This document shows, in pieces, positions 1-64,000 of a stretch of DNA of 64,000 bases. Source of the stretch: Clavaria fumosa (Eukaryota > Basidiomycota > Agaricomycetes > Agaricales > Clavariaceae). A program made the position numbers and the translations under genes. Within the stretch, counting starts at the first letter, position 1. Each line of letters starts with the position of its first letter. The stretch spans positions 2,728,001-2,792,000 of the forward strand of contig OX637803.1 of the NCBI GenBank assembly GCA_951802425.1, written 5' to 3'. The notes under the pieces were generated by a model. It searched no databases. It was not told the DNA's origin and saw only the letters and a list, made by a program, of their open reading frames with translations.

Positions 1-1688
1 TCCACAACTCTCCAGGTCCCATCCATCTGCTGCTGTGAAAGGACTCCACCAGTTGCCAAGTTACTTGCATCTGTCTCTACCTTCCATCTCCCTTTATCTT
101 GTGGCAGAGCCAAGACCAGGGCCAATACGAGTGCCTGGCAGAGATCTCAGAAGGCTGCTTCCTCCTCCTCCTCCCATTTCCATGGAACCTTCCCAGTCAG
201 CCAGAAGAGTGGCTTTGCCTGGGCAGAAAGATTTGGGATGTGCCAGCAGAGGTAGTTCAACATCCCATTGAATCTCTGGACATCCTTCACATTCCTAGGA
301 TGTGGCCAATCTCGGACTGCCACACCCTTGGCTGGGTCATGCTCTAGCTGGTTGTCAGAGATCTTCATCCCCAGGAAGATGATCTCACTCTTCTCAAACT
401 TGCATTTACTGAGTTTGAGACACAACCCATTCTCTCCAAACTTCCTCAAGACCCAATCCATCCAATACTGGTGTGTTGCCAAATCCTCTGCAAACACAAT
501 GACATCATCCATGTATGCTCGGACATGCCCTCCTGCAATCTCCTCCCTCAGCACATGGTTCATGAAACATTGGAAGGTGGCTGGTGCATTCTGCAGTCTG
601 AACCACATGACAGCTGTTTCAAAGAGTCCATGAGGTGTCAAGAATGCACAGTGGTGCTGGTGCTCTGGCCAGACCTGCATGGATGGGAAACCTCTCTTCA
701 CATCAATCTTAGAGTAGATCGATGCTCCCTTAAGCACATCCACTGTGTCTCGGATGCGGGGGAGGGGGTACTTGTCCTTGATCAGGTGTGCATTTAGCCT
801 CAAGTAGTTGATAATCAGCCACAGCTTGTCCTTCTCATGTTTGAAGAAGAAGGGGCTGGCATACAGGGATTTTGAGGGCCAGATTCGTCCAGAAGCAAGC
901 TGCTTGTCCACCCAATGGTTCATCTCCACCATCTCCTCCCTCATCAGTGAGTATAGCTTGGAAGAGAGGTGCTCAGGGTCCTTTTTGAACTTGATCTTAA
1001 TATCAAAGTCCAGTCAGGAGTGGGGAAGTTCATCCCACTTTGCTTCACTAAAAACTGAAGGGTAGCAGCTGGGCCAATCAGGGGTAGGGCCAGAGTTGGG
1101 AAAACAGGTGTCCAGAATACTTGCAGATGCAAGGGTACTCATTTTTGGGGGTGCAGGGGCTTGAGGGGATGGAGAACACTGTGGGGGGCAGTGGGTAAGG
1201 CTCAGCTCTGCCTTCTTCCAGTCAATGTTGGGGTTGTGTCGCTTGAGCCAGTCATGCCCAAGGATGACCTTGTGGGTTTGGATCTTCCCTAGCAGGAAGT
1301 GGATCTGTTCATGATGGTCACCCATCATCACCAGCAGCTCGATTCCATACTGGATTTTACCCTCTCTATTCTGTGACCCATCCACATTGTACATTGTGAT
1401 TGGGTTCAGCAGGGGAGATGGTTCCAGTCCCACTCTTCTTGCCCACTCCAGGTCCATGAAGCAGTTGGTGCATCCTGAGTCGACAAGGGCCTTCATCATA
1501 GCCCCCTTGCCAGTGATGAGAGCCTCCAAGTGCACCTGGATGGCTAGCTCTTGTGGCACATGTTTCCCCACTTCTGGCTGCACCATGGTTGGGTGCTCTG
1601 CCAGCCTCACTTCCTCCTTCACCTCAGCCCCAATTTGGGTATGTCTCTGCTGCAAGATAGTATATCGGGGTATACTTGCAGCAGGCAC
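1..1688 (-). pseudogene. pol: gypsy Pol fragment: protease, reverse transcriptase, start of RNase H
   Basis: The protease region (1014-1688) has the aspartic motif DSGCTN. Reverse transcriptase follows in another open segment (147-944) with YMDD at the active site and the usual fingers and palm order. A TGA at about 147-149 ends that segment just before RNase H, at the same place as in gypsy B, and the frame also shifts near 1015. The arginine codon before YMDD is still CGA here but TGA in gypsy B, so the two copies decayed separately. The 3' end lies outside the window. Confidence 0.85.
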
Positions 1689-1766
1689 AGGGATGGAAAG
1701 GGGGCTGGCACAGTCCTTCTCCCCAGCAGGAGCCCTCCTCTCTCTCTTGTACAGCTCCAGGCAGGC

Positions 1767-2516
1767 TCAAAGTTTCACAATCTCTTTCTCATATTCATCC
1801 ACCATTCGGGGGGCACATGGTACTGCCCAGGTTTGGGCCCTTGGGACCTGCAGATGGATATTGGGCAGGGGGCAGAATTGGACAGCATGGCCAGTCTGGT
1901 GGCATCGGAAACAATGCCTCTCATCAGCAGGGGCCCATCCTTGGGCCATGGCCACATCCAGAGGTCGCAGAAAGGTTGCGCCAGGTTGTGGTAGGGTTGC
2001 TGCAGGTCTCGCAGAGGTTGCAAAAGGTCGCACAGGGGTCATGGTGGGTTGCAGTATCTGTTCTGTGAGCAGTTGTCTTTGCTGGGCATCAAGTCTTTCT
2101 GCCAGCATCCTCCATTCTCCATAAGTCTCTGGCATCGGGGAGACACCATAGATTCTCTCCACCAACCTCCTACTCCGGTTCAACTCCAGCCAATGGACTA
2201 GGACTCCTGAGTCCTTCTCTGCACTCAACTCTGCTCATCAGAACAGTGTCTCAAATTTTGCAAAGAACTCCAGTGCCATCATGGCACCCTGTTTCAACCT
2301 TGCAATATCAGCAAGGGCAGTCATACAGTCATTCGGGTCATCAAATGCCTGCTTCATCTCATCCATAAACTCTACCCAGGTTCTGGCCTTGCCACTACCC
2401 AGGATCTCTTCCGCCTTCATATTCACCCATTCTGCAGCAAATCCATCTCCAACAATTTTGCACAGAGCAAAGAGGACCTTCACCAGGTCCATAGCATAGG
2501 TAGTTGGGTTCGCCAT
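1767..2516 (-). pseudogene. gag: gypsy Gag protein, broken by stop codons
   Basis: This is the retrotransposon capsid/nucleocapsid gene. It starts at the ATG at 2516 with MANPTTYAMDLV, has a retroviral-type capsid region, and ends with a CCHC zinc knuckle (CFRCHQTGHAVQFC) that binds RNA. Compared with the intact reading in gypsy B (41214-41972), the frame is broken at about 2236 by TGATGA where B has CGATGG, a C-to-T plus a G-to-A transition. Three codons are also missing near 2078. It cannot make a full Gag. Confidence 0.85.
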
Positions 2517-2739
2517 AAACAGGAGGCGAAGGGATCAGAGGAATGTATGGAAGTTCCTTTTCTGCTCATCAAAGGGGGCAACAGCTAGGTCCAGAATTCT
2601 ATAGCACTGTAAAATAAAGTTCCAGGCCTTGGGCACTCAGGATTTCTTCGATCTCTTAGCAGTCCTGTCCTCTTAGGCTGCTCTTCTATGTACTTATGTA
2701 CCTATAGAACTCTTATTCTATGAAACTATTGCTAGCATG

Positions 2740-3599
2740 GGTTCTCAATACCCTTATTATAACTGCAACCTTAGATTTGAGCATGAGATTTATTCCTACA
2801 GTTATAATACAAGTGTTGTAATAACCTACCATAATTGGCAGTTTTCCACAACCATTGTGCAGCCACCAAGACTGTTCTACAGCCAAGCCACATGCTGCCA
2901 GCAACAAGCTGCACAGAGCTGTGGCTTCAGTCCTCCCACATTTGCCATTGGTATGTGTATATTTGAACTGTCTGCCAGTGGCCATGGTTTGTGCACTCAC
3001 CCATTGGCAACATGTCTCCCTCAACTGCTTCAGTGGCATTTTTCTGTACCAGGGCTCAAATCCTTTAATCTGGTGGAAGGTCGGCTCTTCCTTTTCTATC
3101 TCAAATGAAACTGATCATCTCCCTAGGCCCAAAAAATCACATTGCACATGATATTCTCTGCATTCCTGGGGTTAGTATTTCAGTAGAGTGCCTATTTTCC
3201 AGTTGCAGGCAAACAATATCAGATGCTTGCTCATCCATGACAGCATCCACTGCTGCATTGACAGTCTGCACAAAAGCATGGTTGAAGGAAGGGCAGGGAG
3301 ATGACATTGAGTTTCTTAGGGATGTGTGTACTTGATTAAGGTTATAATACAGTTACACATAGGTTATGTTGGAGTTAAACTATGACTATGGTTATTATAC
3401 ACTTACTATAACCTCCCATAGGGTGCAGTTATATTAAATATCCTGTGCTGAAATAATGTAACTGTATATGGCCAGCCCTAGCCAGAACTCCCTGCATCTC
3501 ACCATCATGCATGGCCTACCAACATAATCCCCAATCAGCTCGAAAACGGGAAACAAAACAAGATGAAGGAACAAAAACGGCTGTGAGCAACTCACCTCA
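2740..3599. other. AT-rich gap, possible small inverted-repeat element
   Basis: No gene is recognised. Sequences resembling TATAACTGCA occur near 2757-2775 and, inverted, near 3418-3440. Several GGTTATAATAC-like blocks lie between. This fits a decayed non-autonomous DNA transposon of about 680 bp that replaced the 5' end of the neighbouring gypsy copy. The ends are imperfect, so the call is weak. Confidence 0.3.
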
Positions 3600-5840
3600 A
3601 TGATCCGGGAGATGTTATCACCAATGAGTGCCTCGTCCAGCCCGAGACCTTTCTCCCCACTTGATGTGGCTCCCCCAATCCATGCATCTTCACTCCAAGC
3701 CTCACACGGACATACTCGTATATGGGCCTCGTCCGGCCTAAGAATCGTCCAACCGGAGCGGGGCCCTTCGCCCCAGTCAGGTACGCCGTCCGAACAGAGC
3801 CTCCGCACGCTCCGCGACGCGCGCCATGAATGTCTGCACCGAGTCCAGTGCTCTACAGACACGCGCACGCTCGTTGTCCTCACCATCCGTCGCGTCACCA
3901 ACGTCCAAATGCCTCCGCTTTTGAGGAAGACTGGGGAGCTCGACTCGCACATCTTGTGGATCCGCTGGTCACTGTCCATCGTGCTTGTCGACACAAGCGT
4001 CTCGCGCATGGCCATCCAGACCTTCTTGCCGATGTTGTCTCCGTCCACGTCCGCGGTAAAGAGAGCGAACGCGTTCTGATACTCTTCAGTGATAATAGTG
4101 TTCAAACAATCGTAGAAGTCGTGTTTCAAGGTACGCAGGTCCAACGCCTGGCACAGTACATAGAGGTACGATGCCATAAGCAGCACTTCCACTGAATTTA
4201 TCGCAGCACGGGCAGAGATCAACGCCAATGAGCTGCAGAAAAAAGAGAACAAGGGTGTAAGAACAACCGAGCGACATGTCATCAAAGGGATTCTTACTTG
4301 ACCGACTGATTGTGCTACTCGGCGGGCTGAATATGCGTCGTAACAGGATAAGCAAGGTAGCCCAGTTCGCTGACATACGCAGCTGTAGCGATGTCGATGC
4401 CCTTGGAAATTCAGCGACGGGTCCGTCGCGGCCGCATTCGGAGGCAGGGCAGGCCACCATTCATAGCCGGGTTGAGCAGCTCTGTAGACTGCGCGAAAAT
4501 AATCTTGCCGGTGTGGTGCAACGCGAGCGTAGTCTTTTCCATTGCATTGCTGACAGCCATCAGCTGGAATTTGCCGCAGTGATGCACTTCCCCGCTTTGC
4601 ACGTCAAACAGAGGGTTGTCCGTTGCCGTAGAATAGATGCTCGGCTAGATTGAGCGGAAGGAAAGAAAAAACCACACTCGAGTCCAGTTCTATCGTAACA
4701 GCCTCAGACGCGTGAAGAACATCCTCCACCTGCGGTCCCAGAAACTAGGCCGCTGTGCGTAGGGGTTGCCGATCCTGTCGAAGCACCCTATTATCCTCAT
4801 CAATACTCCGCCCCTCTTGGTTTGCGAGTGCGAATGCACTTCCTTCAAGAAGGTCCCAAATAATGCGAGCAGATTCAATCTAGGTGAGTTTAAAATAAGA
4901 CAGGATGACTAAAATAAATAAAAAGGCTGTCTGCTAACCTGGCCAGGATGAGGGCGGGCGGTATCATGTATGAAAGGGTGGTACGATCCACGCACGCCGC
5001 CAAGGGTCTCTACACAGCACCGTGAGAACATGGGAAAGAAGGGCTAGGTGTACGGCATCATGCAGCGCCAGCGCGGCCATCGCTGCGGAGAATGCGGTGC
5101 CGTTGGGGATGCTGAGATATTCCTTGTCTTCAAACACGAAGGGCGTGACGCCATGCGCTCTGAACGCTTCGTGCGTAGACACGAGCTGCCGAGGCCCGAA
5201 CCTCGCCGGACCGACAAATACGCGGATCGCAGGATTCCCGAGGAGCACAGTGGCTACATATGAGAGGGGAGAGAGGTCTTAAAACAAGCCATATCAGATA
5301 TGTGTTCGTCCTTGCCCAAATGCATTGCTGCAACCGGTTCATGGGAGGAAGGAAACTGGGTCTCTACCTCCTGAAGCGGATATGCTGGTCCTGAGGGGTA
5401 CAAGGGGGACGATGTTATCTTGAAGAAGCTCTCCGAGTTTATCTACGAGCTCCCAGCGAACGCTAGAGTGGCCGCGAATAAGACAATTCATCCGAATGAG
5501 AATGGCGCCACGGACCCAGGACTCCGGCATGCTTATAGAATTGAGCAGGGTAATACAGAATACAGATGTGGGCTGCATGGATAGGGGCACATGGATAGGG
5601 GCACACCAACAAAGTGATGAAAGCATTGCCTAATGCTGAACAGTCATCGGTGCGAGTGACCGCTGCCCAAGAGGTTGTCAATTAGACAAGAGACTGAGAA
5701 CAACACGGAGGAAGAAAAAAAAAAAGACCGACCACTCTCGCCAAAGCCGGTGTTTAATCTAGAGGCTGATCCTAGCCTGCAAAGTGGAGACGATGGCAGC
5801 TCGACCCTTCTTGAGCTCTGGTGATTCGTCAAGCTTAACG
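3600..5840 (-). pseudogene. phenylalanine ammonia-lyase (PAL/HAL family) pseudogene
   Basis: Ordered pieces of a fungal PAL, the enzyme that deaminates phenylalanine to cinnamate, can be read on the minus strand. In protein order they are: LNTGFGESG (about 5740); [15 protein letters not shown] leading to the MIO-forming triad Ala-Ser-Gly (codons 5369-5377); PNGTAFSAAMAALALHD (about 5080); [12 protein letters not shown] (about 4960); FLGPQVEDVLHASEA (about 4720); [17 protein letters not shown] (about 4480); and a C-terminal block ending near GDNISRIIE (about 3610). In-frame TAG codons lie at 4745-4747 (just before FLGPQ) and 4315-4317 (in the PAE-HNQ motif). Frames also shift between 4400 and 4440. 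The MIO triad survives, but the gene cannot encode an intact enzyme. Possible introns remain recognisable, which favours a decayed chromosomal gene over a processed copy. Confidence 0.82.
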
Positions 5841-6089
5841 CGCGTGATACCGCGCTACAGCAGTGAGCGTGGCAATCGAGAGCGTGGTTCCATTGACTAT
5901 GGCGGGGTTGTCATTGCTCGATGGTGCAACATATGTGTGTGTAAGTGAGAGACATAGTGCGGCAAGAGAGAAACGCACTCGTAACCTTGTGCGACAGGAC
6001 CTGAGAAGGGAAACACACGTGACACAATGTAACACATTGCGGCTATACAGCGGTGAGGGTTTCAATTCCTTCTTGTTCCCGGCCCATCA
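5841..6089. other. spacer between PAL pseudogene and tandem repeat
   Basis: Nothing recognisable. The short open frames on both strands lack domain features. Confidence 0.4.
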
Positions 6090-7030
6090 ACATACTCAAG
6101 CAAAGCCATACCTCGAAGGGTTACGCGAAACTCAAGAATTTGTTTACTAAGTGTCACACGGACATGCGGTGAGTGGAAAATGGTCGCCCGACGGAGTAAT
6201 CGGACGAGATAATTGAATTCACAGAGCTCTCAGCCCGATACTTTCAATTCAGTTGTTATCCCATGAATTTGCCAATCCACGGCATTCCGCTGCCATTGGA
6301 GGTTTCAGGTTCGTCAGCACTCACCGCACCACATCAAGCAAAGCCACACCTCGAAGGGTTACGCGAAACTCAAAGACTTGTTTACTAAGTGTATCACACG
6401 GACATGCGGTGAGTGGAAAATGGTCGCCCGACGGAGTAATCGGACGAGGTAATTGAATCCACACAGCTCTCAGCCCGATACTGTCAATTCAGTTGTTATC
6501 CCGTGAATTTGCTAATTTGCCAATCCATGGCATTCCGCTGCCACTGGCCATACATCGGTGATGTTTCAGGTTCATCGGCACTCACCGCACCACATCAAGC
6601 AAAGCCACACCTCGAAGGGTTACGGGAAACTCAAGAATTTGTTTATTTAAGTGTCACACGGACATGCGGTGAGTGGAAAATGGTCGCCCGACGGAGTAAT
6701 CGGACGAGATAATTGAATTCACAGAGCTCTCGGCCCGATACTGTCAATTCAAATGTTATCCCATGGATTTGCCAATCCACGGCATTCTGCTGCCACTGGA
6801 GGTTTCAGGTTCGTCGGCACTCACCGCACCACATCAAGCAAAGCCACACATCGAAGGGTTACGGGAAACTCAAGAATTTGTTTATTTAAGTGTATCACAC
6901 GGACATGCGGTGAGTGGAAAACAGTCGCCCGACGGAGTAATCGGACGAGATAATTGGATTCAGTCCGATGCTGTCAATTCAGTTGTTATCCCGTCATCCT
7001 CTAATTTACCAATTCACGGCATTCCGTCCA
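6090..7030. repeat. tandem repeat, about 240 bp x 4
   Basis: The block TCGAAGGGTTACG recurs near 6113, 6351, 6612 and 6851. Each is followed by GACATGCGGTGAGTGGAAA, then ACGGAGTAATCGGACGAG, then CAATTCA..GTTATCCC. Spacing is about 237-260 bp. The third copy has an extra CCATACATCGGTGATG stretch, and the last runs out near 7020. A diverged single piece occurs at about 9187-9230. The overlapping open frames are repeat shadows. Confidence 0.85.
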
Positions 7031-7879
7031 TACACCATACAGATGGTGATACCGAAATGGCAATTCAATTACTATTACCGATTTAGCATCGAATTATTAG
7101 CATATAAAGAGACAGCCCTTAACATAGACAGCCCCAACAGATCCCACAAGTGAGACTACAACGAGACAGCGAAGATGAAATGGGAGGTTGCGGTTCACAC
7201 GCTAGTCGTAATGATGTGAGTCTGCAATAGCGTCTTACTGTTAAACAAACTGACCCAATTTTTAGTCTGACGACGAGGAGGATGCACCGCCACAGTCTGA
7301 CGACGGGGATGATTCACAGCCACAGGCCCCAGAAGGGGACAACCCGGACATCATGGTAGAAGTATGTCTCCGATAAATAACTGTCTTACTACTACAAACT
7401 GATATCCTCACCAGGATGTCGCACCACCACGCCCTCCCTCCAAAGACACCAGCCCCGCCAGCCCCGCCAGCCCCGCCAGCCCCGAACCCCCACCCCCCCC
7501 CCCCAAAGGATAGGTGATAGGAAATGATCAAGCCGAGGCGAGTCCTTGAAGAAAAGAACCCACACCTTTTACTCATCTCTTCTTCACCATTCCGATTCCA
7601 GACCTCCTCGTCGCTACCTGAAGCAAAGAGAATAAATTGAATGCGAGGGTTTCTCATGTCTTTGAATGTGTAGAAAGAATGTTGTTTGAATCGAAAGAAG
7701 TGATTTCAATCCTTTGGCAAAGCCGATGTCAGACAACGCCGACACCATTGAAGAAGGCGATCCAGCTCGAGTGATACACGCGTGCCACACTCCCTCTCTT
7801 CCACCCACCTCCAGATCCTCCCTGCCTCCTCCCCTTTTCACAACTCGCCGGTCTCCCGTACCCCTCCCATCGTCCCGCT
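7031..7879. other. gap with a low-complexity acidic/proline-rich coding-like patch
   Basis: A stretch at 7265-7512 reads as acidic then Pro-Ala-Ser-rich (SDDEEDAPPQSDD..., then repeats of SPA), with GT...AG boundaries at about 7368-7416. It could be exons of a small gene starting near 7174, but phases do not join cleanly at the first intron and nothing is homologous to my eye. The rest of the gap shows nothing. Confidence 0.25.
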
Positions 7880-8475
7880 ATGACCACGTTCGGCGATTTC
7901 TCCGTTTTATGTAGAAATGTCCCTTCCTATCCGTGGCGTAATTTGCTCTATCATCAGGCAAAGTCTCGCTTAAAAATCCCCGCACTGGCACTCAGCTGCT
8001 GTATCTCAGAGGTCCTTTCCACCCAGCTCTTGAAATCATCTACTACCCTCAAGGCTCTTCTGCTAACCCAGCGAGTGCTCCTGTCGGCATCAACCCAGTT
8101 TGTGGTATACCCAGGCTCGGTTTCAATGGTTCATTTGCCAACATCGCCAACATCATCGTATCTGGCGTGAGCGCGGTCGTCGCCTTCTTCATAGGAGGAA
8201 AGCTGCTGTCGGTATGTCACCAACGAGCCCACACTACTCCCCCATTCACCCCCCCTCCCCCAAAAAATATCAACCAAATCCTTTCTCACCCTGTTCTACA
8301 TCGTCGCATTCAGCCTCGACGAAGTTCGATCATTCCTGAGGTTTCTCATGCCAGCCACATCCTTTATTCTCTCAAAGCTGGCCTACTTTTTGTTGGGCAA
8401 GGTCATCTGCAAGTTGCGTTGCCGATGCCATTTACCCTCCTCCAGTGTGGAATTGATCTGGGGCTTATGTGTCAA
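7880..8475 (+). pseudogene. chitin synthase export chaperone (Chs7-like), fragmented
   Basis: Chs7 family proteins are ER membrane chaperones needed for chitin synthase to leave the ER. Three family-like pieces are in order. An N-terminal block MTTFGDFSVLCRNVPSYPW starts at the ATG at 7880. Next is GINPVCGIPRLGFNGSFANI with a following membrane helix (about 8085-8200), ending in HRRKAAVG one frame over and a GTATGT donor at about 8212. Last is a C-terminal helix block DEVRSFLRFLMP...YFLLGKVICK (about 8320-8412). The central membrane helices, probably over 100 residues, are missing and the frame shifts at least once. I recognise the family from these motifs only; a homology search would settle it. 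Confidence 0.6.
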
Positions 8476-9859
8476 CGACTTGCCCCCACCTGAACGACAT
8501 ATTCACATGAATCCGGGTTCGCCGGAGCGAGGATGCGAAACAAAACAAAAAATGAATGCCAACCAGAGGGAATCACACTTGTAATGTCCGCACCGCCCAT
8601 GATGATGTCGCAGACGCTGGGGATTTTAGAAATGATAAATATCCACTTCCAAATTTTATGTCGCACCGTGGGGGCGAGTGGAGGTCAAAAACGGAAAGGC
8701 CATGCACTGTCGTCGGCCTGACCTGCCGCTGCTGCTGCTTCCACTGGAAATATGTTGCGGTCATCGCTGCAGAACATTCAGCTGGTTCACCAACATGTGA
8801 TCTGCCTCGGCACCACAGCCCTCGCAGCTAGTCCAGCTAGACATCCGGCTCACTTGTCTCGGCACAGATGGCGGCCAGCCCTTCCTTCAACTCTCACTTG
8901 GACTTTTTTTTTGCAAACACGAGAGCAGTGGCGGCTTTGGCCGCGCGGGCAATGAATTGGCTGTGTGAGATATATGTGTGGTCCGGTCGTCGAGCTCTCG
9001 GATGGACGATTGGGCATGCTCGACGCAAGACATCTCGGGGACGAGTTCATCTGCGGCCTTTGAAACAGAAAAGGATGCGGCGGTCATTGAACTGCGTGAT
9101 TGGCCTTCGCCGCGGTGAGGAAACGAAGGGTTGGGACTGTCTTCGAACACTTTCATTTCCTGAGCATGACACGGAGGAGGCAGCCACAGTGAATGGAAAA
9201 TGGCCAGCCATTGGACAAGATAATTGAGTTCTGGTAGTACTCGAACTGATAGAGGTTCTGTTCAATTGATGGGTGACTGGTGAAACTCTCATGAGGGATG
9301 ACTTGTGACCTTAAAGGTGGGAAGATGAATCCTTCCAGTGCGAAGTTCTCAGCAGCGACATTTGCTGTCAGACTTAGTTGAGTTCTCTCAAATAAGTGTA
9401 GAGATGAAAAGATTGAAGCTAGAGTACATGTGGGCTAGTCCCAGGTCTTATATACTCTAGCTATAGGTTGTACATGATGGATGAGTCATTGATTAAATAT
9501 CAGAGCTGATAGATGATTGGGAAAGCTGCATGCTTGCACTGGAATGCTGAGTGCGAGCTGTATTGATTCATGTTGGGAAATCTTATGATGATGATGTCAT
9601 CAGTGATCGAGCACAGTCCCTGCTTTGATGCATTACATCATAGTCGGCTGCATCTGATCTTGTTGGGGATTAGATCAGGAGATCAGATGATCTGTGATCG
9701 AGCTGCTCTGAGTCATGATCATCTGATTGACTGACATGATGTAGTGATTGTCTGATCAACTGACATGATGTAGTGATCAAGTGAAACTGATCTTTGATCA
9801 GAGATCTTCTTAGGGGTGATCGTGATTGATGGATAGGGGCTTTGTCCAATCAAGGTTGA
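8476..9859. other. gene-poor gap with TGATCA-rich palindromic stretch
   Basis: No gene recognised at 8476-9300, although the composition there is GC-richer and could hold exon relics. From about 9640 to 9830 the DNA is packed with GATCA/TGATC words and a roughly 33-bp direct repeat containing GACATGATGTAGTGAT (at about 9735 and 9768). It may be a decayed LTR of gypsy A, but no second LTR copy is visible to confirm this. Confidence 0.35.
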
Positions 9860-9917
9860 GATCAGCCTGTAGATAAAAGGAGGGCTCCCTTCCTCTTGCT
9901 GTCTCTTCAGAGTCTGC

Positions 9918-10211
9918 TTGCTATGTGCCTCCAAGGCCACCACCCTGTCGAGTTCTTCCCTCTTCGCCCCTCATACTGGGGTTAAACTCTCTTGCAATAC
10001 TTTCCATTGGTGGGTTCAACTTGTCCCTGCTGATGCAGACCTCTACTGGGTCCTCGACTGCTGCTTCACCTGTGGGGACCCTTCCCACCTTGTCAAGGAT
10101 TGTTCCTTGACCCAAGGTCCTTATCAATGTATCTGCGACCTTCTTGAGGACCCTCATGGTGAGTTAGCTGAGCTGCTCCTCTCTGCTTCTGGTGAGTCTG
10201 ATTGTTCATAG
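9918..10211 (+). pseudogene. Gag-like fragment with CCHC zinc knuckle (gypsy A)
   Basis: The open segment contains CFTCGDPSHLVKDC, a C-x2-C-x4-H-x4-C zinc knuckle typical of retrotransposon nucleocapsid. No start with capsid upstream is visible. A second open stretch at 10285-10698 is rich in Pro, Leu, Ser and Asp, and may be gag/protease linker; I do not recognise it. Confidence 0.55.
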
Positions 10212-10799
10212 GTTTGGACTGGGCTCCTCTCTGTCCTTCCTCACCAATCACCTGGGCCACCACCCCCTGAAGTGATCAAGGCACTTGGTACCAAGGTGGG
10301 CAGGATTGGGCTGGAATCAGTTCTGGTCCTGTACATCCTGCTTACCATCCTCAGGCCCAGATCTTCAACCTCTGGGTGCCCTGTTGGTGGCACCTCCTCT
10401 GTTGCCCTCCCTTCCTACTGTTGACCTCCCCCCTGCCTATTCCTCCCTCCTGTCTCCTGCTCTGGACAATGAGGGCCCTCTCAGTGCTGTGCAGGATCTG
10501 CAAGAGGCAGCCTTAGAGGCTGGGATCTGGGATGGTCAGTTTGCCTCTCATCCCTTGAGGGTCACCCTTGGGTTCATGGGTGAGTCAGACTTCTCAGACT
10601 CCTCTGATGAGTCATGGGGCAAGGAGTCTTGGGGGTCTGAATATAGTACTTTGGGCTCTTCCTTTGATGAAGAGAGGCCCTGGCTCTCTTTCACATAGAT
10701 AAATATTGTACTTTATCTTGTGATAAAATATATGTCCAGGGTTTGGCCCCTTGTTCTTGGATTTTGTATGGTGTTTCTTAAGTTAAGAGATTGAAATTT

Positions 10800-11215
10800 G
10801 CTGGCTGGATAGTATGGATGACACTTTCATGACAACATTTTGGTTGGACCAAGACTATGGCCTTGGTCTTCAGGGACTATACCTGGCCAAAACTCCAAGG
10901 ATTTGTATTGGACTTTTGCAAATCTTGCACAACTTGTGGTAGGGCAAAAGCCCCTCAGCATAAGCCATATGGAATGCTCAAGCAGCTGCCCATATCTGGG
11001 AAACTGTGGAATTCCATCTTGATGGATTTCATTGAGCAACTCCCAGAGAGCTCCAGTTTCACCACAATCTTGGTGGTTGTTGATAGGTTTATGAAGCAGG
11101 GAATTTTCATCCCAATGACCAATGAAGTGAACTCTGCAGAGTTGGCTCACCTGTTCGTACTCCATGTCTTTTTGAAACATGGAGTTCCATCCACTATGGA
11201 CCCAATAGCAGGTTG
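10800..11215 (+). pseudogene. gypsy A integrase, N-terminal half
   Basis: This reads as the integrase zinc-binding domain (CKSCTTCGRAK at about 10920) followed by the start of the catalytic core. The first catalytic aspartate lies in LMDFIEQLP, followed by VVVDRFMKQ. Homology ends at HGVPST (about 11195), just before the second catalytic aspartate. That residue and the catalytic glutamate are at 39900-40030, beyond the inserted block. Together the two pieces make one integrase core split by about 28.6 kb. Confidence 0.85.
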
Positions 11216-11249
11216 ATATCACCATCTGGTCAGATGATTTATGACTTTC

Positions 11250-11738
11250 ACCCAAAAAACAGGTGATGGGTGATTTTGGAATTAAGGGATATTGAGCTGG
11301 AGGGTATTGAGTGATACAACACACCCATCACTTTGAGTGATATTATTAATAAACTGGAGAATATTGAGTGATACAAAACACCTCTCAATTTGACTGATAT
11401 TAAGCTGGAGGATATAATACACCTCTCAATTTGAGTGATATTAAACTGGAGGATATTGAGTGATATAATACACCTCTCAATTTGAGTGATATTAAACTGG
11501 GGGATATTGAGTGATAGAAAACACCCCCTTGATTTGGGTGATATGAAGCTGGAGGATATTGAGTGATACAAAACACCCCCTTGATTTGGGTGATATTAAA
11601 CTGAAGGATATTGAGTGATACAATACACCCCATTAATTTGGGTGATACTAAGGATATTGAGTGATATAATACACCCCTCAATTTGAGTGATTAAACTGGA
11701 GGACTTTGAGTGATACAATACACCCCTCAATCTAAGTA
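11250..11738. repeat. minisatellite, about 50-57 bp unit, left of the giant element
   Basis: The units read like GGATATTGAGTGATACAA, then ACACCCCT..ATTTGGGTGATATTAAACTGGA, repeated about eight times with drift. The same unit reappears at about 37835-37880 immediately right of the giant element. The minus-strand open frames here are repeat shadows. Confidence 0.85.
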
Positions 11739-12060
11739 GTGATCACCACAGGTAACCTGTGGGTTTTGCACAGGTTTTGAGTAAACAGGATTGTAGCCCT
11801 TCATTTCTTGATGAAATTTTTTAATTAAAAAAAGCATTCAAAATGATCCAGAATTGACTGAGATATGGACAGTACAAGTTTTATGGCTGAAGCTTCAGTT
11901 TGGAAGCTTCAGCCATAAAACTTGTACTGTCCATATCTCAGTCAATTCTGGATCATTTTGAATGCTTTTTTTAATTAAAAAATTTCATCAAGAAATGAAG
12001 GGCTAAAATCCTGTTTACTCAAAACCTGTGCAAAACCCACAGGTTACCTGTGGTGATCAC
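11739..12060. mobile_element. fold-back (near-perfect palindrome) MITE with TA duplication
   Basis: The whole 322 bp is an inverted repeat with arms of about 155-160 bp meeting at GAAGCTTCAGTTTGGAAGCTTC (about 11889-11910). The ends are GTGATCACC and GGTGATCAC. It is flanked by TA at 11737-11738 and 12061-12062. The arms differ at only a few bases (for example G versus T near 11795 and 12005), so it is young or gene-converted. TA duplications suggest mobilisation by a Tc1/mariner-type transposase. It sits inside the minisatellite, 20 bp outside the giant element. Confidence 0.85.
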
Positions 12061-13352
12061 TAAATCTAAGTGATATTAAACCACCCCCTATCCAAAAGGC
12101 CTAGCCGATTTTGACTGATGCCCTTTTTATGGGCCCAGCCGATCGTCGGCCGAGATATAGCTTTATAGGCTTGGCCGATCAACTTGATATACCAAAATCC
12201 TGCCAGGCATACAGGGATCCCATGGTAATGATGATACCCTTTCAAAAGGGCTGGCCGACACCCATTTTAGGAACCAGTGTAGAGGGTCTGAAGCACCCTA
12301 TTCAAACATTTCTCTCACTTACATGACAAATTAGATCAAAAAGCTGGGGATAAAGCATATGCACAAGATTAGGAAGCAAAGATCAGATGTGCTATTTGAT
12401 AGATATGTAAATTACAAGGTCATCTGCATCATTTGAGACTCCTTATCATCTGAGACTCCTCCATGACAACTTAACATAGTTGGGTGAGATGAAAACAAAT
12501 ATGCCTTCCAATAGGTCTTCAAAGGGTAGAAGCAAATGTACCAATCGAATATGCAATGGAGCCATTATAAACTAGAGTGAAATGTGGTTGTCAACTGAGT
12601 CAGGATATTCTTTGGAAAAGGATGGGCCTTAATATCCTTTCTGAAGAGTATTCAAATCCACTTTGAATACGTGTTCTAAAGGAGAATGTATTGTTATTGT
12701 TCAAATATTCTTGCAATGTAGAAGTTGTGCATGTGAGTCTGTTATCACACCTTGTGATTATATCATTCTGTGGCTGTGCCCGGAATCCCGGGTGTGACAG
12801 TCACACTGTGACCAACTCTGCATAAGAGTATTCAAATCCACTTTGAATATGTGTTCTAAAGAAGAGGAGAATGTATTAGAATTGTTCAGGATGAGCCTTT
12901 GTACATAAAAATGATCCATTGTGGTCTAGAATTAAATTGAGGAAGTGATGCAAAGCAGTATATAATCTGATATTCCTTATAAAGAGACAAACCATTATAA
13001 AAGGACCCACATATGTGGTTCAATGGGGCACACTCCACCTTCAACAATCTAGTGGGAATAATGAAGGAGGATATTATTATCAGATATTGCTTATAAAGGT
13101 ATGAATCTTCTGAACAGCATGATGCATCTAATAACAAGACTCAAATATGCTTTCTGATAGGCACAGGTTCTTCAATGATGTAATGCAAAGCTGACTGATT
13201 CAGGAAGTGGATCATTATCTGAAATTCCTTAGAAAGGGCCAAACTATAGGCACCACAAAAGGACAGATTGCAAAGAATTATTAGGACCTAGTGAGACATC
13301 ATGCAGATTGATATGCACTACAAATGACTGTCACCAGTGTCAAGGATGATTT

Positions 13353-15463
13353 TCAGTGCTTCACCCTTGGTCGCAGTACCTGCTTCTTGGCATCCATGGA
13401 AGCCCTCTCTCTAGCCCTGGTCCTATATTGCTTAGACCTCTCCTCCTCCTCTTCATCATGGTATACCCTTTTCCTCTTGGGCAGGCTGGGCCCTGCCTCC
13501 TTGTGGATCTGAACTGCCATATGAGCAACAAGGCCATGAACATCTCTATGCACACCCACATCATCCCACATCCCTTGTTCTCCTGTCCAAAATTCCATTA
13601 TCTGTATTGTATTTATGCTGGACTGGAAAATTCTCACCTGGATGTTGCCTGTCATGGTCACCTTCTAACCCATTCCCCTCAATACCATCACCCCTTCGCA
13701 TATCCACCTGCTTGCTCAGACAGGATTCTTCTGCATCACTATCAGGGGGAACAGAAGCCTCAACCCTATCATCATTATCCCCATCATAGATGCACCCCGA
13801 ATCACTGTCTGACTCATCTGAGCCAATGTCTTCACTATGTGCATTTCAAATGTGCATTGATGATGATGATGATGATGATGATAATGATGATATGAGAACA
13901 CTCACTCAGTACTGATATGGACAGGCTGGACCTCTCGTTCTTTCCCCTTCTTGAGGGAGAGCCTCTTCACCTCTTTGTCAGATGACAATGATGGCTCTTG
14001 TTCAGGTTGCTGGTGATAGTTGACTAGATGCCTTGATGGCTTCCCTCTCTGGTGCTGTGGGAGAACATATTGAAACCGTAATATTTTCTGGCCCAAAGTC
14101 TGTCGGTGATGCAGGAAATCACAGAGCCTTCTGACATCGACATATTGCATTTTTGAAGGCTCGCGAATTTGCATTCCCTCTGGAAGGTATTCATGAGGAA
14201 TAAACTTGTGTGGAGCATCAGCTATCAGTTGCCAAGGGACAGCAACCTTCTTGTTTTTTGTTGTATTGCCTACATGTTGGAAGTAACTTGTCAGACTTGG
14301 ACTATTGAGCAAGACAGACTCACGATAAGTGATAGTAAAAAATGACCGCAAAATTTCTTTGAGTTGTGCGAGTGGTAGGTTGAGTTCCAAAGGAAGAATG
14401 GGCCATCCCTCATGATCTGTTAGCAAATCCCATGGCACACTAATATCTCTTCCTTTCCTTGATAGCATCTCCTCTTCATCAACAAAAGGCTTCCTTTGTA
14501 ACTCATCTGAAATCCTGTCAGTACTTCCCCAACCTTGGCTTCACATCATTTTCTCACCATTCCATGTCTCAGCCAAATATTTATCCCACTCCTCCCACAC
14601 CTCACAACCAACTTTGTGAAATTGTACCTTGAACCCACTAGTCACAGGTCCAGGGGTCTGAATCCTGGAGCATGTATACAGAGAATTAATCTGATGGACC
14701 AGTGGGCATGCAATTGAGACTCACTTTGCCTTCTTTATATTCCCTTTCTCATCTTGCCAGCCAGTCAACATAAATAATTCAACACCCATCTGCTCCTTTG
14801 CAAAACGGGCAAACTTCAGGGCCTCATGCATAAATTTGCGAGAAGCCAATCTCCAAGCAACATTTCAGCCATTCTACTGGTTGAGAAAGGTAAATTAAAA
14901 TACTCACTCTCTCTGCACAGGAACTGGGACAGGCTCCCTATTCCATTTCTCCACCAACCCCATGTATTTCTGATGCTCCTCTTGTGTTAGCTCTTGACAA
15001 ATCTCAGTCCTAGCACGACGATATGAGCTGAGGAACTGGACTGATCCCCTCTCAGCATTTGACAACTCCTGGGCCCTGGCATTGATAATCCCCTTCTTGC
15101 ACTGCTCCACAACACGCTGGAGGGTCCACCTCTGTCGTTTGCTGAACTGAAGGCCTTGGTTGCCATCATCTTCTGAACCAGAAGACTCCTCCCCTCCACT
15201 GACAGCCCTGCGGTTATTGTGGAGCCAATTGCGAATTTTCTATGAACAGACAAACATCAAATCAACTCAGGAGACACATAAAATGCATAGGTTACGGTGC
15301 TAAGATCCTCTGGGACACATTTGTTGTCCTGCTCAGCTGAATCCTTGATTTTTGCTTTGATTTGCTTGACAATTTCGAGGCGGTCTTTTGAGTTTGCCTG
15401 TCTGTAGGCTACAAGACTTTCTGTGAGTATTTTGGTATACTCTGGGGTCGTCCACCTTGTCAT
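13353..15463 (-). CDS. HMG-like, acidic nuclear protein of the KDZ element, left copy (intact)
   Basis: Multi-exon gene starting at the ATG at 15463 (MTRWTTPEYTKILTES). Exon 1 ends near PEDLST at a GTAACC donor. Exon 2 starts KIRNWLHNNRR and has the helical segment FLSSYRRARTEICQEL...YMGLVEKWN, which resembles the third-helix region of HMG boxes. Later exons include VQFHKVGCEVWEEWDKYLAE and SVPWDLLTDHEGWPILPLEL. The C-terminus is acidic (SDESDSDSG), then basic (PKRKRVYHDEEEEE...RERASMDAKK), ending at RPRVKH, stop 13353-13355. All exon phases I checked join in this copy. KDZ elements are known to encode a divergent HMG protein, and this is the best candidate, probably binding DNA in the nucleus. 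The HMG assignment is from spacing and character, not a clear match. Confidence 0.65.
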
Positions 15464-15564
15464 TTTCTTTGCTGCCTAACTGATAAAGCAGTGGCGTTGT
15501 TGGGAAGCAAGAGGTGGTGTGTCACGTGAGTCACTTGTCACGCGTTGTGACTGTGACTTGCTGA

Positions 15565-15606
15565 GGCTGTGCCCGGGACCCCGGGTGTGACAGTTACACT
15601 GTGACC
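15565..15606 (-). promoter_or_regulatory. CCCGGG dyad motif about 100 bp upstream of HMG-like gene (left)
   Basis: Contains TGCCCGGGACCCCGGGTG followed by GACAGTTACACTGTGACC. The same compound motif lies upstream of the right copy (34522-34563), at 34015-34053, at 12772-12813, and in diverged form upstream of the JmjC gene (20157-20209). Confidence 0.55.
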
Positions 15607-15834
15607 GTAACTCTCCATAACAATATGCAAAATGTCCTTTGAGTATGTGAGCCTTGTGTATTTTTTTAATGTACAAAATTCCACAGCAGTCACATCTCAC
15701 AGCCATTACGAACTGTTAGTTTCTTTCAAAAAAAGTAAATGCATATATACATCAAGCAAGGGTTCCGATGACTCAGTCGGTGCTTCCTAGTACATGTGCT
15801 CTATTCTATGTCTAATCAAAATCAATGGCTAGGG

Positions 15835-18800
15835 TCAGGCATTGAAACTGCGCCTCTGTCTCACACGGACCATCCATTCCATGTCTGAATTATCTGTTGT
15901 ATTGATTAGAAAATCTGCTGCGTCTAGATGAAAGTATATAATGAAACACATACCATCATGCGGGGAGAGGGGCCTCTTAGAACGTATTGTCCCCAACTCA
16001 GAACGGTCATCTCCTGCATCACTGTCCTCTTGCTCTTCTTCAGAGACCTGTTCATAAATTGGATCGTCCAGCAAATCTTCCAGCTCCGTCCAAACCTGAG
16101 TATTGTTGCGGGGAAATATGTGGAAGTCAGGGCCATCCCAGGAGAACCAATTACCAGCACTGGTATCGTCATGGAGCAACTTCTGGAAGGCATCCAGAAG
16201 GTCTTGCCAGTCTTTCCGAAGGTGCTCAAGCACTGCTGCAATCACCTGCTGTGCAGTGATTGTGAGTGGTGCCTTTTTCTCCCACCTTTTCATGTAAGAA
16301 CAAAGTGCCGCACCAAACTGGATGAGCAATTTGTAGAAGAGATATGATGGGTTCACCCCTTGACCACCAATCTCAAGAATGTATCGTTCGATGAACCAGC
16401 TCTGGAAGATGCGGTATCGCCACATCGCAACGTTTTGCTCTTCAAGTATTTCAGGCGGTGGTTTCCTCCCATGTGACTTGAGGCCAAGGGCTATCGCAAA
16501 TTCAAGCATGTTCCCCACCATGATAATATCGAGGAGTCCATGTCTTGTTGTGACATCGGGGATGTGAACAAGTGCCTCACCAAATGCTAAAACAATTATC
16601 AGATGACATACATAATGATGGAGAGATTCTACCATATTTGGATTTCCCCGTGACGTAGTGCTCAACCCAGACTGCCATCATCTTGCACAAGTATGTGGTC
16701 GTCGATTGGTGCTCTTGATTGGTGATTATCGGGTTGAGCACAAACGTATGCAGGGCTGAAGCACAGCTGCGAGCTATCGTGGATGCGGAATAAAAGTGCC
16801 GGCCGTAAACAATCGTCGGCTCTGGGCCAAGCACAAAATGGAGTGTGCCAGGACACATGAAACTGTAGGATTGTCAGTAAATATTGCACGTGATAATTAT
16901 TGCAACTCACAAAATATCTCCTGTCTTCAGGTGTATAGCCTCCGCACATAAAAATTCTTTTCCGGTGCTACAATCACCCCAACTGAGGGGGAAGGCATGC
17001 GTCGAAAAGATATTGCCGTGATAGTCGTAGTCTTCTGCGTCTGTACGGCGGCGCATCACCACCCACCACTTTGACCCTGACATGACAGTCGAAACAACTG
17101 CAAGGCCAACATCATCAATATGGGGCATGCTGATGGTCCCACCAGTGGCTGCAATGCCCCAGATCAGGTCGTCTTTGTCAGGTTGGTTTGCGAAGCCATC
17201 CATCTTTTGGGTTTGGTGGCGTGCCCACTCATGAGTTGCAAAAGCGCTGATTTAGTTATTGTTTCAGTTGTCATGTGTCAGAGCAACAAATGGGACATGC
17301 CTGAATCGAGGTGGTGGAGGGAGGCTGAGGCTTCCCATCAGGAAGTCAAGGCCATTCAAAATCCGTCGTTTTGTAATATCACGTGTTGACTCCAGCAAAT
17401 CGTGGAGTGTCCCAGTGCGGAGCAGATTTGCATCAGAGTGCTTTTGCATCTCTGCAACTATAGAAGCTGACTTAGATGAATCAACTTGAAAAATATTTTA
17501 GACTCACCTTGGAACACACATTCCTGATGTAGAGGAGCCAATGTCGATAATCCCTCCTCATCAAAGTCGAGGGTTGAAATTGGCGTATTCGTAATAAGAA
17601 TATGTCGACGACGGAACACCTCTTGAATTTCCAGACTAGTCATCTTCATGAACTCAGTCCAGGTTGTGACAAATATCGCAGACGCATCTGGATGGAATGT
17701 TCGTGACCTGGCAGTTGGAAGACGATGCTTAGGGACCTGATTGACATATTCCTCTTCGACCATTTCTATTATGTCCGTTAGGACAGGATACTCGCAGAAT
17801 GCCTGCTTTATTTTGAGAGATATCCATGAAAAAAAGTGTTAAACGTACTGAATCTGAAGTCGTGAAATGCTCATAGACGGTTGGCTCCGTATCAGGATTT
17901 GCATCATACATTTTGACTTTGATGGAGTGATTCTCCATCTGCATTGTGTGAATTAAAATATTACGCAGTAGTTGAGATTTTGCTTACCTTGGGGAGGGGT
18001 AAAGAGGAGAGCTCCTCCACTTTCTCTACGTGCTAAATAAAACAATTCAATCAGCATTTGTTGGGGTGTCAATATAAGTCATACCTTGACCGTCAGGTCA
18101 ATGATACTCCGAATTGGCTTCAAGGCAGCCTTTCTACCCTGGTGGATGGGTCCAGGTGGCTTTGTCTTGCCTTGGCCCACATGTGTATCCTGTGTCGCCT
18201 TTCCTCGTCACAGCTTCCTCATCGGGGATCAACTCGTCATCCTTATTCTCCTGGTCTGATTCATGCCGGAGTCTCTTTGCTGCCCTTCGTGTTGGACGAT
18301 GAACCTCGTGTTTCAGTGGCTTCTCCAATGCACCTTCAGCTTCTTCAGCGTCTTGAGTGTCTGAGAGCTCCTGCTGGTCGTATTCGAGCATGGGGAAAAT
18401 TGGTGTTTGCTCAATCAGACCTGCTTCATGAGCAGAAGTGACGCCCTGGGGATCTGCTTCCAGAGCAGGAATGATGTCTTCGACATGCTCCAGGGGACCA
18501 GCTTCAGGAGCAATGATGGGCTCTGCTTCTTCTTCGATGGAACATGGTTCGGGAGCTGTGATGACACGTTGGACTTGCCCTTTCTTTGCAGTCAGTTTCA
18601 TTCAGGGACGAAAAGATCAAAATAACATACGGGATGGAGAATACCAATCCATCTGAATTTCTGGCCCCTTGAACTGCACCTGAAGGTCTTGAAACGCTGT
18701 AAGGAAGCCATTCAGGGCCGCTGATGAGTCGCCGGTGATGCTTGTTTGCATCAGAGCTCTCCACAGTGCTTTCTCTGTCAATCCCAAAAACGCAGGCTTT

Positions 18801-20082
18801 TCGTTACCCAAGTACATTGCAGTCTATATTGCCTGTTTCGTAAACACAATCTGACATAAAAATGAGGCACTCACCGATACCAAGAAACTTCGTCGCAGTT
18901 GCGACTGGTCAAATGCCCTTGTTGTCAGGGCAAAAAGGGGACTGACAGAGAGGCAGTAGTGGAAGAGTCCGCGCACATGCTTGAAGAGCATCGGGCCAAG
19001 ACGTGGATCTGTGAGCCTTGAGACAAGGCTGGAAGACAGAGGAAGACCCTCGCTTTCTAATTGTCTGTGTGAAAAAACTTAGTTGGAAATTTGGATAAGG
19101 CAAACTATGTTGCTCTCACTCATTTAAAATATTGACCCAGTCCTGGGTCGACTCAGCAAAACCTGTGGCATTATTCTGAGAGATTGTTAGTTATAATTCC
19201 CAACAAAAAAATTGCTGGACACAAACCAAGCCAAACCAAGTGATGGCAAATGCCATCATCTCAAAGTTTAGAAGTACGGACTTGACCTGGATGTCTCGCA
19301 TTCGTTCCAGGCCCCCACCAAAGAACTTTACAGCTTTGATCAGTTGTTCCTGCTTTGGCGAAGGGTGTGCAGGAAGGGAGGTGCCAAAATACGCCGCAGA
19401 ATTCGTCAATGGATCCATGGCTTGAAAGCTTTGAGACCCCTGTGCTTTTTCAATGGGCTTGAGCCAATCCTTAATGGTACCAATATACTATGAAAGATAA
19501 GAAACTTGGAATAAGGGAAAGAAATTTAACGCACATCGCTAAACTTCTTGGGCATCTTAGGCAATTCAGATCGAGGCATTAGCTGGGATGGAGAAGCCTC
19601 AACAATCGAAAATGCCAAGCGGTCCAAAAGGGCATGACGAAAAACAAAATGAGCAGCGCTCATGAGAGCCGATGTGTCGTGTTTCTCCCATTTCTCTCTG
19701 CTAACCAAGTCACTGTATGATGCCCGGAAGTATTCGTTGACTGCTCTTTCCTTCTTCAGTGCCGTGCTTCCAGGTCCAAAACGATCCAAAGACTGAGCGA
19801 TCGACTAGACGATTAGCTTTGATAAGCAAATAATCCTAAGTTTATAAGTTTGAATTGAACCTTGCAGAGGGAAACTTGCTCCTCTCCTAAGTTGTGGTGC
19901 TGTCCCAGCCAAGTAGCAATGTTGCTTTCCAGAAGTCCAGGCTTCATGATGATGTCGGTCAACCAAGGATAGTTTTGGAAAACAGCACTCGTGCGGACTG
20001 TTTGGGGATCGAAGATGGTGAGCAATGCTGAAGTCGACATTTTGCTTGTCGAGGAAGAGGATTTGTTCATCGAAGTAGACAT
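15835..20082 (-). CDS. JmjC-type 2-oxoglutarate/Fe(II) oxygenase, large multi-exon gene
   Basis: Starts at the ATG at 20082 (MSTSMNKSSSSTSKM) and ends at TGA 15835-15837, with about ten or more short introns. An N-terminal helical region leads to an acidic linker (18600-18270, rich in Glu, Pro and Ala) with a bipartite basic stretch RPTRRAAKRLRHES, likely a nuclear signal. The catalytic part lies at 17200-16580: WGIAATGGTISMPHIDDVG supplies an H-x-D iron motif (His 17120-17122, Asp 17114-17116), then SGSKWWVVMRRRT. After GDIL and an intron comes FMCPGTLHFVLGPEP with the second iron His (16838-16840). This order is that of JmjC domains, which hydroxylate or demethylate proteins such as histones. 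The C-terminal exon (16665-15900) is helical and acidic. The substrate cannot be told from sequence. Confidence 0.72.
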
Positions 20083-20156
20083 TGAAGTGTGGTTTGGGAG
20101 TAAGTTCAAGTACGTAACAAGGATTCAAGTACTAAAAAAGGATGAAATTGACGGTG

Positions 20157-20209
20157 GCAGTGCCCGGGATCCCCACTGTTACATGTCACACCTGTTACAC
20201 TGTCACGGG
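20157..20209 (-). promoter_or_regulatory. diverged CCCGGG/CACTGTGAC motif upstream of JmjC gene
   Basis: Reads GTGCCCGGGATCCCCACTGT and then CACACCTGTTACACTGTCAC, 75-130 bp before the JmjC start codon. It is similar to the motif upstream of the HMG-like genes. Confidence 0.4.
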
Positions 20210-22384
20210 CCTCTGCTCTTGTGCTTCTGCTTGAAATCTGAATGTAGCACAATCTGGGTGGTCTCCCTCTAATGACATGGAAGTGTATGAGCACAGAAGG
20301 CTCCGAAATGAAAGGAAAGGTAACATGAGAAAAATAATGTCATTTGTAGTACAATTTTCAGCGATATCAGCACTAGGCGTCCCTGCTGGATGACACCTTC
20401 CTGTCCTTGGAGACTTCCTCCACCTCCTGACCACCGTCATCCCCTGTTGCATTACATCACCCCCATCTCATCACTCCCTGCCCTGCCGCCACCCCTGATT
20501 GGTCTGCTTCATCATGTGTCTGATGGGGCAGGGAACGGCCTGCTCCCTGCCCCGCCATGGTCCCCGCCCTGCCATGCTCCTCATCTGCCACACTCCCTGC
20601 CCGGTCGCGCTCCCCGCCCTGCTGCCACCCTCGATCTGTCATGCATCACCGCCATGCTGCTGCCCCTGCTCCATCCTCCCTGCTGCCACCTCTGTTCCTC
20701 CATGCCTTGCTACCGTCCCTGATCCCTGACCCGCTTCCCATCCTGACCTGCTTGTCGCCAACCAATTCTGTGACCTGCTCGTCGCCCACCCATTCCCCGC
20801 CCTGCTGCCACCCCGGTTCCACATTCCACACCCTGCTGCCATTCCCTGCCCTGCTGCTCCTACTGCCACTCTCCGCCCAGCCGCTCCTTGCCCAATGGCC
20901 CCAGTCCCTGCCATTGGTCTATGACCACTGTTGGGGGCTTGGGCCATTATCACTGCATGCTGCCGCGCCACCGCTGCCGCCGCCGTCCTCGTCGTCCTTG
21001 CTGGCCGTGCCAATGCTGCTGCTGCTGCGCCGCCGCCACCGTCGTCATTGCTGGCCATGCAGCCGTCACGATCGTCACTATTGATGGCCACTGCTGTCGT
21101 CGTCGTTGTCGTCGCTGGCCACGTAGCCATCATTGTTGCTGCTGCTGCCGCTGCCGCAATGGCCCCAGTCCCTGACATTGGTCTATGACCACTGTTGGGG
21201 GCTTGGGCCATTTCTGCCGCATGCTGCTGTGCCGCCGCCGCCGCCGCCGTCGTCATCGCTGGCCGCTGCTGCTGCCGCCGTTGTCGTCGTCACTGGCCAT
21301 GCAGCCGCCGCCGCCACCACTGTCATCACCGCCGTCGTTGCTGGCCATGCAACCATCGTTGTCGTTGTCGTTGATGCTGCCGCCGTGGTTGCCGTGAGGC
21401 TGAAAGAGTAGCAAGGGGAGAAGGGGGATGGGATAACAACGCACCATTGCTGACATGAGGTTGGGAGTGGGCAGTAAGGCAGGGTTGGTGTAGGCAGAGT
21501 ACAGGGTGCACCAGATGGCATATGCAGGGCCCAGGCAGTGTGGATGGAACGCGGGGTGCGCCAGGTGTTGTGGATGGAGTGCAGGGTGTGCTAAGCGGTG
21601 TGGGCAGGGTGCAGGGTGCACTAAGCGGCAGAAGCAGGGCACTGGGTGCACTGGAATTAGCAGAGCAGAGAGCGGGTGGTCGAGAAGCGGGTCAGACGCG
21701 GCAGAGCGAGGAGCGAGCAGGTGAGGCATGGCAGGAGTGAGCAGGGCAGTGAGAAGGCAACACGTGATCGTGTAATTTATTGAGATCATGTGACATATCA
21801 ATATAAACAAACAGAGCCAAATGTTGAATCGCCTTAGATATCAAACAAACAAACAAAAGATGGTCGCACCATCTTTTGTCTTCCGCTCCATCACCTCGCT
21901 CTCGTCCGCCTCATCACTCTCGTCCGCCTCGTCACTCTCGTCCGCCTCATCGCTCTTGTCCGCCTTGTTTCCCCTGTCTACCCGCCCACCGAGCCTCCTG
22001 CCACGCCGCCTGGGACATCTATTTTATGGTTCGTGATGGACAGGGACAGCATTCTCTGTGCGGCAACTGCAGTGCCGCACAGGGAATGCTGCCCTTGTCT
22101 GTCATCAGGTGTCTCTTAGCTCGACACCTGCAGAGGTGCGTGTATTCCAATGCGACTCATTATTGGTTGATGTGGTGCTCGTTGATGTGGTTTTTCAGAA
22201 TTTTATGTGAAGAGGGTGGCCGTATGGGCCTTTTGGTTTGGTGGCGGCTTAGATGCGAGCCGGCCCCAACCAACCCTCATTCATACCCACCTGGGGTGGC
22301 CAATTGGGCCAAGGATGTGAGTGTCGTCTATTATGCAGACGACCTCCCCCAACCCCTCATCATTGTAAGTGATTTTGCCTTGCT

Positions 22385-22620
22385 TGTGCTCATACCCTGG
22401 GGTTGCCATATGGGCTCCGAGATGGACTGCTAGCCGCCATGTGGTTACCATCCTCTCACCCCACTCATACCTTGGGGTTGCCGTATGGGCTCCGGGATGG
22501 ACTGCTAGCCGCCATGTGGTTAGCGTCCTCTCACCCCACTCATACCTTGGGGTTGCCGTATGGGCTCCGGGATGGACTGCTAGCCGCCATGTGGTTAGCG
22601 TCCTCCCACCCCAGTTTCTT
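22385..22620. repeat. tandem repeat, about 76-78 bp x 3
   Basis: Three consecutive copies of a unit containing TGGGGTTGCCGTATGGGCTC and TGGACTGCTAGCCGCCATGT. The second and third are nearly identical. Confidence 0.85.
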
Positions 22621-22932
22621 ACAGATTCCCTCTCTTATGGACAACAATCAGTAAGTCCGTTTTTTTTATCTACTCGAGACTGGGGGGAACTCTTGCTTCA
22701 GCGAAGTGGGGCACTGCTTAGATTGCAGTGCCCTCTTTGCAATGAAGCATATATTGCAATGTGAATGGCTAGTCAGAGGTGGATTTGGCCACCCATCCTC
22801 TGACGTAAATGCCTGACATGGTTTTCTTTTTGATACGTTTTACACTAGACTTGTAAATTATTTGTACTTGATGCTTTTTTTGAAATGAAGATGATATAAA
22901 GAAATCATACTGTAACTTATGCAGTTTTGCAG

Positions 22933-22950
22933 CCCTAACCCTAACCCTAA
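22933..22950. repeat. short interstitial telomere-like array (CCCTAA)3
   Basis: CCCTAACCCTAACCCTAA occurs within unique-looking DNA. It equals the TTAGGG repeat found at most basidiomycete telomeres. Confidence 0.85.
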
Positions 22951-23777
22951 GCAGGGCTAGTGGCTTCGAAGCCATGCACCCTCTGCTGTCATCACACATC
23001 CTGTGAAGGGAGTGTTTTACATCAGTTTACGCCATTTGTATGTGGCGGCAATGACAGTGGTGGCGGCTGCGGCTGCAGCATGCGGCATCAATGGCCCAAG
23101 CCCCCAACAGTGGTCACAGACCAATGGCGGGGACTGGGGCCATTGGTGGCAGCAGGGACAGGGCAGAAGCAGAGCGTCAGGGTGGGGAAAGGGAGCAGCG
23201 GTGGCAGCAGGGCAGGGTGGGACAGCATGGCAGTGGCAGGCATGCACAAGGTCTTGTCTCCGCAAGTATCCGCTACAGGGCCATAGCACGAATGCCAAGA
23301 GGGCACGACGGCACCAGTAGGTAAATACAAGGAGAGGAGAGCAGGTAGACACAAAGGGACAACTATAAACAAGTGAATGAGAATTATTATAGACACAAGT
23401 AAATGAGAGAACGTTTGAGCATTAGCCCTTCTCAACACTCATCATGCTCTCTTGATGCTTTGTCCCAGCCTTGGATATATTCTTGTTGTGCCTTTGTAAC
23501 TACACATACAGTAGTCTTTCCTGGTCTGAACATGTCTTGTTCCCCCTTTGTCCAATCATTGTACTTGCCTACCCTGGTAGTTATAGAAACTTCCTTCTTG
23601 TCTGAACTTATTGCTTCACACCTTGTTCTCCCCTCTGTCTAATCGTTGTGTGGTACCACTGTCGACTGAACCTCCCCTATTCAAGAGATGTAGTCTTGTA
23701 TTGTTGTAGTCAAGGTGATCTGGAAAACATTATATATGCATGACCCTCACTCTCTCTTAGTGCTTATCCCCCTCGCA

Positions 23778-25355
23778 ATGGCTCGAAACAAACAAACAGC
23801 ACAGAGAAGTACCGGCGGTCGCGCTCTCCGCATTGTCCCAGGGTCAGCTGTATCCACAAGAACGACAGCTACTTCTACAGCGCTGGTTAGACCAGAATTT
23901 GCTAGTGAGGGTGAAAATGTGAGTATTCGCCTTTGCTCTGAGCACTGGTACAAAACAATAAACTTTTTCCACAGTTCTGCTACATGTGCCTTAATGGTGG
24001 TTTTCTTTTTGTCTGTGATTACTGTGCTCGGGCGCTATGCACAAAATGCCTCACTGTCCCGACTTCGATCGACACCGAACACCTCAAGTTCATGTGTCTC
24101 ACCTGCCATGCTCGGTCTTTCAAAGGACCCACCCTCAGCCCATATTATGTGAGCATTGATTTACTTATTCTGTTTCGTTCTCTTATCTTTGCATTGTAGG
24201 GGTTCTATTTGACAAAGGGCCTCGACATCATCGACGGGAAGCCCGACACGGCAAGATTGCGACCAGCGTTTGCACAACCTCTCAAGGTAGTAGGCAATTT
24301 TCAAATGACTGCAAATTCTCGTGTCAGCAACAAGGGACTACTTGTCTTGCACTTTCTCCTCAAAGGAATGGATCATGCTGGAACGCCGGCAAGACTTCTC
24401 GCCGACTATATGCGGTCGTATCTTGGAGATGAGGTGTTGCAGTATGAAGAGGTTGTGTTCGATCTTGCCAATGACATCCTTATCAATTTGCACGCAGAGT
24501 ACATGAAGAGCTTGGTGCATAAGATTCAGTATGAGCTCTCTGTTTCATATCATATTGTACTAACCATTTTCACAGAAATAAACATCCCCGTGTCGTAATT
24601 TTTATTACGAATCATTCTCATGATGACACTGGCGACCTCTTTCTTTCACCTGGGTTATGCACCCAGGTCAAACCCGTGAGTTTGTTTACAATGCATCTGC
24701 CTCCAGCTAATTTGAAGCCTTAGTTTCTCGACGTCCTCCTCCCACCTGCCCACTTGACATTCCTCAAAGGGGCAGAGGTCACATTGTGGATGATGTCCTG
24801 TGGAACATTAGTCAAGAACTTCCGTAGTTATTCAGAGCTAGCAGAGGCAACCAAGCGGTAAGACAATAACTAGCACTCTCAATTTGCTAATTAATCAAAA
24901 TTTCCAGCCTTTTGATTTCGGATGTCATCGCATTCACAGCCGCTGAGCTGCAACCTTGCCTTACGGCAGGGTTTGTAGTTGGCTACGCCCAGCAAGTTCT
25001 GGTGGAGGGATTCCCTCTGGAGGACTGTCTCCGGAGGCTCCTACCTGCGACATCAGCAATTTGTCGCCACACCGACATCGTCCATCTCCAGGCAAGAGAG
25101 GGACAAATACGTGGTGCTCGTTATATGTGGGTTCACCCTGAGCTTCGCCCTTGGGGAAATCAGCTCCCAGTGCAGTGCAAGGCTTGTGGCTGCATCCGCT
25201 CCTGGGTCTCATCTACTGGTAATGCTGGGGCGAGAATATTTGCTTGTCGAAATCCGCAGTGCACCAACAAACTTATCTTCAATGCACCTGAGGAGAAAGT
25301 TTGGCTGGGAGGCGAAATTTTTGGAGGGCGCTGGCTAATTATAAATCAACAGTAG
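23778..25355 (+). CDS. histone H3-tail mimic with ADD/PHD-like zinc finger and C-terminal zinc ribbon
   Basis: Six exons (23778-23918, 23975-24148, 24200-24528, 24576-24675, 24724-24857, 24908-25355) join in phase with GT...AG introns to give 441 residues. The protein begins MARNKQTAQRSTGGRALR. After removal of Met, 12 of the first 17 residues equal histone H3: A1, R2, K4, Q5, T6, A7, S10, T11, G12, G13, A15 and R17 are kept, while K9 and K14 are Arg and R8 is Gln. The next exon starts with a finger of Cys 49, 52, 61, 64, 69, 72, 88 and 91 (CYMCLNGGFLFVCDYC). It has Cys where PHD has His, as in the ADD domains of ATRX and DNMT3, which bind H3 tails. Residues 220-280 hold FITNHSHDDTGD and MMSCGT, possibly a caspase-like fold (weak). 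A zinc ribbon follows (Cys 383, 386, 406, 411). There is no histone fold. Function is not known; competition for H3 readers or writers is an inference. Confidence 0.8.
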
Positions 25356-25386
25356 TGTAAAGCATCTGTTCCTTCACGTATGAAGG

Positions 25387-25555
25387 AACATGGATATCTG
25401 ACCTAACCGCCTGACCCACACTAAATGATGGCAATATAACCTACAAACCCATGCCACATACCTCTGTCCCCAATTCATCCTTTATCTCATAAATACGTAC
25501 CATACATACAACCGTGTCTTTGTCTTTGCCAATGTTGCAGTATATAAATGCTGAT
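25387..25555 (+). mobile_element. LINE 3'-end fragment (3' UTR only)
   Basis: Starts CCTGACCCACACTAAATGA and ends near AATGCTGATTCAA. It is almost identical to the 3' end of the LINE fragment at 26307-26459. It is a severely 5'-truncated copy inserted about 35 bp after the H3-mimic stop codon. Confidence 0.7.
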
Positions 25556-25905
25556 TCAACAGCCCAATCATCAATTAATGAGGCATACGTGAGGGCCGAT
25601 CAAGAGACATCATTGGGCAAATGTGTAGGCCCAGCCTGAAAAATGTATTACCTGCAAAGACTGCATGTTGGCCGAATTGTAAATTTGTAGTAATGAACAT
25701 ATAGGCCTACATAACTGTGGCTAATACATTGCTCAATGGCCCATTCATCAATTAATGAGGCATATATCAGGGCCAACATAAAGGCCTAGATGACACTGGC
25801 TCTCACATTGCCTTGTTACCAGCTACTCTGATTGAACTTCTCTAAATGACTATCCTCTGCCATCAATGCTGTACTGTGTGCCTGTCATAAGATAGCATCA
25901 CAATA
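25556..25905. other. AT-rich spacer with short direct repeats
   Basis: The phrase CATCAATTAATGAGGCATA occurs at about 25570 and 25748, each followed by AGGGCC and, later, TAGGCCTA words. No gene. Confidence 0.5.
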
Positions 25906-26459
25906 TATGAAAATACCTCACAAGCCCGAATGCCTCTGCGGAGACACGATCCCAACAACTCCAGCGACGAGATACATAGACCATATATTCCATAATTGCC
26001 GAGCATACGACGAACACCGACACATACTATCGGAAGTGCATCGCGACCACTCTCCGCCAATCCCGCTCAGCGGTACCAAAGGACTACTCGCCATCGCGAA
26101 ATTCTTACACCGAGACATACTATCGGAAGTGCATCGCAACCACTCTCCGCCAATCCCGCTCAGCGGTACCAAAGGACTACTCGCCATCGCGAAATTCTTA
26201 CGAATCTCCGGAGTATTCACCTCAACCGGAGAGCCGCTCAAACCCCCTATCCCACTAGAACTACCCAGCCTTAACCTCTTCGATACTGCATCATACCCAA
26301 CAAACCCGCCTGACCCACACTAAATGACGGCAATATAACCTACAAACCCATGCCACATACCTCTGTCCCCAATTCATCCTTTATCTCATAAATATGCACC
26401 ATACGTACAACCGCGTCTTTGTCTTTGCCAATGTTGCAGTATATAAATGCTGATTCAAA
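25906..26459 (+). mobile_element. 5'-truncated non-LTR retrotransposon (LINE) with ORF2 C-terminus
   Basis: An open segment (25907-26323) reads PECLCGDTIPTT...DHIFHNCRAYDEHR, the C-x-C...H...C zinc-binding tail found at the C-terminus of fungal Tad-like LINE reverse transcriptases. A segment of about 84 bp beginning ACATACTATCGGAAGTGCAT is duplicated in tandem (about 26021 and 26117), which repeats ILSEVHR.HSPPIPLSGTKG in the protein. The 3' UTR matches the fragment at 25387-25555. Confidence 0.7.
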
Positions 26460-26541
26460 AGAAGAATAGAAAAAAAAGGAGTCATGTGACCTTGTTGACT
26501 GTCAAACCCCCTAACATAGATTTGCGAATTCAGCTCATCCA

Positions 26542-28022
26542 ATGGCCAAAAGGAAGCATCAAGAGACTGACTTATCTGGCTCAAACAAGAGGACCAATTA
26601 TGCTCCTTGTGATGCGTATGTATCGTCTAACTGAGCTGAGTTGATGTCTAATGCCCACCCAAGGCCATCTACTTTGAAAGGCACCATGTGGAGCCTCTTA
26701 CGCACTACGATACGCAAGCACGTAACTCATAAAATGCAAAAGCCACTCAAGACAAGGCAAGTCATCAATTTTTAATCCTGTTAAGCCAGCTAAAATTGAA
26801 GGAAGGTTGAAAATTTGGGGCGAACTTGAGGAATTGAGAGTTGCCATGGATTCCAGCAACGAGAGTAATGCTGACGACCAACCTGTGACTCAAGAAGAAC
26901 TACAACGTGTAGTTCTAACTGTGGCCTATGCCCTCTTCAACCCAAGTGCATTAGCTTAAATGACTTGCAACAATCAGCTGAACACTTTGACCATTCAGTT
27001 CAAACGGAATGGGACATAGATCGGTTTGCAGACAGTGTGAAACATATCAATCTCATAGCCAAACGCAGCAATAATTTCGATGCAGCCTTGGTGAAATTCA
27101 GCAAGTATTTCAAGCAGCCTCAAGACCTCGGTGTTCAAGAGGAACCCTGCACAATAATTGATAAGCATGGTCGTATCTTGCTGTGGGCTCTGCCTGGAAT
27201 TCTTTCTAGTGCTAGAGTGGTGAGATAAGGCAATCAAATTTGAACCATATTTTCTAACCAATTTACAGGAGCAGTACAACAGAGGGTGTGAGCACATTAG
27301 CAAGCATCTGGACAGAGACTTGCCAAGTAATGCTGGGCGTACTACGGGATTTGTCGAACCTGAAGGCGGAGGTCGTTTTGGTGCCGGAATCAAGTCCTTC
27401 TCTCCCTGGCTGGTTTATGCAAGGCCAGCAACAGGTAATGCTGTCACATAACTACCTTGTTTTACTGTCTCAATGTCAACAGCTCAGTGATAAACTGCAT
27501 GCTTCGACCAGCTTGCAGACTGCATATGGTTCCTCCTTCATTCGAGGAATCGCACATGCAGAGAAGCTGTGCAATTCAATTATGGCCTTGGTCGCACCAG
27601 AACAATATGACTTTGGGAGCTCAGCCATTGACCAAGTGCAATCTGGGGTGGCAATGGCAAAAACATACAAGAATGTGCAGCTTTGGCCCTCAATCTTTAC
27701 GGCAATGGAAGTCATCGTGAACAGGAAGACTCCTGCACATCGCGACAAGGGAGGCTGCCTGGCTCACTACGATCTTTTGGTTAGTGCTGGAACTCACAAG
27801 CAGGCATACATGACACTCCAGGAACTTGGTGGTCAATTTGCCTACAATCCTGGAACTGTCCTTGTATTTGCGGGTAAAGTTTTTCTGCATGAAGTGATGG
27901 ATTGGGAGGGTGGCGAACGATTGTGCATTGCTCATTTCATGAAAGATTCTGTTCATGACCGTCTACAGATACCACGACCAACTTACCCAACTCAAAATAC
28001 GTACATGCAATTGTTGACCTAG
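26542..28022 (+). CDS. TET/JBP-type 2-oxoglutarate/Fe(II) dioxygenase (5-methylcytosine oxidase family)
   Basis: TET/JBP enzymes oxidise methyl groups on pyrimidines in DNA. A likely start at 26542 gives MAKRKHQETDLSGSNKRT, basic, with a GTATGT donor at 26616. The next exon or exons to about 26940 I cannot fix. Later exons are 26965(or earlier)-27219 and 27269-27434 or -27412, then 27483-28022. The catalytic exon has NRKTPAHRDKGG with iron ligands His (27738-27740) and Asp (27744-27746), then FLHEVMDWEGGERLCIAHF with the distal His (27888-27890) and the 2-oxoglutarate Arg (27918-27920). All four residues are present. Splicing from donor 27435 to acceptor 27482 leaves the phase one base off. 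Use of the weaker donor at 27413 restores it; otherwise the gene carries a lesion. It is convergent with the KDZ transposase, 111 bp away. Confidence 0.78.
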
Positions 28023-28133
28023 GTACATTTATATAGAAACTGGTCACTTCATCACTGTTGCTGAACTCCAGGAAAAGAGCTTCTGTCTGGGTGAAATTCC
28101 AGTGCTTTGTATCCCCACAATTGATGTGGCTAG

Positions 28134-31100
28134 CTAAGATTTGACTTGTGGTAGACTCAAAATATCACCCCAGGCAGTAGATGCAGCCTCCTTCATCCAC
28201 TTCCATACCATAGCCTGCTTCTCAGCATAGCTTCTGTGACCATGCAAGCACTGTGTTTCTGCCCAGACTCTCCTCCTCTCCCATTCCCTTTGTTGGTGTG
28301 AATACCATGCCAATGCCCATGTCATTTCGTGTCTCACCAATAACATCTCTTCTTCCCACCTGTCATATCGAGCCTTTGCTCTCAGCCAGTTCACCCTCAA
28401 TACTTATTTCAGTCAGCATAGAAACATATGAGGAAGCTAACATATCGAAGAACTCACTTTCATTCATCAAAGGGTTCCCGGCATTCCCCCCAGTCCCAAT
28501 CCTCCAGAACCAGGGTAATGCATCATTTCGCTGCCCAATCCGGTTTTCCTCTGCCACATCTGTGTTAACTTTCAAGTCCGTGTCTTGGAGAACTTGAAAC
28601 TTCTCAAGTACATGTGCAGGTGCTCCCAGGCTTATCAAGGCAGACCTAGCACACTTGTACCTCCCAGTATACTCCTTGATCTTGTCATTCACTTGGAGGA
28701 GTTCTGAGCGGCTCCTGGTCTTGCTTGCCTGGGTTTTGGATTTTCGAATTCGTATCTTGTAAAGCAACGACTTGTGTCCGATTGCCAGTCTGAGCCCTTC
28801 AAGTGACTCCTCTGCTTGTACCACCCGCAGCTGTATTTCTTGATCCACAAATTTTTCCCACCCATTTTTCAAGCAGAAGTCGTGGCCAAACGTAGAAGGC
28901 ATCCAAAGCCTGTTCTGTATGAAATTCTGCTCGTCCATGTCCAGGTCTTCCACGTCACCATCTTGAGGATCATCCTGTGTTTCTTCTCTAGGTCCAGTGT
29001 CTTCTGGCATGGTCTCCTGGTGTTGGTCATCCCACTCGAAATCTCCCAGAACAGTATAGACTCGTTGGTTGAAATTTTCAATTTTGGATTGAAGTGCATT
29101 CTGTTTATCAATAATGCTTTGCTTCTGAGCTGCTGTGAGTCTCCTCTTCCGGGTTAGGTCAATTGAACATCTGGAGGCTCATTGGCATGTGTGTAGGCTT
29201 AGCATCTTGGATGTCACTTACTGAATATGTTCCAGATCCATGCCTTGAGTCAGGAATGATGTAATCCCCGAAGGTACTCCAGTTTCTTTTTCCCTAGCTG
29301 AGAGAGTTAGCCTGATATCTGCAAGAGTTGGTGCTTCATATTGAAATTTTCAGATTTCTGTCTCTAGTGATGAAGTGAGGAATATCAACTCACTCTTTTC
29401 CAGTTGTATATCGTATATTTTGAGGGCTTCCCCTCGATTTTGCAGAGCAATCTGCTCTAAATTCATCCATTCTTCTCTTGCTTCTGATCCAATCCCTTCA
29501 TTCAAATCATTGAATGCAATCTTGGTTTGTCGAAGACCTTCTGTTGCAGCATTGTACTTCGCCAGGAGGGCCTTCACTAGATTGCATATTCAGTTATCCC
29601 AAATTCGCTTAGAAAATTTTGATACCCACCAATACCCACTGTTTTCTTCCAGTTTGAATCTCGCATGTAGTTGTCTAATATTTCGTGCCGATGTGCCTTG
29701 CTCATGGCCCATATGCTGCTGGAGACCTTGTTCAGGTTTGACCACAGAGTCTCCAAAATCTCTCCATCTTGTTGGCCAGCACCATGAACAAAGTTCAAGG
29801 AGAACAGTGGGAAACAGGGACGAATGTGTGCCCCCAAGTGAAATTTACCCACTGCAGGTATGATTGTTGTTGAAGGGTGCACAGACAGATACTGGCTCCC
29901 CTGGACCCTCTTGTCGAAATTGCGAATCCACTGACAACAGATATCATAGATGACTAAAGTCTCTGTCATCCCTTCTGTCCTATATTTGATAGCTTGGCAA
30001 ATTGCATAGTCAATGTTGATGTGACTGGAAGAAAAAGCAACAAGTATTTGCAACCAAATTAAAATATACAGACATTTTCAGCTCACCGCTCGCCCTTCTG
30101 GAAATCAACCACAGAATGTGGCACGAAACACCCATGCCGTGAGCAGGCACATGCCCCTATTCCCGTGGCTTCCAGGTGACTTGAGTGAGCATTTGACTGG
30201 CTTATAGCCCTGTGATTTGAGCATTTTGATTTCTGTTGTAGGAGTGAATCTCAGGTGACCAGTCCAAGTTAGACACCTACATCTCGAATCTCTAAGCCCT
30301 CAGAGAGGTGATGTTGATAATTCACCTCCTCTACAATATATGCCTCTCCATTTGCTAACCTAACATCTTTCTCTGCTCTTCGCATTTTCAAGTGTTCTGC
30401 TGAGAAATTTCCATCAACAACCAGGGATCTGCGGAAAAGCCATCTGGCATTTCTTTATCAGGGTTCACATGCATTCAATGAAAACAAGACTTACTGATCT
30501 GGTTGACTTTGCCAGTTGTTAGGAAGATTAATGCCAGGTTGAGGGCAAGCAGGACAAAACAGTGCTAGGTCCCCATTTCCTGTTTTCCTATCCAAGTCGT
30601 GCCCAAAACCAAATCGTTTTCTATTTGTCAAGTCTCGCCATTGACGAGATACTCTCATTAGTTCACGGTATCGATCCTAATGCCAGCAGCTTGTCAATAC
30701 AAATGGAGGGAAAAGGAGAGGAGGATACTAACTGGTACAGTGTCTGGGAAAGCATTAGAGGTAAATCTCTTTAGTTTGGAGTAAAAGGCGCCTGCTGAGG
30801 TTTTACACTCCATAGCCTCAATATGGAAGTGACCAAGGACTTCAAATGTGAACACTGTTTGAGGTTTCGTATAGCTGGCAGGAAACAGACGGTGTTGAAG
30901 CAGCTGTATATGGTGGGAAGGAGCATTTGAGCATTGGCAGTAATAGATGCTCCGTCGGCACACTCCATTTGAGTGTACAACTAGAAGCAGACTTGCACCT
31001 GGCCTATCCAAATTAGGTTCATTTCTGGTATCTTGCTCCCATTTATCCTTCTCCCTGTACCCTTCCTCTTTGAATTCTGGACATGGTGAGCCTTGATGCC

Positions 31101-31734
31101 CTAAGTGAATCGCCAGTCCAACATGTAGGAGATCAGATGGCAGGAAACAAACTCCATTCCAAACGTCAATGGAATGGAATGGGATATTGATGTGAGATTT
31201 GGCGCAGCATGAGGAGCAAGTTGCAGGCCGATAGAAACAATCACGGCATCGAAACTTGAAGTTGTTCTGATTGCAGACCTGACAAATTTTGGAAGGGGGT
31301 GGAGCTTCTAATTCCAAGATTTCCCTCAGGTAAGCTGTTCTTAAAGGAAGCCAATCCTCAAGGAATTCATTCTGAGTCTGAATGTGTACATTTTCAGATA
31401 CTTCAGCATACAGAGAACAACTTGGAGTCCTCACCTTTCCTTGCTTTTTCTTATGTGAAATCCTTTGGGCATCAGAATCCAGTATGCACTCAGGGTCACC
31501 ATCTGCATTAAATGTAAAGGGCAGAGTCTGTTTGGCCTCACTATGGGGTGTTTGGGGGAGTAGGGAATCATTGGAGCAGGTCCCAGACCAAAGCTTGCTA
31601 TGTAGAACGTTGTATGGTTGAGCAGGTTGTTTGTAGACATTTCGAGACTTCAAAAAGGATTTCCGCAGTCGTTTATTGTAAATTGAAACAAATTCAACCT
31701 CCTGGGCATGTTCTTTTCGTTTAGTGATTGGCAT
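28134..31734 (-). CDS. KDZ transposase (Kyakuja-Dileera-Zisupton family)
   Basis: Starts at the ATG at 31734 (MPITKRKEHAQEVEF). Exon 1 (to about 30710) has the CxC2 cysteine cluster: CQVC, FRCRDC, CSSCC, then SHINIPFHSIDVWNG. The RNase H-like core follows over several exons: CPACPQPGINLP (about 30545); KCSNHRAISQSN then CACSRHGCFVPHSVVDFQKGER (about 30120-30215); and INIDYAICQAI, VIYDICCQW, KFHLGAHIRPC and HGAGQQDGEILETLWS (30030-29700), which hold the acidic catalytic residues. The C-terminal part is coiled-coil (28363-29010), with LPWFWRIG and then WLRAKARYDRWEEE before the stop at 28134-28136. All hallmark motifs are present and open, so it may be active. A frame change near 28395 needs an intron or is a lesion. 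It is transcribed toward the TET gene. Confidence 0.9.
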
Positions 31735-31753
31735 GGCGGAGGTTGCAGTGGAC

Positions 31754-31847
31754 AAAGTGTTGTGTCATGTGATTGGGCTGACTGAAAAACTCACATATGC
31801 AAAGTGTTGTGTCATGTGATTGGGCTGACTGAAAAACTCACATATGC
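31754..31847. promoter_or_regulatory. 47-bp tandem duplication in the KDZ transposase promoter
   Basis: AAAGTGTTGTGTCATGTGAT...CATATGC occurs twice in perfect tandem, 20 bp upstream of the transposase ATG and within the 212-bp gap to the Ulp1 gene. Confidence 0.8.
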
Positions 31848-31945
31848 AACTTCTATGTTGCAAAGTGTTAGAGTAATACAAATACAAGATACAATAAAAT
31901 TCCAGTGGCAGTAGAATTACAAGAAGAAAGGCCTGTAAATGGCAA

Positions 31946-33682
31946 TCAGACTATCCTTTGTTTTTCATGCTCAAACCAACTCTTCTCTGCAATGGTGAGG
32001 ATCTCTTCTTGTAGCCTTGTCCGAAGCCCACCAATCCTCCAGCACTTCCATGCTTGTTCAATGTCTTGTTGAGACATCAAGGGGTTCTAAGGGATGTTGA
32101 AATGACATTAGAAGAAGAAAAGAAATATCCAATTACCAGCACCACATCCATTAATCTGTCACCTTCATGCAACCACAGCCTTGCAAAATGGATCGCATAT
32201 ATGCCACAATCATCTCCGTTTTTCTGTTTTGGAACCTAAGCAAGAACATATGAAAATATATGAAGCACCCTTTTTTGCACAATTTGCCACAAACCTTTGG
32301 GTCCTTGGTGTACTTTAGGCCCTGTTGATGCCCAAGCTCTCGGAAGAGGTCTTGGATTGCCTTTGCGTCTTTGGAATGCACCCTGTCACGAAAAAAGCTG
32401 TCAAGTATGACAATGGTACTGTAAAGATGTTAGTACCAAAAATATTGCAAGAAATGGTACACTCACCATCCCCAGTTACCATCTGGCTGATCGACTAGAA
32501 AGCAATGGCCTGGGTTTGCCACAATTATGGTAAACCAATGCTTCCTGTAATAGGTATAGCATCCCCATAAATTCCAACAAGATATCAGCCACGTACAGTT
32601 CCTCACTGAACCCAGGAATAATCCAGTATCTGCATTTGTGTGCAGATTCTGGAAGCCATGCGATAATATCTCTGGTGCCATCCTTTCTTCTAATAAATGA
32701 TCAGCTTTCACCCACATCATTAAGGGGTGAAATTACCTCAGTACTGGAAGGAAATATGTATTTGCGAGCCATATTCCAGATGCCCCTGTTTCCAATGCTT
32801 TGTATGTCTCTCTGTCCACCTTGAGCATTGTTAACAATTGAACATTGGTTGACGTACTGAAGTGCAAAGTTGACAATATCTCCCCCTATCCATTGACCAG
32901 CCTTGAGTTGGTCAAGTTCAATATCTTTCAATTGAACTGGACCTAGAAGCATATGTGTGCTCCCAACACTACAATGAGAAAAATATGTCAAATATATTGA
33001 TTACATGAGGTTATTGATCTACCCTGATGTTGTCCCACCAGATACCCATGCAGCTTCGGATTCCTCAGGTCTTATGATATTGCCAATCATTAATGTTGAA
33101 ATTTAGCTTTCAAAACAAGCCACATACCTAAGATATTGCCATGTGTCTCCCGGAAAGTTAGGCTTGACAGATTGAACAAACACTTCGTATGTTTGTTGAC
33201 TCCAGAGACTTGATTCTTGGTCAAAAAGGAGAAATAGTTTTGGAAACAGTACCTGTCCTAGATCCTCTCAGACAGACATGGAGCAAGCTTTCAAAAGTAC
33301 ATACCTTTAGTCTTGCCCCAAAACTGTGCTAATTGGGGTTTCAAAGGTCGAACCAGATTGACATGGAGGACCATGACCACATGACGCCCTTTCTTATCAG
33401 GGTGACTCATCTAATGTCATTAGTAACGCCTATCCTGCAGTTTGGGGAGACTCACTTTACAAGCTGATGAATCCCTTTCTAAGCGAACTTGTACTTGGGG
33501 AAACCCCATGCCTGTCAAAGTCATTGCGGCCCTTTCACAACTCAGTGAGGAGATTGAATGGACAAGAACAAAAGTACTTACATGGCACCCTGGACTTGAA
33601 ACGAGGCAACCAAGGATTTGGGGTTGCTGGTGTTTCCACCCACACGGACAGCAGCACAAGGAAGGATGATTGGGGCAGACAT
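31946..33682 (-). CDS. Ulp1-like SUMO/ubiquitin-like protease (peptidase family C48)
   Basis: Ulp1 enzymes cut SUMO from proteins. The gene starts at the ATG at 33682 (MSAPIILPCAAVRVGG) and has about eight exons. The protease has a QWIGGDIVNFALQYVNQ block (about 32895), equivalent to the WLND-VIN motif. Then come KHWFTIIVANPG with the catalytic His (about 32540), FLVDQPDG with the Asp (about 32490), and VPKQKNGDDCGIYAI with the oxyanion Gln and catalytic Cys (codon 32206-32208). The last exon ends WFEHEKQRIV at TGA 31946-31948. All catalytic residues are present. It lies upstream of, and in the same direction as, the KDZ transposase. Release of SUMO from the transposase or from silencing proteins is a reasonable guess, not shown. 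Confidence 0.82.
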
Positions 33683-34422
33683 GGTGGATATCGACAAAAG
33701 TGTATGCGACAGTCACACTATGTGACATCTGTTATCACAGCATCAGCACAGCCACACTAACTTTATGAGTGGGTAATCTTTTGGAAAATACAGCGTTGTT
33801 CACAACCCCTGTGGACCAGCATGACTATCTGACATTGTCTGGTACCACAATTGTGAGCCATAGTTGTATCACAAATTTATGCAAAGATATTCAAGCAAAG
33901 GTTCTGCTGACGTTAGTCAGCTTTTCCTAGTTTCTGCAATAATAGCAATACATTCTCCTCTTACCCAGAACACACATATTCAAAGAGCATTTGGATATTC
34001 TGATGCCAAGCTATGGTCACAGTGTGAGTCACACCCGTAATCCCGGGCATAGCCACAACAAGTCACAGTCACATCTCCCAACACACAATTCACATGAGCA
34101 AAGCTATGTTATTTTGCATCAAAATGTGCCATTGCTTCACTTCAGAAGCAATATCATATATATATAATGCAGAGAAGGCTTCGGATCGAGAGGACTGGAG
34201 TTCACGCGAGAGACGTAGTGTATTCAGTAGTGTAATAAAGATCACAAGGATAGCACATACCTGGAGTTCACGCGAGAGACGTGAAGCTCCAGATACGGCG
34301 GTACGAAAAATCCTCAGGGCCCTGAGGCCGCTGCGCTGGCAAGCACATAACCAATAGGAGTTTAAACTAAACGTACTAGTCCTCTTTCAGATAGACCGTT
34401 AGCCGAACCTTCGTCATCACTC
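33683..34422. other. spacer between Ulp1 gene and right inverted repeat
   Basis: Holds one more copy of the CCCGGG-type block with its context (33965-34110) and a direct repeat of TGGAGTTCACGCGAGAGACG (about 34197 and 34263). It also has a segment near 33890 (TCAAGCAAAGGTTCTGCTGA) resembling one at 15752. No gene. Confidence 0.55.
34015..34053 (+). promoter_or_regulatory. extra copy of the CCCGGG dyad motif
   Basis: Reads GGTCACAGTGTGAGTCACAC then CCGTAATCCCGGGCATAGCC. It is embedded in about 130 bp that resembles the region upstream of the HMG-like genes. No gene starts directly downstream. Confidence 0.45.
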
Positions 34423-34521
34423 TGGCTGTAAGATGTGACTGCTGTGGAATTTCGTACATTAAAAAAATACACAAGGCTCACATATTCAAAGGACATTTTG
34501 CATATTGTTATGGAGAGTTAC

Positions 34522-34563
34522 GGTCACAGTGTAACTGTCACACCCGGGGTCCCGGGCACAGCC
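34522..34563 (+). promoter_or_regulatory. CCCGGG dyad motif upstream of HMG-like gene (right)
   Basis: GGTCACAGTGTAACTGTCAC followed by ACCCGGGGTCCCGGGCACAG, 125-165 bp before the start codon at 34688. Mirror of 15565-15606. Confidence 0.55.
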
Positions 34564-34687
34564 TCAGCAAGTCACAGTCACAACGCGTGACAAGTGACTC
34601 ACGTGAGCCAAGTTATTTTCTCACGTGACACACCACTTCTTGCTTCCCAACAATGCCACTGCTTTATCAGTTAGGCTAGCAAAGAAA

Positions 34688-36794
34688 ATGACAAGGTGGA
34701 CGACCCCAGAGTATACCAAAATACTCACAGAAAGTCTTGTAGCCTACAGACAGGCAAACTCAAAAGACCGCCTCGAAATTGTCAAGCAAATCAAAGCGAA
34801 AATCAAGGATTCAGCTGAGCAGGACAACAATGTGTCCCAGAGGATCTTAGCACCGTAACTTATGCATTTTATGTGTCTCCTGAGTTGATTTGATGTTTGT
34901 CTGTTCATAGAAAATTCGCAATTGGCTCCACAATAACCGCAGGGCTGTCAGTGGAGGGGAGGAGTCTTCTGGTTCAGAAGATGATGGCAACCAAGGCCTT
35001 CAGTTCAGCAAACGACAGAGGTGGACCCTCCAGCGTGTTGTGGAGCAGTGCAAGAAGGGGATCATCAATGCCAGGGCCCAGGAGTTGTCAAATGCTGAGA
35101 GGGGATCAGTCCAGTTCCTCAGCTCATATCGTCGTGCTAGGACTGAGATTTGTCAAGAGCTAACACAAGAGGAGCATCAGAAATACATGGGGTTGGTAGA
35201 GAAATGGAATAGGGAGCCTGTCCCAGTTCCTGTGCAGAGAGAGTGAGTATTTTAATTTACCTTTCTCAACCAGTAGAATGGCTGAAATGTTGCTTGGAGA
35301 TTGGCTTCTCGCAAATTTATGCATGAGGCCCTGAAGTTTGCCCGTTTTGCAAAGGAGCAGATGGGTGTTGAATTATTTATGTTGACTGGCTGGCAAGATG
35401 AGAAAGGGAATATAAAGAAGGCAAAGTGAGTCTCAATTGCATGCCCACTGGTCCATCAGATTAATTCTCTGTATACATGCTCCAGGATTCAGACCCCTGG
35501 ACCTGTGACTAGTGGGTTCAAGGTACAATTTCACAAAGTTGGTTGTGAGGTGTGGGAGGAGTGGGATAAATATTTGGCTGAGACATGGAATGGTGAGAAA
35601 ATGATGTGAAGCCAAGGTTGGGGAAGTACTGACAGGATTTCAGATGAGTTACAAAGGAAGCCTTTTGTTGATGAAGAGGAGATGCTATCAAGGAAAGGAA
35701 GAGATATTAGTGTGCCATGGGATTTGCTAACAGATCATGAGGGATGGCCCATTCTTCCTTTGGAACTCAACCTACCACTTGCACAACTCAAAGAAATTTT
35801 GCGGTCATTTTTTACTATCACTTATCGTGAGTCTGTCTTGCTCAATAGTCCAAGTCTGACAAGTTACTTCCAACATGTAGGCAATACAACAAAAAACAAG
35901 AAGGTTGCTTTCCCTTGGCAACTGATAGCTGATGCTCCACACAAGTTTATTCCTCATGAATACCTTCCAGAGGGAATGCAAATTCGCGAGCCTTCAAAAA
36001 TGCAATATGTCGATGTCAGAAGGCTCTGTGATTTCCTGCATCACCGACAGACTTTGGGCCAGAAAATATTACGGTTTCAATATGTTCTCCCACAGCACCA
36101 GAGAGGGAAGCCATCAAGGCATCTAGTCAACTATCACCAGCAACCTGAACAAGAGCCATCATTGTCATCTGACAAAGAGGTGAAGAGGCTCTCCCTCAAG
36201 AAGGGGAAAGAACGAGAGGTCCAGCCTGTCCATATCAGTACTGAGTGAGTGTTCTCATATCATCATTATCATCATCATCATCATCATCAATGCACATTTG
36301 AAATGCACATAGTGAAGACATTGGCTCAGATGAGTCAGACAGTGATTCGGGGTGCATCTATGATGGGGATAATGATGATAGGGTTGAGGCTTCTGTTCCC
36401 CCTGATAGTGATGCAGAAGAATCCTGTCTGAGCAAGCAGGTGGATATGTGAAGGGGTGATGGTATTGAGGGGAATGGGTTAGAAGGTGACCATGACAGGC
36501 AACATCCAGGTGAGAATTTTCCAGTCCAGCATAAATACAATACAGATAATGGAATTTTGGACAGGAGAACAAGGGATGTGGGATGATGTGGGTGTGCATA
36601 GAGATGTTCATGGCCTTGTTGCTCATATGGCAGTTCAGATCCACAAGGAGGCAGGGCCCAGCCTGCCCAAGAGGAAAAGGGTATACCATGATGAAGAGGA
36701 GGAGGAGAGGTCTAAGCAATATAGGACCAGGGCTAGAGAGAGGGCTTCCATGGATGCCAAGAAGCGGGTACTGCGACCAAGGGTGAAGCACTGA
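34688..36794 (+). pseudogene. HMG-like protein gene, right copy (frameshift and premature stop)
   Basis: Same gene as 13353-15463. Exon 1 has lost one A (AACAATGTG where the left copy has AACAAATGTG, at about 34828), which shifts the frame and stops at CCGTAA just before the intron. In the acidic C-terminal region the codon after VDM is TGA (36449-36451) where the left copy has CGA, a C-to-T change at a CpG. A Val-to-Phe change lies near 35910. The remaining exons are open, so a truncated product cannot be excluded, but the full protein cannot be made. Confidence 0.8.
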
Positions 36795-37818
36795 AAATCA
36801 TCCTTGACACTGGTGACAGTCATTTGTAGTGCATATCAATCTGCATGATGTCTCACTAGGTCCTAATAATTCTTTGCAATCTGTCCTTTTGTGGTGCCTA
36901 TCATTGAAGAACCTGTGCCTATCAGAAAGCATATTTGAGTCTTGTTATTAGATGCATCATGTTGTTCAGAAGATTCATACCTTTATAAGCAATATCTGAT
37001 AATAATATCCTCCTTCATTATTCCCACTAGATTGTTGAAGGTGGAGTGTGCCCCATTGAACCACATATGTGGGTCCTTTTATAATGGTTTGTCTCTTTAT
37101 AAGGAATATCAGATTATATACTGCTTTGCATCACTTCCTCAATTTAATTCTAGACCACAATGGATCATTTTTATGTACAAAGGCTCATCCTGAACAATTC
37201 TAATACATTCTCCTCTTCTTTAGAACACGTATTCAAAGTGGATTTGAATACTCTTCAGAAAGGATATTAAGGCCCATCCTTTTCCAAAGAATATCCTGAC
37301 TCAGTTGACAACCACATTTCACTCTAGTTTATAATGGCTCCATTGCATATTCGATTGGTACATTTGCTTCTACCCTTTGAAGACCTATTGGAAGGCATAT
37401 TTGTTTTCATCTCACCCAACTATGTTAAGTTGTCATGGAGGAGTCTCAGATGATAAGGAGTCTCAAATGATGCAGATGACCTTGTAATTTACATATCTAT
37501 CAAATAGCACATCTGATCTTTGCTTCCTAATCTTGTGCATATGCTTTATCCCCAGCTTTTTGATCTAATTTGTCATGTAAGTGAGAGAAATGTTTGAATA
37601 GGGTGCTTCAGACCCTCTACACTGGTTCCTAAAATGGGTGTCGGCCAGCCCTTTTGAAAGGGTATCATCATTACCATGGGATCCCTGTATGCCTGGCAGG
37701 ATTTTGGTATATCAAGTTGATCGGCCAAGCCTATAAAGCTATATCTCGGCCGACGATCGGCTGGGCCCATAAAAAGGGCATCAGTCAAAATCGGCTAGGC
37801 CTTTTGGATAGGGGGTGG

Positions 37819-39845
37819 GTGTGCTGAAGGGGGTGATTAAACTGGAGGATATTGAGTGATACACCTCTCAATTTGAGCCACAAAATCTTATTGTCTAGAT
37901 GGGGACTGTAGTTTGATGGGTAACACAGCAGTTATGGGTTGAGTCCAATTCCATGAGCACTTGGGTTCAACTCCCACTGAGTGCATAATTTACAGGCTAA
38001 AAAAATACTTGGAGATATAGTTAAAATCACTGAAAGTATGTAGAAGCCACCTAAAATATCAAGTTAAAATGTGCTTGGTAGCAGTGGCATTCACCTGGAG
38101 AGCAACAGGTGAATTTGGTCATATATGTGCCAAAAATAACCCATTTCATTTACCTGATTATCAACCAATACAGTTTCAAGATATCATCAACAAATTAATT
38201 TTGTGAAATTTTTTGAGGTGGAAAACACCTAAGATTATGGCTAAGATGACCCAAAAACTAACATGAAATTCACCTATTAGACCAGCTTAAAAGGCACTTG
38301 TGATGGAGTGAAATTCACCTATTATAGATCAGTTTAAAATACACTTGTATTGTAGTATTATTTGTTAGGGCCTGTCCTCTCTCATAAGTAGTACCAAAGG
38401 TTGACTTGTTGGTGACCAATTCTGGAAACTCACTAAGACCAGTCAACTGTTGAGCACAGTCAAGAATGCTCAGTCCCAGAAGGTTGCAAAAGTGTTTGAC
38501 AAGGTGTAAAAAGAGAAAAGGATGAGTTGAGAAAGGAATAATGTCATTGAGAAGGTCATGGAGTCAACAGATGCAGCATAGAAAGGGAAATAGATGAATT
38601 GGGAGAAGAGGTGTTGTTGAGAAGGTTGTGAGTGGTCGTGACAGTGTTGAGAGATGTGTTGGTGAAGGTGATGACTTTGCCAACTGACAGGAGAACCTGT
38701 AGGGTTCCAAGGATCAGTACCAAGACAAAATAAAGGAGGATACTTAGGTGCACAAGTTGATACAAGCACAAAGGATGAATTAGAAGAAAGCAGAGTGTGT
38801 CTTGGTGTTGTTGAGGTTGCCAAGTGAGACAAGACCTATCAATTGCAGTGGTCCCAAGCTCAAAGGGGGTAATAGCCTCAAGCATAAACCAAAGTGCATC
38901 AATATCAAGTCTACCATACCACATGTGAGACTTATATATGTGCATACAGAGAGTATAACTAACTAGGAAAGGTACAGAGGACTCCAGGCAACAGAACTAT
39001 AGTAGTACAGGATATAACTAGTCATAAAGTGACTGTGTGCGTGTTCTACTAAGGTTGCAAGGGGTTAGGGAATCATAGGTAAGGTTGTGAGCATGACTGG
39101 TCATGGGTTGCAACCTGGTTAAATAATCATATATGTAACTATAACTATGGGAGAGTTCTTGGATCATAACTAATGTAGTTATAGACTACTGGGGACATGA
39201 AGGAGAGCATAATTTGAAAGGTACTGTATATGCAGCTGACTGTTGGTGGTGTGTTTGGGTGTTAAGGTCACAAGGTCATAAGGGCAGTCACATGGGTGAT
39301 GCAGGTGACTTTGGGCAGGAAGTCATGTGGGTAATGCTGATAATGCGGGTAATGGCCATAATGCTGGTAATAGTATTAACACTCATAGTGGTAGCACTGG
39401 CGGTGCTGCATGGCAAGTCATGTGTTGGATGAAGAGATTGCATAACTGTGTGTCACACATCAACTTGGTGGGTTCAGGTGATGGATACACATAAGGTGTG
39501 ATGGGGAAAGGTTGCGCAAGTATAGCATGGTGGTTGTGAGTGTTGTGTGAAGGCAGAGGAAGCCCAGGAGGGCTCTGGAAGAAGAAGGCGGGTTTCGGAA
39601 GTGTGTAGGGTGGTTCGCAAGGCTGTAGAGGGATGTTGGGAGGCTCATAGGTGCTGGTAGAGTAGATTTGGACAGGGAAAAATGAATGGGTCCTGACATT
39701 ATTCACCCAGAGAACAGCAGGTGAATTCAGTCATATATGTGGTGAAAATCACCCAAAATCACCCATTCATCTACCCAATAAAGGCCTGATTATCAACTAG
39801 TCCTGGTGATTTTCACTTAGGAAACCATTGCTATTCACCACATTT
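37819..39845. other. repeat-rich flank right of the giant element
   Basis: Begins with minisatellite units like those at 11250-11738 (37835-37880), then a tRNA-like segment. Two related blocks start ATTCACC..GAGA.CA.CAGGTG, at about 38091 and 39700. Each is followed by TCATATATGTG and GATTATCAAC, and may be ends of a non-autonomous element. GGTGATTTTCACC words are common near 39800-39880. No gene. Confidence 0.5.
37901..37985 (+). repeat. tRNA-like segment, probable SINE head
   Basis: TAGTTTGATGGGTAACAC resembles an RNA polymerase III box A. TGGGTTCAACTCCCA is a perfect T-arm with box B (GGTTCAACTCC). The acceptor stem does not close well, so a tRNA-derived SINE is likelier than a working tRNA gene. 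Confidence 0.5.
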
Positions 39846-40323
39846 CAGGGTTATTTTTATGGTGATTTTCACCCAGCTTGGGGCCTACAGTGGTTGCATG
39901 TCACCTCTGATCATGGCTCTGAGTTTGTCTCCCATTTCTTCCACTTGTTGGGCAAAGTCCTCAATATGACTTTGCACTTTACCTCCAGATATCATCTGGA
40001 GGGTGATGGACAAACAGAGCAGACTAACCAGATGTTGGAACAATACCTCCATTGTTACTGCAATTACCAGCAGGACAACTGGTCTGAACTTCTGCCTCTA
40101 GTGGAGTTTGCCTACAACAGTGCTCCAAGCACCACTACTGGGGTTTCCCCATTCTTTGCAAACAAGGGCTATCATCTGAACATATCAGTGTACCCTGAAT
40201 GCAAAGTAACCTTGGTTTGTGCCTGAGAACTCACTGTGGACTTGGATGAGCTCCACCAAGAACTCTGTACCCACATTGCTATCAAGGTCTGGCAGACACC
40301 TGTCAGACACCTGTCAGGCTCCA
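39846..40323 (+). pseudogene. gypsy A integrase, catalytic core second half
   Basis: HVTSDHGSEFVSHFF carries the second catalytic Asp, and GDGQTEQTNQMLEQYL carries the catalytic Glu. EFAYNSAPSTTTGVSPFF follows. It continues from 11195 in the same family and strand. It is cut at 40323 by gypsy B: the reading TCQAPAPQFKVGNQVY spans 40310 to 49930 once gypsy B and one copy of its target duplication are removed. Confidence 0.85.
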
Positions 40324-40613
40324 TGTTAGGATTGCTTACATAAGCCATCCCAAAGAGGAGTTGTGGAGAAACTGGGGAGGGTTGTTGGAAGGTCACATGA
40401 CCTGTGGCTGGGGTGGGATTACATAATTGTAAGATCACATGACCTGAGGCCTGGGCATGTCACGTGATCCGAGGGTCCGAGCATGGGAATGCTGGCAAGT
40501 GCTGAAGTGTTCATTATAAGTACTTCACCTTTTCCTTTTTTGTACTCTTTTCCCCTTATCTTAGTATTGTCATCATGACCTTACCCTTAAGTTGTGTGAG
40601 ACCCAGTCTGATA
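40324..40613 (+). repeat. gypsy B 5' LTR
   Basis: 290 bp. Contains TATAAGTACTTCACC about 80 bp before its end, a likely promoter. Followed by a leader (40614-41213) without genes. Confidence 0.93.
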
Positions 40614-41213
40614 TAATACTAAGATCTGCCTGTCCACCCTAGCCCTGTGTCCTAACCCAGCTAGCCTGGACCCTTAATTTCAAACTGTGACACATTGTCA
40701 CAGCTCAGCCCCTATCATCCTCTATCTCTTTACCCTGCCCACAGTGTGCAACAGAACCACATGAAATTTTTACTGTGTATAGATACATGTGACCCAAACC
40801 GGAGCACAGCCACCATACTCCTCCCAGTGAATTGTGTAGTGTACAGGGCAAGGAAAGGCCCTCTACATAGTCTTTCTAGTAATTTCCTGGTCCAGTGGAC
40901 AGGGCCCTTGCTCTGTGACCATTGTCAGAAGGGTGCACAGGCAACTCATTAGGAGTTGTGGAGTGACCACCTGGGACACCATTTGGGCCCCATGCTAGCA
41001 ATAGTTTCATAGAATAAGAGTTCTATAGGTACATAAGTACATAGAAGAGCAGCCTAAGAGGACAGGACTGCTAAGAGATCGAAGAAATCCTGAGTGCCCA
41101 AGGCCTGGAACTTTATTTTACAGTGCTATAGAATGCTGGACCTAGCTGTTGCCCCCTTTGATGAGCAGAAAAGGAACTTCCATACATTCCTCTGATCCCT
41201 TCGCCTCCTGTTT

Positions 41214-41972
41214 ATGGCAAACCCAACTACCTATGCTGTGGACCTGGTGAAGGTCCTCTTTGCTCTGTGCAAAATTGTTGGAGATGGATTTGCTGCAGAA
41301 TGGGTGAATATGAAGGCGGAAGAGATCTTGGGTAGTGGTGAGGCCAGAACCTGGGTAGAGTTTGTGGATGAGATGAAGCAGGCATTTGATGACCTGAATG
41401 ACTGTATGACTGCCCTTGCTGATATTGCAAGGTTGAAACAAGGTGCCATGATGGCACTGGAGTTCTTTGTGAAATTTGAGACACTGTTCCGATGGGCAGA
41501 GTTGAGTGCAGAGAAGGACTCAGGAGTCCTAGTCCATTGGCTGGAGTTGAACCTGAGTAGGAGGTTGGTGGAGAGAATCTATGGTGTCTCCCCGATGCCA
41601 GAGACTTATGGAGAATGGAGGATGCTTGCAGAAAGACTTGATGCCCAGCAAAGACAACTGGATGGGATGCTCACAGAACAGATACTGCAACCCACTGTGA
41701 CCCCTGTGCGACCTTTCGCAACCTCTGCGAGACCCATGGCAACCCTACCGCAACCTGGCACAACCTTTCTGCGACCTCTGGATGTGGCCATGGCCCAAGG
41801 ATGGGCCCCTGCTGATGAGAGACATTGTTTCCGATGCCACCAGACTGGCCATGCTGTCCAATTCTGCCCCCTGCTCAATATGCATCTGCAGGTCCCAAGG
41901 GCCCAAACCTGTGCAGTACCATGTGCCCCCCGAATGGTGGAGGAATATGAGAAAGAGATTGTGAAACTTTGA
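41214..41972 (+). CDS. gag: Gag of gypsy B
   Basis: 252 residues, open from ATG to stop: capsid region then zinc knuckle CFRCHQTGHAVQFC near the C-terminus. It would coat the element RNA in the cytoplasm. It is the undamaged counterpart of the gag relic at 1767-2516. Confidence 0.88.
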   Translation: MANPTTYAVDLVKVLFALCKIVGDGFAAEWVNMKAEEILGSGEARTWVEFVDEMKQAFDDLNDCMTALADIARLKQGAMMALEFFVKFETLFRWAELSAEKDSGVLVHWLELNLSRRLVERIYGVSPMPETYGEWRMLAERLDAQQRQLDGMLTEQILQPTVTPVRPFATSARPMATLPQPGTTFLRPLDVAMAQGWAPADERHCFRCHQTGHAVQFCPLLNMHLQVPRAQTCAVPCAPRMVEEYEKEIVKL

Positions 41973-42048
41973 GCCTGCCTGGAGCTGTACAAGAGAGAGA
42001 GGAGCTCCTGCTGGGGAGAAGGACTGTGCCAGCCTCCTTTCCGTCCCT

Positions 42049-45000
42049 GTGCCTGCTGCAAGTATACCCCGATATACTATCTTGCAGCAGAGACATACCC
42101 AAATTGGGGCTGAGGTGAAGGAGGAAGTGAGGCTGGCAGAGCACCCAACCATGGTGCAGCCAGAAGTGGGGAAACACGTGCCACAAGAGCTAGCCATCCA
42201 GGTGCACTTGGAGGCTCTCAGCACTGCCAAGGGGGCTATGATGAAGGCCCTTGTCGACTCAGGATGCACCAACTGCTTCATGGACCTGGAGTGGGCAAGA
42301 AGAGTGGGACTGGAACCATCTCCCCTGCTGAACCCAATCACGATGTACAATGTGGATGGGTCACAGAATAGAGAGGGTAAAATCCAGTATGGAATCGAGC
42401 TGCTGGTGATGATGGGTGACCATTGTGAACAGATCCACTTCCTGCTAGGGAAGATCCAAACCCACAAGGTCATCCTTGGGCATGACTGGCTCAAGCGACA
42501 CAACCCCGACATTGACTGGAAGAAGGCAGAGCTGAGCCTTACCCACTGCCCCCCACAGTGTTCTCCATCCCCTCAAGCCCCTGCACCCCCAAAAATGAGT
42601 ACCCTCCCATCCGTGAGTATTCTGGACACCTGTTTTCCCAACTCTGGCCCTACCCCTGATTGGCCCAGCTGCTACCCTTCAGGTTTTAGTGAAGCAAAGT
42701 GGGATGAACTTCCCCACTCCCGACTGGACTTTGATATTAAGATCAAGTTCAAAAAGGACCCTGAGCACCTCTCTTCCAAGCTATACTCACTGATGAGGGA
42801 GGAGATGGTGGAGATGAACCATTGGGTGGACAAGCAGCTTGCTTCTGGACGAATCCGGCCCTCAAAATCCCTGTATGCCAGCCCCTTCTTCTTCAAATGT
42901 GAGAAGGACAAGCTGCAGCTGATTATCAACTACTTGAGGCTAAATGCACACCTGATCAAGGACAAGTACCCCCTCCCCCGCATCTGAGACACAGTGGATG
43001 TGCTTAAGGGAGCACTGATCCACTCTAAGATTGATGTGAAGGGAGGTTTCCCATCCATGCAGGTCTGGCCAGAGCACCAGCACCACTGCACCTTCTTGAC
43101 ACCTCATGGACTCTTTGAACCAGCTGTCATGTGGTTTGGACTGCAGAATGCACCAGCCACCTTCCAATGTTTCATGAACCATGTGCTGAGGGAGGAGATT
43201 GCAGGAGGGCATGTCTGAGCATACATGGATGATGTCATTGTGTTTGCAGAGGATTTGGCAACACACTGGTATTGGATGGATTGGGTCTTGAGGAAGTTTG
43301 GAGAGAATGGGTTGTGTCTCAAACTCAGTAAATGTGAGTTTGAGAAGAGTGAGATCATCTTCCTGGGGATGAAGATCTCTCACAACCAGCTAGAGCATGA
43401 CCCAGCCAAGGGTGTGGCAGTCCGAGATTGGCCACATCCTAGGAATGTGAAGGATGTCCAGAGGTTCAATGGGATGTTGAACTACCTCTGCCGGCACATC
43501 CCAAATCTTTCTGCCCAGGCAAAGCCACTCTTCTGGCTGACTGGGAAGGTTCCATGGAAATGGGAGGAGGACGAGGAAGCAGCCTTCTGAGATCTCTGCC
43601 AGGCACTTGTATTGGCCCTTGTCTTGGCTCTGCCACAAGATAAAGGGAGATGGAAGGTAGAGACAGATGCAAGTAACTTGGTGACTGGTGGAGTCCTTTC
43701 ACAGCAGCAGATGGATGGGACCTGGATAGTTGTGGACTACATCTCCAAGGCCCTCACTGCAGCTGAAAAGAACTATGATTTGTATGACAAAGAGTTCTTG
43801 GCCATGATTTGGGCACTTTGTGAGTGGTGGGCATACCTCATTGGAGCAGATGAGATGATTGAGATCTGGACAGACCATGCAAACCTTCAGTACTTCCGGA
43901 AGCCTCAGAAGTTGAAGCCAAGGCAAGTCTGTTGGGTTGGGGAGCTCCAGTGTTTCAACTTTGAGATAAAGTATCACACTGGCAAGTCAAATACAAAGGC
44001 AGATGCACTCTCCTGGAGACCAGACTATGGAGAGATGGTGGAGGAGGATGCACCAGTGCAGGTTTTCCCAGAAATGGAAGTCCATGTGTCATTCATGTTG
44101 GAAATGGAGACACTACTCCAGACAAATAGCACAGTACACATACAGAAGCCAGAGGAGCTTGATGATGAGTGGATGCGAGATTGTGCTGGACTCTGGCAAA
44201 AGGGGATAGTCACTTGGGTCCCCCTAGGAGCTCGTAAGGCTGTCCTCAAATTTGAGCATGGCCTCCCTGCTGCTGGACACCCTGGGCCCCAGAAGTTGAG
44301 AGCAGCACTAGTGAAGGCTTATTGGTGGCCAGATATGGTGAAGGATGCAGATCAGTATGCTCAGGGGTATGAGACATGCCAGTGGACCAAGCCTGACCAT
44401 ACCAAGTGTGCAGCCCCACTCCACCCACACCCTGTTCCCGATGGTCCCTGGTTGGTGATCTCATGGGACATAGTTGGTCCCCTGTGGACATAATGCCATC
44501 CTTGTCATTGTCGACAAGTTCACGAAACAGATGCTGCTTGAAGCAATTGGGCTTGACCTCACAGGACTTGGAGCAGCATGCCTCCTCCAGGATTGAGTGT
44601 TTTGTGACCATGGAGTCCCTCACAAGGTTGTGAGTGACTGAGGCTCCCAGTTCATGTCCCACTTCATGAAGGAGTTCTACTCCATGATTCGGGTAAAGGC
44701 AAATCCAAGTACAGCCTTTCATCCACAGACTGATGGATAGACAGAACAGGCAAACCAGGAGATTGAGATCTATCTCTGGGCTTACATGGACCATCTCCAG
44801 GATGACTGGGCTGAATGGCTGTCCACTGCAGAGTTTGCTCTTAACAATTGTGAGCACTCAGCGATGGGACAGACACCTTTCTTCCTTGATTACAGCCAAC
44901 ACCCTTGGAATGGGGGACTCCATCCACCTTCAGAGGTAAACCCAGCAGCAGACAAGTGGATGGCTAAGCTCATGGAGTCCCAAAGAGCAGCCAAGGAGGC

Positions 45001-45240
45001 AATGGAGAAAGCGGCAGCAGCTATGAAGAAGAGCTACAATAAGGGGAAGCACCCAAGTCAGGAGTACTCTGAGGGAGATCTGGTCTGGCTGGACACTAGG
45101 AACTTAAAGATGAACCAGCCCTCTAAAAAGCTTGACAACAAGCAAGCAAGCAGGCCCCTTCGCAGTCGAGGAGAAGGTGGGACCTGCTGGGTATCACCTC
45201 AAGCGCCCCCAGGCCTGGTGCATCCACTGAGTCTTCAATG
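42049..45240 (+). pseudogene. pol: Pol of gypsy B: protease, RT, RNase H, integrase, with at least six stops
   Basis: Order: protease (DSGCTN, about 42255), reverse transcriptase (YMDD, about 43225), RNase H (TDASN, about 43660; WTDHANLQYF), integrase zinc domain (HPGPQKL, then C-x2-C near 44370) and core (ISWDIVGPL; SD-GSQF; TEQANQEIE). In-frame stops: TGA at 42985, 43216, 43588, 44594 and 44639, and TAG at 44738, plus a frameshift near 44487. The TGA at 42985 and 43216 replace CGA still present in the copy at 1-944. The others sit where the family has Arg, or Gln for the TAG. It cannot make enzyme. Confidence 0.9.
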
Positions 45241-45256
45241 AACTGTTGTTGACACC

Positions 45257-46063
45257 TGTTAAGATCTGATTCTTTGCTCCCAGAGGGGGGTAGGGTAATG
45301 TCGAGGAGACCAAAAAAGGTGGCAAAGGCGAAGCTGGAGCAGAGCGGAGTCCAGTCAGAGTCCAGATCGGAGTTGCATGAGGACTTCTCCTCTACACAAA
45401 AGCTAGAAGGACTAGAAGGAGGGGGTTGAAGGGTTGGGACTGTGGCCTCAACTTATGGGTTGTGCCACTGTGTGTATATGTGTCCAAATTTAACCTTGCT
45501 GGTACTTTGCTTTCCAGGACAAGGAAGGACGAAGTCCGAAGGGAAATCGCCTGGAGTCCGTCAGAGTCCGCCGGAGTTTTGTGGAACTCATCGGGACTGT
45601 CGAGAACAGTGAGGACGAAGTCCCTTAATGCACAGACCAAGTGGCAAGGACCAGAAATAACATTAATATTCAAACTGAGGATCATGGAGATACATGGGGG
45701 CTTATATGTTACTAGGGTAGGGCATAGGGCAGACTGTGAAACATGAGTATATCAAATATCTACAATAATTTCACCTGAGGAGTGGGAAAGGCATAGATGA
45801 TACATGTAAGGCGAAGAATAAGTTCCCATGGGTAGTGGGCATCGTCCTAATGGTTACTAACCATGGACTAGCACCAACGAACATGCTAGAAACAAAGTCC
45901 ATTCAGTCTGAAGGACCAATATCGAAGTCTGACAAAAGTCTGGAGTGGAGTCAGGGCGGAATTGGAGCGGAGAAGGCGGAGTCAGAGCGGAGGTGCCAGA
46001 GTTGGAGTGGAGATGCATCAGAGATGTTCAAAGGTGGCTGGGTGACTGGATAGGACCGTGACA
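45257..46063 (+). repeat. 5' LTR of the non-autonomous element
   Basis: 807 bp, TG...CA ended. Very similar to 48492-49309 apart from small indels near 45360-45425 and 45935. Confidence 0.9.
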
Positions 46064-48491
46064 GTATCCCCCTCTTAGGGTCAAGCCCTCGAGACCCTTA
46101 AGCCACTGTATTTCACTGTGTGGGTTGGAGAGAGTTGGGGTTGGAGGTGAGGTTGGAGAGGGTGGGACTGGAGCTGGAGTTGGAGTTGGAGGTCTGGAGC
46201 AGGTCAGAGATGGTGCAGATGGTGTTGGAGATGAGAGAATCGGAGTTTTGGAGCTTTGGAGAGGTGTGGAGGTGAGGGAGTTGGAGTCAGAGTGGAGGTG
46301 CAGAATCGGAGTTTTGGAGTGGAGGAGCAGAGGAGCAGAGGTAAGGGAATCGGAGTTTTGGAGGTTAGGAAAACAGAATTTTGGAGGTTCAGAGTGGAGT
46401 TGCAGAGAGAGCAGAAGTGTGGAGGAAGGAGGTGTGGAATTGGAGGAGGAGTGGAGGAGTGGAGGAGCAGAGGTAGTGGAGTTGGAGTTGGAGCAGTGGA
46501 GCAGAGGAGCAGAGGTAGCAGAGGTAGCAGAGTCGGAGTTGGAGCAGTGGAGCAGAGGTGCGGAAGTGCGGATTTTCAGAGTTTTGGAGCAGAGGTGCAG
46601 AGGTAGCAGAGTTGGAGTTGGAGCAGCGGAGTAGCGGAGCGGAGGTGCGGAGGTGCGGAGCAGAGGTGTGGAGGTGCGGAGGTATGGAGCAGAGATGCGG
46701 AGGTAGCAGAGTGTGGAGGGGGGGGCCAGAAAAGGTTGGAGATGCTGGGAGGCTGTGAGGAACTATTGTAAGTTCACTCACCCCCCTCCTACAAAATTTT
46801 TTATCTTAAGAAAAAATTTCTATGTTTTACTAAGGAATTGTGAAGAAGTGGGCTAGAGTGGACAGAAGAATAGAACAAAAACAGGAAACAAGGAGTGTTG
46901 GAGTTGTACAACAGGCAACATTGTATGGAACAAGATTCCGGAGTTTTGTAAAGTCAAGAAAAGTGAGGGAATCAAAAGTATCAAAAATATGAAAAAACAG
47001 AGTTTTGGAGATTCGGAATTCATGGGGATTGGAGTGACAGGAAACATAAGGACATAGGAAGCATAACAATGTAGCAAAGGAACATAATTTTGGAATTTCA
47101 GAGTTTTTGGAGCATCGGAGGAGGGCGGAATCTCGGAGTTTCGGAGATGCAGAGTCCGAGAATGTGAGTGCGGAGTGGTCTGGAGCTGTGTGGAGATGTG
47201 GCATGGAGGTCCGGGACCATGTCAGAGGAGTTCGGAGTAGTTCAGAGTAGCAAGGATTGCATGAGCAACCTTGCTGGACAGATGTTTTCACAAGATAGCA
47301 ATCCTGAGAACTGGTGATGCAACCACAGTGGGGAGCATCCAGAATTGGGTCCAGATTCGGACTTGCTGCAGCAAGGATAGAATCAGAGTCCTGGAGTTGG
47401 AGTTCCGGAGTGGGTCCAGAGTATGCACTGGCCAAGTGCCCATCGAAGTCAGTGCCCAGATCAGGCCGGAGTCAGATCGGAGTTTTGGAGTCAGATTTCC
47501 GCAAGTGCAGGAGTCCTCGAATTGTTAGGCTTGTACACTGGACAATCAGCGGATTGTATATGGTACAGCCAGGTGTCCAAAGGACCAAGTCACACAAGGG
47601 GACAAGATCAGAGTTCAGAGGGCCATGTCAAGACAAGACAGTGGGCCTCAAAGCAAGACAAAGTGTCTGGAGTTCGGAGTTCCGGATTTTGGAGGTCTGG
47701 AGTTCGGAGTTCTGGATTTTGGAGGTCTGGAGTTTGACAGTCCGGAGTTCGGAGGTCTGGGGTTTGGAACTTCCAAGCTTGGCATTTGGCATTTCCCATC
47801 TCGGAGTTTCGCAATGTGGTAATCCACAAAGGAAACAAGCACAAGGACAGCTCAAAAAGGAGCAATATCGGAGTTCCAGAGTTCGGAAGTTCGGAGTTTT
47901 GGGGGTCTGGAGCTTGGAGTTTGGCATTTCCCATCTTGGAGTTTCACAACATGGTAATCCACACAGGAAACAAGCACAAGGAAAGCACAAACAAGAGCCA
48001 GAGACTGAATATCCAGCATTCCCCATCTCGGAGTGGCCAGAGATGGAGTCCGGATATCCGGAGTTTGGAGTTTCCCATCTCAGAGCCTCACAACATGGGA
48101 TATGAAGGAGGCGAGCCAGGGAGAACCCAGGAACAGGGGGCCAGAGTTCAGAAGTCCAGCATTCGGTGTTTTCCTGCCTCAATTCTCCCAACATGAAGGA
48201 GAAGAGCTAAGGAGCACTATGAATTATTGGCTGGAGTTTGGAAAATGTCCTAGTTGTATCGCTGTGGACAGATGGCTTGTGGCAAGTCCAGGTCCGGAGC
48301 AAATGCACACAAAGTGCGCTCGAACAGACTGGAGTTTCAGAGCAGAGTTCGGATCAGAGGTGCAGATCAGAGGTGTGGATCGGAGTTTCGGATCGGACCT
48401 TCGGCTATCGCAGCAAGGAGCAAGGCAAGCAGCAGCACAAAGGGCAAGCAAAGGACCAGTTGTATACATGAGGTTGTTAGTTCGAATATAC

Positions 48492-49309
48492 TGTTAAGAT
48501 CTGATTCTTTGCTCCAAAGAGGGGTGTAGGGTAGTGTAGAGGAGACCCAAAAAGGTGGCAAAGGTGAAGCCGGAGCAGAGCAGAGTCCAGTCAGAGTCCA
48601 GATCGGAGTTGTGCAAGGACTTCTCATCTACACAAAAGGAGATAACTAGAGGGGGTCAAAGGGTGGGACTGTGGCCTCAACTTATGGGTTGTGCCACCAC
48701 ATGTATATGTGTCCCAATTTAACCTTGCTGGTACTTTGCTTTCCAGGACAAGGAAGGACGAAGTCTGAAGGGAAATCACCTGGAGTCCGTCAGAGTCCAC
48801 CGGAGTATTGTGGAACTCGTCGGGACTGTCAAGAACAGTGAGGACGAAGTCCCTTAACACATGGACCAAGTGGCAAGGACCAGAAATAACATTAATATTC
48901 AAACTGAGGATCATGGAGATACATGGGGGCTTATATGCTACTAGGGTAGGGCATAGGGCAGACTGTGAAACATGAGTATATCAAATATCTACAATAATTT
49001 CACCTGAGTGGGAAAGGCATAGATGATACATGTAAGGTGAAGAATAAGTTCCCATGGGTAGTGGGCATTGTCCCAATGGTTACTAACCATGGACTAGCAC
49101 CAAGGAACATGCTAGAAACAAAGTCCATTCAGTCCAAAGGACCGATATCGAAGTCCAATGAAAGTCTGGACTGGAGTTTCGGACCCTGGAGTGGAGTCAG
49201 AGCGGAATTGGAGTGGAGAAGGCGGAGTCGGAGCGGAGGTGCCAGAGTTGGAGTGGAGATGCGTCGGAGATGTTCAAAGGTGGCTGGGTGACTGGATAGG
49301 ACCGTGACA
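48492..49309 (+). repeat. 3' LTR of the non-autonomous element
   Basis: 818 bp. Carries about 20 bp more than the 5' LTR near 49165-49195 (a GGAGTTTCGGACCCTGGAGT insertion). The preceding sequence is AGTTCGAATATAC rather than a clear polypurine tract. Confidence 0.9.
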
Positions 49310-49314
49310 ACACC

Positions 49315-49588
49315 ATACCATCCCCCTTCCTTCCCTTCTCAGAACCTGCCTCCCCCTCCACCCCCTACAATTGCCAATGACCACCTGGAGTATGATGTGG
49401 AGGAAATCCTTGATGTCAAGAAGGTGGGGCATGGGGTGAAGTACTTGGTGAAATGGTTGGGATACCCAGTGGAGGAAAACACTTGGGAGCCCTGTAGGAA
49501 CCTCACTAATGTAACATTGCTGCTCCAGGACTTCTTCCTTGCCCACCCCAACAAAGCCAAGCTAGCTGGTCAGGATGCCCAGCCTTAA
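49315..49588 (+). pseudogene. gypsy B integrase C-terminus with chromodomain
   Basis: After a proline-rich linker the reading is VEEILDVKKVGHGVKYLVKW then PVEENTWEP...FLAHPNK, a chromodomain that guides integration to marked chromatin. It is the 3' end of gypsy B pol, separated from the rest by the nested element. It ends at TAA just before the polypurine tract. Confidence 0.85.
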
Positions 49589-49599
49589 GAGGGGGGTGA

Positions 49600-49889
49600 T
49601 GTTAGGATTGCTTACATAAGCCATCCCAAAGAGGAGTTGTGGAGAAACTGGGGAGGGTTGTTGGAAGGTCACATGACCTGTGGCTGGGGTGGGATTACAT
49701 AATTGTAAGATCACATGACCTGAGGCCTGAGCATGTCACATGATCCGAGGGTCCAAGCATGGGAACACTGGCAAGTGCTGAAGCATTTGCTATAAGTACT
49801 TCGCCTTTTCCTTTTTTGTACTCTTTTCCCCTTATCTTAGTATTGTCATCATGACCTTACCCTTAAGTTGTGTGAGACCCAGTCTGATA
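49600..49889 (+). repeat. gypsy B 3' LTR
   Basis: 290 bp, matching 40324-40613. Differences such as CACGTGAT versus CACATGAT are mainly C/T and G/A changes at CpG. Confidence 0.93.
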
Positions 49890-50370
49890 CTCCAGCACCA
49901 CAGTTTAAGGTCGGAAACCAAGTCTACATTAAGGCAAAGTTTTTCTGTATGACCAGACCCTCCCAGAAGCTCTCTGAAAGGTTCCTCAGACCTTTTGAGA
50001 TCATCAGAAAGGCTGGCTCACATTCCTTCATACTCTGACTCCCTGAAGCCATGCAAGCAGTCCACCCTGTCTTCCACATTTCTATGCTGGAACCTGTAAC
50101 TCCAAACACAATTCCAATCACATAGTCCCTCTGCCACCTCTGGTGGGGATCAACAGAGACCTTGAGCACAAAGTCTCCAAAGTGCTTGACTCCAAGATCA
50201 ACAAATGTCACACCTGCAAACTCCTTTACTTGGTGTGGTGGACCAGATACGAAGGGACCAATGAGGAAACGTCTTGGTTACCAGCTACAGAACTTGTACA
50301 CACCTCCAAGGCTATTTCAGACTTCCATCATGCTTATCCAAACAAGCCCAGACCTCTCAATTCCCTTTAG
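49890..50370 (+). pseudogene. gypsy A integrase C-terminus with chromodomain
   Basis: Reads FKVGNQVYIKAKFF then RPFEIIRKAGSHSF, VFHISMLEP, and a chromodomain KVLDSKINKCHTCKLLYLVW with ETSWLPATEL...FHHAYPNKP. Stops occur at about 50037 and 50123. It is the third piece of gypsy A, displaced by gypsy B. Confidence 0.85.
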
Positions 50371-51932
50371 ACCTTACTCCACTTACTCCAATATGCTGAA
50401 AATCTTTACTTCTTTCTATTTATGTACATTTCTTTCCTATACCACTCCATCTCTCTATTCCATCTTCTCCAAATAAATAAATAAATAATTCTTCTCTCCA
50501 TCTCTCTGTCTCTCTGTCTCTCTGTCTCTCTTCTCCACTTTCCCCAAAACAAAATAAGACTTTTATCCTTCTCCAAAAAACTCCAAAACTCTTATTTTTA
50601 TCAAGTCCAACTCCAAACTTTTCTTCTGTTTCTCCATTCCACTTTACTTCATTTTCCATTTTCACACTGCTTACTTTCACTCAAGTTCAAGATAAAAGAA
50701 AAATGTTATAAAAGAAAAGAAAAAAGAAGAAGAAAAGAAAAAAGAAACAATAAATAAATATGTAGACATTGTTATTTTTATTTTGAGGTGGAGGGGGCAA
50801 GCCAGGCAACACTTGTAAAACTCCTTTGGGCTCCTTGAGCCTGGACTCCACTTCTACTTCCCCCTCCTCTGCCTCTGCCTCTTTCTCCTTCTCTGCCTTC
50901 ACCTCCATCTCCTTTAGTGTTGCCACAGCTCAGGCTAGAAGCCAGCTTGAAGCTGTAGCCAAACTGCAGCTACAGCTTGGCTACAGCTTCAGCTTGGACA
51001 AAATGGCTTCAGCTTCAGCTTAAGCTGGCAGCTAGCTGCAGCTTGATCCAGCTCAAGCTGGTAGCTAGCTGCAGCTTGATCCAGCTCAAGCTGTAGCCAA
51101 GCTGCAGCTCAGGCTTGGCCACAGCTTCAGCTTGACCAAAAAGAGCATCAGCTTCTCAAGCTGGCTAACAGCTAGCCAAGCTGTGGCAACACTAATCTCC
51201 TTCCCCTTCTCCAACTCTGCCACCTCCACCACCATCTTCTCTCCCTCCACTTTCTCCTCTGCCTCTGCCCCCTGCTTCCCCATAAGAAACTCTTGGAGGA
51301 TCCTCTGATCCTTGCCTCCTTCCTCCACTCCTCCAACTCTGCCATGCCATAGGCCACCAAGTCAAGGGTGGCCTTTGCCAACCTCGCCCATTCTGCCTCT
51401 GCCTTCTCCACCTCTGCTCACAGAGTCTCTTCCACTCTGCTTCACCCCCACACAGGCAATGCACAAAGTGCCCCGCCCTCCACTCAGGTATGCGCAGCCC
51501 AACAACAACTGCCAGCACCAAGTGCATACTGTACCCCTCGCACCACCTCGGACTCTGGCATCAGAGTCTGCTTCCACCCCACTCCCTGTGCTTGCACGAT
51601 CTCCTCCATGCACCACTTCACCTCCACTGCCTTTGCCCACTCCTCCTCCTCCCACTGCACTTGATCCACTGCCCCTCTCTTCTGCTGCTCATCCTCCTCC
51701 CACTTGCACTGTTCCTCCTCCTCCTGTGCCTTCTTCTCTTGAAGTGCCTTGAGTTGCTTTGTGAGGGCTGCAATCTCAGGATCCTCATCCTCCATACATG
51801 GATGTGTGGGGACAGTGACCACAGGGCATGGTCAAGGGCAGGAGGGGCAGCTGGACCCCACTCCAGGCATTGTTGGTAACAACAACATTGTTTAGAAAAA
51901 AGTTTGAGAGATTTTTGCCCATGCTAGGGGCT
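50371..51932. other. low-complexity flank: TC tracts and an AGCTTCAGCTTGG minisatellite
   Basis: 50440-50760 is CT- then A-rich. 50930-51190 is a dense array of AGCTGCAGCTTGATCCAGCT-like units in both orientations, able to fold back. 51190-51850 is pyrimidine-rich with Pro/Ser or Glu/Lys frames on opposite strands and no domain. No gene is supported. It may include the decayed 3' LTR of gypsy A. Confidence 0.5.
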
Positions 51933-52312
51933 TGTAAAACTGAGCTACAGTATGCCTAGCAGTGTTTTAAAAGTGTTGGGAGTTATGCAAAGTACAAAAT
52001 TACTTGTTGTTTACTTACAGTGACTCAAAAAATGGTACAGATGTTTCATGTTTTTGAATTATGTCAGCAATATCTCATTAATGACTAAATGAGGAAACAT
52101 ATAAAATGCATCATCTGATAGCCCTCCTGCTCAGCTATCTGTCCATACATTTAGCTTCAACACAAGTCCAGCATAAGCTAAGACATTTGCATTTGTTTGT
52201 GAGGGTGTCATTTGCAGACATTCAAAGTAGGTAAACAACAAGTAATTTTGTACTTTGCATAACTCCCAACACTTTTAAAACACTGCTAGGCATACTGTAG
52301 CTCAGTTTTACA
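51933..52312. repeat. inverted repeat with 82-bp arms
   Basis: Arms 51933-52014 and 52231-52312 are complementary (TGTAAAACTGAGCTACAGTA ... inverted) with a loop of about 216 bp. Its right arm lies inside the mariner-like element starting at 52018 and its left arm outside it. Confidence 0.85.
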
Positions 52313-52904
52313 CACTCTCCCTTTGATTTCTAGGCTTATTTTGGAGGTGGGAAGCTACCTCAACCTTGTTTGTGGTGATAAGCTGTACTGAATTATAACA
52401 ACTGGGGGTCAAAAGTGACCAAATCACTTTCAGGAAGAGTCCTAGAAGTCTGATAGCACAGTCCAGAGACAGTATGGTGGCTAACACAAAGCCTAACAGC
52501 AAATTTGTGACAGGAATCACCATTTCCCACCATAGAGATGATGGATGCCTTACCCTTAGTAGGGAGCTGCTTCATGGTGAGGAAAGTGAAGGAAGGCCCT
52601 CCTTATATACTAGAAGGTGGTCTGGGAACATTATTTTGTTTATTGGGATGTCCATTCAACAAATTCATTCCATTATTCTACTTTTTGATGCCTGCAAAAA
52701 AACTGTCCAGATGACACACCCACAAACAAGGCCAAATATCTCAGCTTAAACCAAACATATATTAAAGCTGAACACATGGATAGATAGCCAAGAAGTAGGG
52801 CTATCAGATGGTGTGTTTTACATGTCTGCATCTTGATCTGCTATTGAGATATTGCTGAAATAATCCAAAAGCACAAAACATCCGGACAGTTTTTTGAGTC
52901 ACTG
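52018..52904. mobile_element. Tc1/mariner-like non-autonomous element, TA duplication
   Basis: Ends CAGTGACTCAAAAAA and TTTTTTGAGTCACTG are inverted and flanked by TA (52016-52017, 52905-52906). Subterminal ATGTTT...CAGCAATATCTC is also inverted (about 52045 and 52850). The 887 bp encode no transposase. Confidence 0.75.
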
Positions 52905-53851
52905 TATATATGGGTTTTTGATTCTTTCCCCTGGGTTCCACCACAGAACCTATGATACTGAGACTTGTTTTGTTTTGCCTTTGTCAGGTTCTTAGGCATA
53001 TTACTTTCCAAGAGGTTGAATAACCAAGGAAGTCAAGGTGCATGCTTACAGATCATATTCTCCAGCTCATACCAATCAACGATATCGATGAAAGCCAATT
53101 CTGTTGACATGCATGGCTTACTGCAAATGGGGCATCTATTAATTGTGACCTGAATGAAGGAGCTTTCAACCTCAACATCACCCAATACATCTCCGCAATG
53201 AAAGACCTGAAGGGTACAGATGGCACAGACCCCACAATATTCCCTGTGCATGTGAATTATGACCTTATGTCCAACCGTTACAAGAATAAGAAATTGAACC
53301 TCCATAATGGCTGATTTGTTTCGCTCACAGGCCACCTCACCCATATCATCAAGAACTCCAATGACAAAATCTCCTGATTCATTGTTGATGTTGAGAATGT
53401 TGTACATCTTGGGCAAGCCCCCCCCCCCCCCACCTGCACCAGCAACATCTGCTTCTGCTATTGGTATGGAATAGGTGCCTATCTCACACACATTAAACAC
53501 TCACAAACAGAAAAGAAATGGTAGGAAAACCAGCATGTAAACTCAAATTCAAGTTTACTGTTTGGCCTCTGCTTCAGGCTCAGCTGGTGGTGGCTCAAAA
53601 TGTCACAAACATATGGCAACCAGGGAGGAAGAGACAGTAGCAGCAGTAGAGTAGCAGTAGGATACAAATTGTTGGATTTCTATTCTATTACTTAGCTTCC
53701 TTACCTATCTTTGTCGTTTTGGCTCATAGTATGCAGTGTAGATCATCTGACATACTTTACATGTTTGGTTGCAGTGCAACCAAAGGTCTCTGACTATATC
53801 TATGTATCAGTAGTGTAGGAGATCTGGTTGTAGAGCAACTGGACCCTTCTT
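52905..53851. other. gap with a doubtful RING-like open frame (53033-53500, minus)
   Basis: The minus-strand frame has paired cysteines CGVCAIC...FHCGD...CPICSKPC, which recall a RING finger, but also a poly-Gly run from a C homopolymer (53417-53430) and no clear start context. It could be an exon relic. Nothing else is seen. Confidence 0.25.
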
Positions 53852-56501
53852 CATCAGGAAAAGTGCAAAGTGACTTAGGCAGTCTTAGACCTGTCTTAAA
53901 TTGGATTTAAGAAAAATTAAGACAAGTTGGACTAAGACAAGACTGTCTTAGTCTAAGACAATCCAATTTTCCAGATTTGTCTTAGATACATCTTAATAAT
54001 CTTGGCAGGCCTTAATGATTCTTAGCATCTGGCAGACCAAGAGGTATCAAGTATAATTAAGAACCAAAAGTTAGCCTTACAGCTACTGAATCTGACTGAA
54101 ACCTGTCTTAAACACCTCAGGAAACATAAAACTTTCTTGACCAGAACTTAGCCAAACTTCAATGATCTTAATCCTCAAATTAGACTCAACTTATTAGTAA
54201 TCAAGTAGTTGATTAAGACAATATTATTAATCAAGTACAGTCAAGTACAGTCAAGTACATGTAAGAACATATAAGGCCTATGTAAGGAGCCACAGCAGCC
54301 GCAGCCGCTGCTGCTGCTATTGCTCCGCTGCCACTGCTGCCGCCATTGCTGCTGCCGCCGTTGAAGTTGCTGCCGCCGCCATTGTTTTGCTGTCGCCACC
54401 GCCGTCAATGTTGCTGCCGCTGCCGCCGCCGCCGTTGCTTTGCTGCTGCTGCTGCCGCCGCCCCGTTGCTTTGCTTTGCTGCCGCCGTCAATGTTGCTTT
54501 GCTGTCACCACCGCCGCCGCCATGGTTGTTGCTGCCATAGCTGCTGCTGCTGTTGCTGCCGCCGCCGCTGTTGCTTTGCTGCTGCTGCCACTGCTGCTGC
54601 CGTCATCGTCGATGCCGGAGGAGAAAGATAGGGAAAGGAAGGGGAGAGAAGAGAGGGAGGAGAGGGAAAGAGAGGAGAGGGAGAAGCCGCCCTCACCATC
54701 GCTCTGTAAATAATAATAAATGAAAAGAATATGAACAAAAGGGGAGAGGACGCACCTGATGGACCCTCCCTGAGGGTGCCGCCGCCGTCGTTGTTGTGAG
54801 GAGAGAGAGGGGGAGAGGGCCGCTGCCGCCGCAGTCATCGCTGGAGGAGAGAGAGGGTGAGGGTGAAGGTGCCGCCATCGTCGTCGCTGGAGGTGAGGGC
54901 GAGGGTGCCGTCGCCATTGTCGTCGTTGCTGGAGGTGAGGGTGAGGGTGCCGTTGTCGTCGCTGGGGATGGGATAGAGGGAGGAGAGAGAGGGAGAGGAG
55001 AGGAGAGGAGAGGAGAGGGAGAGGGTGTCGCCGCCATTGTTGTCATTGCTGGGAATGAGAGAGAGGGAAGGGAAAGCGAGAAGGTGCTGCCACCGTCGTC
55101 GTCAGAGAGGCATGGGTGATGGTGGGAGAACGACAAGTTCAACATAGCATGTGACGACTTTCTGAAGGTCAGAGTTTAAAATAAACACAATGCGGATTTG
55201 TTCCTGCGCCCTCAGTAAATGTGTATAAATCATGAAAATATTAATATAAGCCATCCTAATAAGCATTTATATCCTATCAAAATTTGAAGGTAATCCATTC
55301 ATTGGTTGTTGAGAACCCACAGTGTTGTCATGCTGAGTTTGAAATTGCAGGAACTTCGCACTTCACACTACAGGCAAATGCAATGCTGACACAGCCTCAC
55401 CCTGATTAGGCAGTACCCTCTAATAGTGAACCCTGAACTGAACTGCAAGTTCAGTTCAGGTGAGGAAGTGAACATCTGAGGACTGAACCAAAGCTTGGAT
55501 TTAGTGACTAGTTCAGACTGAACTTTGACTGCACCATGGGGATCTTTGGCCATAAGGGTGCTCAAGCACCACACCTAAGACAACATTCATTCTAAGACCA
55601 ACAGCAACAGCAGCATCAGCAACAAAGCAGTGATGGTGGCAGAAATGCAGCAGCAGTGGCAAAGCAGTGACAGTGGTGGCAGCAGTGGCAGCTTGTCTTA
55701 TACATCTTAGCCATCTTAGCTGTCTTATTTGATATGTAGCTACTTGTGTCAAGCTGGCTAAGGTGCTTTAAGCTGGCTAAGTTCAGCTATGTTTGGTTAA
55801 GAAAATTTGATGTTTCCTGATGCAGCAGATTAAGTCATTTTAAGACATTTGATTAAGACTCTGCTGGACATTTTCATGGTCTTGGCTTCAATGGCTTGGG
55901 TGCACCACTTCATTGAATCACATTTTAATATCTGAATGGTCTTAGAAAAGATATTACCTTAATATCTAGATGGTCTTAGAAAAGTTATTTTCTTAGGTTT
56001 AGATCTTGTCATCTTGAGAAAGATGGAGCTGTACTTGCCACCTTATTTGGTCTTGGATTGGGTGGCACCCTCCTCTTTGTAATTACATCTGGATGGTCTT
56101 AGAAAATATTTTTTCTTAAGTTTAAAGCTTGTCATCTAGCCATCTTATTTGGTCTTGGATTGGGTGAAACCATTTCTTAAAATTACATCTCAACTTCTGG
56201 ATGGTCTTATGAAAGATATTATCTTAATACCTGGACAGTCTTAGGACAGATGTTTTCTTAGGCATAGCACTTGAGCTCTTATACCATGACTTTTTGCTCT
56301 TAGTACTATTTTCATCTGGTGCTTATGATCTTGGCTACTTGATTATACTTATCATGTCTTAGATTCCATTATTTATAAAAAAATTAAGACATCCCCAAGA
56401 CAACTTTGTCATCTGAGACTGTCTTGATAGTCTTAATCACACATTTAAGATGGCTAAGTAAAGTTAAGTAATCATAAGTCACTTCGCACTTTTCCTGATG
56501 T
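53852..56501. mobile_element. non-autonomous inverted-repeat element, about 2.65 kb, rich in CTTAGA words
   Basis: Terminal CATCAGGAAAAGTGCAAAGT (53852) is matched inverted by ACTTCGCACTTTTCCTGATG (ending 56501). Subterminal regions 53880-54260 and 55720-56460 are packed with short TCTTAG/CTAAGA words in both orientations, likely transposase sites. The centre holds GCC/GCT triplet repeats (54290-54620) and GAGAGGG/GCCGTCGTC repeats (54640-55120). No transposase. A second, diverged end-like piece lies at 56690-56740. Confidence 0.6.
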
Positions 56502-56822
56502 CACCTATATTATCGGTTCTAGTGCTCACTCATTGCCCCAAGTTATTATAATCATCACAAATATCATAAACAGATGATCTGCAAACATGCTGATAATGTG
56601 TCATCTACCATGGCATAGCATGGGTCATCCACTAGTATGTTTACTAAGATGTGATTGCAGGGTGTCTTAGGCAACTTATTCAAGAATAAGTATAATAAGT
56701 CACCCTAAGTGATTTGACATTTTGCTGATGTGGGAAATGCTGGTGCAACTGCTGGTGCACCCCAGGATTCAAAAATCACCTAATTTAGTTACCCTCAACA
56801 CATCAGTGTTTGCGGAAACAAT

Positions 56823-58667
56823 TCAAGTCAGTGCACCTCTACGGCGAGTAATTCGGGGCAGATATTCTCGCCACCCGCTTCGCTGCGGCATCGGCAATCG
56901 CGATATGGTGACTTTGCGATGATCTTCATCATGGATCAGCCTTAGAACACCTAGCCTTGCATCTTCTGAGGTCAGCATCGAGAAGTTGCGGATTTTGCAG
57001 GCATGCTTGTCACTTATGTCAAGGTCAAGCAGTAATGCAGCCAGAGTCTGGACAACAACAGGATCCCGGGACTGCGCTTGAGCAATGACGAAAACAATTC
57101 CTGAGAATTCAACAAAAAGGTTAAGTGCGAGCCACACGAACACCCTCCACCGAGTGACTTGCGCGCGGGTTGCTGGGATGGACACCGTTACCTCCGTCTG
57201 GAGACCGGGTCGCTTGGAGCTCGCGGTGCGCGTCAGTGTCGTCCACGCCACCCCGTAGGATCTCGACAACGTCTCAGAAAAATACTCCAGCATGTTGTGG
57301 GTAGGCGGAAGGGACAGTTGGGTGAGCGCCAGAGCAGTCGTGACTTCGGGCATCATCGCGAGAGATTCCTTGGTCATGGGGTCCGGTATGAGTTCGAGCG
57401 CGGTGTCGTTTTCGACAACTGTTGGCCTTGAAAGTCTGCAATTCCTACAGACAGCCACCCCGGCCTCGTACGTGACGCGTAGAAACGCGTAGCAGTTACT
57501 TGCTTTTGCGGCAGGGAAGAGGATCCGATAAAATGATATATTGACTGGAAGATGGGGGTAAAACGATGATTTGCTCGGGCTACACGACTCGAGGCCTTGG
57601 TGATTCCACAAAGCCACAAGGAAACGAGTTTCAGAAACAGAGGAAGGCGGAGGGAAGGCTGGGGGTGGATGCCACGGTCCATCCGGGATGAGCGCAATAG
57701 TCGGGGCGAGCCTCTGCAGGGGATTTTCCTCGGAAGAGACATTGAAGTACCCGCTCTTGTCGTCTACTGAATGGAGCTGTTTGCTCGTGAGTGTGTTCAG
57801 CGGATCTTCAACCCATTCGAGCTCGCTAACGAGAAAATAAGGCACGGTAACGTTTTTTAAAGTGCTATTTATGCCCAGGTTTCGCGTCGCGAAGAGATTA
57901 CGCTTCATCGTTGTGGTCTGATTGGTGTTATCCCAAGCCGAAGTGGCTGATTCAAGCGCTTTATATACCGTGTCACGCCTGATATTCGCGTTCTTCGTCC
58001 AGGAGGTCCAGGGTTGTCCGTTTACGCCCAAGGCGATGTTCTTAACAGGGGTGCCGGGAACGCTAGCGTAGGACGGCGCCCAGGTAATCGAGCCGGCAAG
58101 AAGAGGCGATGTGATCTGAGAAGGTACGATGGCGATGAGGACAAATGCAACGAGCAGAACCGTTCCGCGTCCTTCGCCTCCGGCGTGGTGAGACGTGAAC
58201 CGAGCGGGCAAATTGTAAATTAATGTGTGGGCAATCTCGTGCACCCCCAGCCCTGACTTCTCCATCATCAGGAAAACGCAGCGCCAAGCCGTAGCGGCCG
58301 ACCAGGCGGCTACGGAGCCCCGCAGCAAAACCATGAACAGAGTCAATAGCGTGGTGATGTCTGACTGAAGGGGAGCAAACCCCGACACCGCGAGGTCGCC
58401 GTTCGCCTGGCGGAAAGGGGGCCTCCTTGAATCCAAGTTGAAGTGTTTACGATCCACGTAAGCAAGCACAAAGACGGTAGTGGCGATAAGAAGGAAGAGA
58501 TGGATCACTAGAGGTAGCAGCACCGAGATCCATGCCCTTGTCTCGCTCTCGCCGGGGCGCCGTTTCGACCGTGATATTGCATTTATCGGCTGGACATTTG
58601 TGAGGGAGTTCGTTGCCCCAGCGCTATAGGGTAACTCGGCTTCAATATTCTGCTCCACATTGTTCAT
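56823..58667 (-). CDS. multi-pass membrane protein of unknown function (614 aa)
   Basis: Single open frame from the ATG at 58667 to the stop at 56823, with no intron needed. Membrane segments are visible at about residues 45-70 (WISVLLPLVIHLFLLIATTV), 100-125, 168-195 (TVLLVAFVLIAIVPSQ) and 530-555 (FVWLALNLFVEFSGIVFVIA). The 330-residue region between the third and fourth has several N-x-S/T sites and a CRNC motif, so it is probably extracellular or lumenal. The C-terminal tail is basic (RITRRRGAL). It resembles lineage-specific membrane proteins of mushroom-forming fungi by architecture, but I recognise no named family. Codon use and GC content are higher than in the mobile-element block. 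Confidence 0.85.
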   Translation of the reverse strand: MNNVEQNIEAELPYSAGATNSLTNVQPINAISRSKRRPGESETRAWISVLLPLVIHLFLLIATTVFVLAYVDRKHFNLDSRRPPFRQANGDLAVSGFAPLQSDITTLLTLFMVLLRGSVAAWSAATAWRCVFLMMEKSGLGVHEIAHTLIYNLPARFTSHHAGGEGRGTVLLVAFVLIAIVPSQITSPLLAGSITWAPSYASVPGTPVKNIALGVNGQPWTSWTKNANIRRDTVYKALESATSAWDNTNQTTTMKRNLFATRNLGINSTLKNVTVPYFLVSELEWVEDPLNTLTSKQLHSVDDKSGYFNVSSEENPLQRLAPTIALIPDGPWHPPPAFPPPSSVSETRFLVALWNHQGLESCSPSKSSFYPHLPVNISFYRILFPAAKASNCYAFLRVTYEAGVAVCRNCRLSRPTVVENDTALELIPDPMTKESLAMMPEVTTALALTQLSLPPTHNMLEYFSETLSRSYGVAWTTLTRTASSKRPGLQTEVTVSIPATRAQVTRWRVFVWLALNLFVEFSGIVFVIAQAQSRDPVVVQTLAALLLDLDISDKHACKIRNFSMLTSEDARLGVLRLIHDEDHRKVTISRLPMPQRSGWREYLPRITRRRGALT

Positions 58668-59796
58668 GTCGACCTGCGAAAAGGCCGCATTACTGAGTGT
58701 TGGAATAGTACGGGACTCGGATGTGCTGAAGGTTGGCGCTCACTTTCGAGAGCTCAAAGAGAATCGACATCGTGGGGTGAGGACAACTCACAACGCGTCC
58801 TTGAGGTTGTGGGGTCTACCACTATCGTCTATTCTCCTTATCGTCGCTGTTTTCTCATGCTTGCCCGTTCAGGCTTCAGTCGCTGTTGGTAGCCGCATGG
58901 TGGTAACTGCCACAAATGCACGTGAGCGTGGGCCAACACGCCGACGACTCGGACGAGCGGTGGATAACGTCAGCACTAGCAGCAGCGGTGCCGGTGATGG
59001 CGAATGGGTGATGTGCCGAAATGGTGGCTGTGATCTTCGGCGCAGAGGATTGTGCAACGGAAGACCGTGGCAACGGCGTGGCATTTTCACCCGGATCAGG
59101 TGCCGCATTAAGGACGGCTCTGCAACGGTGTTGTCCCAGAGTGTGAATGTACACGGGGGAGATGGCAACAAGGACCGCCCAAGTGCCACAAATTAGAGCG
59201 GAAAACTATAAACTTGGTACGAGGACAAAGAGCACATGAATTGGGTCAATGTACAATGTGTGGGAGCGTGCCTGTCAGCGCCAACAAGCGTGAGAAGAAC
59301 GGGCCACTTGGCCGCAGCTTATTGGACGCGTTATGGAACATCAAAGATTTTTTGATTCTTGGGCCTGGGAGGAGGAGAACGAAAAGCCGGAGAGTCGTGC
59401 ACGCGTTTCCATAGCCGCCATGTGGCGCGCGCTATTGACAACACAGCACGGCATGGAACTGGAACCGCCTCAAAACGGCGTTCTTGGCTCCGGCTCCTGA
59501 AATTTGAAATTGTTCTCTTGGCTGAACCTTGGTTACTGCGCTCTGTTGATGGATCTCGTCCATTTTAAGGCCGTTGCGACGGGGGGGCGAAAAAGGGGGG
59601 AATGAAAAAGCAGGGAAACTTGAAACGACCCTGTCGTCGTCTTTGGTTCGGGTAAAATTTCTCTCATAAAGGGCCAACAAAGTCTTACGTGAATGGCAGA
59701 GACGCCTGAAAAACTTCCAGGATTTACTCACACATCACTCTCTTCCTGCAACCACCATCTACCCCTTCCCCCTCGCTTCGTAGCCCTCTTTTCAAA
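58668..59796. other. intergenic, possible divergent promoter region
   Basis: Overlapping frames at 58660-59196 on both strands have no domain or codon character that favours one. 59560-59600 has a G-run. CT-rich DNA at 59730-59790 directly precedes the next gene, as in many fungal promoters. Confidence 0.4.
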
Positions 59797-60232
59797 ATGC
59801 TATTCAGTCGCTCTTTTTACCTCCTCACGGCCATCCTCAGCGCCCTCATCGTCAGCACGGTCGCGCAGCAGCCTTCCCAGGGCTGTGGACAATTTTCTTG
59901 CCCACCCCAGGACACTCTCGGGTTCCAGTTAGACCCAGCCTCTGGACAACGTGCCGGTGTTTTGCATTGCGAATACCCAGCAGCTGACAGCCCACCCGAC
60001 CAATTCTTCTGCGAGTACCAACTTCAGGCTGCCAATGGCAAGGTGAGCACTATGAGTTCAAAAAACAAGTGACGCATTCCGCTGACATTGTGCGTGTGTG
60101 TGTGTGCAGCCTGCTGGTGCATTGACTAATGACCAGGACGTCGGCCTATGCCCCCCCAACGCTGTGGCGGGTTGCGCACCCGCACGTCGTTCTGTTCGAG
60201 AAGCTCGGTACGCAAAGGCCAGGTTGGCTTGA
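59797..60232 (+). CDS. small secreted cysteine-containing protein (122 aa)
   Basis: Two exons, 59797-60042 and 60110-60232, join in phase across a 67-nt intron ending in a TG run and CAG. The protein starts with a signal peptide (MLFSRSFYLLTAILSALIVS, cut probably after VAQ). The mature part has six cysteines (GCGQFSC, LHCEY, FFCEY, LCPP, GCAP) and ends in a basic tail (RRSVREARYAKARLA). No family recognised. Size and cysteines fit the small secreted proteins that fungi use at the cell surface or toward hosts. Confidence 0.75.
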
Positions 60233-61745
60233 ATTGGAGCCAAATTCGCAGTATGGGGATCATCGTCAATGAAACTTTGCCTGGGGCACTTTGCACCATC
60301 CACTCTTTTGTACCCAGACTTTTCCGCAGACACTTCTTTATCGTACCTGATTGCCGCCTTCTTGCGAACATTCTCAGTCATCATTATATACCTTTTCTTT
60401 CTGTGAGCCGAGACTTTCCCGCCATTGCTGCTATCACGAACCGTAGACGCTCTACGTAGTCGCACTGTTGTCGCCAGCTCAAAAGACTTTTCATTATTGC
60501 TTGCTTTGTGTATTGTCCGCCCACGATTATCTCGTTGCCATCCCTCCCATGACATGTTGGTCAAAAATTTTCACATCGGCTGGTATGTCCAGAAATGGGC
60601 CGGAAATATCACAGCGCTTGATACTTGTTTCTCCATCGAGTCTCATGTGTGACCACGCATTAACGGAGCGTCCGACATTGCGTGCCTAATGGAGCTGCAT
60701 GTCGTCGTCACATTATCATCTCTAATTGCGCGCGCTCTGCATACCGTCAGGCGCACCCAGGCGGCCCTGTATCACGCGCGCTCTGGATTCCGATTTTTCT
60801 GGATTCCGATTTTTTTCTTTTCTTATCAAACGCCAGCCATCAAACGCCGAGGTGATGACCACAGCCACACTCCGATCGAGGCGTTCGTCGGTCACGTTAG
60901 CCTTGCCGCTGCTAGGCACGCATTTGTTATTCGGGTGCCAAGACTCAACGATTTGCAATTCTACCTCGGCCTCGAACGAAGGGTGCCGCGGCAGGCCTTC
61001 GGTCGGACCTTTCTTCCTAGGCGTCCAGCGGTGGATAGATCCTGGCGTTCTTTGGAGTAGACAGCGAGATCAGTGTTATAATGGTTTGCAGCGATTGCCG
61101 GGGCAGCCTGCCGTCATGCCGAGGAGCCGGCGACAATCGGCGATGGTAGGTGTTCCGTCCTCAAAATGGTTCATTTGTTGCCTGCCTTTAACGACATTGT
61201 CAAAATCCTTGCAACCGTTTTGGCGTTTGATGCTGTTACCGATGCCTCTGTTGATTGAATTGCAAAGTCCGGTCTTAACGGTGCTAACAGTGTGCTGACC
61301 GCTCACTCACGTCTCCGATATTTCGCCGAAGGGTTGGCCACTGCGTCCCTACAATAAGCAAAGTCCCTGCAGGCGCTTGCGACGGCCCTAGTACCGAATA
61401 TACGTGCCATTTTATGCCATGGATTTCAGTGATACATCACGTATAGCAAGGTTAAGGGAAAAAGAAAAGTGAAGTAAAGACAAGGCAAAAAGATAGAGAG
61501 ACCAGAACAAGTCGACAACTAGATGCGCCGATATCGTTCAAATATGAGAAAATGCGTTAACAGATGCTGGGGTCCTAGAGGTAATAGGAGTGATTGCCGA
61601 CGGCTAAACCCAACCAGAATTAAAACTGGTGAGTAAGACAGAATGGCTAAATCCTCCAGTAGGCCATATATTCTACGACCAGTTCTTGATAAAGCCTTTG
61701 GACAACAATGCCAAACATTCTCCGACCGCAAACCAGCTGCAAGTA
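60233..61745. other. intergenic, with possible decayed exons
   Basis: Several short frames (60689-61060, 60726-61298) overlap on both strands. One reading near 61190-61330 (DIVKILATVLAFDAVTDAS, then a stop) looks protein-like, but I cannot assign it. 61420-61620 is A-rich. Nothing firm. Confidence 0.35.
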
Positions 61746-62895
61746 ATGGCGACGGTCGACGTATACAAGACGCTTCCCTCATCTAAAACTCACATCTCTT
61801 CTGAGCATGCCAGTGCCACTGGACACCAGCGGTCCCACCAGAACCAACGGATCCAGCTGACATCCTCAGACCCGTTCATTCCAAACTATGTGAAGTCGCA
61901 GCTGACCCAGTGCACCGACCCGGCGGGCATCTATGCGTCTCGCGTCCAGAACCGTTCTGTGCTCCTCGAGAACCCGCCGCGAGACAGCAGAGCGAAAAAA
62001 GAACTCGGGGAAAAGAGACAGCGGAGGAAAGACCAGCGGGCCAAAATGGCGCTCGGTCTGATCGGGAAGAGGGAGGCGCGGCTTAAGGGCGTGTGGACTA
62101 TGGACCCTGCACAGTCGAGGTATGTATCGTTCCTTTCGCTTTTCCTTCTGACGGACACGTTTTGTCGAGTCAGGTTCGAGCTGTTCATTCCGTTGCATCA
62201 GCTGTGGTTGGGATATGTATCTGAACTCTTGGCACTGCCGCCGCCAACGACCACTTCCTCTTCTGCGCCGCCTGTGCTCAATGCTGCAAATATGCACGCG
62301 AAGCTAATCAAGGCCGATTTTCACGGCTCGATAATGACGGGTGTGTATTGCTTCCCATTTCGAAGACCCGATCTTGTTCCAACATCTACGGCTCCAGTGA
62401 AGCAGAGTAAAAATCCATCGCTGGTGGGTTTATCAGGAATCGTTATTCTCGAAACAGAAAATGCGTTCCGTGTGGTCACAAGGAAGAATAAATTGAAATG
62501 TATCATCATTCGAATCGTCTTCTCGAGCCATCGATCTGACACTCGTCTATCGATATGCAGTATTACCAAAGCGCAACTCCATCTTTACATTCGCAGTGCC
62601 CCTGTATTCCACACTATCCTCTCCGTTCTTTGACGCAAGTGTCCGGGAATCATCCGGAACCACCACGCAAACGCAACCGGGCCCGTTCTCCAGACTCCCT
62701 CCCACTTTTTCGGGCGTCCCTTCTCTCTCCCAACCCGATGCAGTGGCATCTCAGAGAACAACGAGCACCCAGGACGTCCTGACAGTCTTAGACGGCCCAC
62801 ACGCCGCGTTCGATTTGCACGGCAACCAGTTCTGCTTCCGCGCAGCCGAGAGAGCGGGCCGCAAGTTCAAATGGAAAGAGAGCATCTTGCTTTGA
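61746..62895 (+). CDS. POP4: RNase P/MRP protein subunit POP4 (Rpp29)
   Basis: Four exons, 61746-62119, 62174-62340, 62398-62499 and 62561-62895, join in phase to 325 residues. POP4 is a core protein of nuclear RNase P and RNase MRP, which trim tRNA 5' leaders and pre-rRNA. The N-terminal half is basic (KKELGEKRQRRKDQRAKMAL). The Sm-like barrel follows: MHAKLIKADFHGSIMTV, SKNPSLVGLSGIVILETENA, KLLPKRNSIFTFAVPL, and, after a low-complexity insert of about 75 residues, HGNQFCFRAAERAGRKFKWK near the end. All signature blocks are intact. The start chosen is the first ATG in the exon with a good context; the frame is open 39 codons further up. A single-copy housekeeping gene, it marks ordinary chromosome here. 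Confidence 0.92.
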
Positions 62896-64000
62896 TTGCT
62901 CTCCGCAGAGGAAGGAAACGTACGAGCAGACCCGAGGAAGCGCCGCATCCTTGCTCTGAAGCACTCCACATTGACGCACAGAAAGGCGTCCCCTGCTCTT
63001 GATGATGGTATCGGTGCAGCTGGAGCCTGAAGGATGTCTCTTTGTCGTCGACTTCCGCGTCCGAGAGGATTTCACAGGTGGTCCCGGAGACACGGTGCGC
63101 CTCTGAGTCCATCTGCAAAGACGTCATACATGTAGATCGTCATTGTTGGCTGCCGCCACAGCCGTTGCTGCATGCTGTTGCCGTCTCTGGCAGCTGCCGC
63201 TGTGCTGCTGGTCACCACATACTGCCGTCATCGTCGCCGGTCACCACAGGCTGCCGTCGTCTTTGAGGTTGGCTGTCATCATTGCTGGTCGCTGCAGGCT
63301 GCCGCTGCCGCCATCGCTAGTCGTCGTCGTCGTTACCGGTTTCCGCAGGCTGCGGTCATCATCACAGCTGGCCGTTGATGTTGTTGGCCACTGCTGCCGC
63401 CGTGGATGCCCGTCGTCGCTGCTGTCATTGTCACTGGTCACCGTTGTCGTCACTGGCCACCGCAGGTTGATATCGTCATAGCTGGCTGTCGCCGCCATCC
63501 TTGCGGGTAACAGGTCGGTGGGAGAAAGACGAATGCTGCCGCTACTGCTTCTTGTCACCGCTGCTGGCCCTCGCTCATCGCCGTCGCTGACGTAGGTTGT
63601 TGTGTATTGCGCGAGGGAAATGGAGAGAGGGGATAAGGGGGTAGTGGTGGGCGGGCGAGTGGACATGACATCTGGCTGCGAAAAGGGACACCTATTTGTC
63701 CGCCATGGGATGACTGGGCGAAAGCGACACTCTTTTCTTGTGCAGTAATTGTCGTGTGTTGGTTTTCTCGAGGAATACCGAAGAAATTGAAGCCGTGCCG
63801 AGCGATTCGCCTGGAAGCGCGAAAGGGCGAGTGACAGTCACCAGCCCCTCTGAATCACCCCCATTGAGCACAGTCGATGTGGAGATGGCTTTTGTTGCGC
63901 ATGGTGACGGCGATTGGTCACGCGTGTGTCACAATACGTGACTTCTAGTTATAAAGTCCGCGTCTACTCAGCGCCCTTCACTTGTTAATAAGAGTAGCAC
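62896..64000. other. 3' flank: triplet-repeat DNA, no supported gene
   Basis: 63140-63560 is dominated by GCCGTCGTC/GCTGCCGCC triplets that open long frames on both strands. The frame at 63738-63941 is short and featureless. 62900-63130 on the minus strand is open but unrecognised; it may be the end of the next gene. Confidence 0.4.

What the first reader, a model, noticed from the sequence alone, without database searches (positions are those of the whole stretch)
23778..25355. Transposon-borne histone H3 tail mimic joined to an ADD-like H3-reader finger
The spliced protein starts MARNKQTAQRSTGGRALR. Against mature H3 (ARTKQTARKSTGGKAPR), 12 of 17 residues are identical, in exact register from the N-terminus. 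K4 is kept. K9 and K14, main silencing and acetylation sites, are Arg. Met-Ala starts are processed, so the free A1-R2 that PHD/ADD readers need would be exposed. Directly after the mimic exon is an eight-cysteine finger with Cys in the PHD His position, as in ATRX/DNMT3 ADD domains, which bind H3 K4me0 tails. One protein therefore carries both a bait and a possible reader. No histone fold follows. It could titrate K4 readers or writers, resist K9 methylation, or self-inhibit until a real H3 tail competes. I do not know this arrangement as a described system.
Basis: partly seen in the sequence, partly recalled or inferred. Interest (0 to 1): 0.95.

Follow-up and report, generated by a model that had tools for sequence, protein, structure and literature searches.

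The report
Transposon protein copying histone H3's tail
Dozens of copies of a jumping gene, in what is likely a mushroom genome, encode a protein that begins with a near copy of the tail of histone H3, and this fake tail likely works as a decoy that would help the element escape being silenced.

Summary
The gene at 23778-25355 has five GT-AG introns and encodes 441 aa. Its processed N-terminus would be ARNKQTAQRSTGGRALR (12/17 identical to H3), followed by an eight-Cys PHD-like finger; no histone fold was found.

It is not a one-off. The 48.8-Mb host genome holds 80 H3-tail-like starts; 69 have a finger-exon hit within 269 nt downstream and 3 more lead into the same gene body. Five diverged subfamilies keep R2, K4, Q5, S10 and G12 with different synonymous codons, so the peptide is under selection. 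All five lost K14; four have Arg at K9. 58 of 80 lie within 15 kb of a KDZ transposase, 37 of 80 of a TET/JBP gene (random 9% and 4%). Some paralogues lack the tail; 13 of these 27 sit within 15 kb of a tail-bearing one.

The finger's best solved relatives include unmodified-H3 readers (BHC80, AIRE), but not only those. It is no ADD domain: no GATA-type finger precedes it. The body fold is unknown.

Best reading: a transposon-encoded, likely anti-silencing H3-tail decoy. Binding is untested. I found no description in the papers searched; two 2014 KDZ/TET papers were not held.

The parts
23778..23831 (+). H3-tail mimic: codons for MARNKQTAQRSTGGRALR
   Evidence: 12/17 identity to H3; conserved in subfamilies B, H, K, L with different synonymous codons; K4, Q5, A7, R9, S10, T11 kept in 20 of 20 A copies
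23778..23918 (+). exon 1: tail mimic plus S/T/A-rich linker ending in acidic SEGEN
   Evidence: E46 and N47 kept in 20 of 20 A copies
23975..24148 (+). exon 2: eight-Cys PHD-like finger (Cys in the PHD His position)
   Evidence: Pfam PHD E 0.0048, 17.3 bits, below the 24-bit cut-off; best PDB matches BHC80, CHD4, SP140, AIRE, then rabphilin-3A, TRIM66, ZMYND11, ATRX
24200..24528 (+). exon 3: body of unknown fold
   Evidence: no Pfam family above cut-off
24576..24675 (+). exon 4: body, contains NHSHDD
   Evidence: motif exact in 19 of the 20 A loci with letters there (L048 has NHSHGD; L050 lacks the region)
24724..24857 (+). exon 5: body, contains MSCGT
   Evidence: the Cys is kept in 20 of the 20 A loci with letters there and SCG is seen in relative P0125
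24908..25355 (+). exon 6: conserved C-terminal region with a CxxC...C...C zinc-ribbon-like cluster, and stop
   Evidence: five relatives in public protein data, P0121-P0125
27258..28022 (+). TET/JBP dioxygenase reading frame in the same element (frame only; exon bounds not worked out)
   Evidence: Pfam Tet_JBP E 1.5e-18, 67 bits against cut-off 34.9
29577..30077 (-). KDZ transposase exon (open frame)
   Evidence: Pfam KDZ E 2.3e-29
30694..31764 (-). CxC2 cysteine-cluster frame of the KDZ transposase
   Evidence: Pfam CxC2 E 2.8e-27
12081..15705 (+). left long terminal inverted repeat of the element
   Evidence: main inverted-repeat arms 96-100% complementary; 13 of 22 A copies carry the inner arm segment on both sides in opposite orientation, a lower bound
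34423..37818 (-). right long terminal inverted repeat of the element
   Evidence: as above
12081..37818 (.). whole composite KDZ/TET element, ends CA...TG, no exact target-site duplication of 5 nt or more seen

Best explanation
This is a protein family carried by KDZ transposons whose N-terminus copies the histone H3 tail in front of an H3-reader-like finger, and it likely acts as an anti-silencing decoy that would occupy host H3-tail enzymes and readers near the element. Shown here: the tail match, its peptide-level conservation across diverged subfamilies, its linkage to the finger, to KDZ transposase and often to TET/JBP, and the loss of Lys14 (all five subfamilies read) and Lys9 (four of five). 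Inferred: Met removal exposing Ala1 or Pro1; the finger likely tethers the protein to chromatin with unmodified H3K4; the tail, which keeps R2-K4-Q5 and S10-T/S11-G12 but mostly lacks K9 and K14, would bind H3-tail machinery (an H3K9 methyltransferase or an LSD1-type complex) without being marked itself; and the neighbouring TET/JBP enzyme would oxidise 5-methylcytosine, so the two would attack the histone and DNA arms of silencing. None of the binding or in-cell steps was tested.
For: (1) 80 tail-like starts from three searches; in 69 a finger-exon hit lies 0-269 nt downstream on the same strand (68 of these at 151-269 nt), and 3 more have body hits about 1.2 kb downstream. (2) Tails of A, B, H, K, L: R2, K4, Q5, S10, G12 identical in all five, though the finger hits are only 54-57% (B), 50% (H), 40-42% (K) and 35-39% (L) identical to A; over codons 1-13 pS is 0.39-1.15 and pN 0.10-0.31, pN below pS in all ten pairs. 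(3) A KDZ hit within 15 kb for 58 of 80 and a TET/JBP hit for 37 of 80, against 8.7% and 4.2% of random positions; 37 of 56 TET/JBP hits above cut-off have a tail start within 15 kb. (4) Finger matches include BHC80 (E 7.7e-5), CHD4 and AIRE; E46 aligns with the Glu of the BHC80 Glu-Asp pair before Cys1, taken as its K4 contacts, and D62 keeps the first Asp of the CD motif in 18 of 20 A copies (contacts from passages of PMC3214078). (5) In Neurospora an ectopic H3 with K9R or K14R causes loss of DNA methylation despite wild-type H3, and R8-G12 are what DIM-5 needs (PMC3248561, abstract and passages); the window's tail carries Arg at both 9 and 14. (6) The host has candidate targets: DNA methylase hits at two loci, one Pre-SET locus, two SWIRM loci.
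Against: Binding is untested and the body has no recognised fold. The finger is below Pfam's PHD cut-off, its single-sequence model is poor, and its PDB matches also include SP140 (recalled as not binding H3), rabphilin-3A and ZMYND11. The K4-contact Asp (-2 before Cys1) is Asn in the window, Gln in B, Glu in K. DIM-5 needs R8, but position 8 is Q (17 of 20 A copies), K or S, which weakens a K9-methyltransferase target. The Neurospora effect is for whole H3 in nucleosomes, not a soluble tail. Subfamily B keeps Lys9. Tail-less paralogues exist (27 of 96 finger hits without a tail start). Within subfamily A the tail's pN/pS (0.65) is no lower than the rest of the protein (0.29-0.72 outside the linker, where only one synonymous change makes the ratio 7.8). 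0 of 16 L copies have a TET/JBP hit within 30 kb, so an alliance with TET is not obligatory.
Confidence: 0.42

Rival explanations
1. Bait and reader bind each other: the tail sits in the protein's own finger, or in the finger of a tail-less partner, giving autoinhibition or assembly of a transposition complex that real H3 tails would open.
For: Tail and finger are joined by an S/T/A-rich linker of about 29 residues. 13 of 27 finger hits without a tail start lie 4.7-13.4 kb from a tail-bearing paralogue, against 4.9% of random positions within 15 kb, as expected if one subunit supplies the tail and the other the finger. Precedent: a histone-mimicking linker in BAZ2B reduces binding of its own PHD to H3 (PMC5663869, abstract and passages).
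Against: Conservation extends to S10-T/S11-G12, further than the first few residues that PHD fingers mainly read (general knowledge). 14 of the 27 tail-less hits have no tail-bearing neighbour within 15 kb, though about five of these look like decayed B copies (two read). The tail-bearing K subfamily occurs both with (6 of 12) and without (6 of 12) a detected tail-less neighbour.
Confidence: 0.25
2. Recruitment tag: like a SNAG domain, the tail would occupy the active site of an LSD1-type demethylase (or another H3-tail factor such as a UHRF1-like protein) to bring that complex to the transposon or to steer insertion.
For: Subfamily L starts Pro-Arg (L058), as SNAG domains do (recalled). SNAG peptides mimic the H3 tail and block LSD1 (PMC5896174, passages). 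The host has two SWIRM loci. K4 and Q5 never vary in 20 A copies.
Against: LSD1-CoREST is usually a repressor (general knowledge), so recruitment would hurt the element unless it blocks the enzyme. Whether the SWIRM loci include LSD1, and whether the host has a UHRF1-like protein, was not tested. SNAG domains do not share the KQ[TS]xxxS[TS]G core (recalled).
Confidence: 0.2
3. The likeness is incidental: a basic, flexible N-terminus (for nuclear import or DNA contact) or a leftover of a captured H3 exon without H3-like function.
For: All five tails are basic; likeness to H3 ends at residue 17 in the window; subfamilies C and G do without it.
Against: 12/17 identity in register, 65 against 2 pattern matches, peptide kept while codons change, and specific retention of R2, K4, Q5, S10, G12.
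Confidence: 0.06

Closest known systems
BAZ2B PHD with histone-mimicking linker (PMC5663869; abstract and passages)
   Same: One protein carries both an H3-like stretch and a PHD finger specific for unmodified H3; intramolecular mimicry.
   Different: There the mimic is a lysine-rich internal linker in a host protein. Here it is an exact-register N-terminal H3 tail in a transposon protein, repeated in dozens of loci.
SNAG-domain factors binding LSD1 (PMC5896174; passages)
   Same: N-terminal H3-tail mimic that occupies the LSD1 substrate cleft.
   Different: Weak sequence likeness to H3 beyond the first residues (recalled), host transcription factors, no H3-reader finger known to me.
PAF15, a UHRF1 PHD ligand (recalled; only a search listing seen)
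   Same: H3-like N-terminus read by a PHD finger in the DNA methylation pathway.
   Different: A host replication factor; not mobile-element encoded.
TET+ Kyakuja transposons of Agaricomycetes (PMC12730594; abstract, sections 3.2 and 4.2, term search)
   Same: KDZ transposase plus TET/JBP, CA..TG ends.
   Different: What I read and a term search mention no histone mimic or PHD protein and report no TIRs and 7-bp TSDs; this element has TIRs of about 3.4-3.6 kb and no exact TSD of 5 nt or more was found here.
VANC anti-silencing proteins of VANDAL transposons (PMC10398659, PMC5735166; search listings only)
   Same: Transposon-encoded anti-silencing factors.
   Different: Sequence-specific anti-silencing proteins; no histone mimicry known to me.

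Membership tests
Histone H3 | H3 N-terminal tail | tested here: met
   12/17 over residues 1-17, then likeness ends
Histone H3 | histone fold | tested here: not met
   no Pfam family for the 441-aa protein at E up to 1; relatives P0121-P0125 carry no precomputed Pfam domain
ADD domain (ATRX/DNMT3) | PHD part with Cys for His and matching Cys spacing | tested here: met
   first six Cys in the same spacing as ATRX in the alignment; ATRX E 0.005-0.04
ADD domain (ATRX/DNMT3) | GATA-type finger before the PHD part | tested here: not met
   exon 1 (47 residues upstream) contains no cysteine
PHD finger | score above Pfam gathering cut-off | tested here: not met
   17.3 bits against 24, E 0.0048
PHD finger | likeness to solved PHD fingers | tested here: met
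   BHC80 E 7.7e-5, CHD4 1.6e-4, SP140 1.8e-4, AIRE 3.2e-4; also rabphilin-3A 0.0011
Reader of unmodified H3K4 | acidic residues before Cys1 that contact K4 (BHC80 E488/D489) | tested here: inconclusive
   E46 at -3 and Asn47 at -2 in 20 of 20 A copies; contact residues from passages of PMC3214078, their place taken from the alignment
Reader of unmodified H3K4 | binding to H3 1-20 | not testable with these tools
   no binding assay; single-sequence fold of the finger was poor (pLDDT 59)
KDZ transposon (Kyakuja type) | KDZ transposase and CxC2 cluster | tested here: met
   E 2.3e-29 and 2.8e-27
KDZ transposon (Kyakuja type) | 5'-CA..TG-3' ends without TIRs | tested here: not met
   ends are CACCCCC..GGGGGTG but with long TIRs
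KDZ transposon (Kyakuja type) | 7-bp target-site duplication | tested here: not met
   no exact duplication of 5 nt or more at this one copy
TET+ transposon | TET/JBP gene inside the element | tested here: met
   27258-28022, E 1.5e-18; shared by other A copies
CHAT/caspase-like peptidase (body) | profile likeness to CHAT proteins | tested here: inconclusive
   hhalign score 10.1 against a mean of 10.7 for 59 shuffled CHAT profiles: no likeness seen, but our side is in effect one sequence (Neff 1.1), a weak test
SNAG/LSD1-type H3 mimic | binding in the LSD1 active site | not testable with these tools
   no assay; only sequence analogy

The most novel reading that the evidence does not exclude
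KDZ transposons have evolved a two-armed anti-silencing kit: TET/JBP for the DNA mark, and a counterfeit H3 tail, riding on an H3-reading finger, for the histone mark. The counterfeit keeps K4 and the S10-T-G12 core, has dropped Lys14 and mostly Lys9, and is split over paired tail-bearing and tail-less subunits in some elements: a selfish element that fights heterochromatin by posing as an unmarkable nucleosome.
Probability: 0.3. Interest if true: 0.96.

Novelty: new variant of a known kind. Interest (0 to 1): 0.86.

Why it matters
Histone mimicry is known from viruses (recalled) and host proteins, and transposon anti-silencing from VANC and, as proposed, TET. A mobile element that carries a conserved counterfeit H3 tail beside an H3-reader-like finger joins the two, and I found no earlier description in the listings of my paper searches. 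If it works as inferred, it would show how KDZ transposons persist in methylated fungal genomes. It would also supply natural, evolution-tested H3-tail ligands with K9 and K14 removed, and make the question of which H3-tail interactions silence transposons testable in a genetic system.

Tried and rejected
Whole-protein search of 5.8 billion proteins: no hit (only the 7994 best candidates were scored). IMG/VR search: none. A search with the C-terminal exon did find five relatives.

Body as caspase/CHAT protease: suggested to me by eye (NHSHDD, MSCGT). A profile from 105 of the 120 listed CHAT proteins (384 found) gave a score no better than shuffled profiles; the test is weak because our family side is almost one sequence. 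Body as metallo-beta-lactamase: NCBIfam E 0.0095, 16 bits against a cut-off of 100, around an HxHxD-like motif; not believed. PADLOC (E 0.095) and Pfam on the body (PIN_TASOR E 0.18): nothing credible.

Structure predictions: finger exon pLDDT 59, exon 6 with five relatives pLDDT 58; too poor for a fold search, so none was run.

Considered and rejected: true ADD domain (no GATA-type finger); histone gene (no fold found); chance likeness; DNA-level constraint (synonymous codons differ).

Full report
OBSERVATION. Six exons (23778-23918, 23975-24148, 24200-24528, 24576-24675, 24724-24857, 24908-25355) joined by five GT-AG introns of 47-56 nt give an open frame of 441 aa. After the initiator Met the protein reads ARNKQTAQRSTGGRALR, 12 of 17 identical to H3 1-17 in register. 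The chance of 12 or more matches at one given N-terminus is about 1e-11 (recalled residue frequencies). Exon 2 encodes eight cysteines in PHD-like spacing with Cys in the His place. The whole protein matches no Pfam family at E up to 1, so no histone fold was found.

START CODON. In the window an in-frame ATG lies 42 nt upstream, within TATATATG. In copy L040 it is out of frame, and in copy L043 it is absent, while the MAR start stays. In L058 (subfamily L) and L054 (decayed B-like) an in-frame stop lies upstream with no ATG between. The likeness between subfamilies begins at the Met. Met removal before Ala or Pro is general knowledge, not shown here.

A LARGE FAMILY. A DNA pattern for M[A/P]RxKQ[T/S] matches 65 places against 2 for the reversed pattern. 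With protein searches by the A tail (28 hits) and the K tail (45 hits) the union is 80 starts. In 69 a finger-exon hit lies 0-269 nt downstream on the same strand, 68 of them at 151-269 nt. Three more (C7:1338479, C8:2324350, C9:2160900) have body hits about 1.2 kb downstream. Of the other eight, two are host H3 genes (compare), one is an A copy whose finger exon is deleted (L049), one carries an L-like tail without a finger hit, and four are unassigned (one with E 3.6).

THE PEPTIDE IS CONSERVED. Four have intact H3-like tails: B MARTKQTPKKSTGGRALR, H MARSKQTAKRSTGGQAVR, K MARTKQSAKRSSGAPAMR, L MPRTKQSASRSTGAPCVR. Two are decayed B-like copies (MAQTKQM..., MA*TKQT...). Three are not H3-like: L053 and L056 (subfamily C, MASRSQK...) and L057 (subfamily G). 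The finger hits are 54-57% (B), 50% (H), 40-42% (K) and 35-39% (L) identical to A; membership of copies that were not read is inferred from spacing and search hits. Across A, B, H, K, L residues R2, K4, Q5, S10 and G12 are identical, 6 and 11 are T or S, position 9 is Arg in four and Lys in one, and position 14 is never Lys. Over codons 1-13 pS is 0.39-1.15 and pN 0.10-0.31, pN below pS in all ten pairs. So the peptide, not the DNA, is kept, and recent gene conversion or recent capture of an H3 exon does not explain it. Within the A copies K4, Q5, A7, R9, S10 and T11 are kept in 20 of 20, R2 in 17 of 18, T6 in 18 of 20, G12 in 16 of 20; position 8 is Q in 17 and K in 3; position 14 is R in 16, H in 3, C in 1. 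Within A the tail is not more constrained than the rest of the protein (pN/pS 0.65 against 0.29-0.72 outside the linker; in the linker only one synonymous change makes the ratio 7.8), as expected of young, decaying transposon copies. 5 of 21 A loci examined are fully intact by a strict test.

THE ELEMENT. In the window the gene is followed by a TET/JBP frame (E 1.5e-18), a KDZ transposase exon (2.3e-29) and its CxC2 cluster (2.8e-27). By my reading, 11 of the 20 A copies fetched match the window over nearly all of the 9.9 kb held, which includes these genes; the other nine share less. Long inverted repeats (12081-15705 and 34423-37818) bound the element. Their inner part flanks 13 of 22 A copies on both sides in opposite orientation, a lower bound because one search scored 40 of 100 candidates and I used 33 of its 42 matches. 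The ends read CACCCCC...GGGGGTG, matching the CA..TG ends of Kyakuja (PMC12730594, section 3.2), but that paper reports no TIRs and 7-bp duplications; here TIRs are long and no exact duplication of 5 nt or more is seen. Genome-wide, 58 of 80 tail starts lie within 15 kb of a KDZ hit and 37 of 80 within 15 kb of a TET/JBP hit, against 8.7% and 4.2% of random positions (only the printed KDZ matches were used, so the first is a lower bound). 37 of 56 TET/JBP hits above cut-off have a tail start within 15 kb, 42 of 56 any family member. Of 16 copies with L spacing, 14 have a KDZ hit 3.9-4.4 kb away and none has a TET/JBP hit within 30 kb, so the tail protein goes with KDZ, with or without TET.

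TAIL-LESS PARALOGUES. 27 of the 96 finger hits used have no tail start. 13 of these lie 4.7-13.4 kb from a tail-bearing paralogue, against 4.9% of random positions within 15 kb. Of the other 14, about five look like decayed B copies (two of them read). Six of twelve copies with K spacing have such a partner. Whether each pair is one element or a nested insertion is open; the C+K pair recurs at six loci with 4.9-8.9 kb spacing.

THE FINGER. Pfam PHD matches below its cut-off (17.3 of 24 bits). With the acidic linker end included in a short query, the best solved relatives are BHC80 (E 7.7e-5), CHD4 (1.6e-4), SP140 (1.8e-4) and AIRE (3.2e-4), then rabphilin-3A (0.0011), TRIM66, ZMYND11, ATRX (0.005), TRIM24, TRIM33. 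AIRE and BHC80 read unmodified H3 (passages of PMC3214078); that CHD4, ATRX, TRIM24 and TRIM33 do so is recalled; SP140, rabphilin-3A and ZMYND11 are, as far as I recall, not readers of this kind. The K4-contact pair of BHC80 (E488, D489) is taken to be the Glu-Asp at -3 and -2 before Cys1; here these are E46 and N47 in 20 of 20 A copies. D62, in the CD motif (18 of 20 A copies), corresponds to the Asp that PHD fingers use for R2 (D334 in UHRF1, D1950 in BAZ2B; the role from passages; the position recalled). So an H3-tail reader is plausible and K4 selectivity uncertain. ADD membership fails: no cysteine precedes the finger in exon 1.

THE BODY. Fold unknown. My caspase/CHAT guess found no support in a weak test; a weak metallo-lactamase match is not believed. 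Five relatives of exon 6 (49-90% identity) exist in public protein data, so the family is probably not confined to this genome; their source organisms are not named.

HOW IT LIKELY WORKS. The tail keeps the parts used by H3-tail enzymes and readers (A1/P1-R2, K4, S10-T/S11-G12) and has lost Lys14 and usually Lys9. [quoted passage not shown] The host has DNA methylase hits at two loci, one Pre-SET locus and two SWIRM loci. I therefore favour an anti-silencing decoy delivered to chromatin by the finger. Against a K9-methyltransferase as the sole target: position 8 is not Arg in any of the five subfamilies read. Rivals are tail-finger pairing in cis or trans, as in BAZ2B (PMC5663869, abstract and passages), and SNAG-like capture of LSD1 (PMC5896174, passages).

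KNOWN OR NEW. Paper searches for histone mimicry with transposons, KDZ or Kyakuja returned no description of this protein in their listings; the Kojima 2025 paper (abstract, sections 3.2 and 4.2 and a term search) does not mention it in what I saw. The two 2014 PNAS papers on TET/KDZ were not held, so prior mention there is not excluded.

On rereading the calls I corrected the finger identities, named the PDB matches that are not H3 readers, lowered the CHAT test to inconclusive and added the capped lists; the odds did not need to change.

Noticed in passing
window 13902-14540 (-) and 35610-36248 (+): A 212-aa open frame lies inside both long inverted repeats of the element, nearly identical in the two arms; only a weak GTF2I-like match for the right-hand copy (E 0.032). 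Possibly a further cargo gene present twice per element.
   Followed up: partly
window 11737-12062: A near-perfect 160-nt inverted repeat with a 6-nt spacer (hairpin-like) ends 18 nt outside the left end of the element.
   Followed up: no
window 147-2234 and 41196-45241: Gypsy-like retroelement reading frames (gag/protease/reverse transcriptase style, judged by eye) flank the region on both sides.
   Followed up: no
window 26014-26201: The window copy carries a roughly 94-bp tandem duplication that splits the alignment with many A copies near 26107; copy L034 seems to share it.
   Followed up: no
G000 C1:3257012 with C1:3263422 and five similar loci: Tail-less and tail-bearing paralogues recur as neighbours 4.9-8.9 kb apart on the same strand, hinting at a two-subunit system.
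   Followed up: partly
L031, L042, L048 (A copies): Three of the most diverged A copies read NKQ[TM]AKRSTGG, with Lys rather than Gln at position 8, so the ancestral A tail was probably closer to subfamilies H and K (AKRS, an R8-K9 swap of H3).
   Followed up: partly
window 15835-16677 (-) and 18134-18601 (-): Two further open frames inside the element without any Pfam match at E up to 0.1; possible additional cargo.
   Followed up: partly
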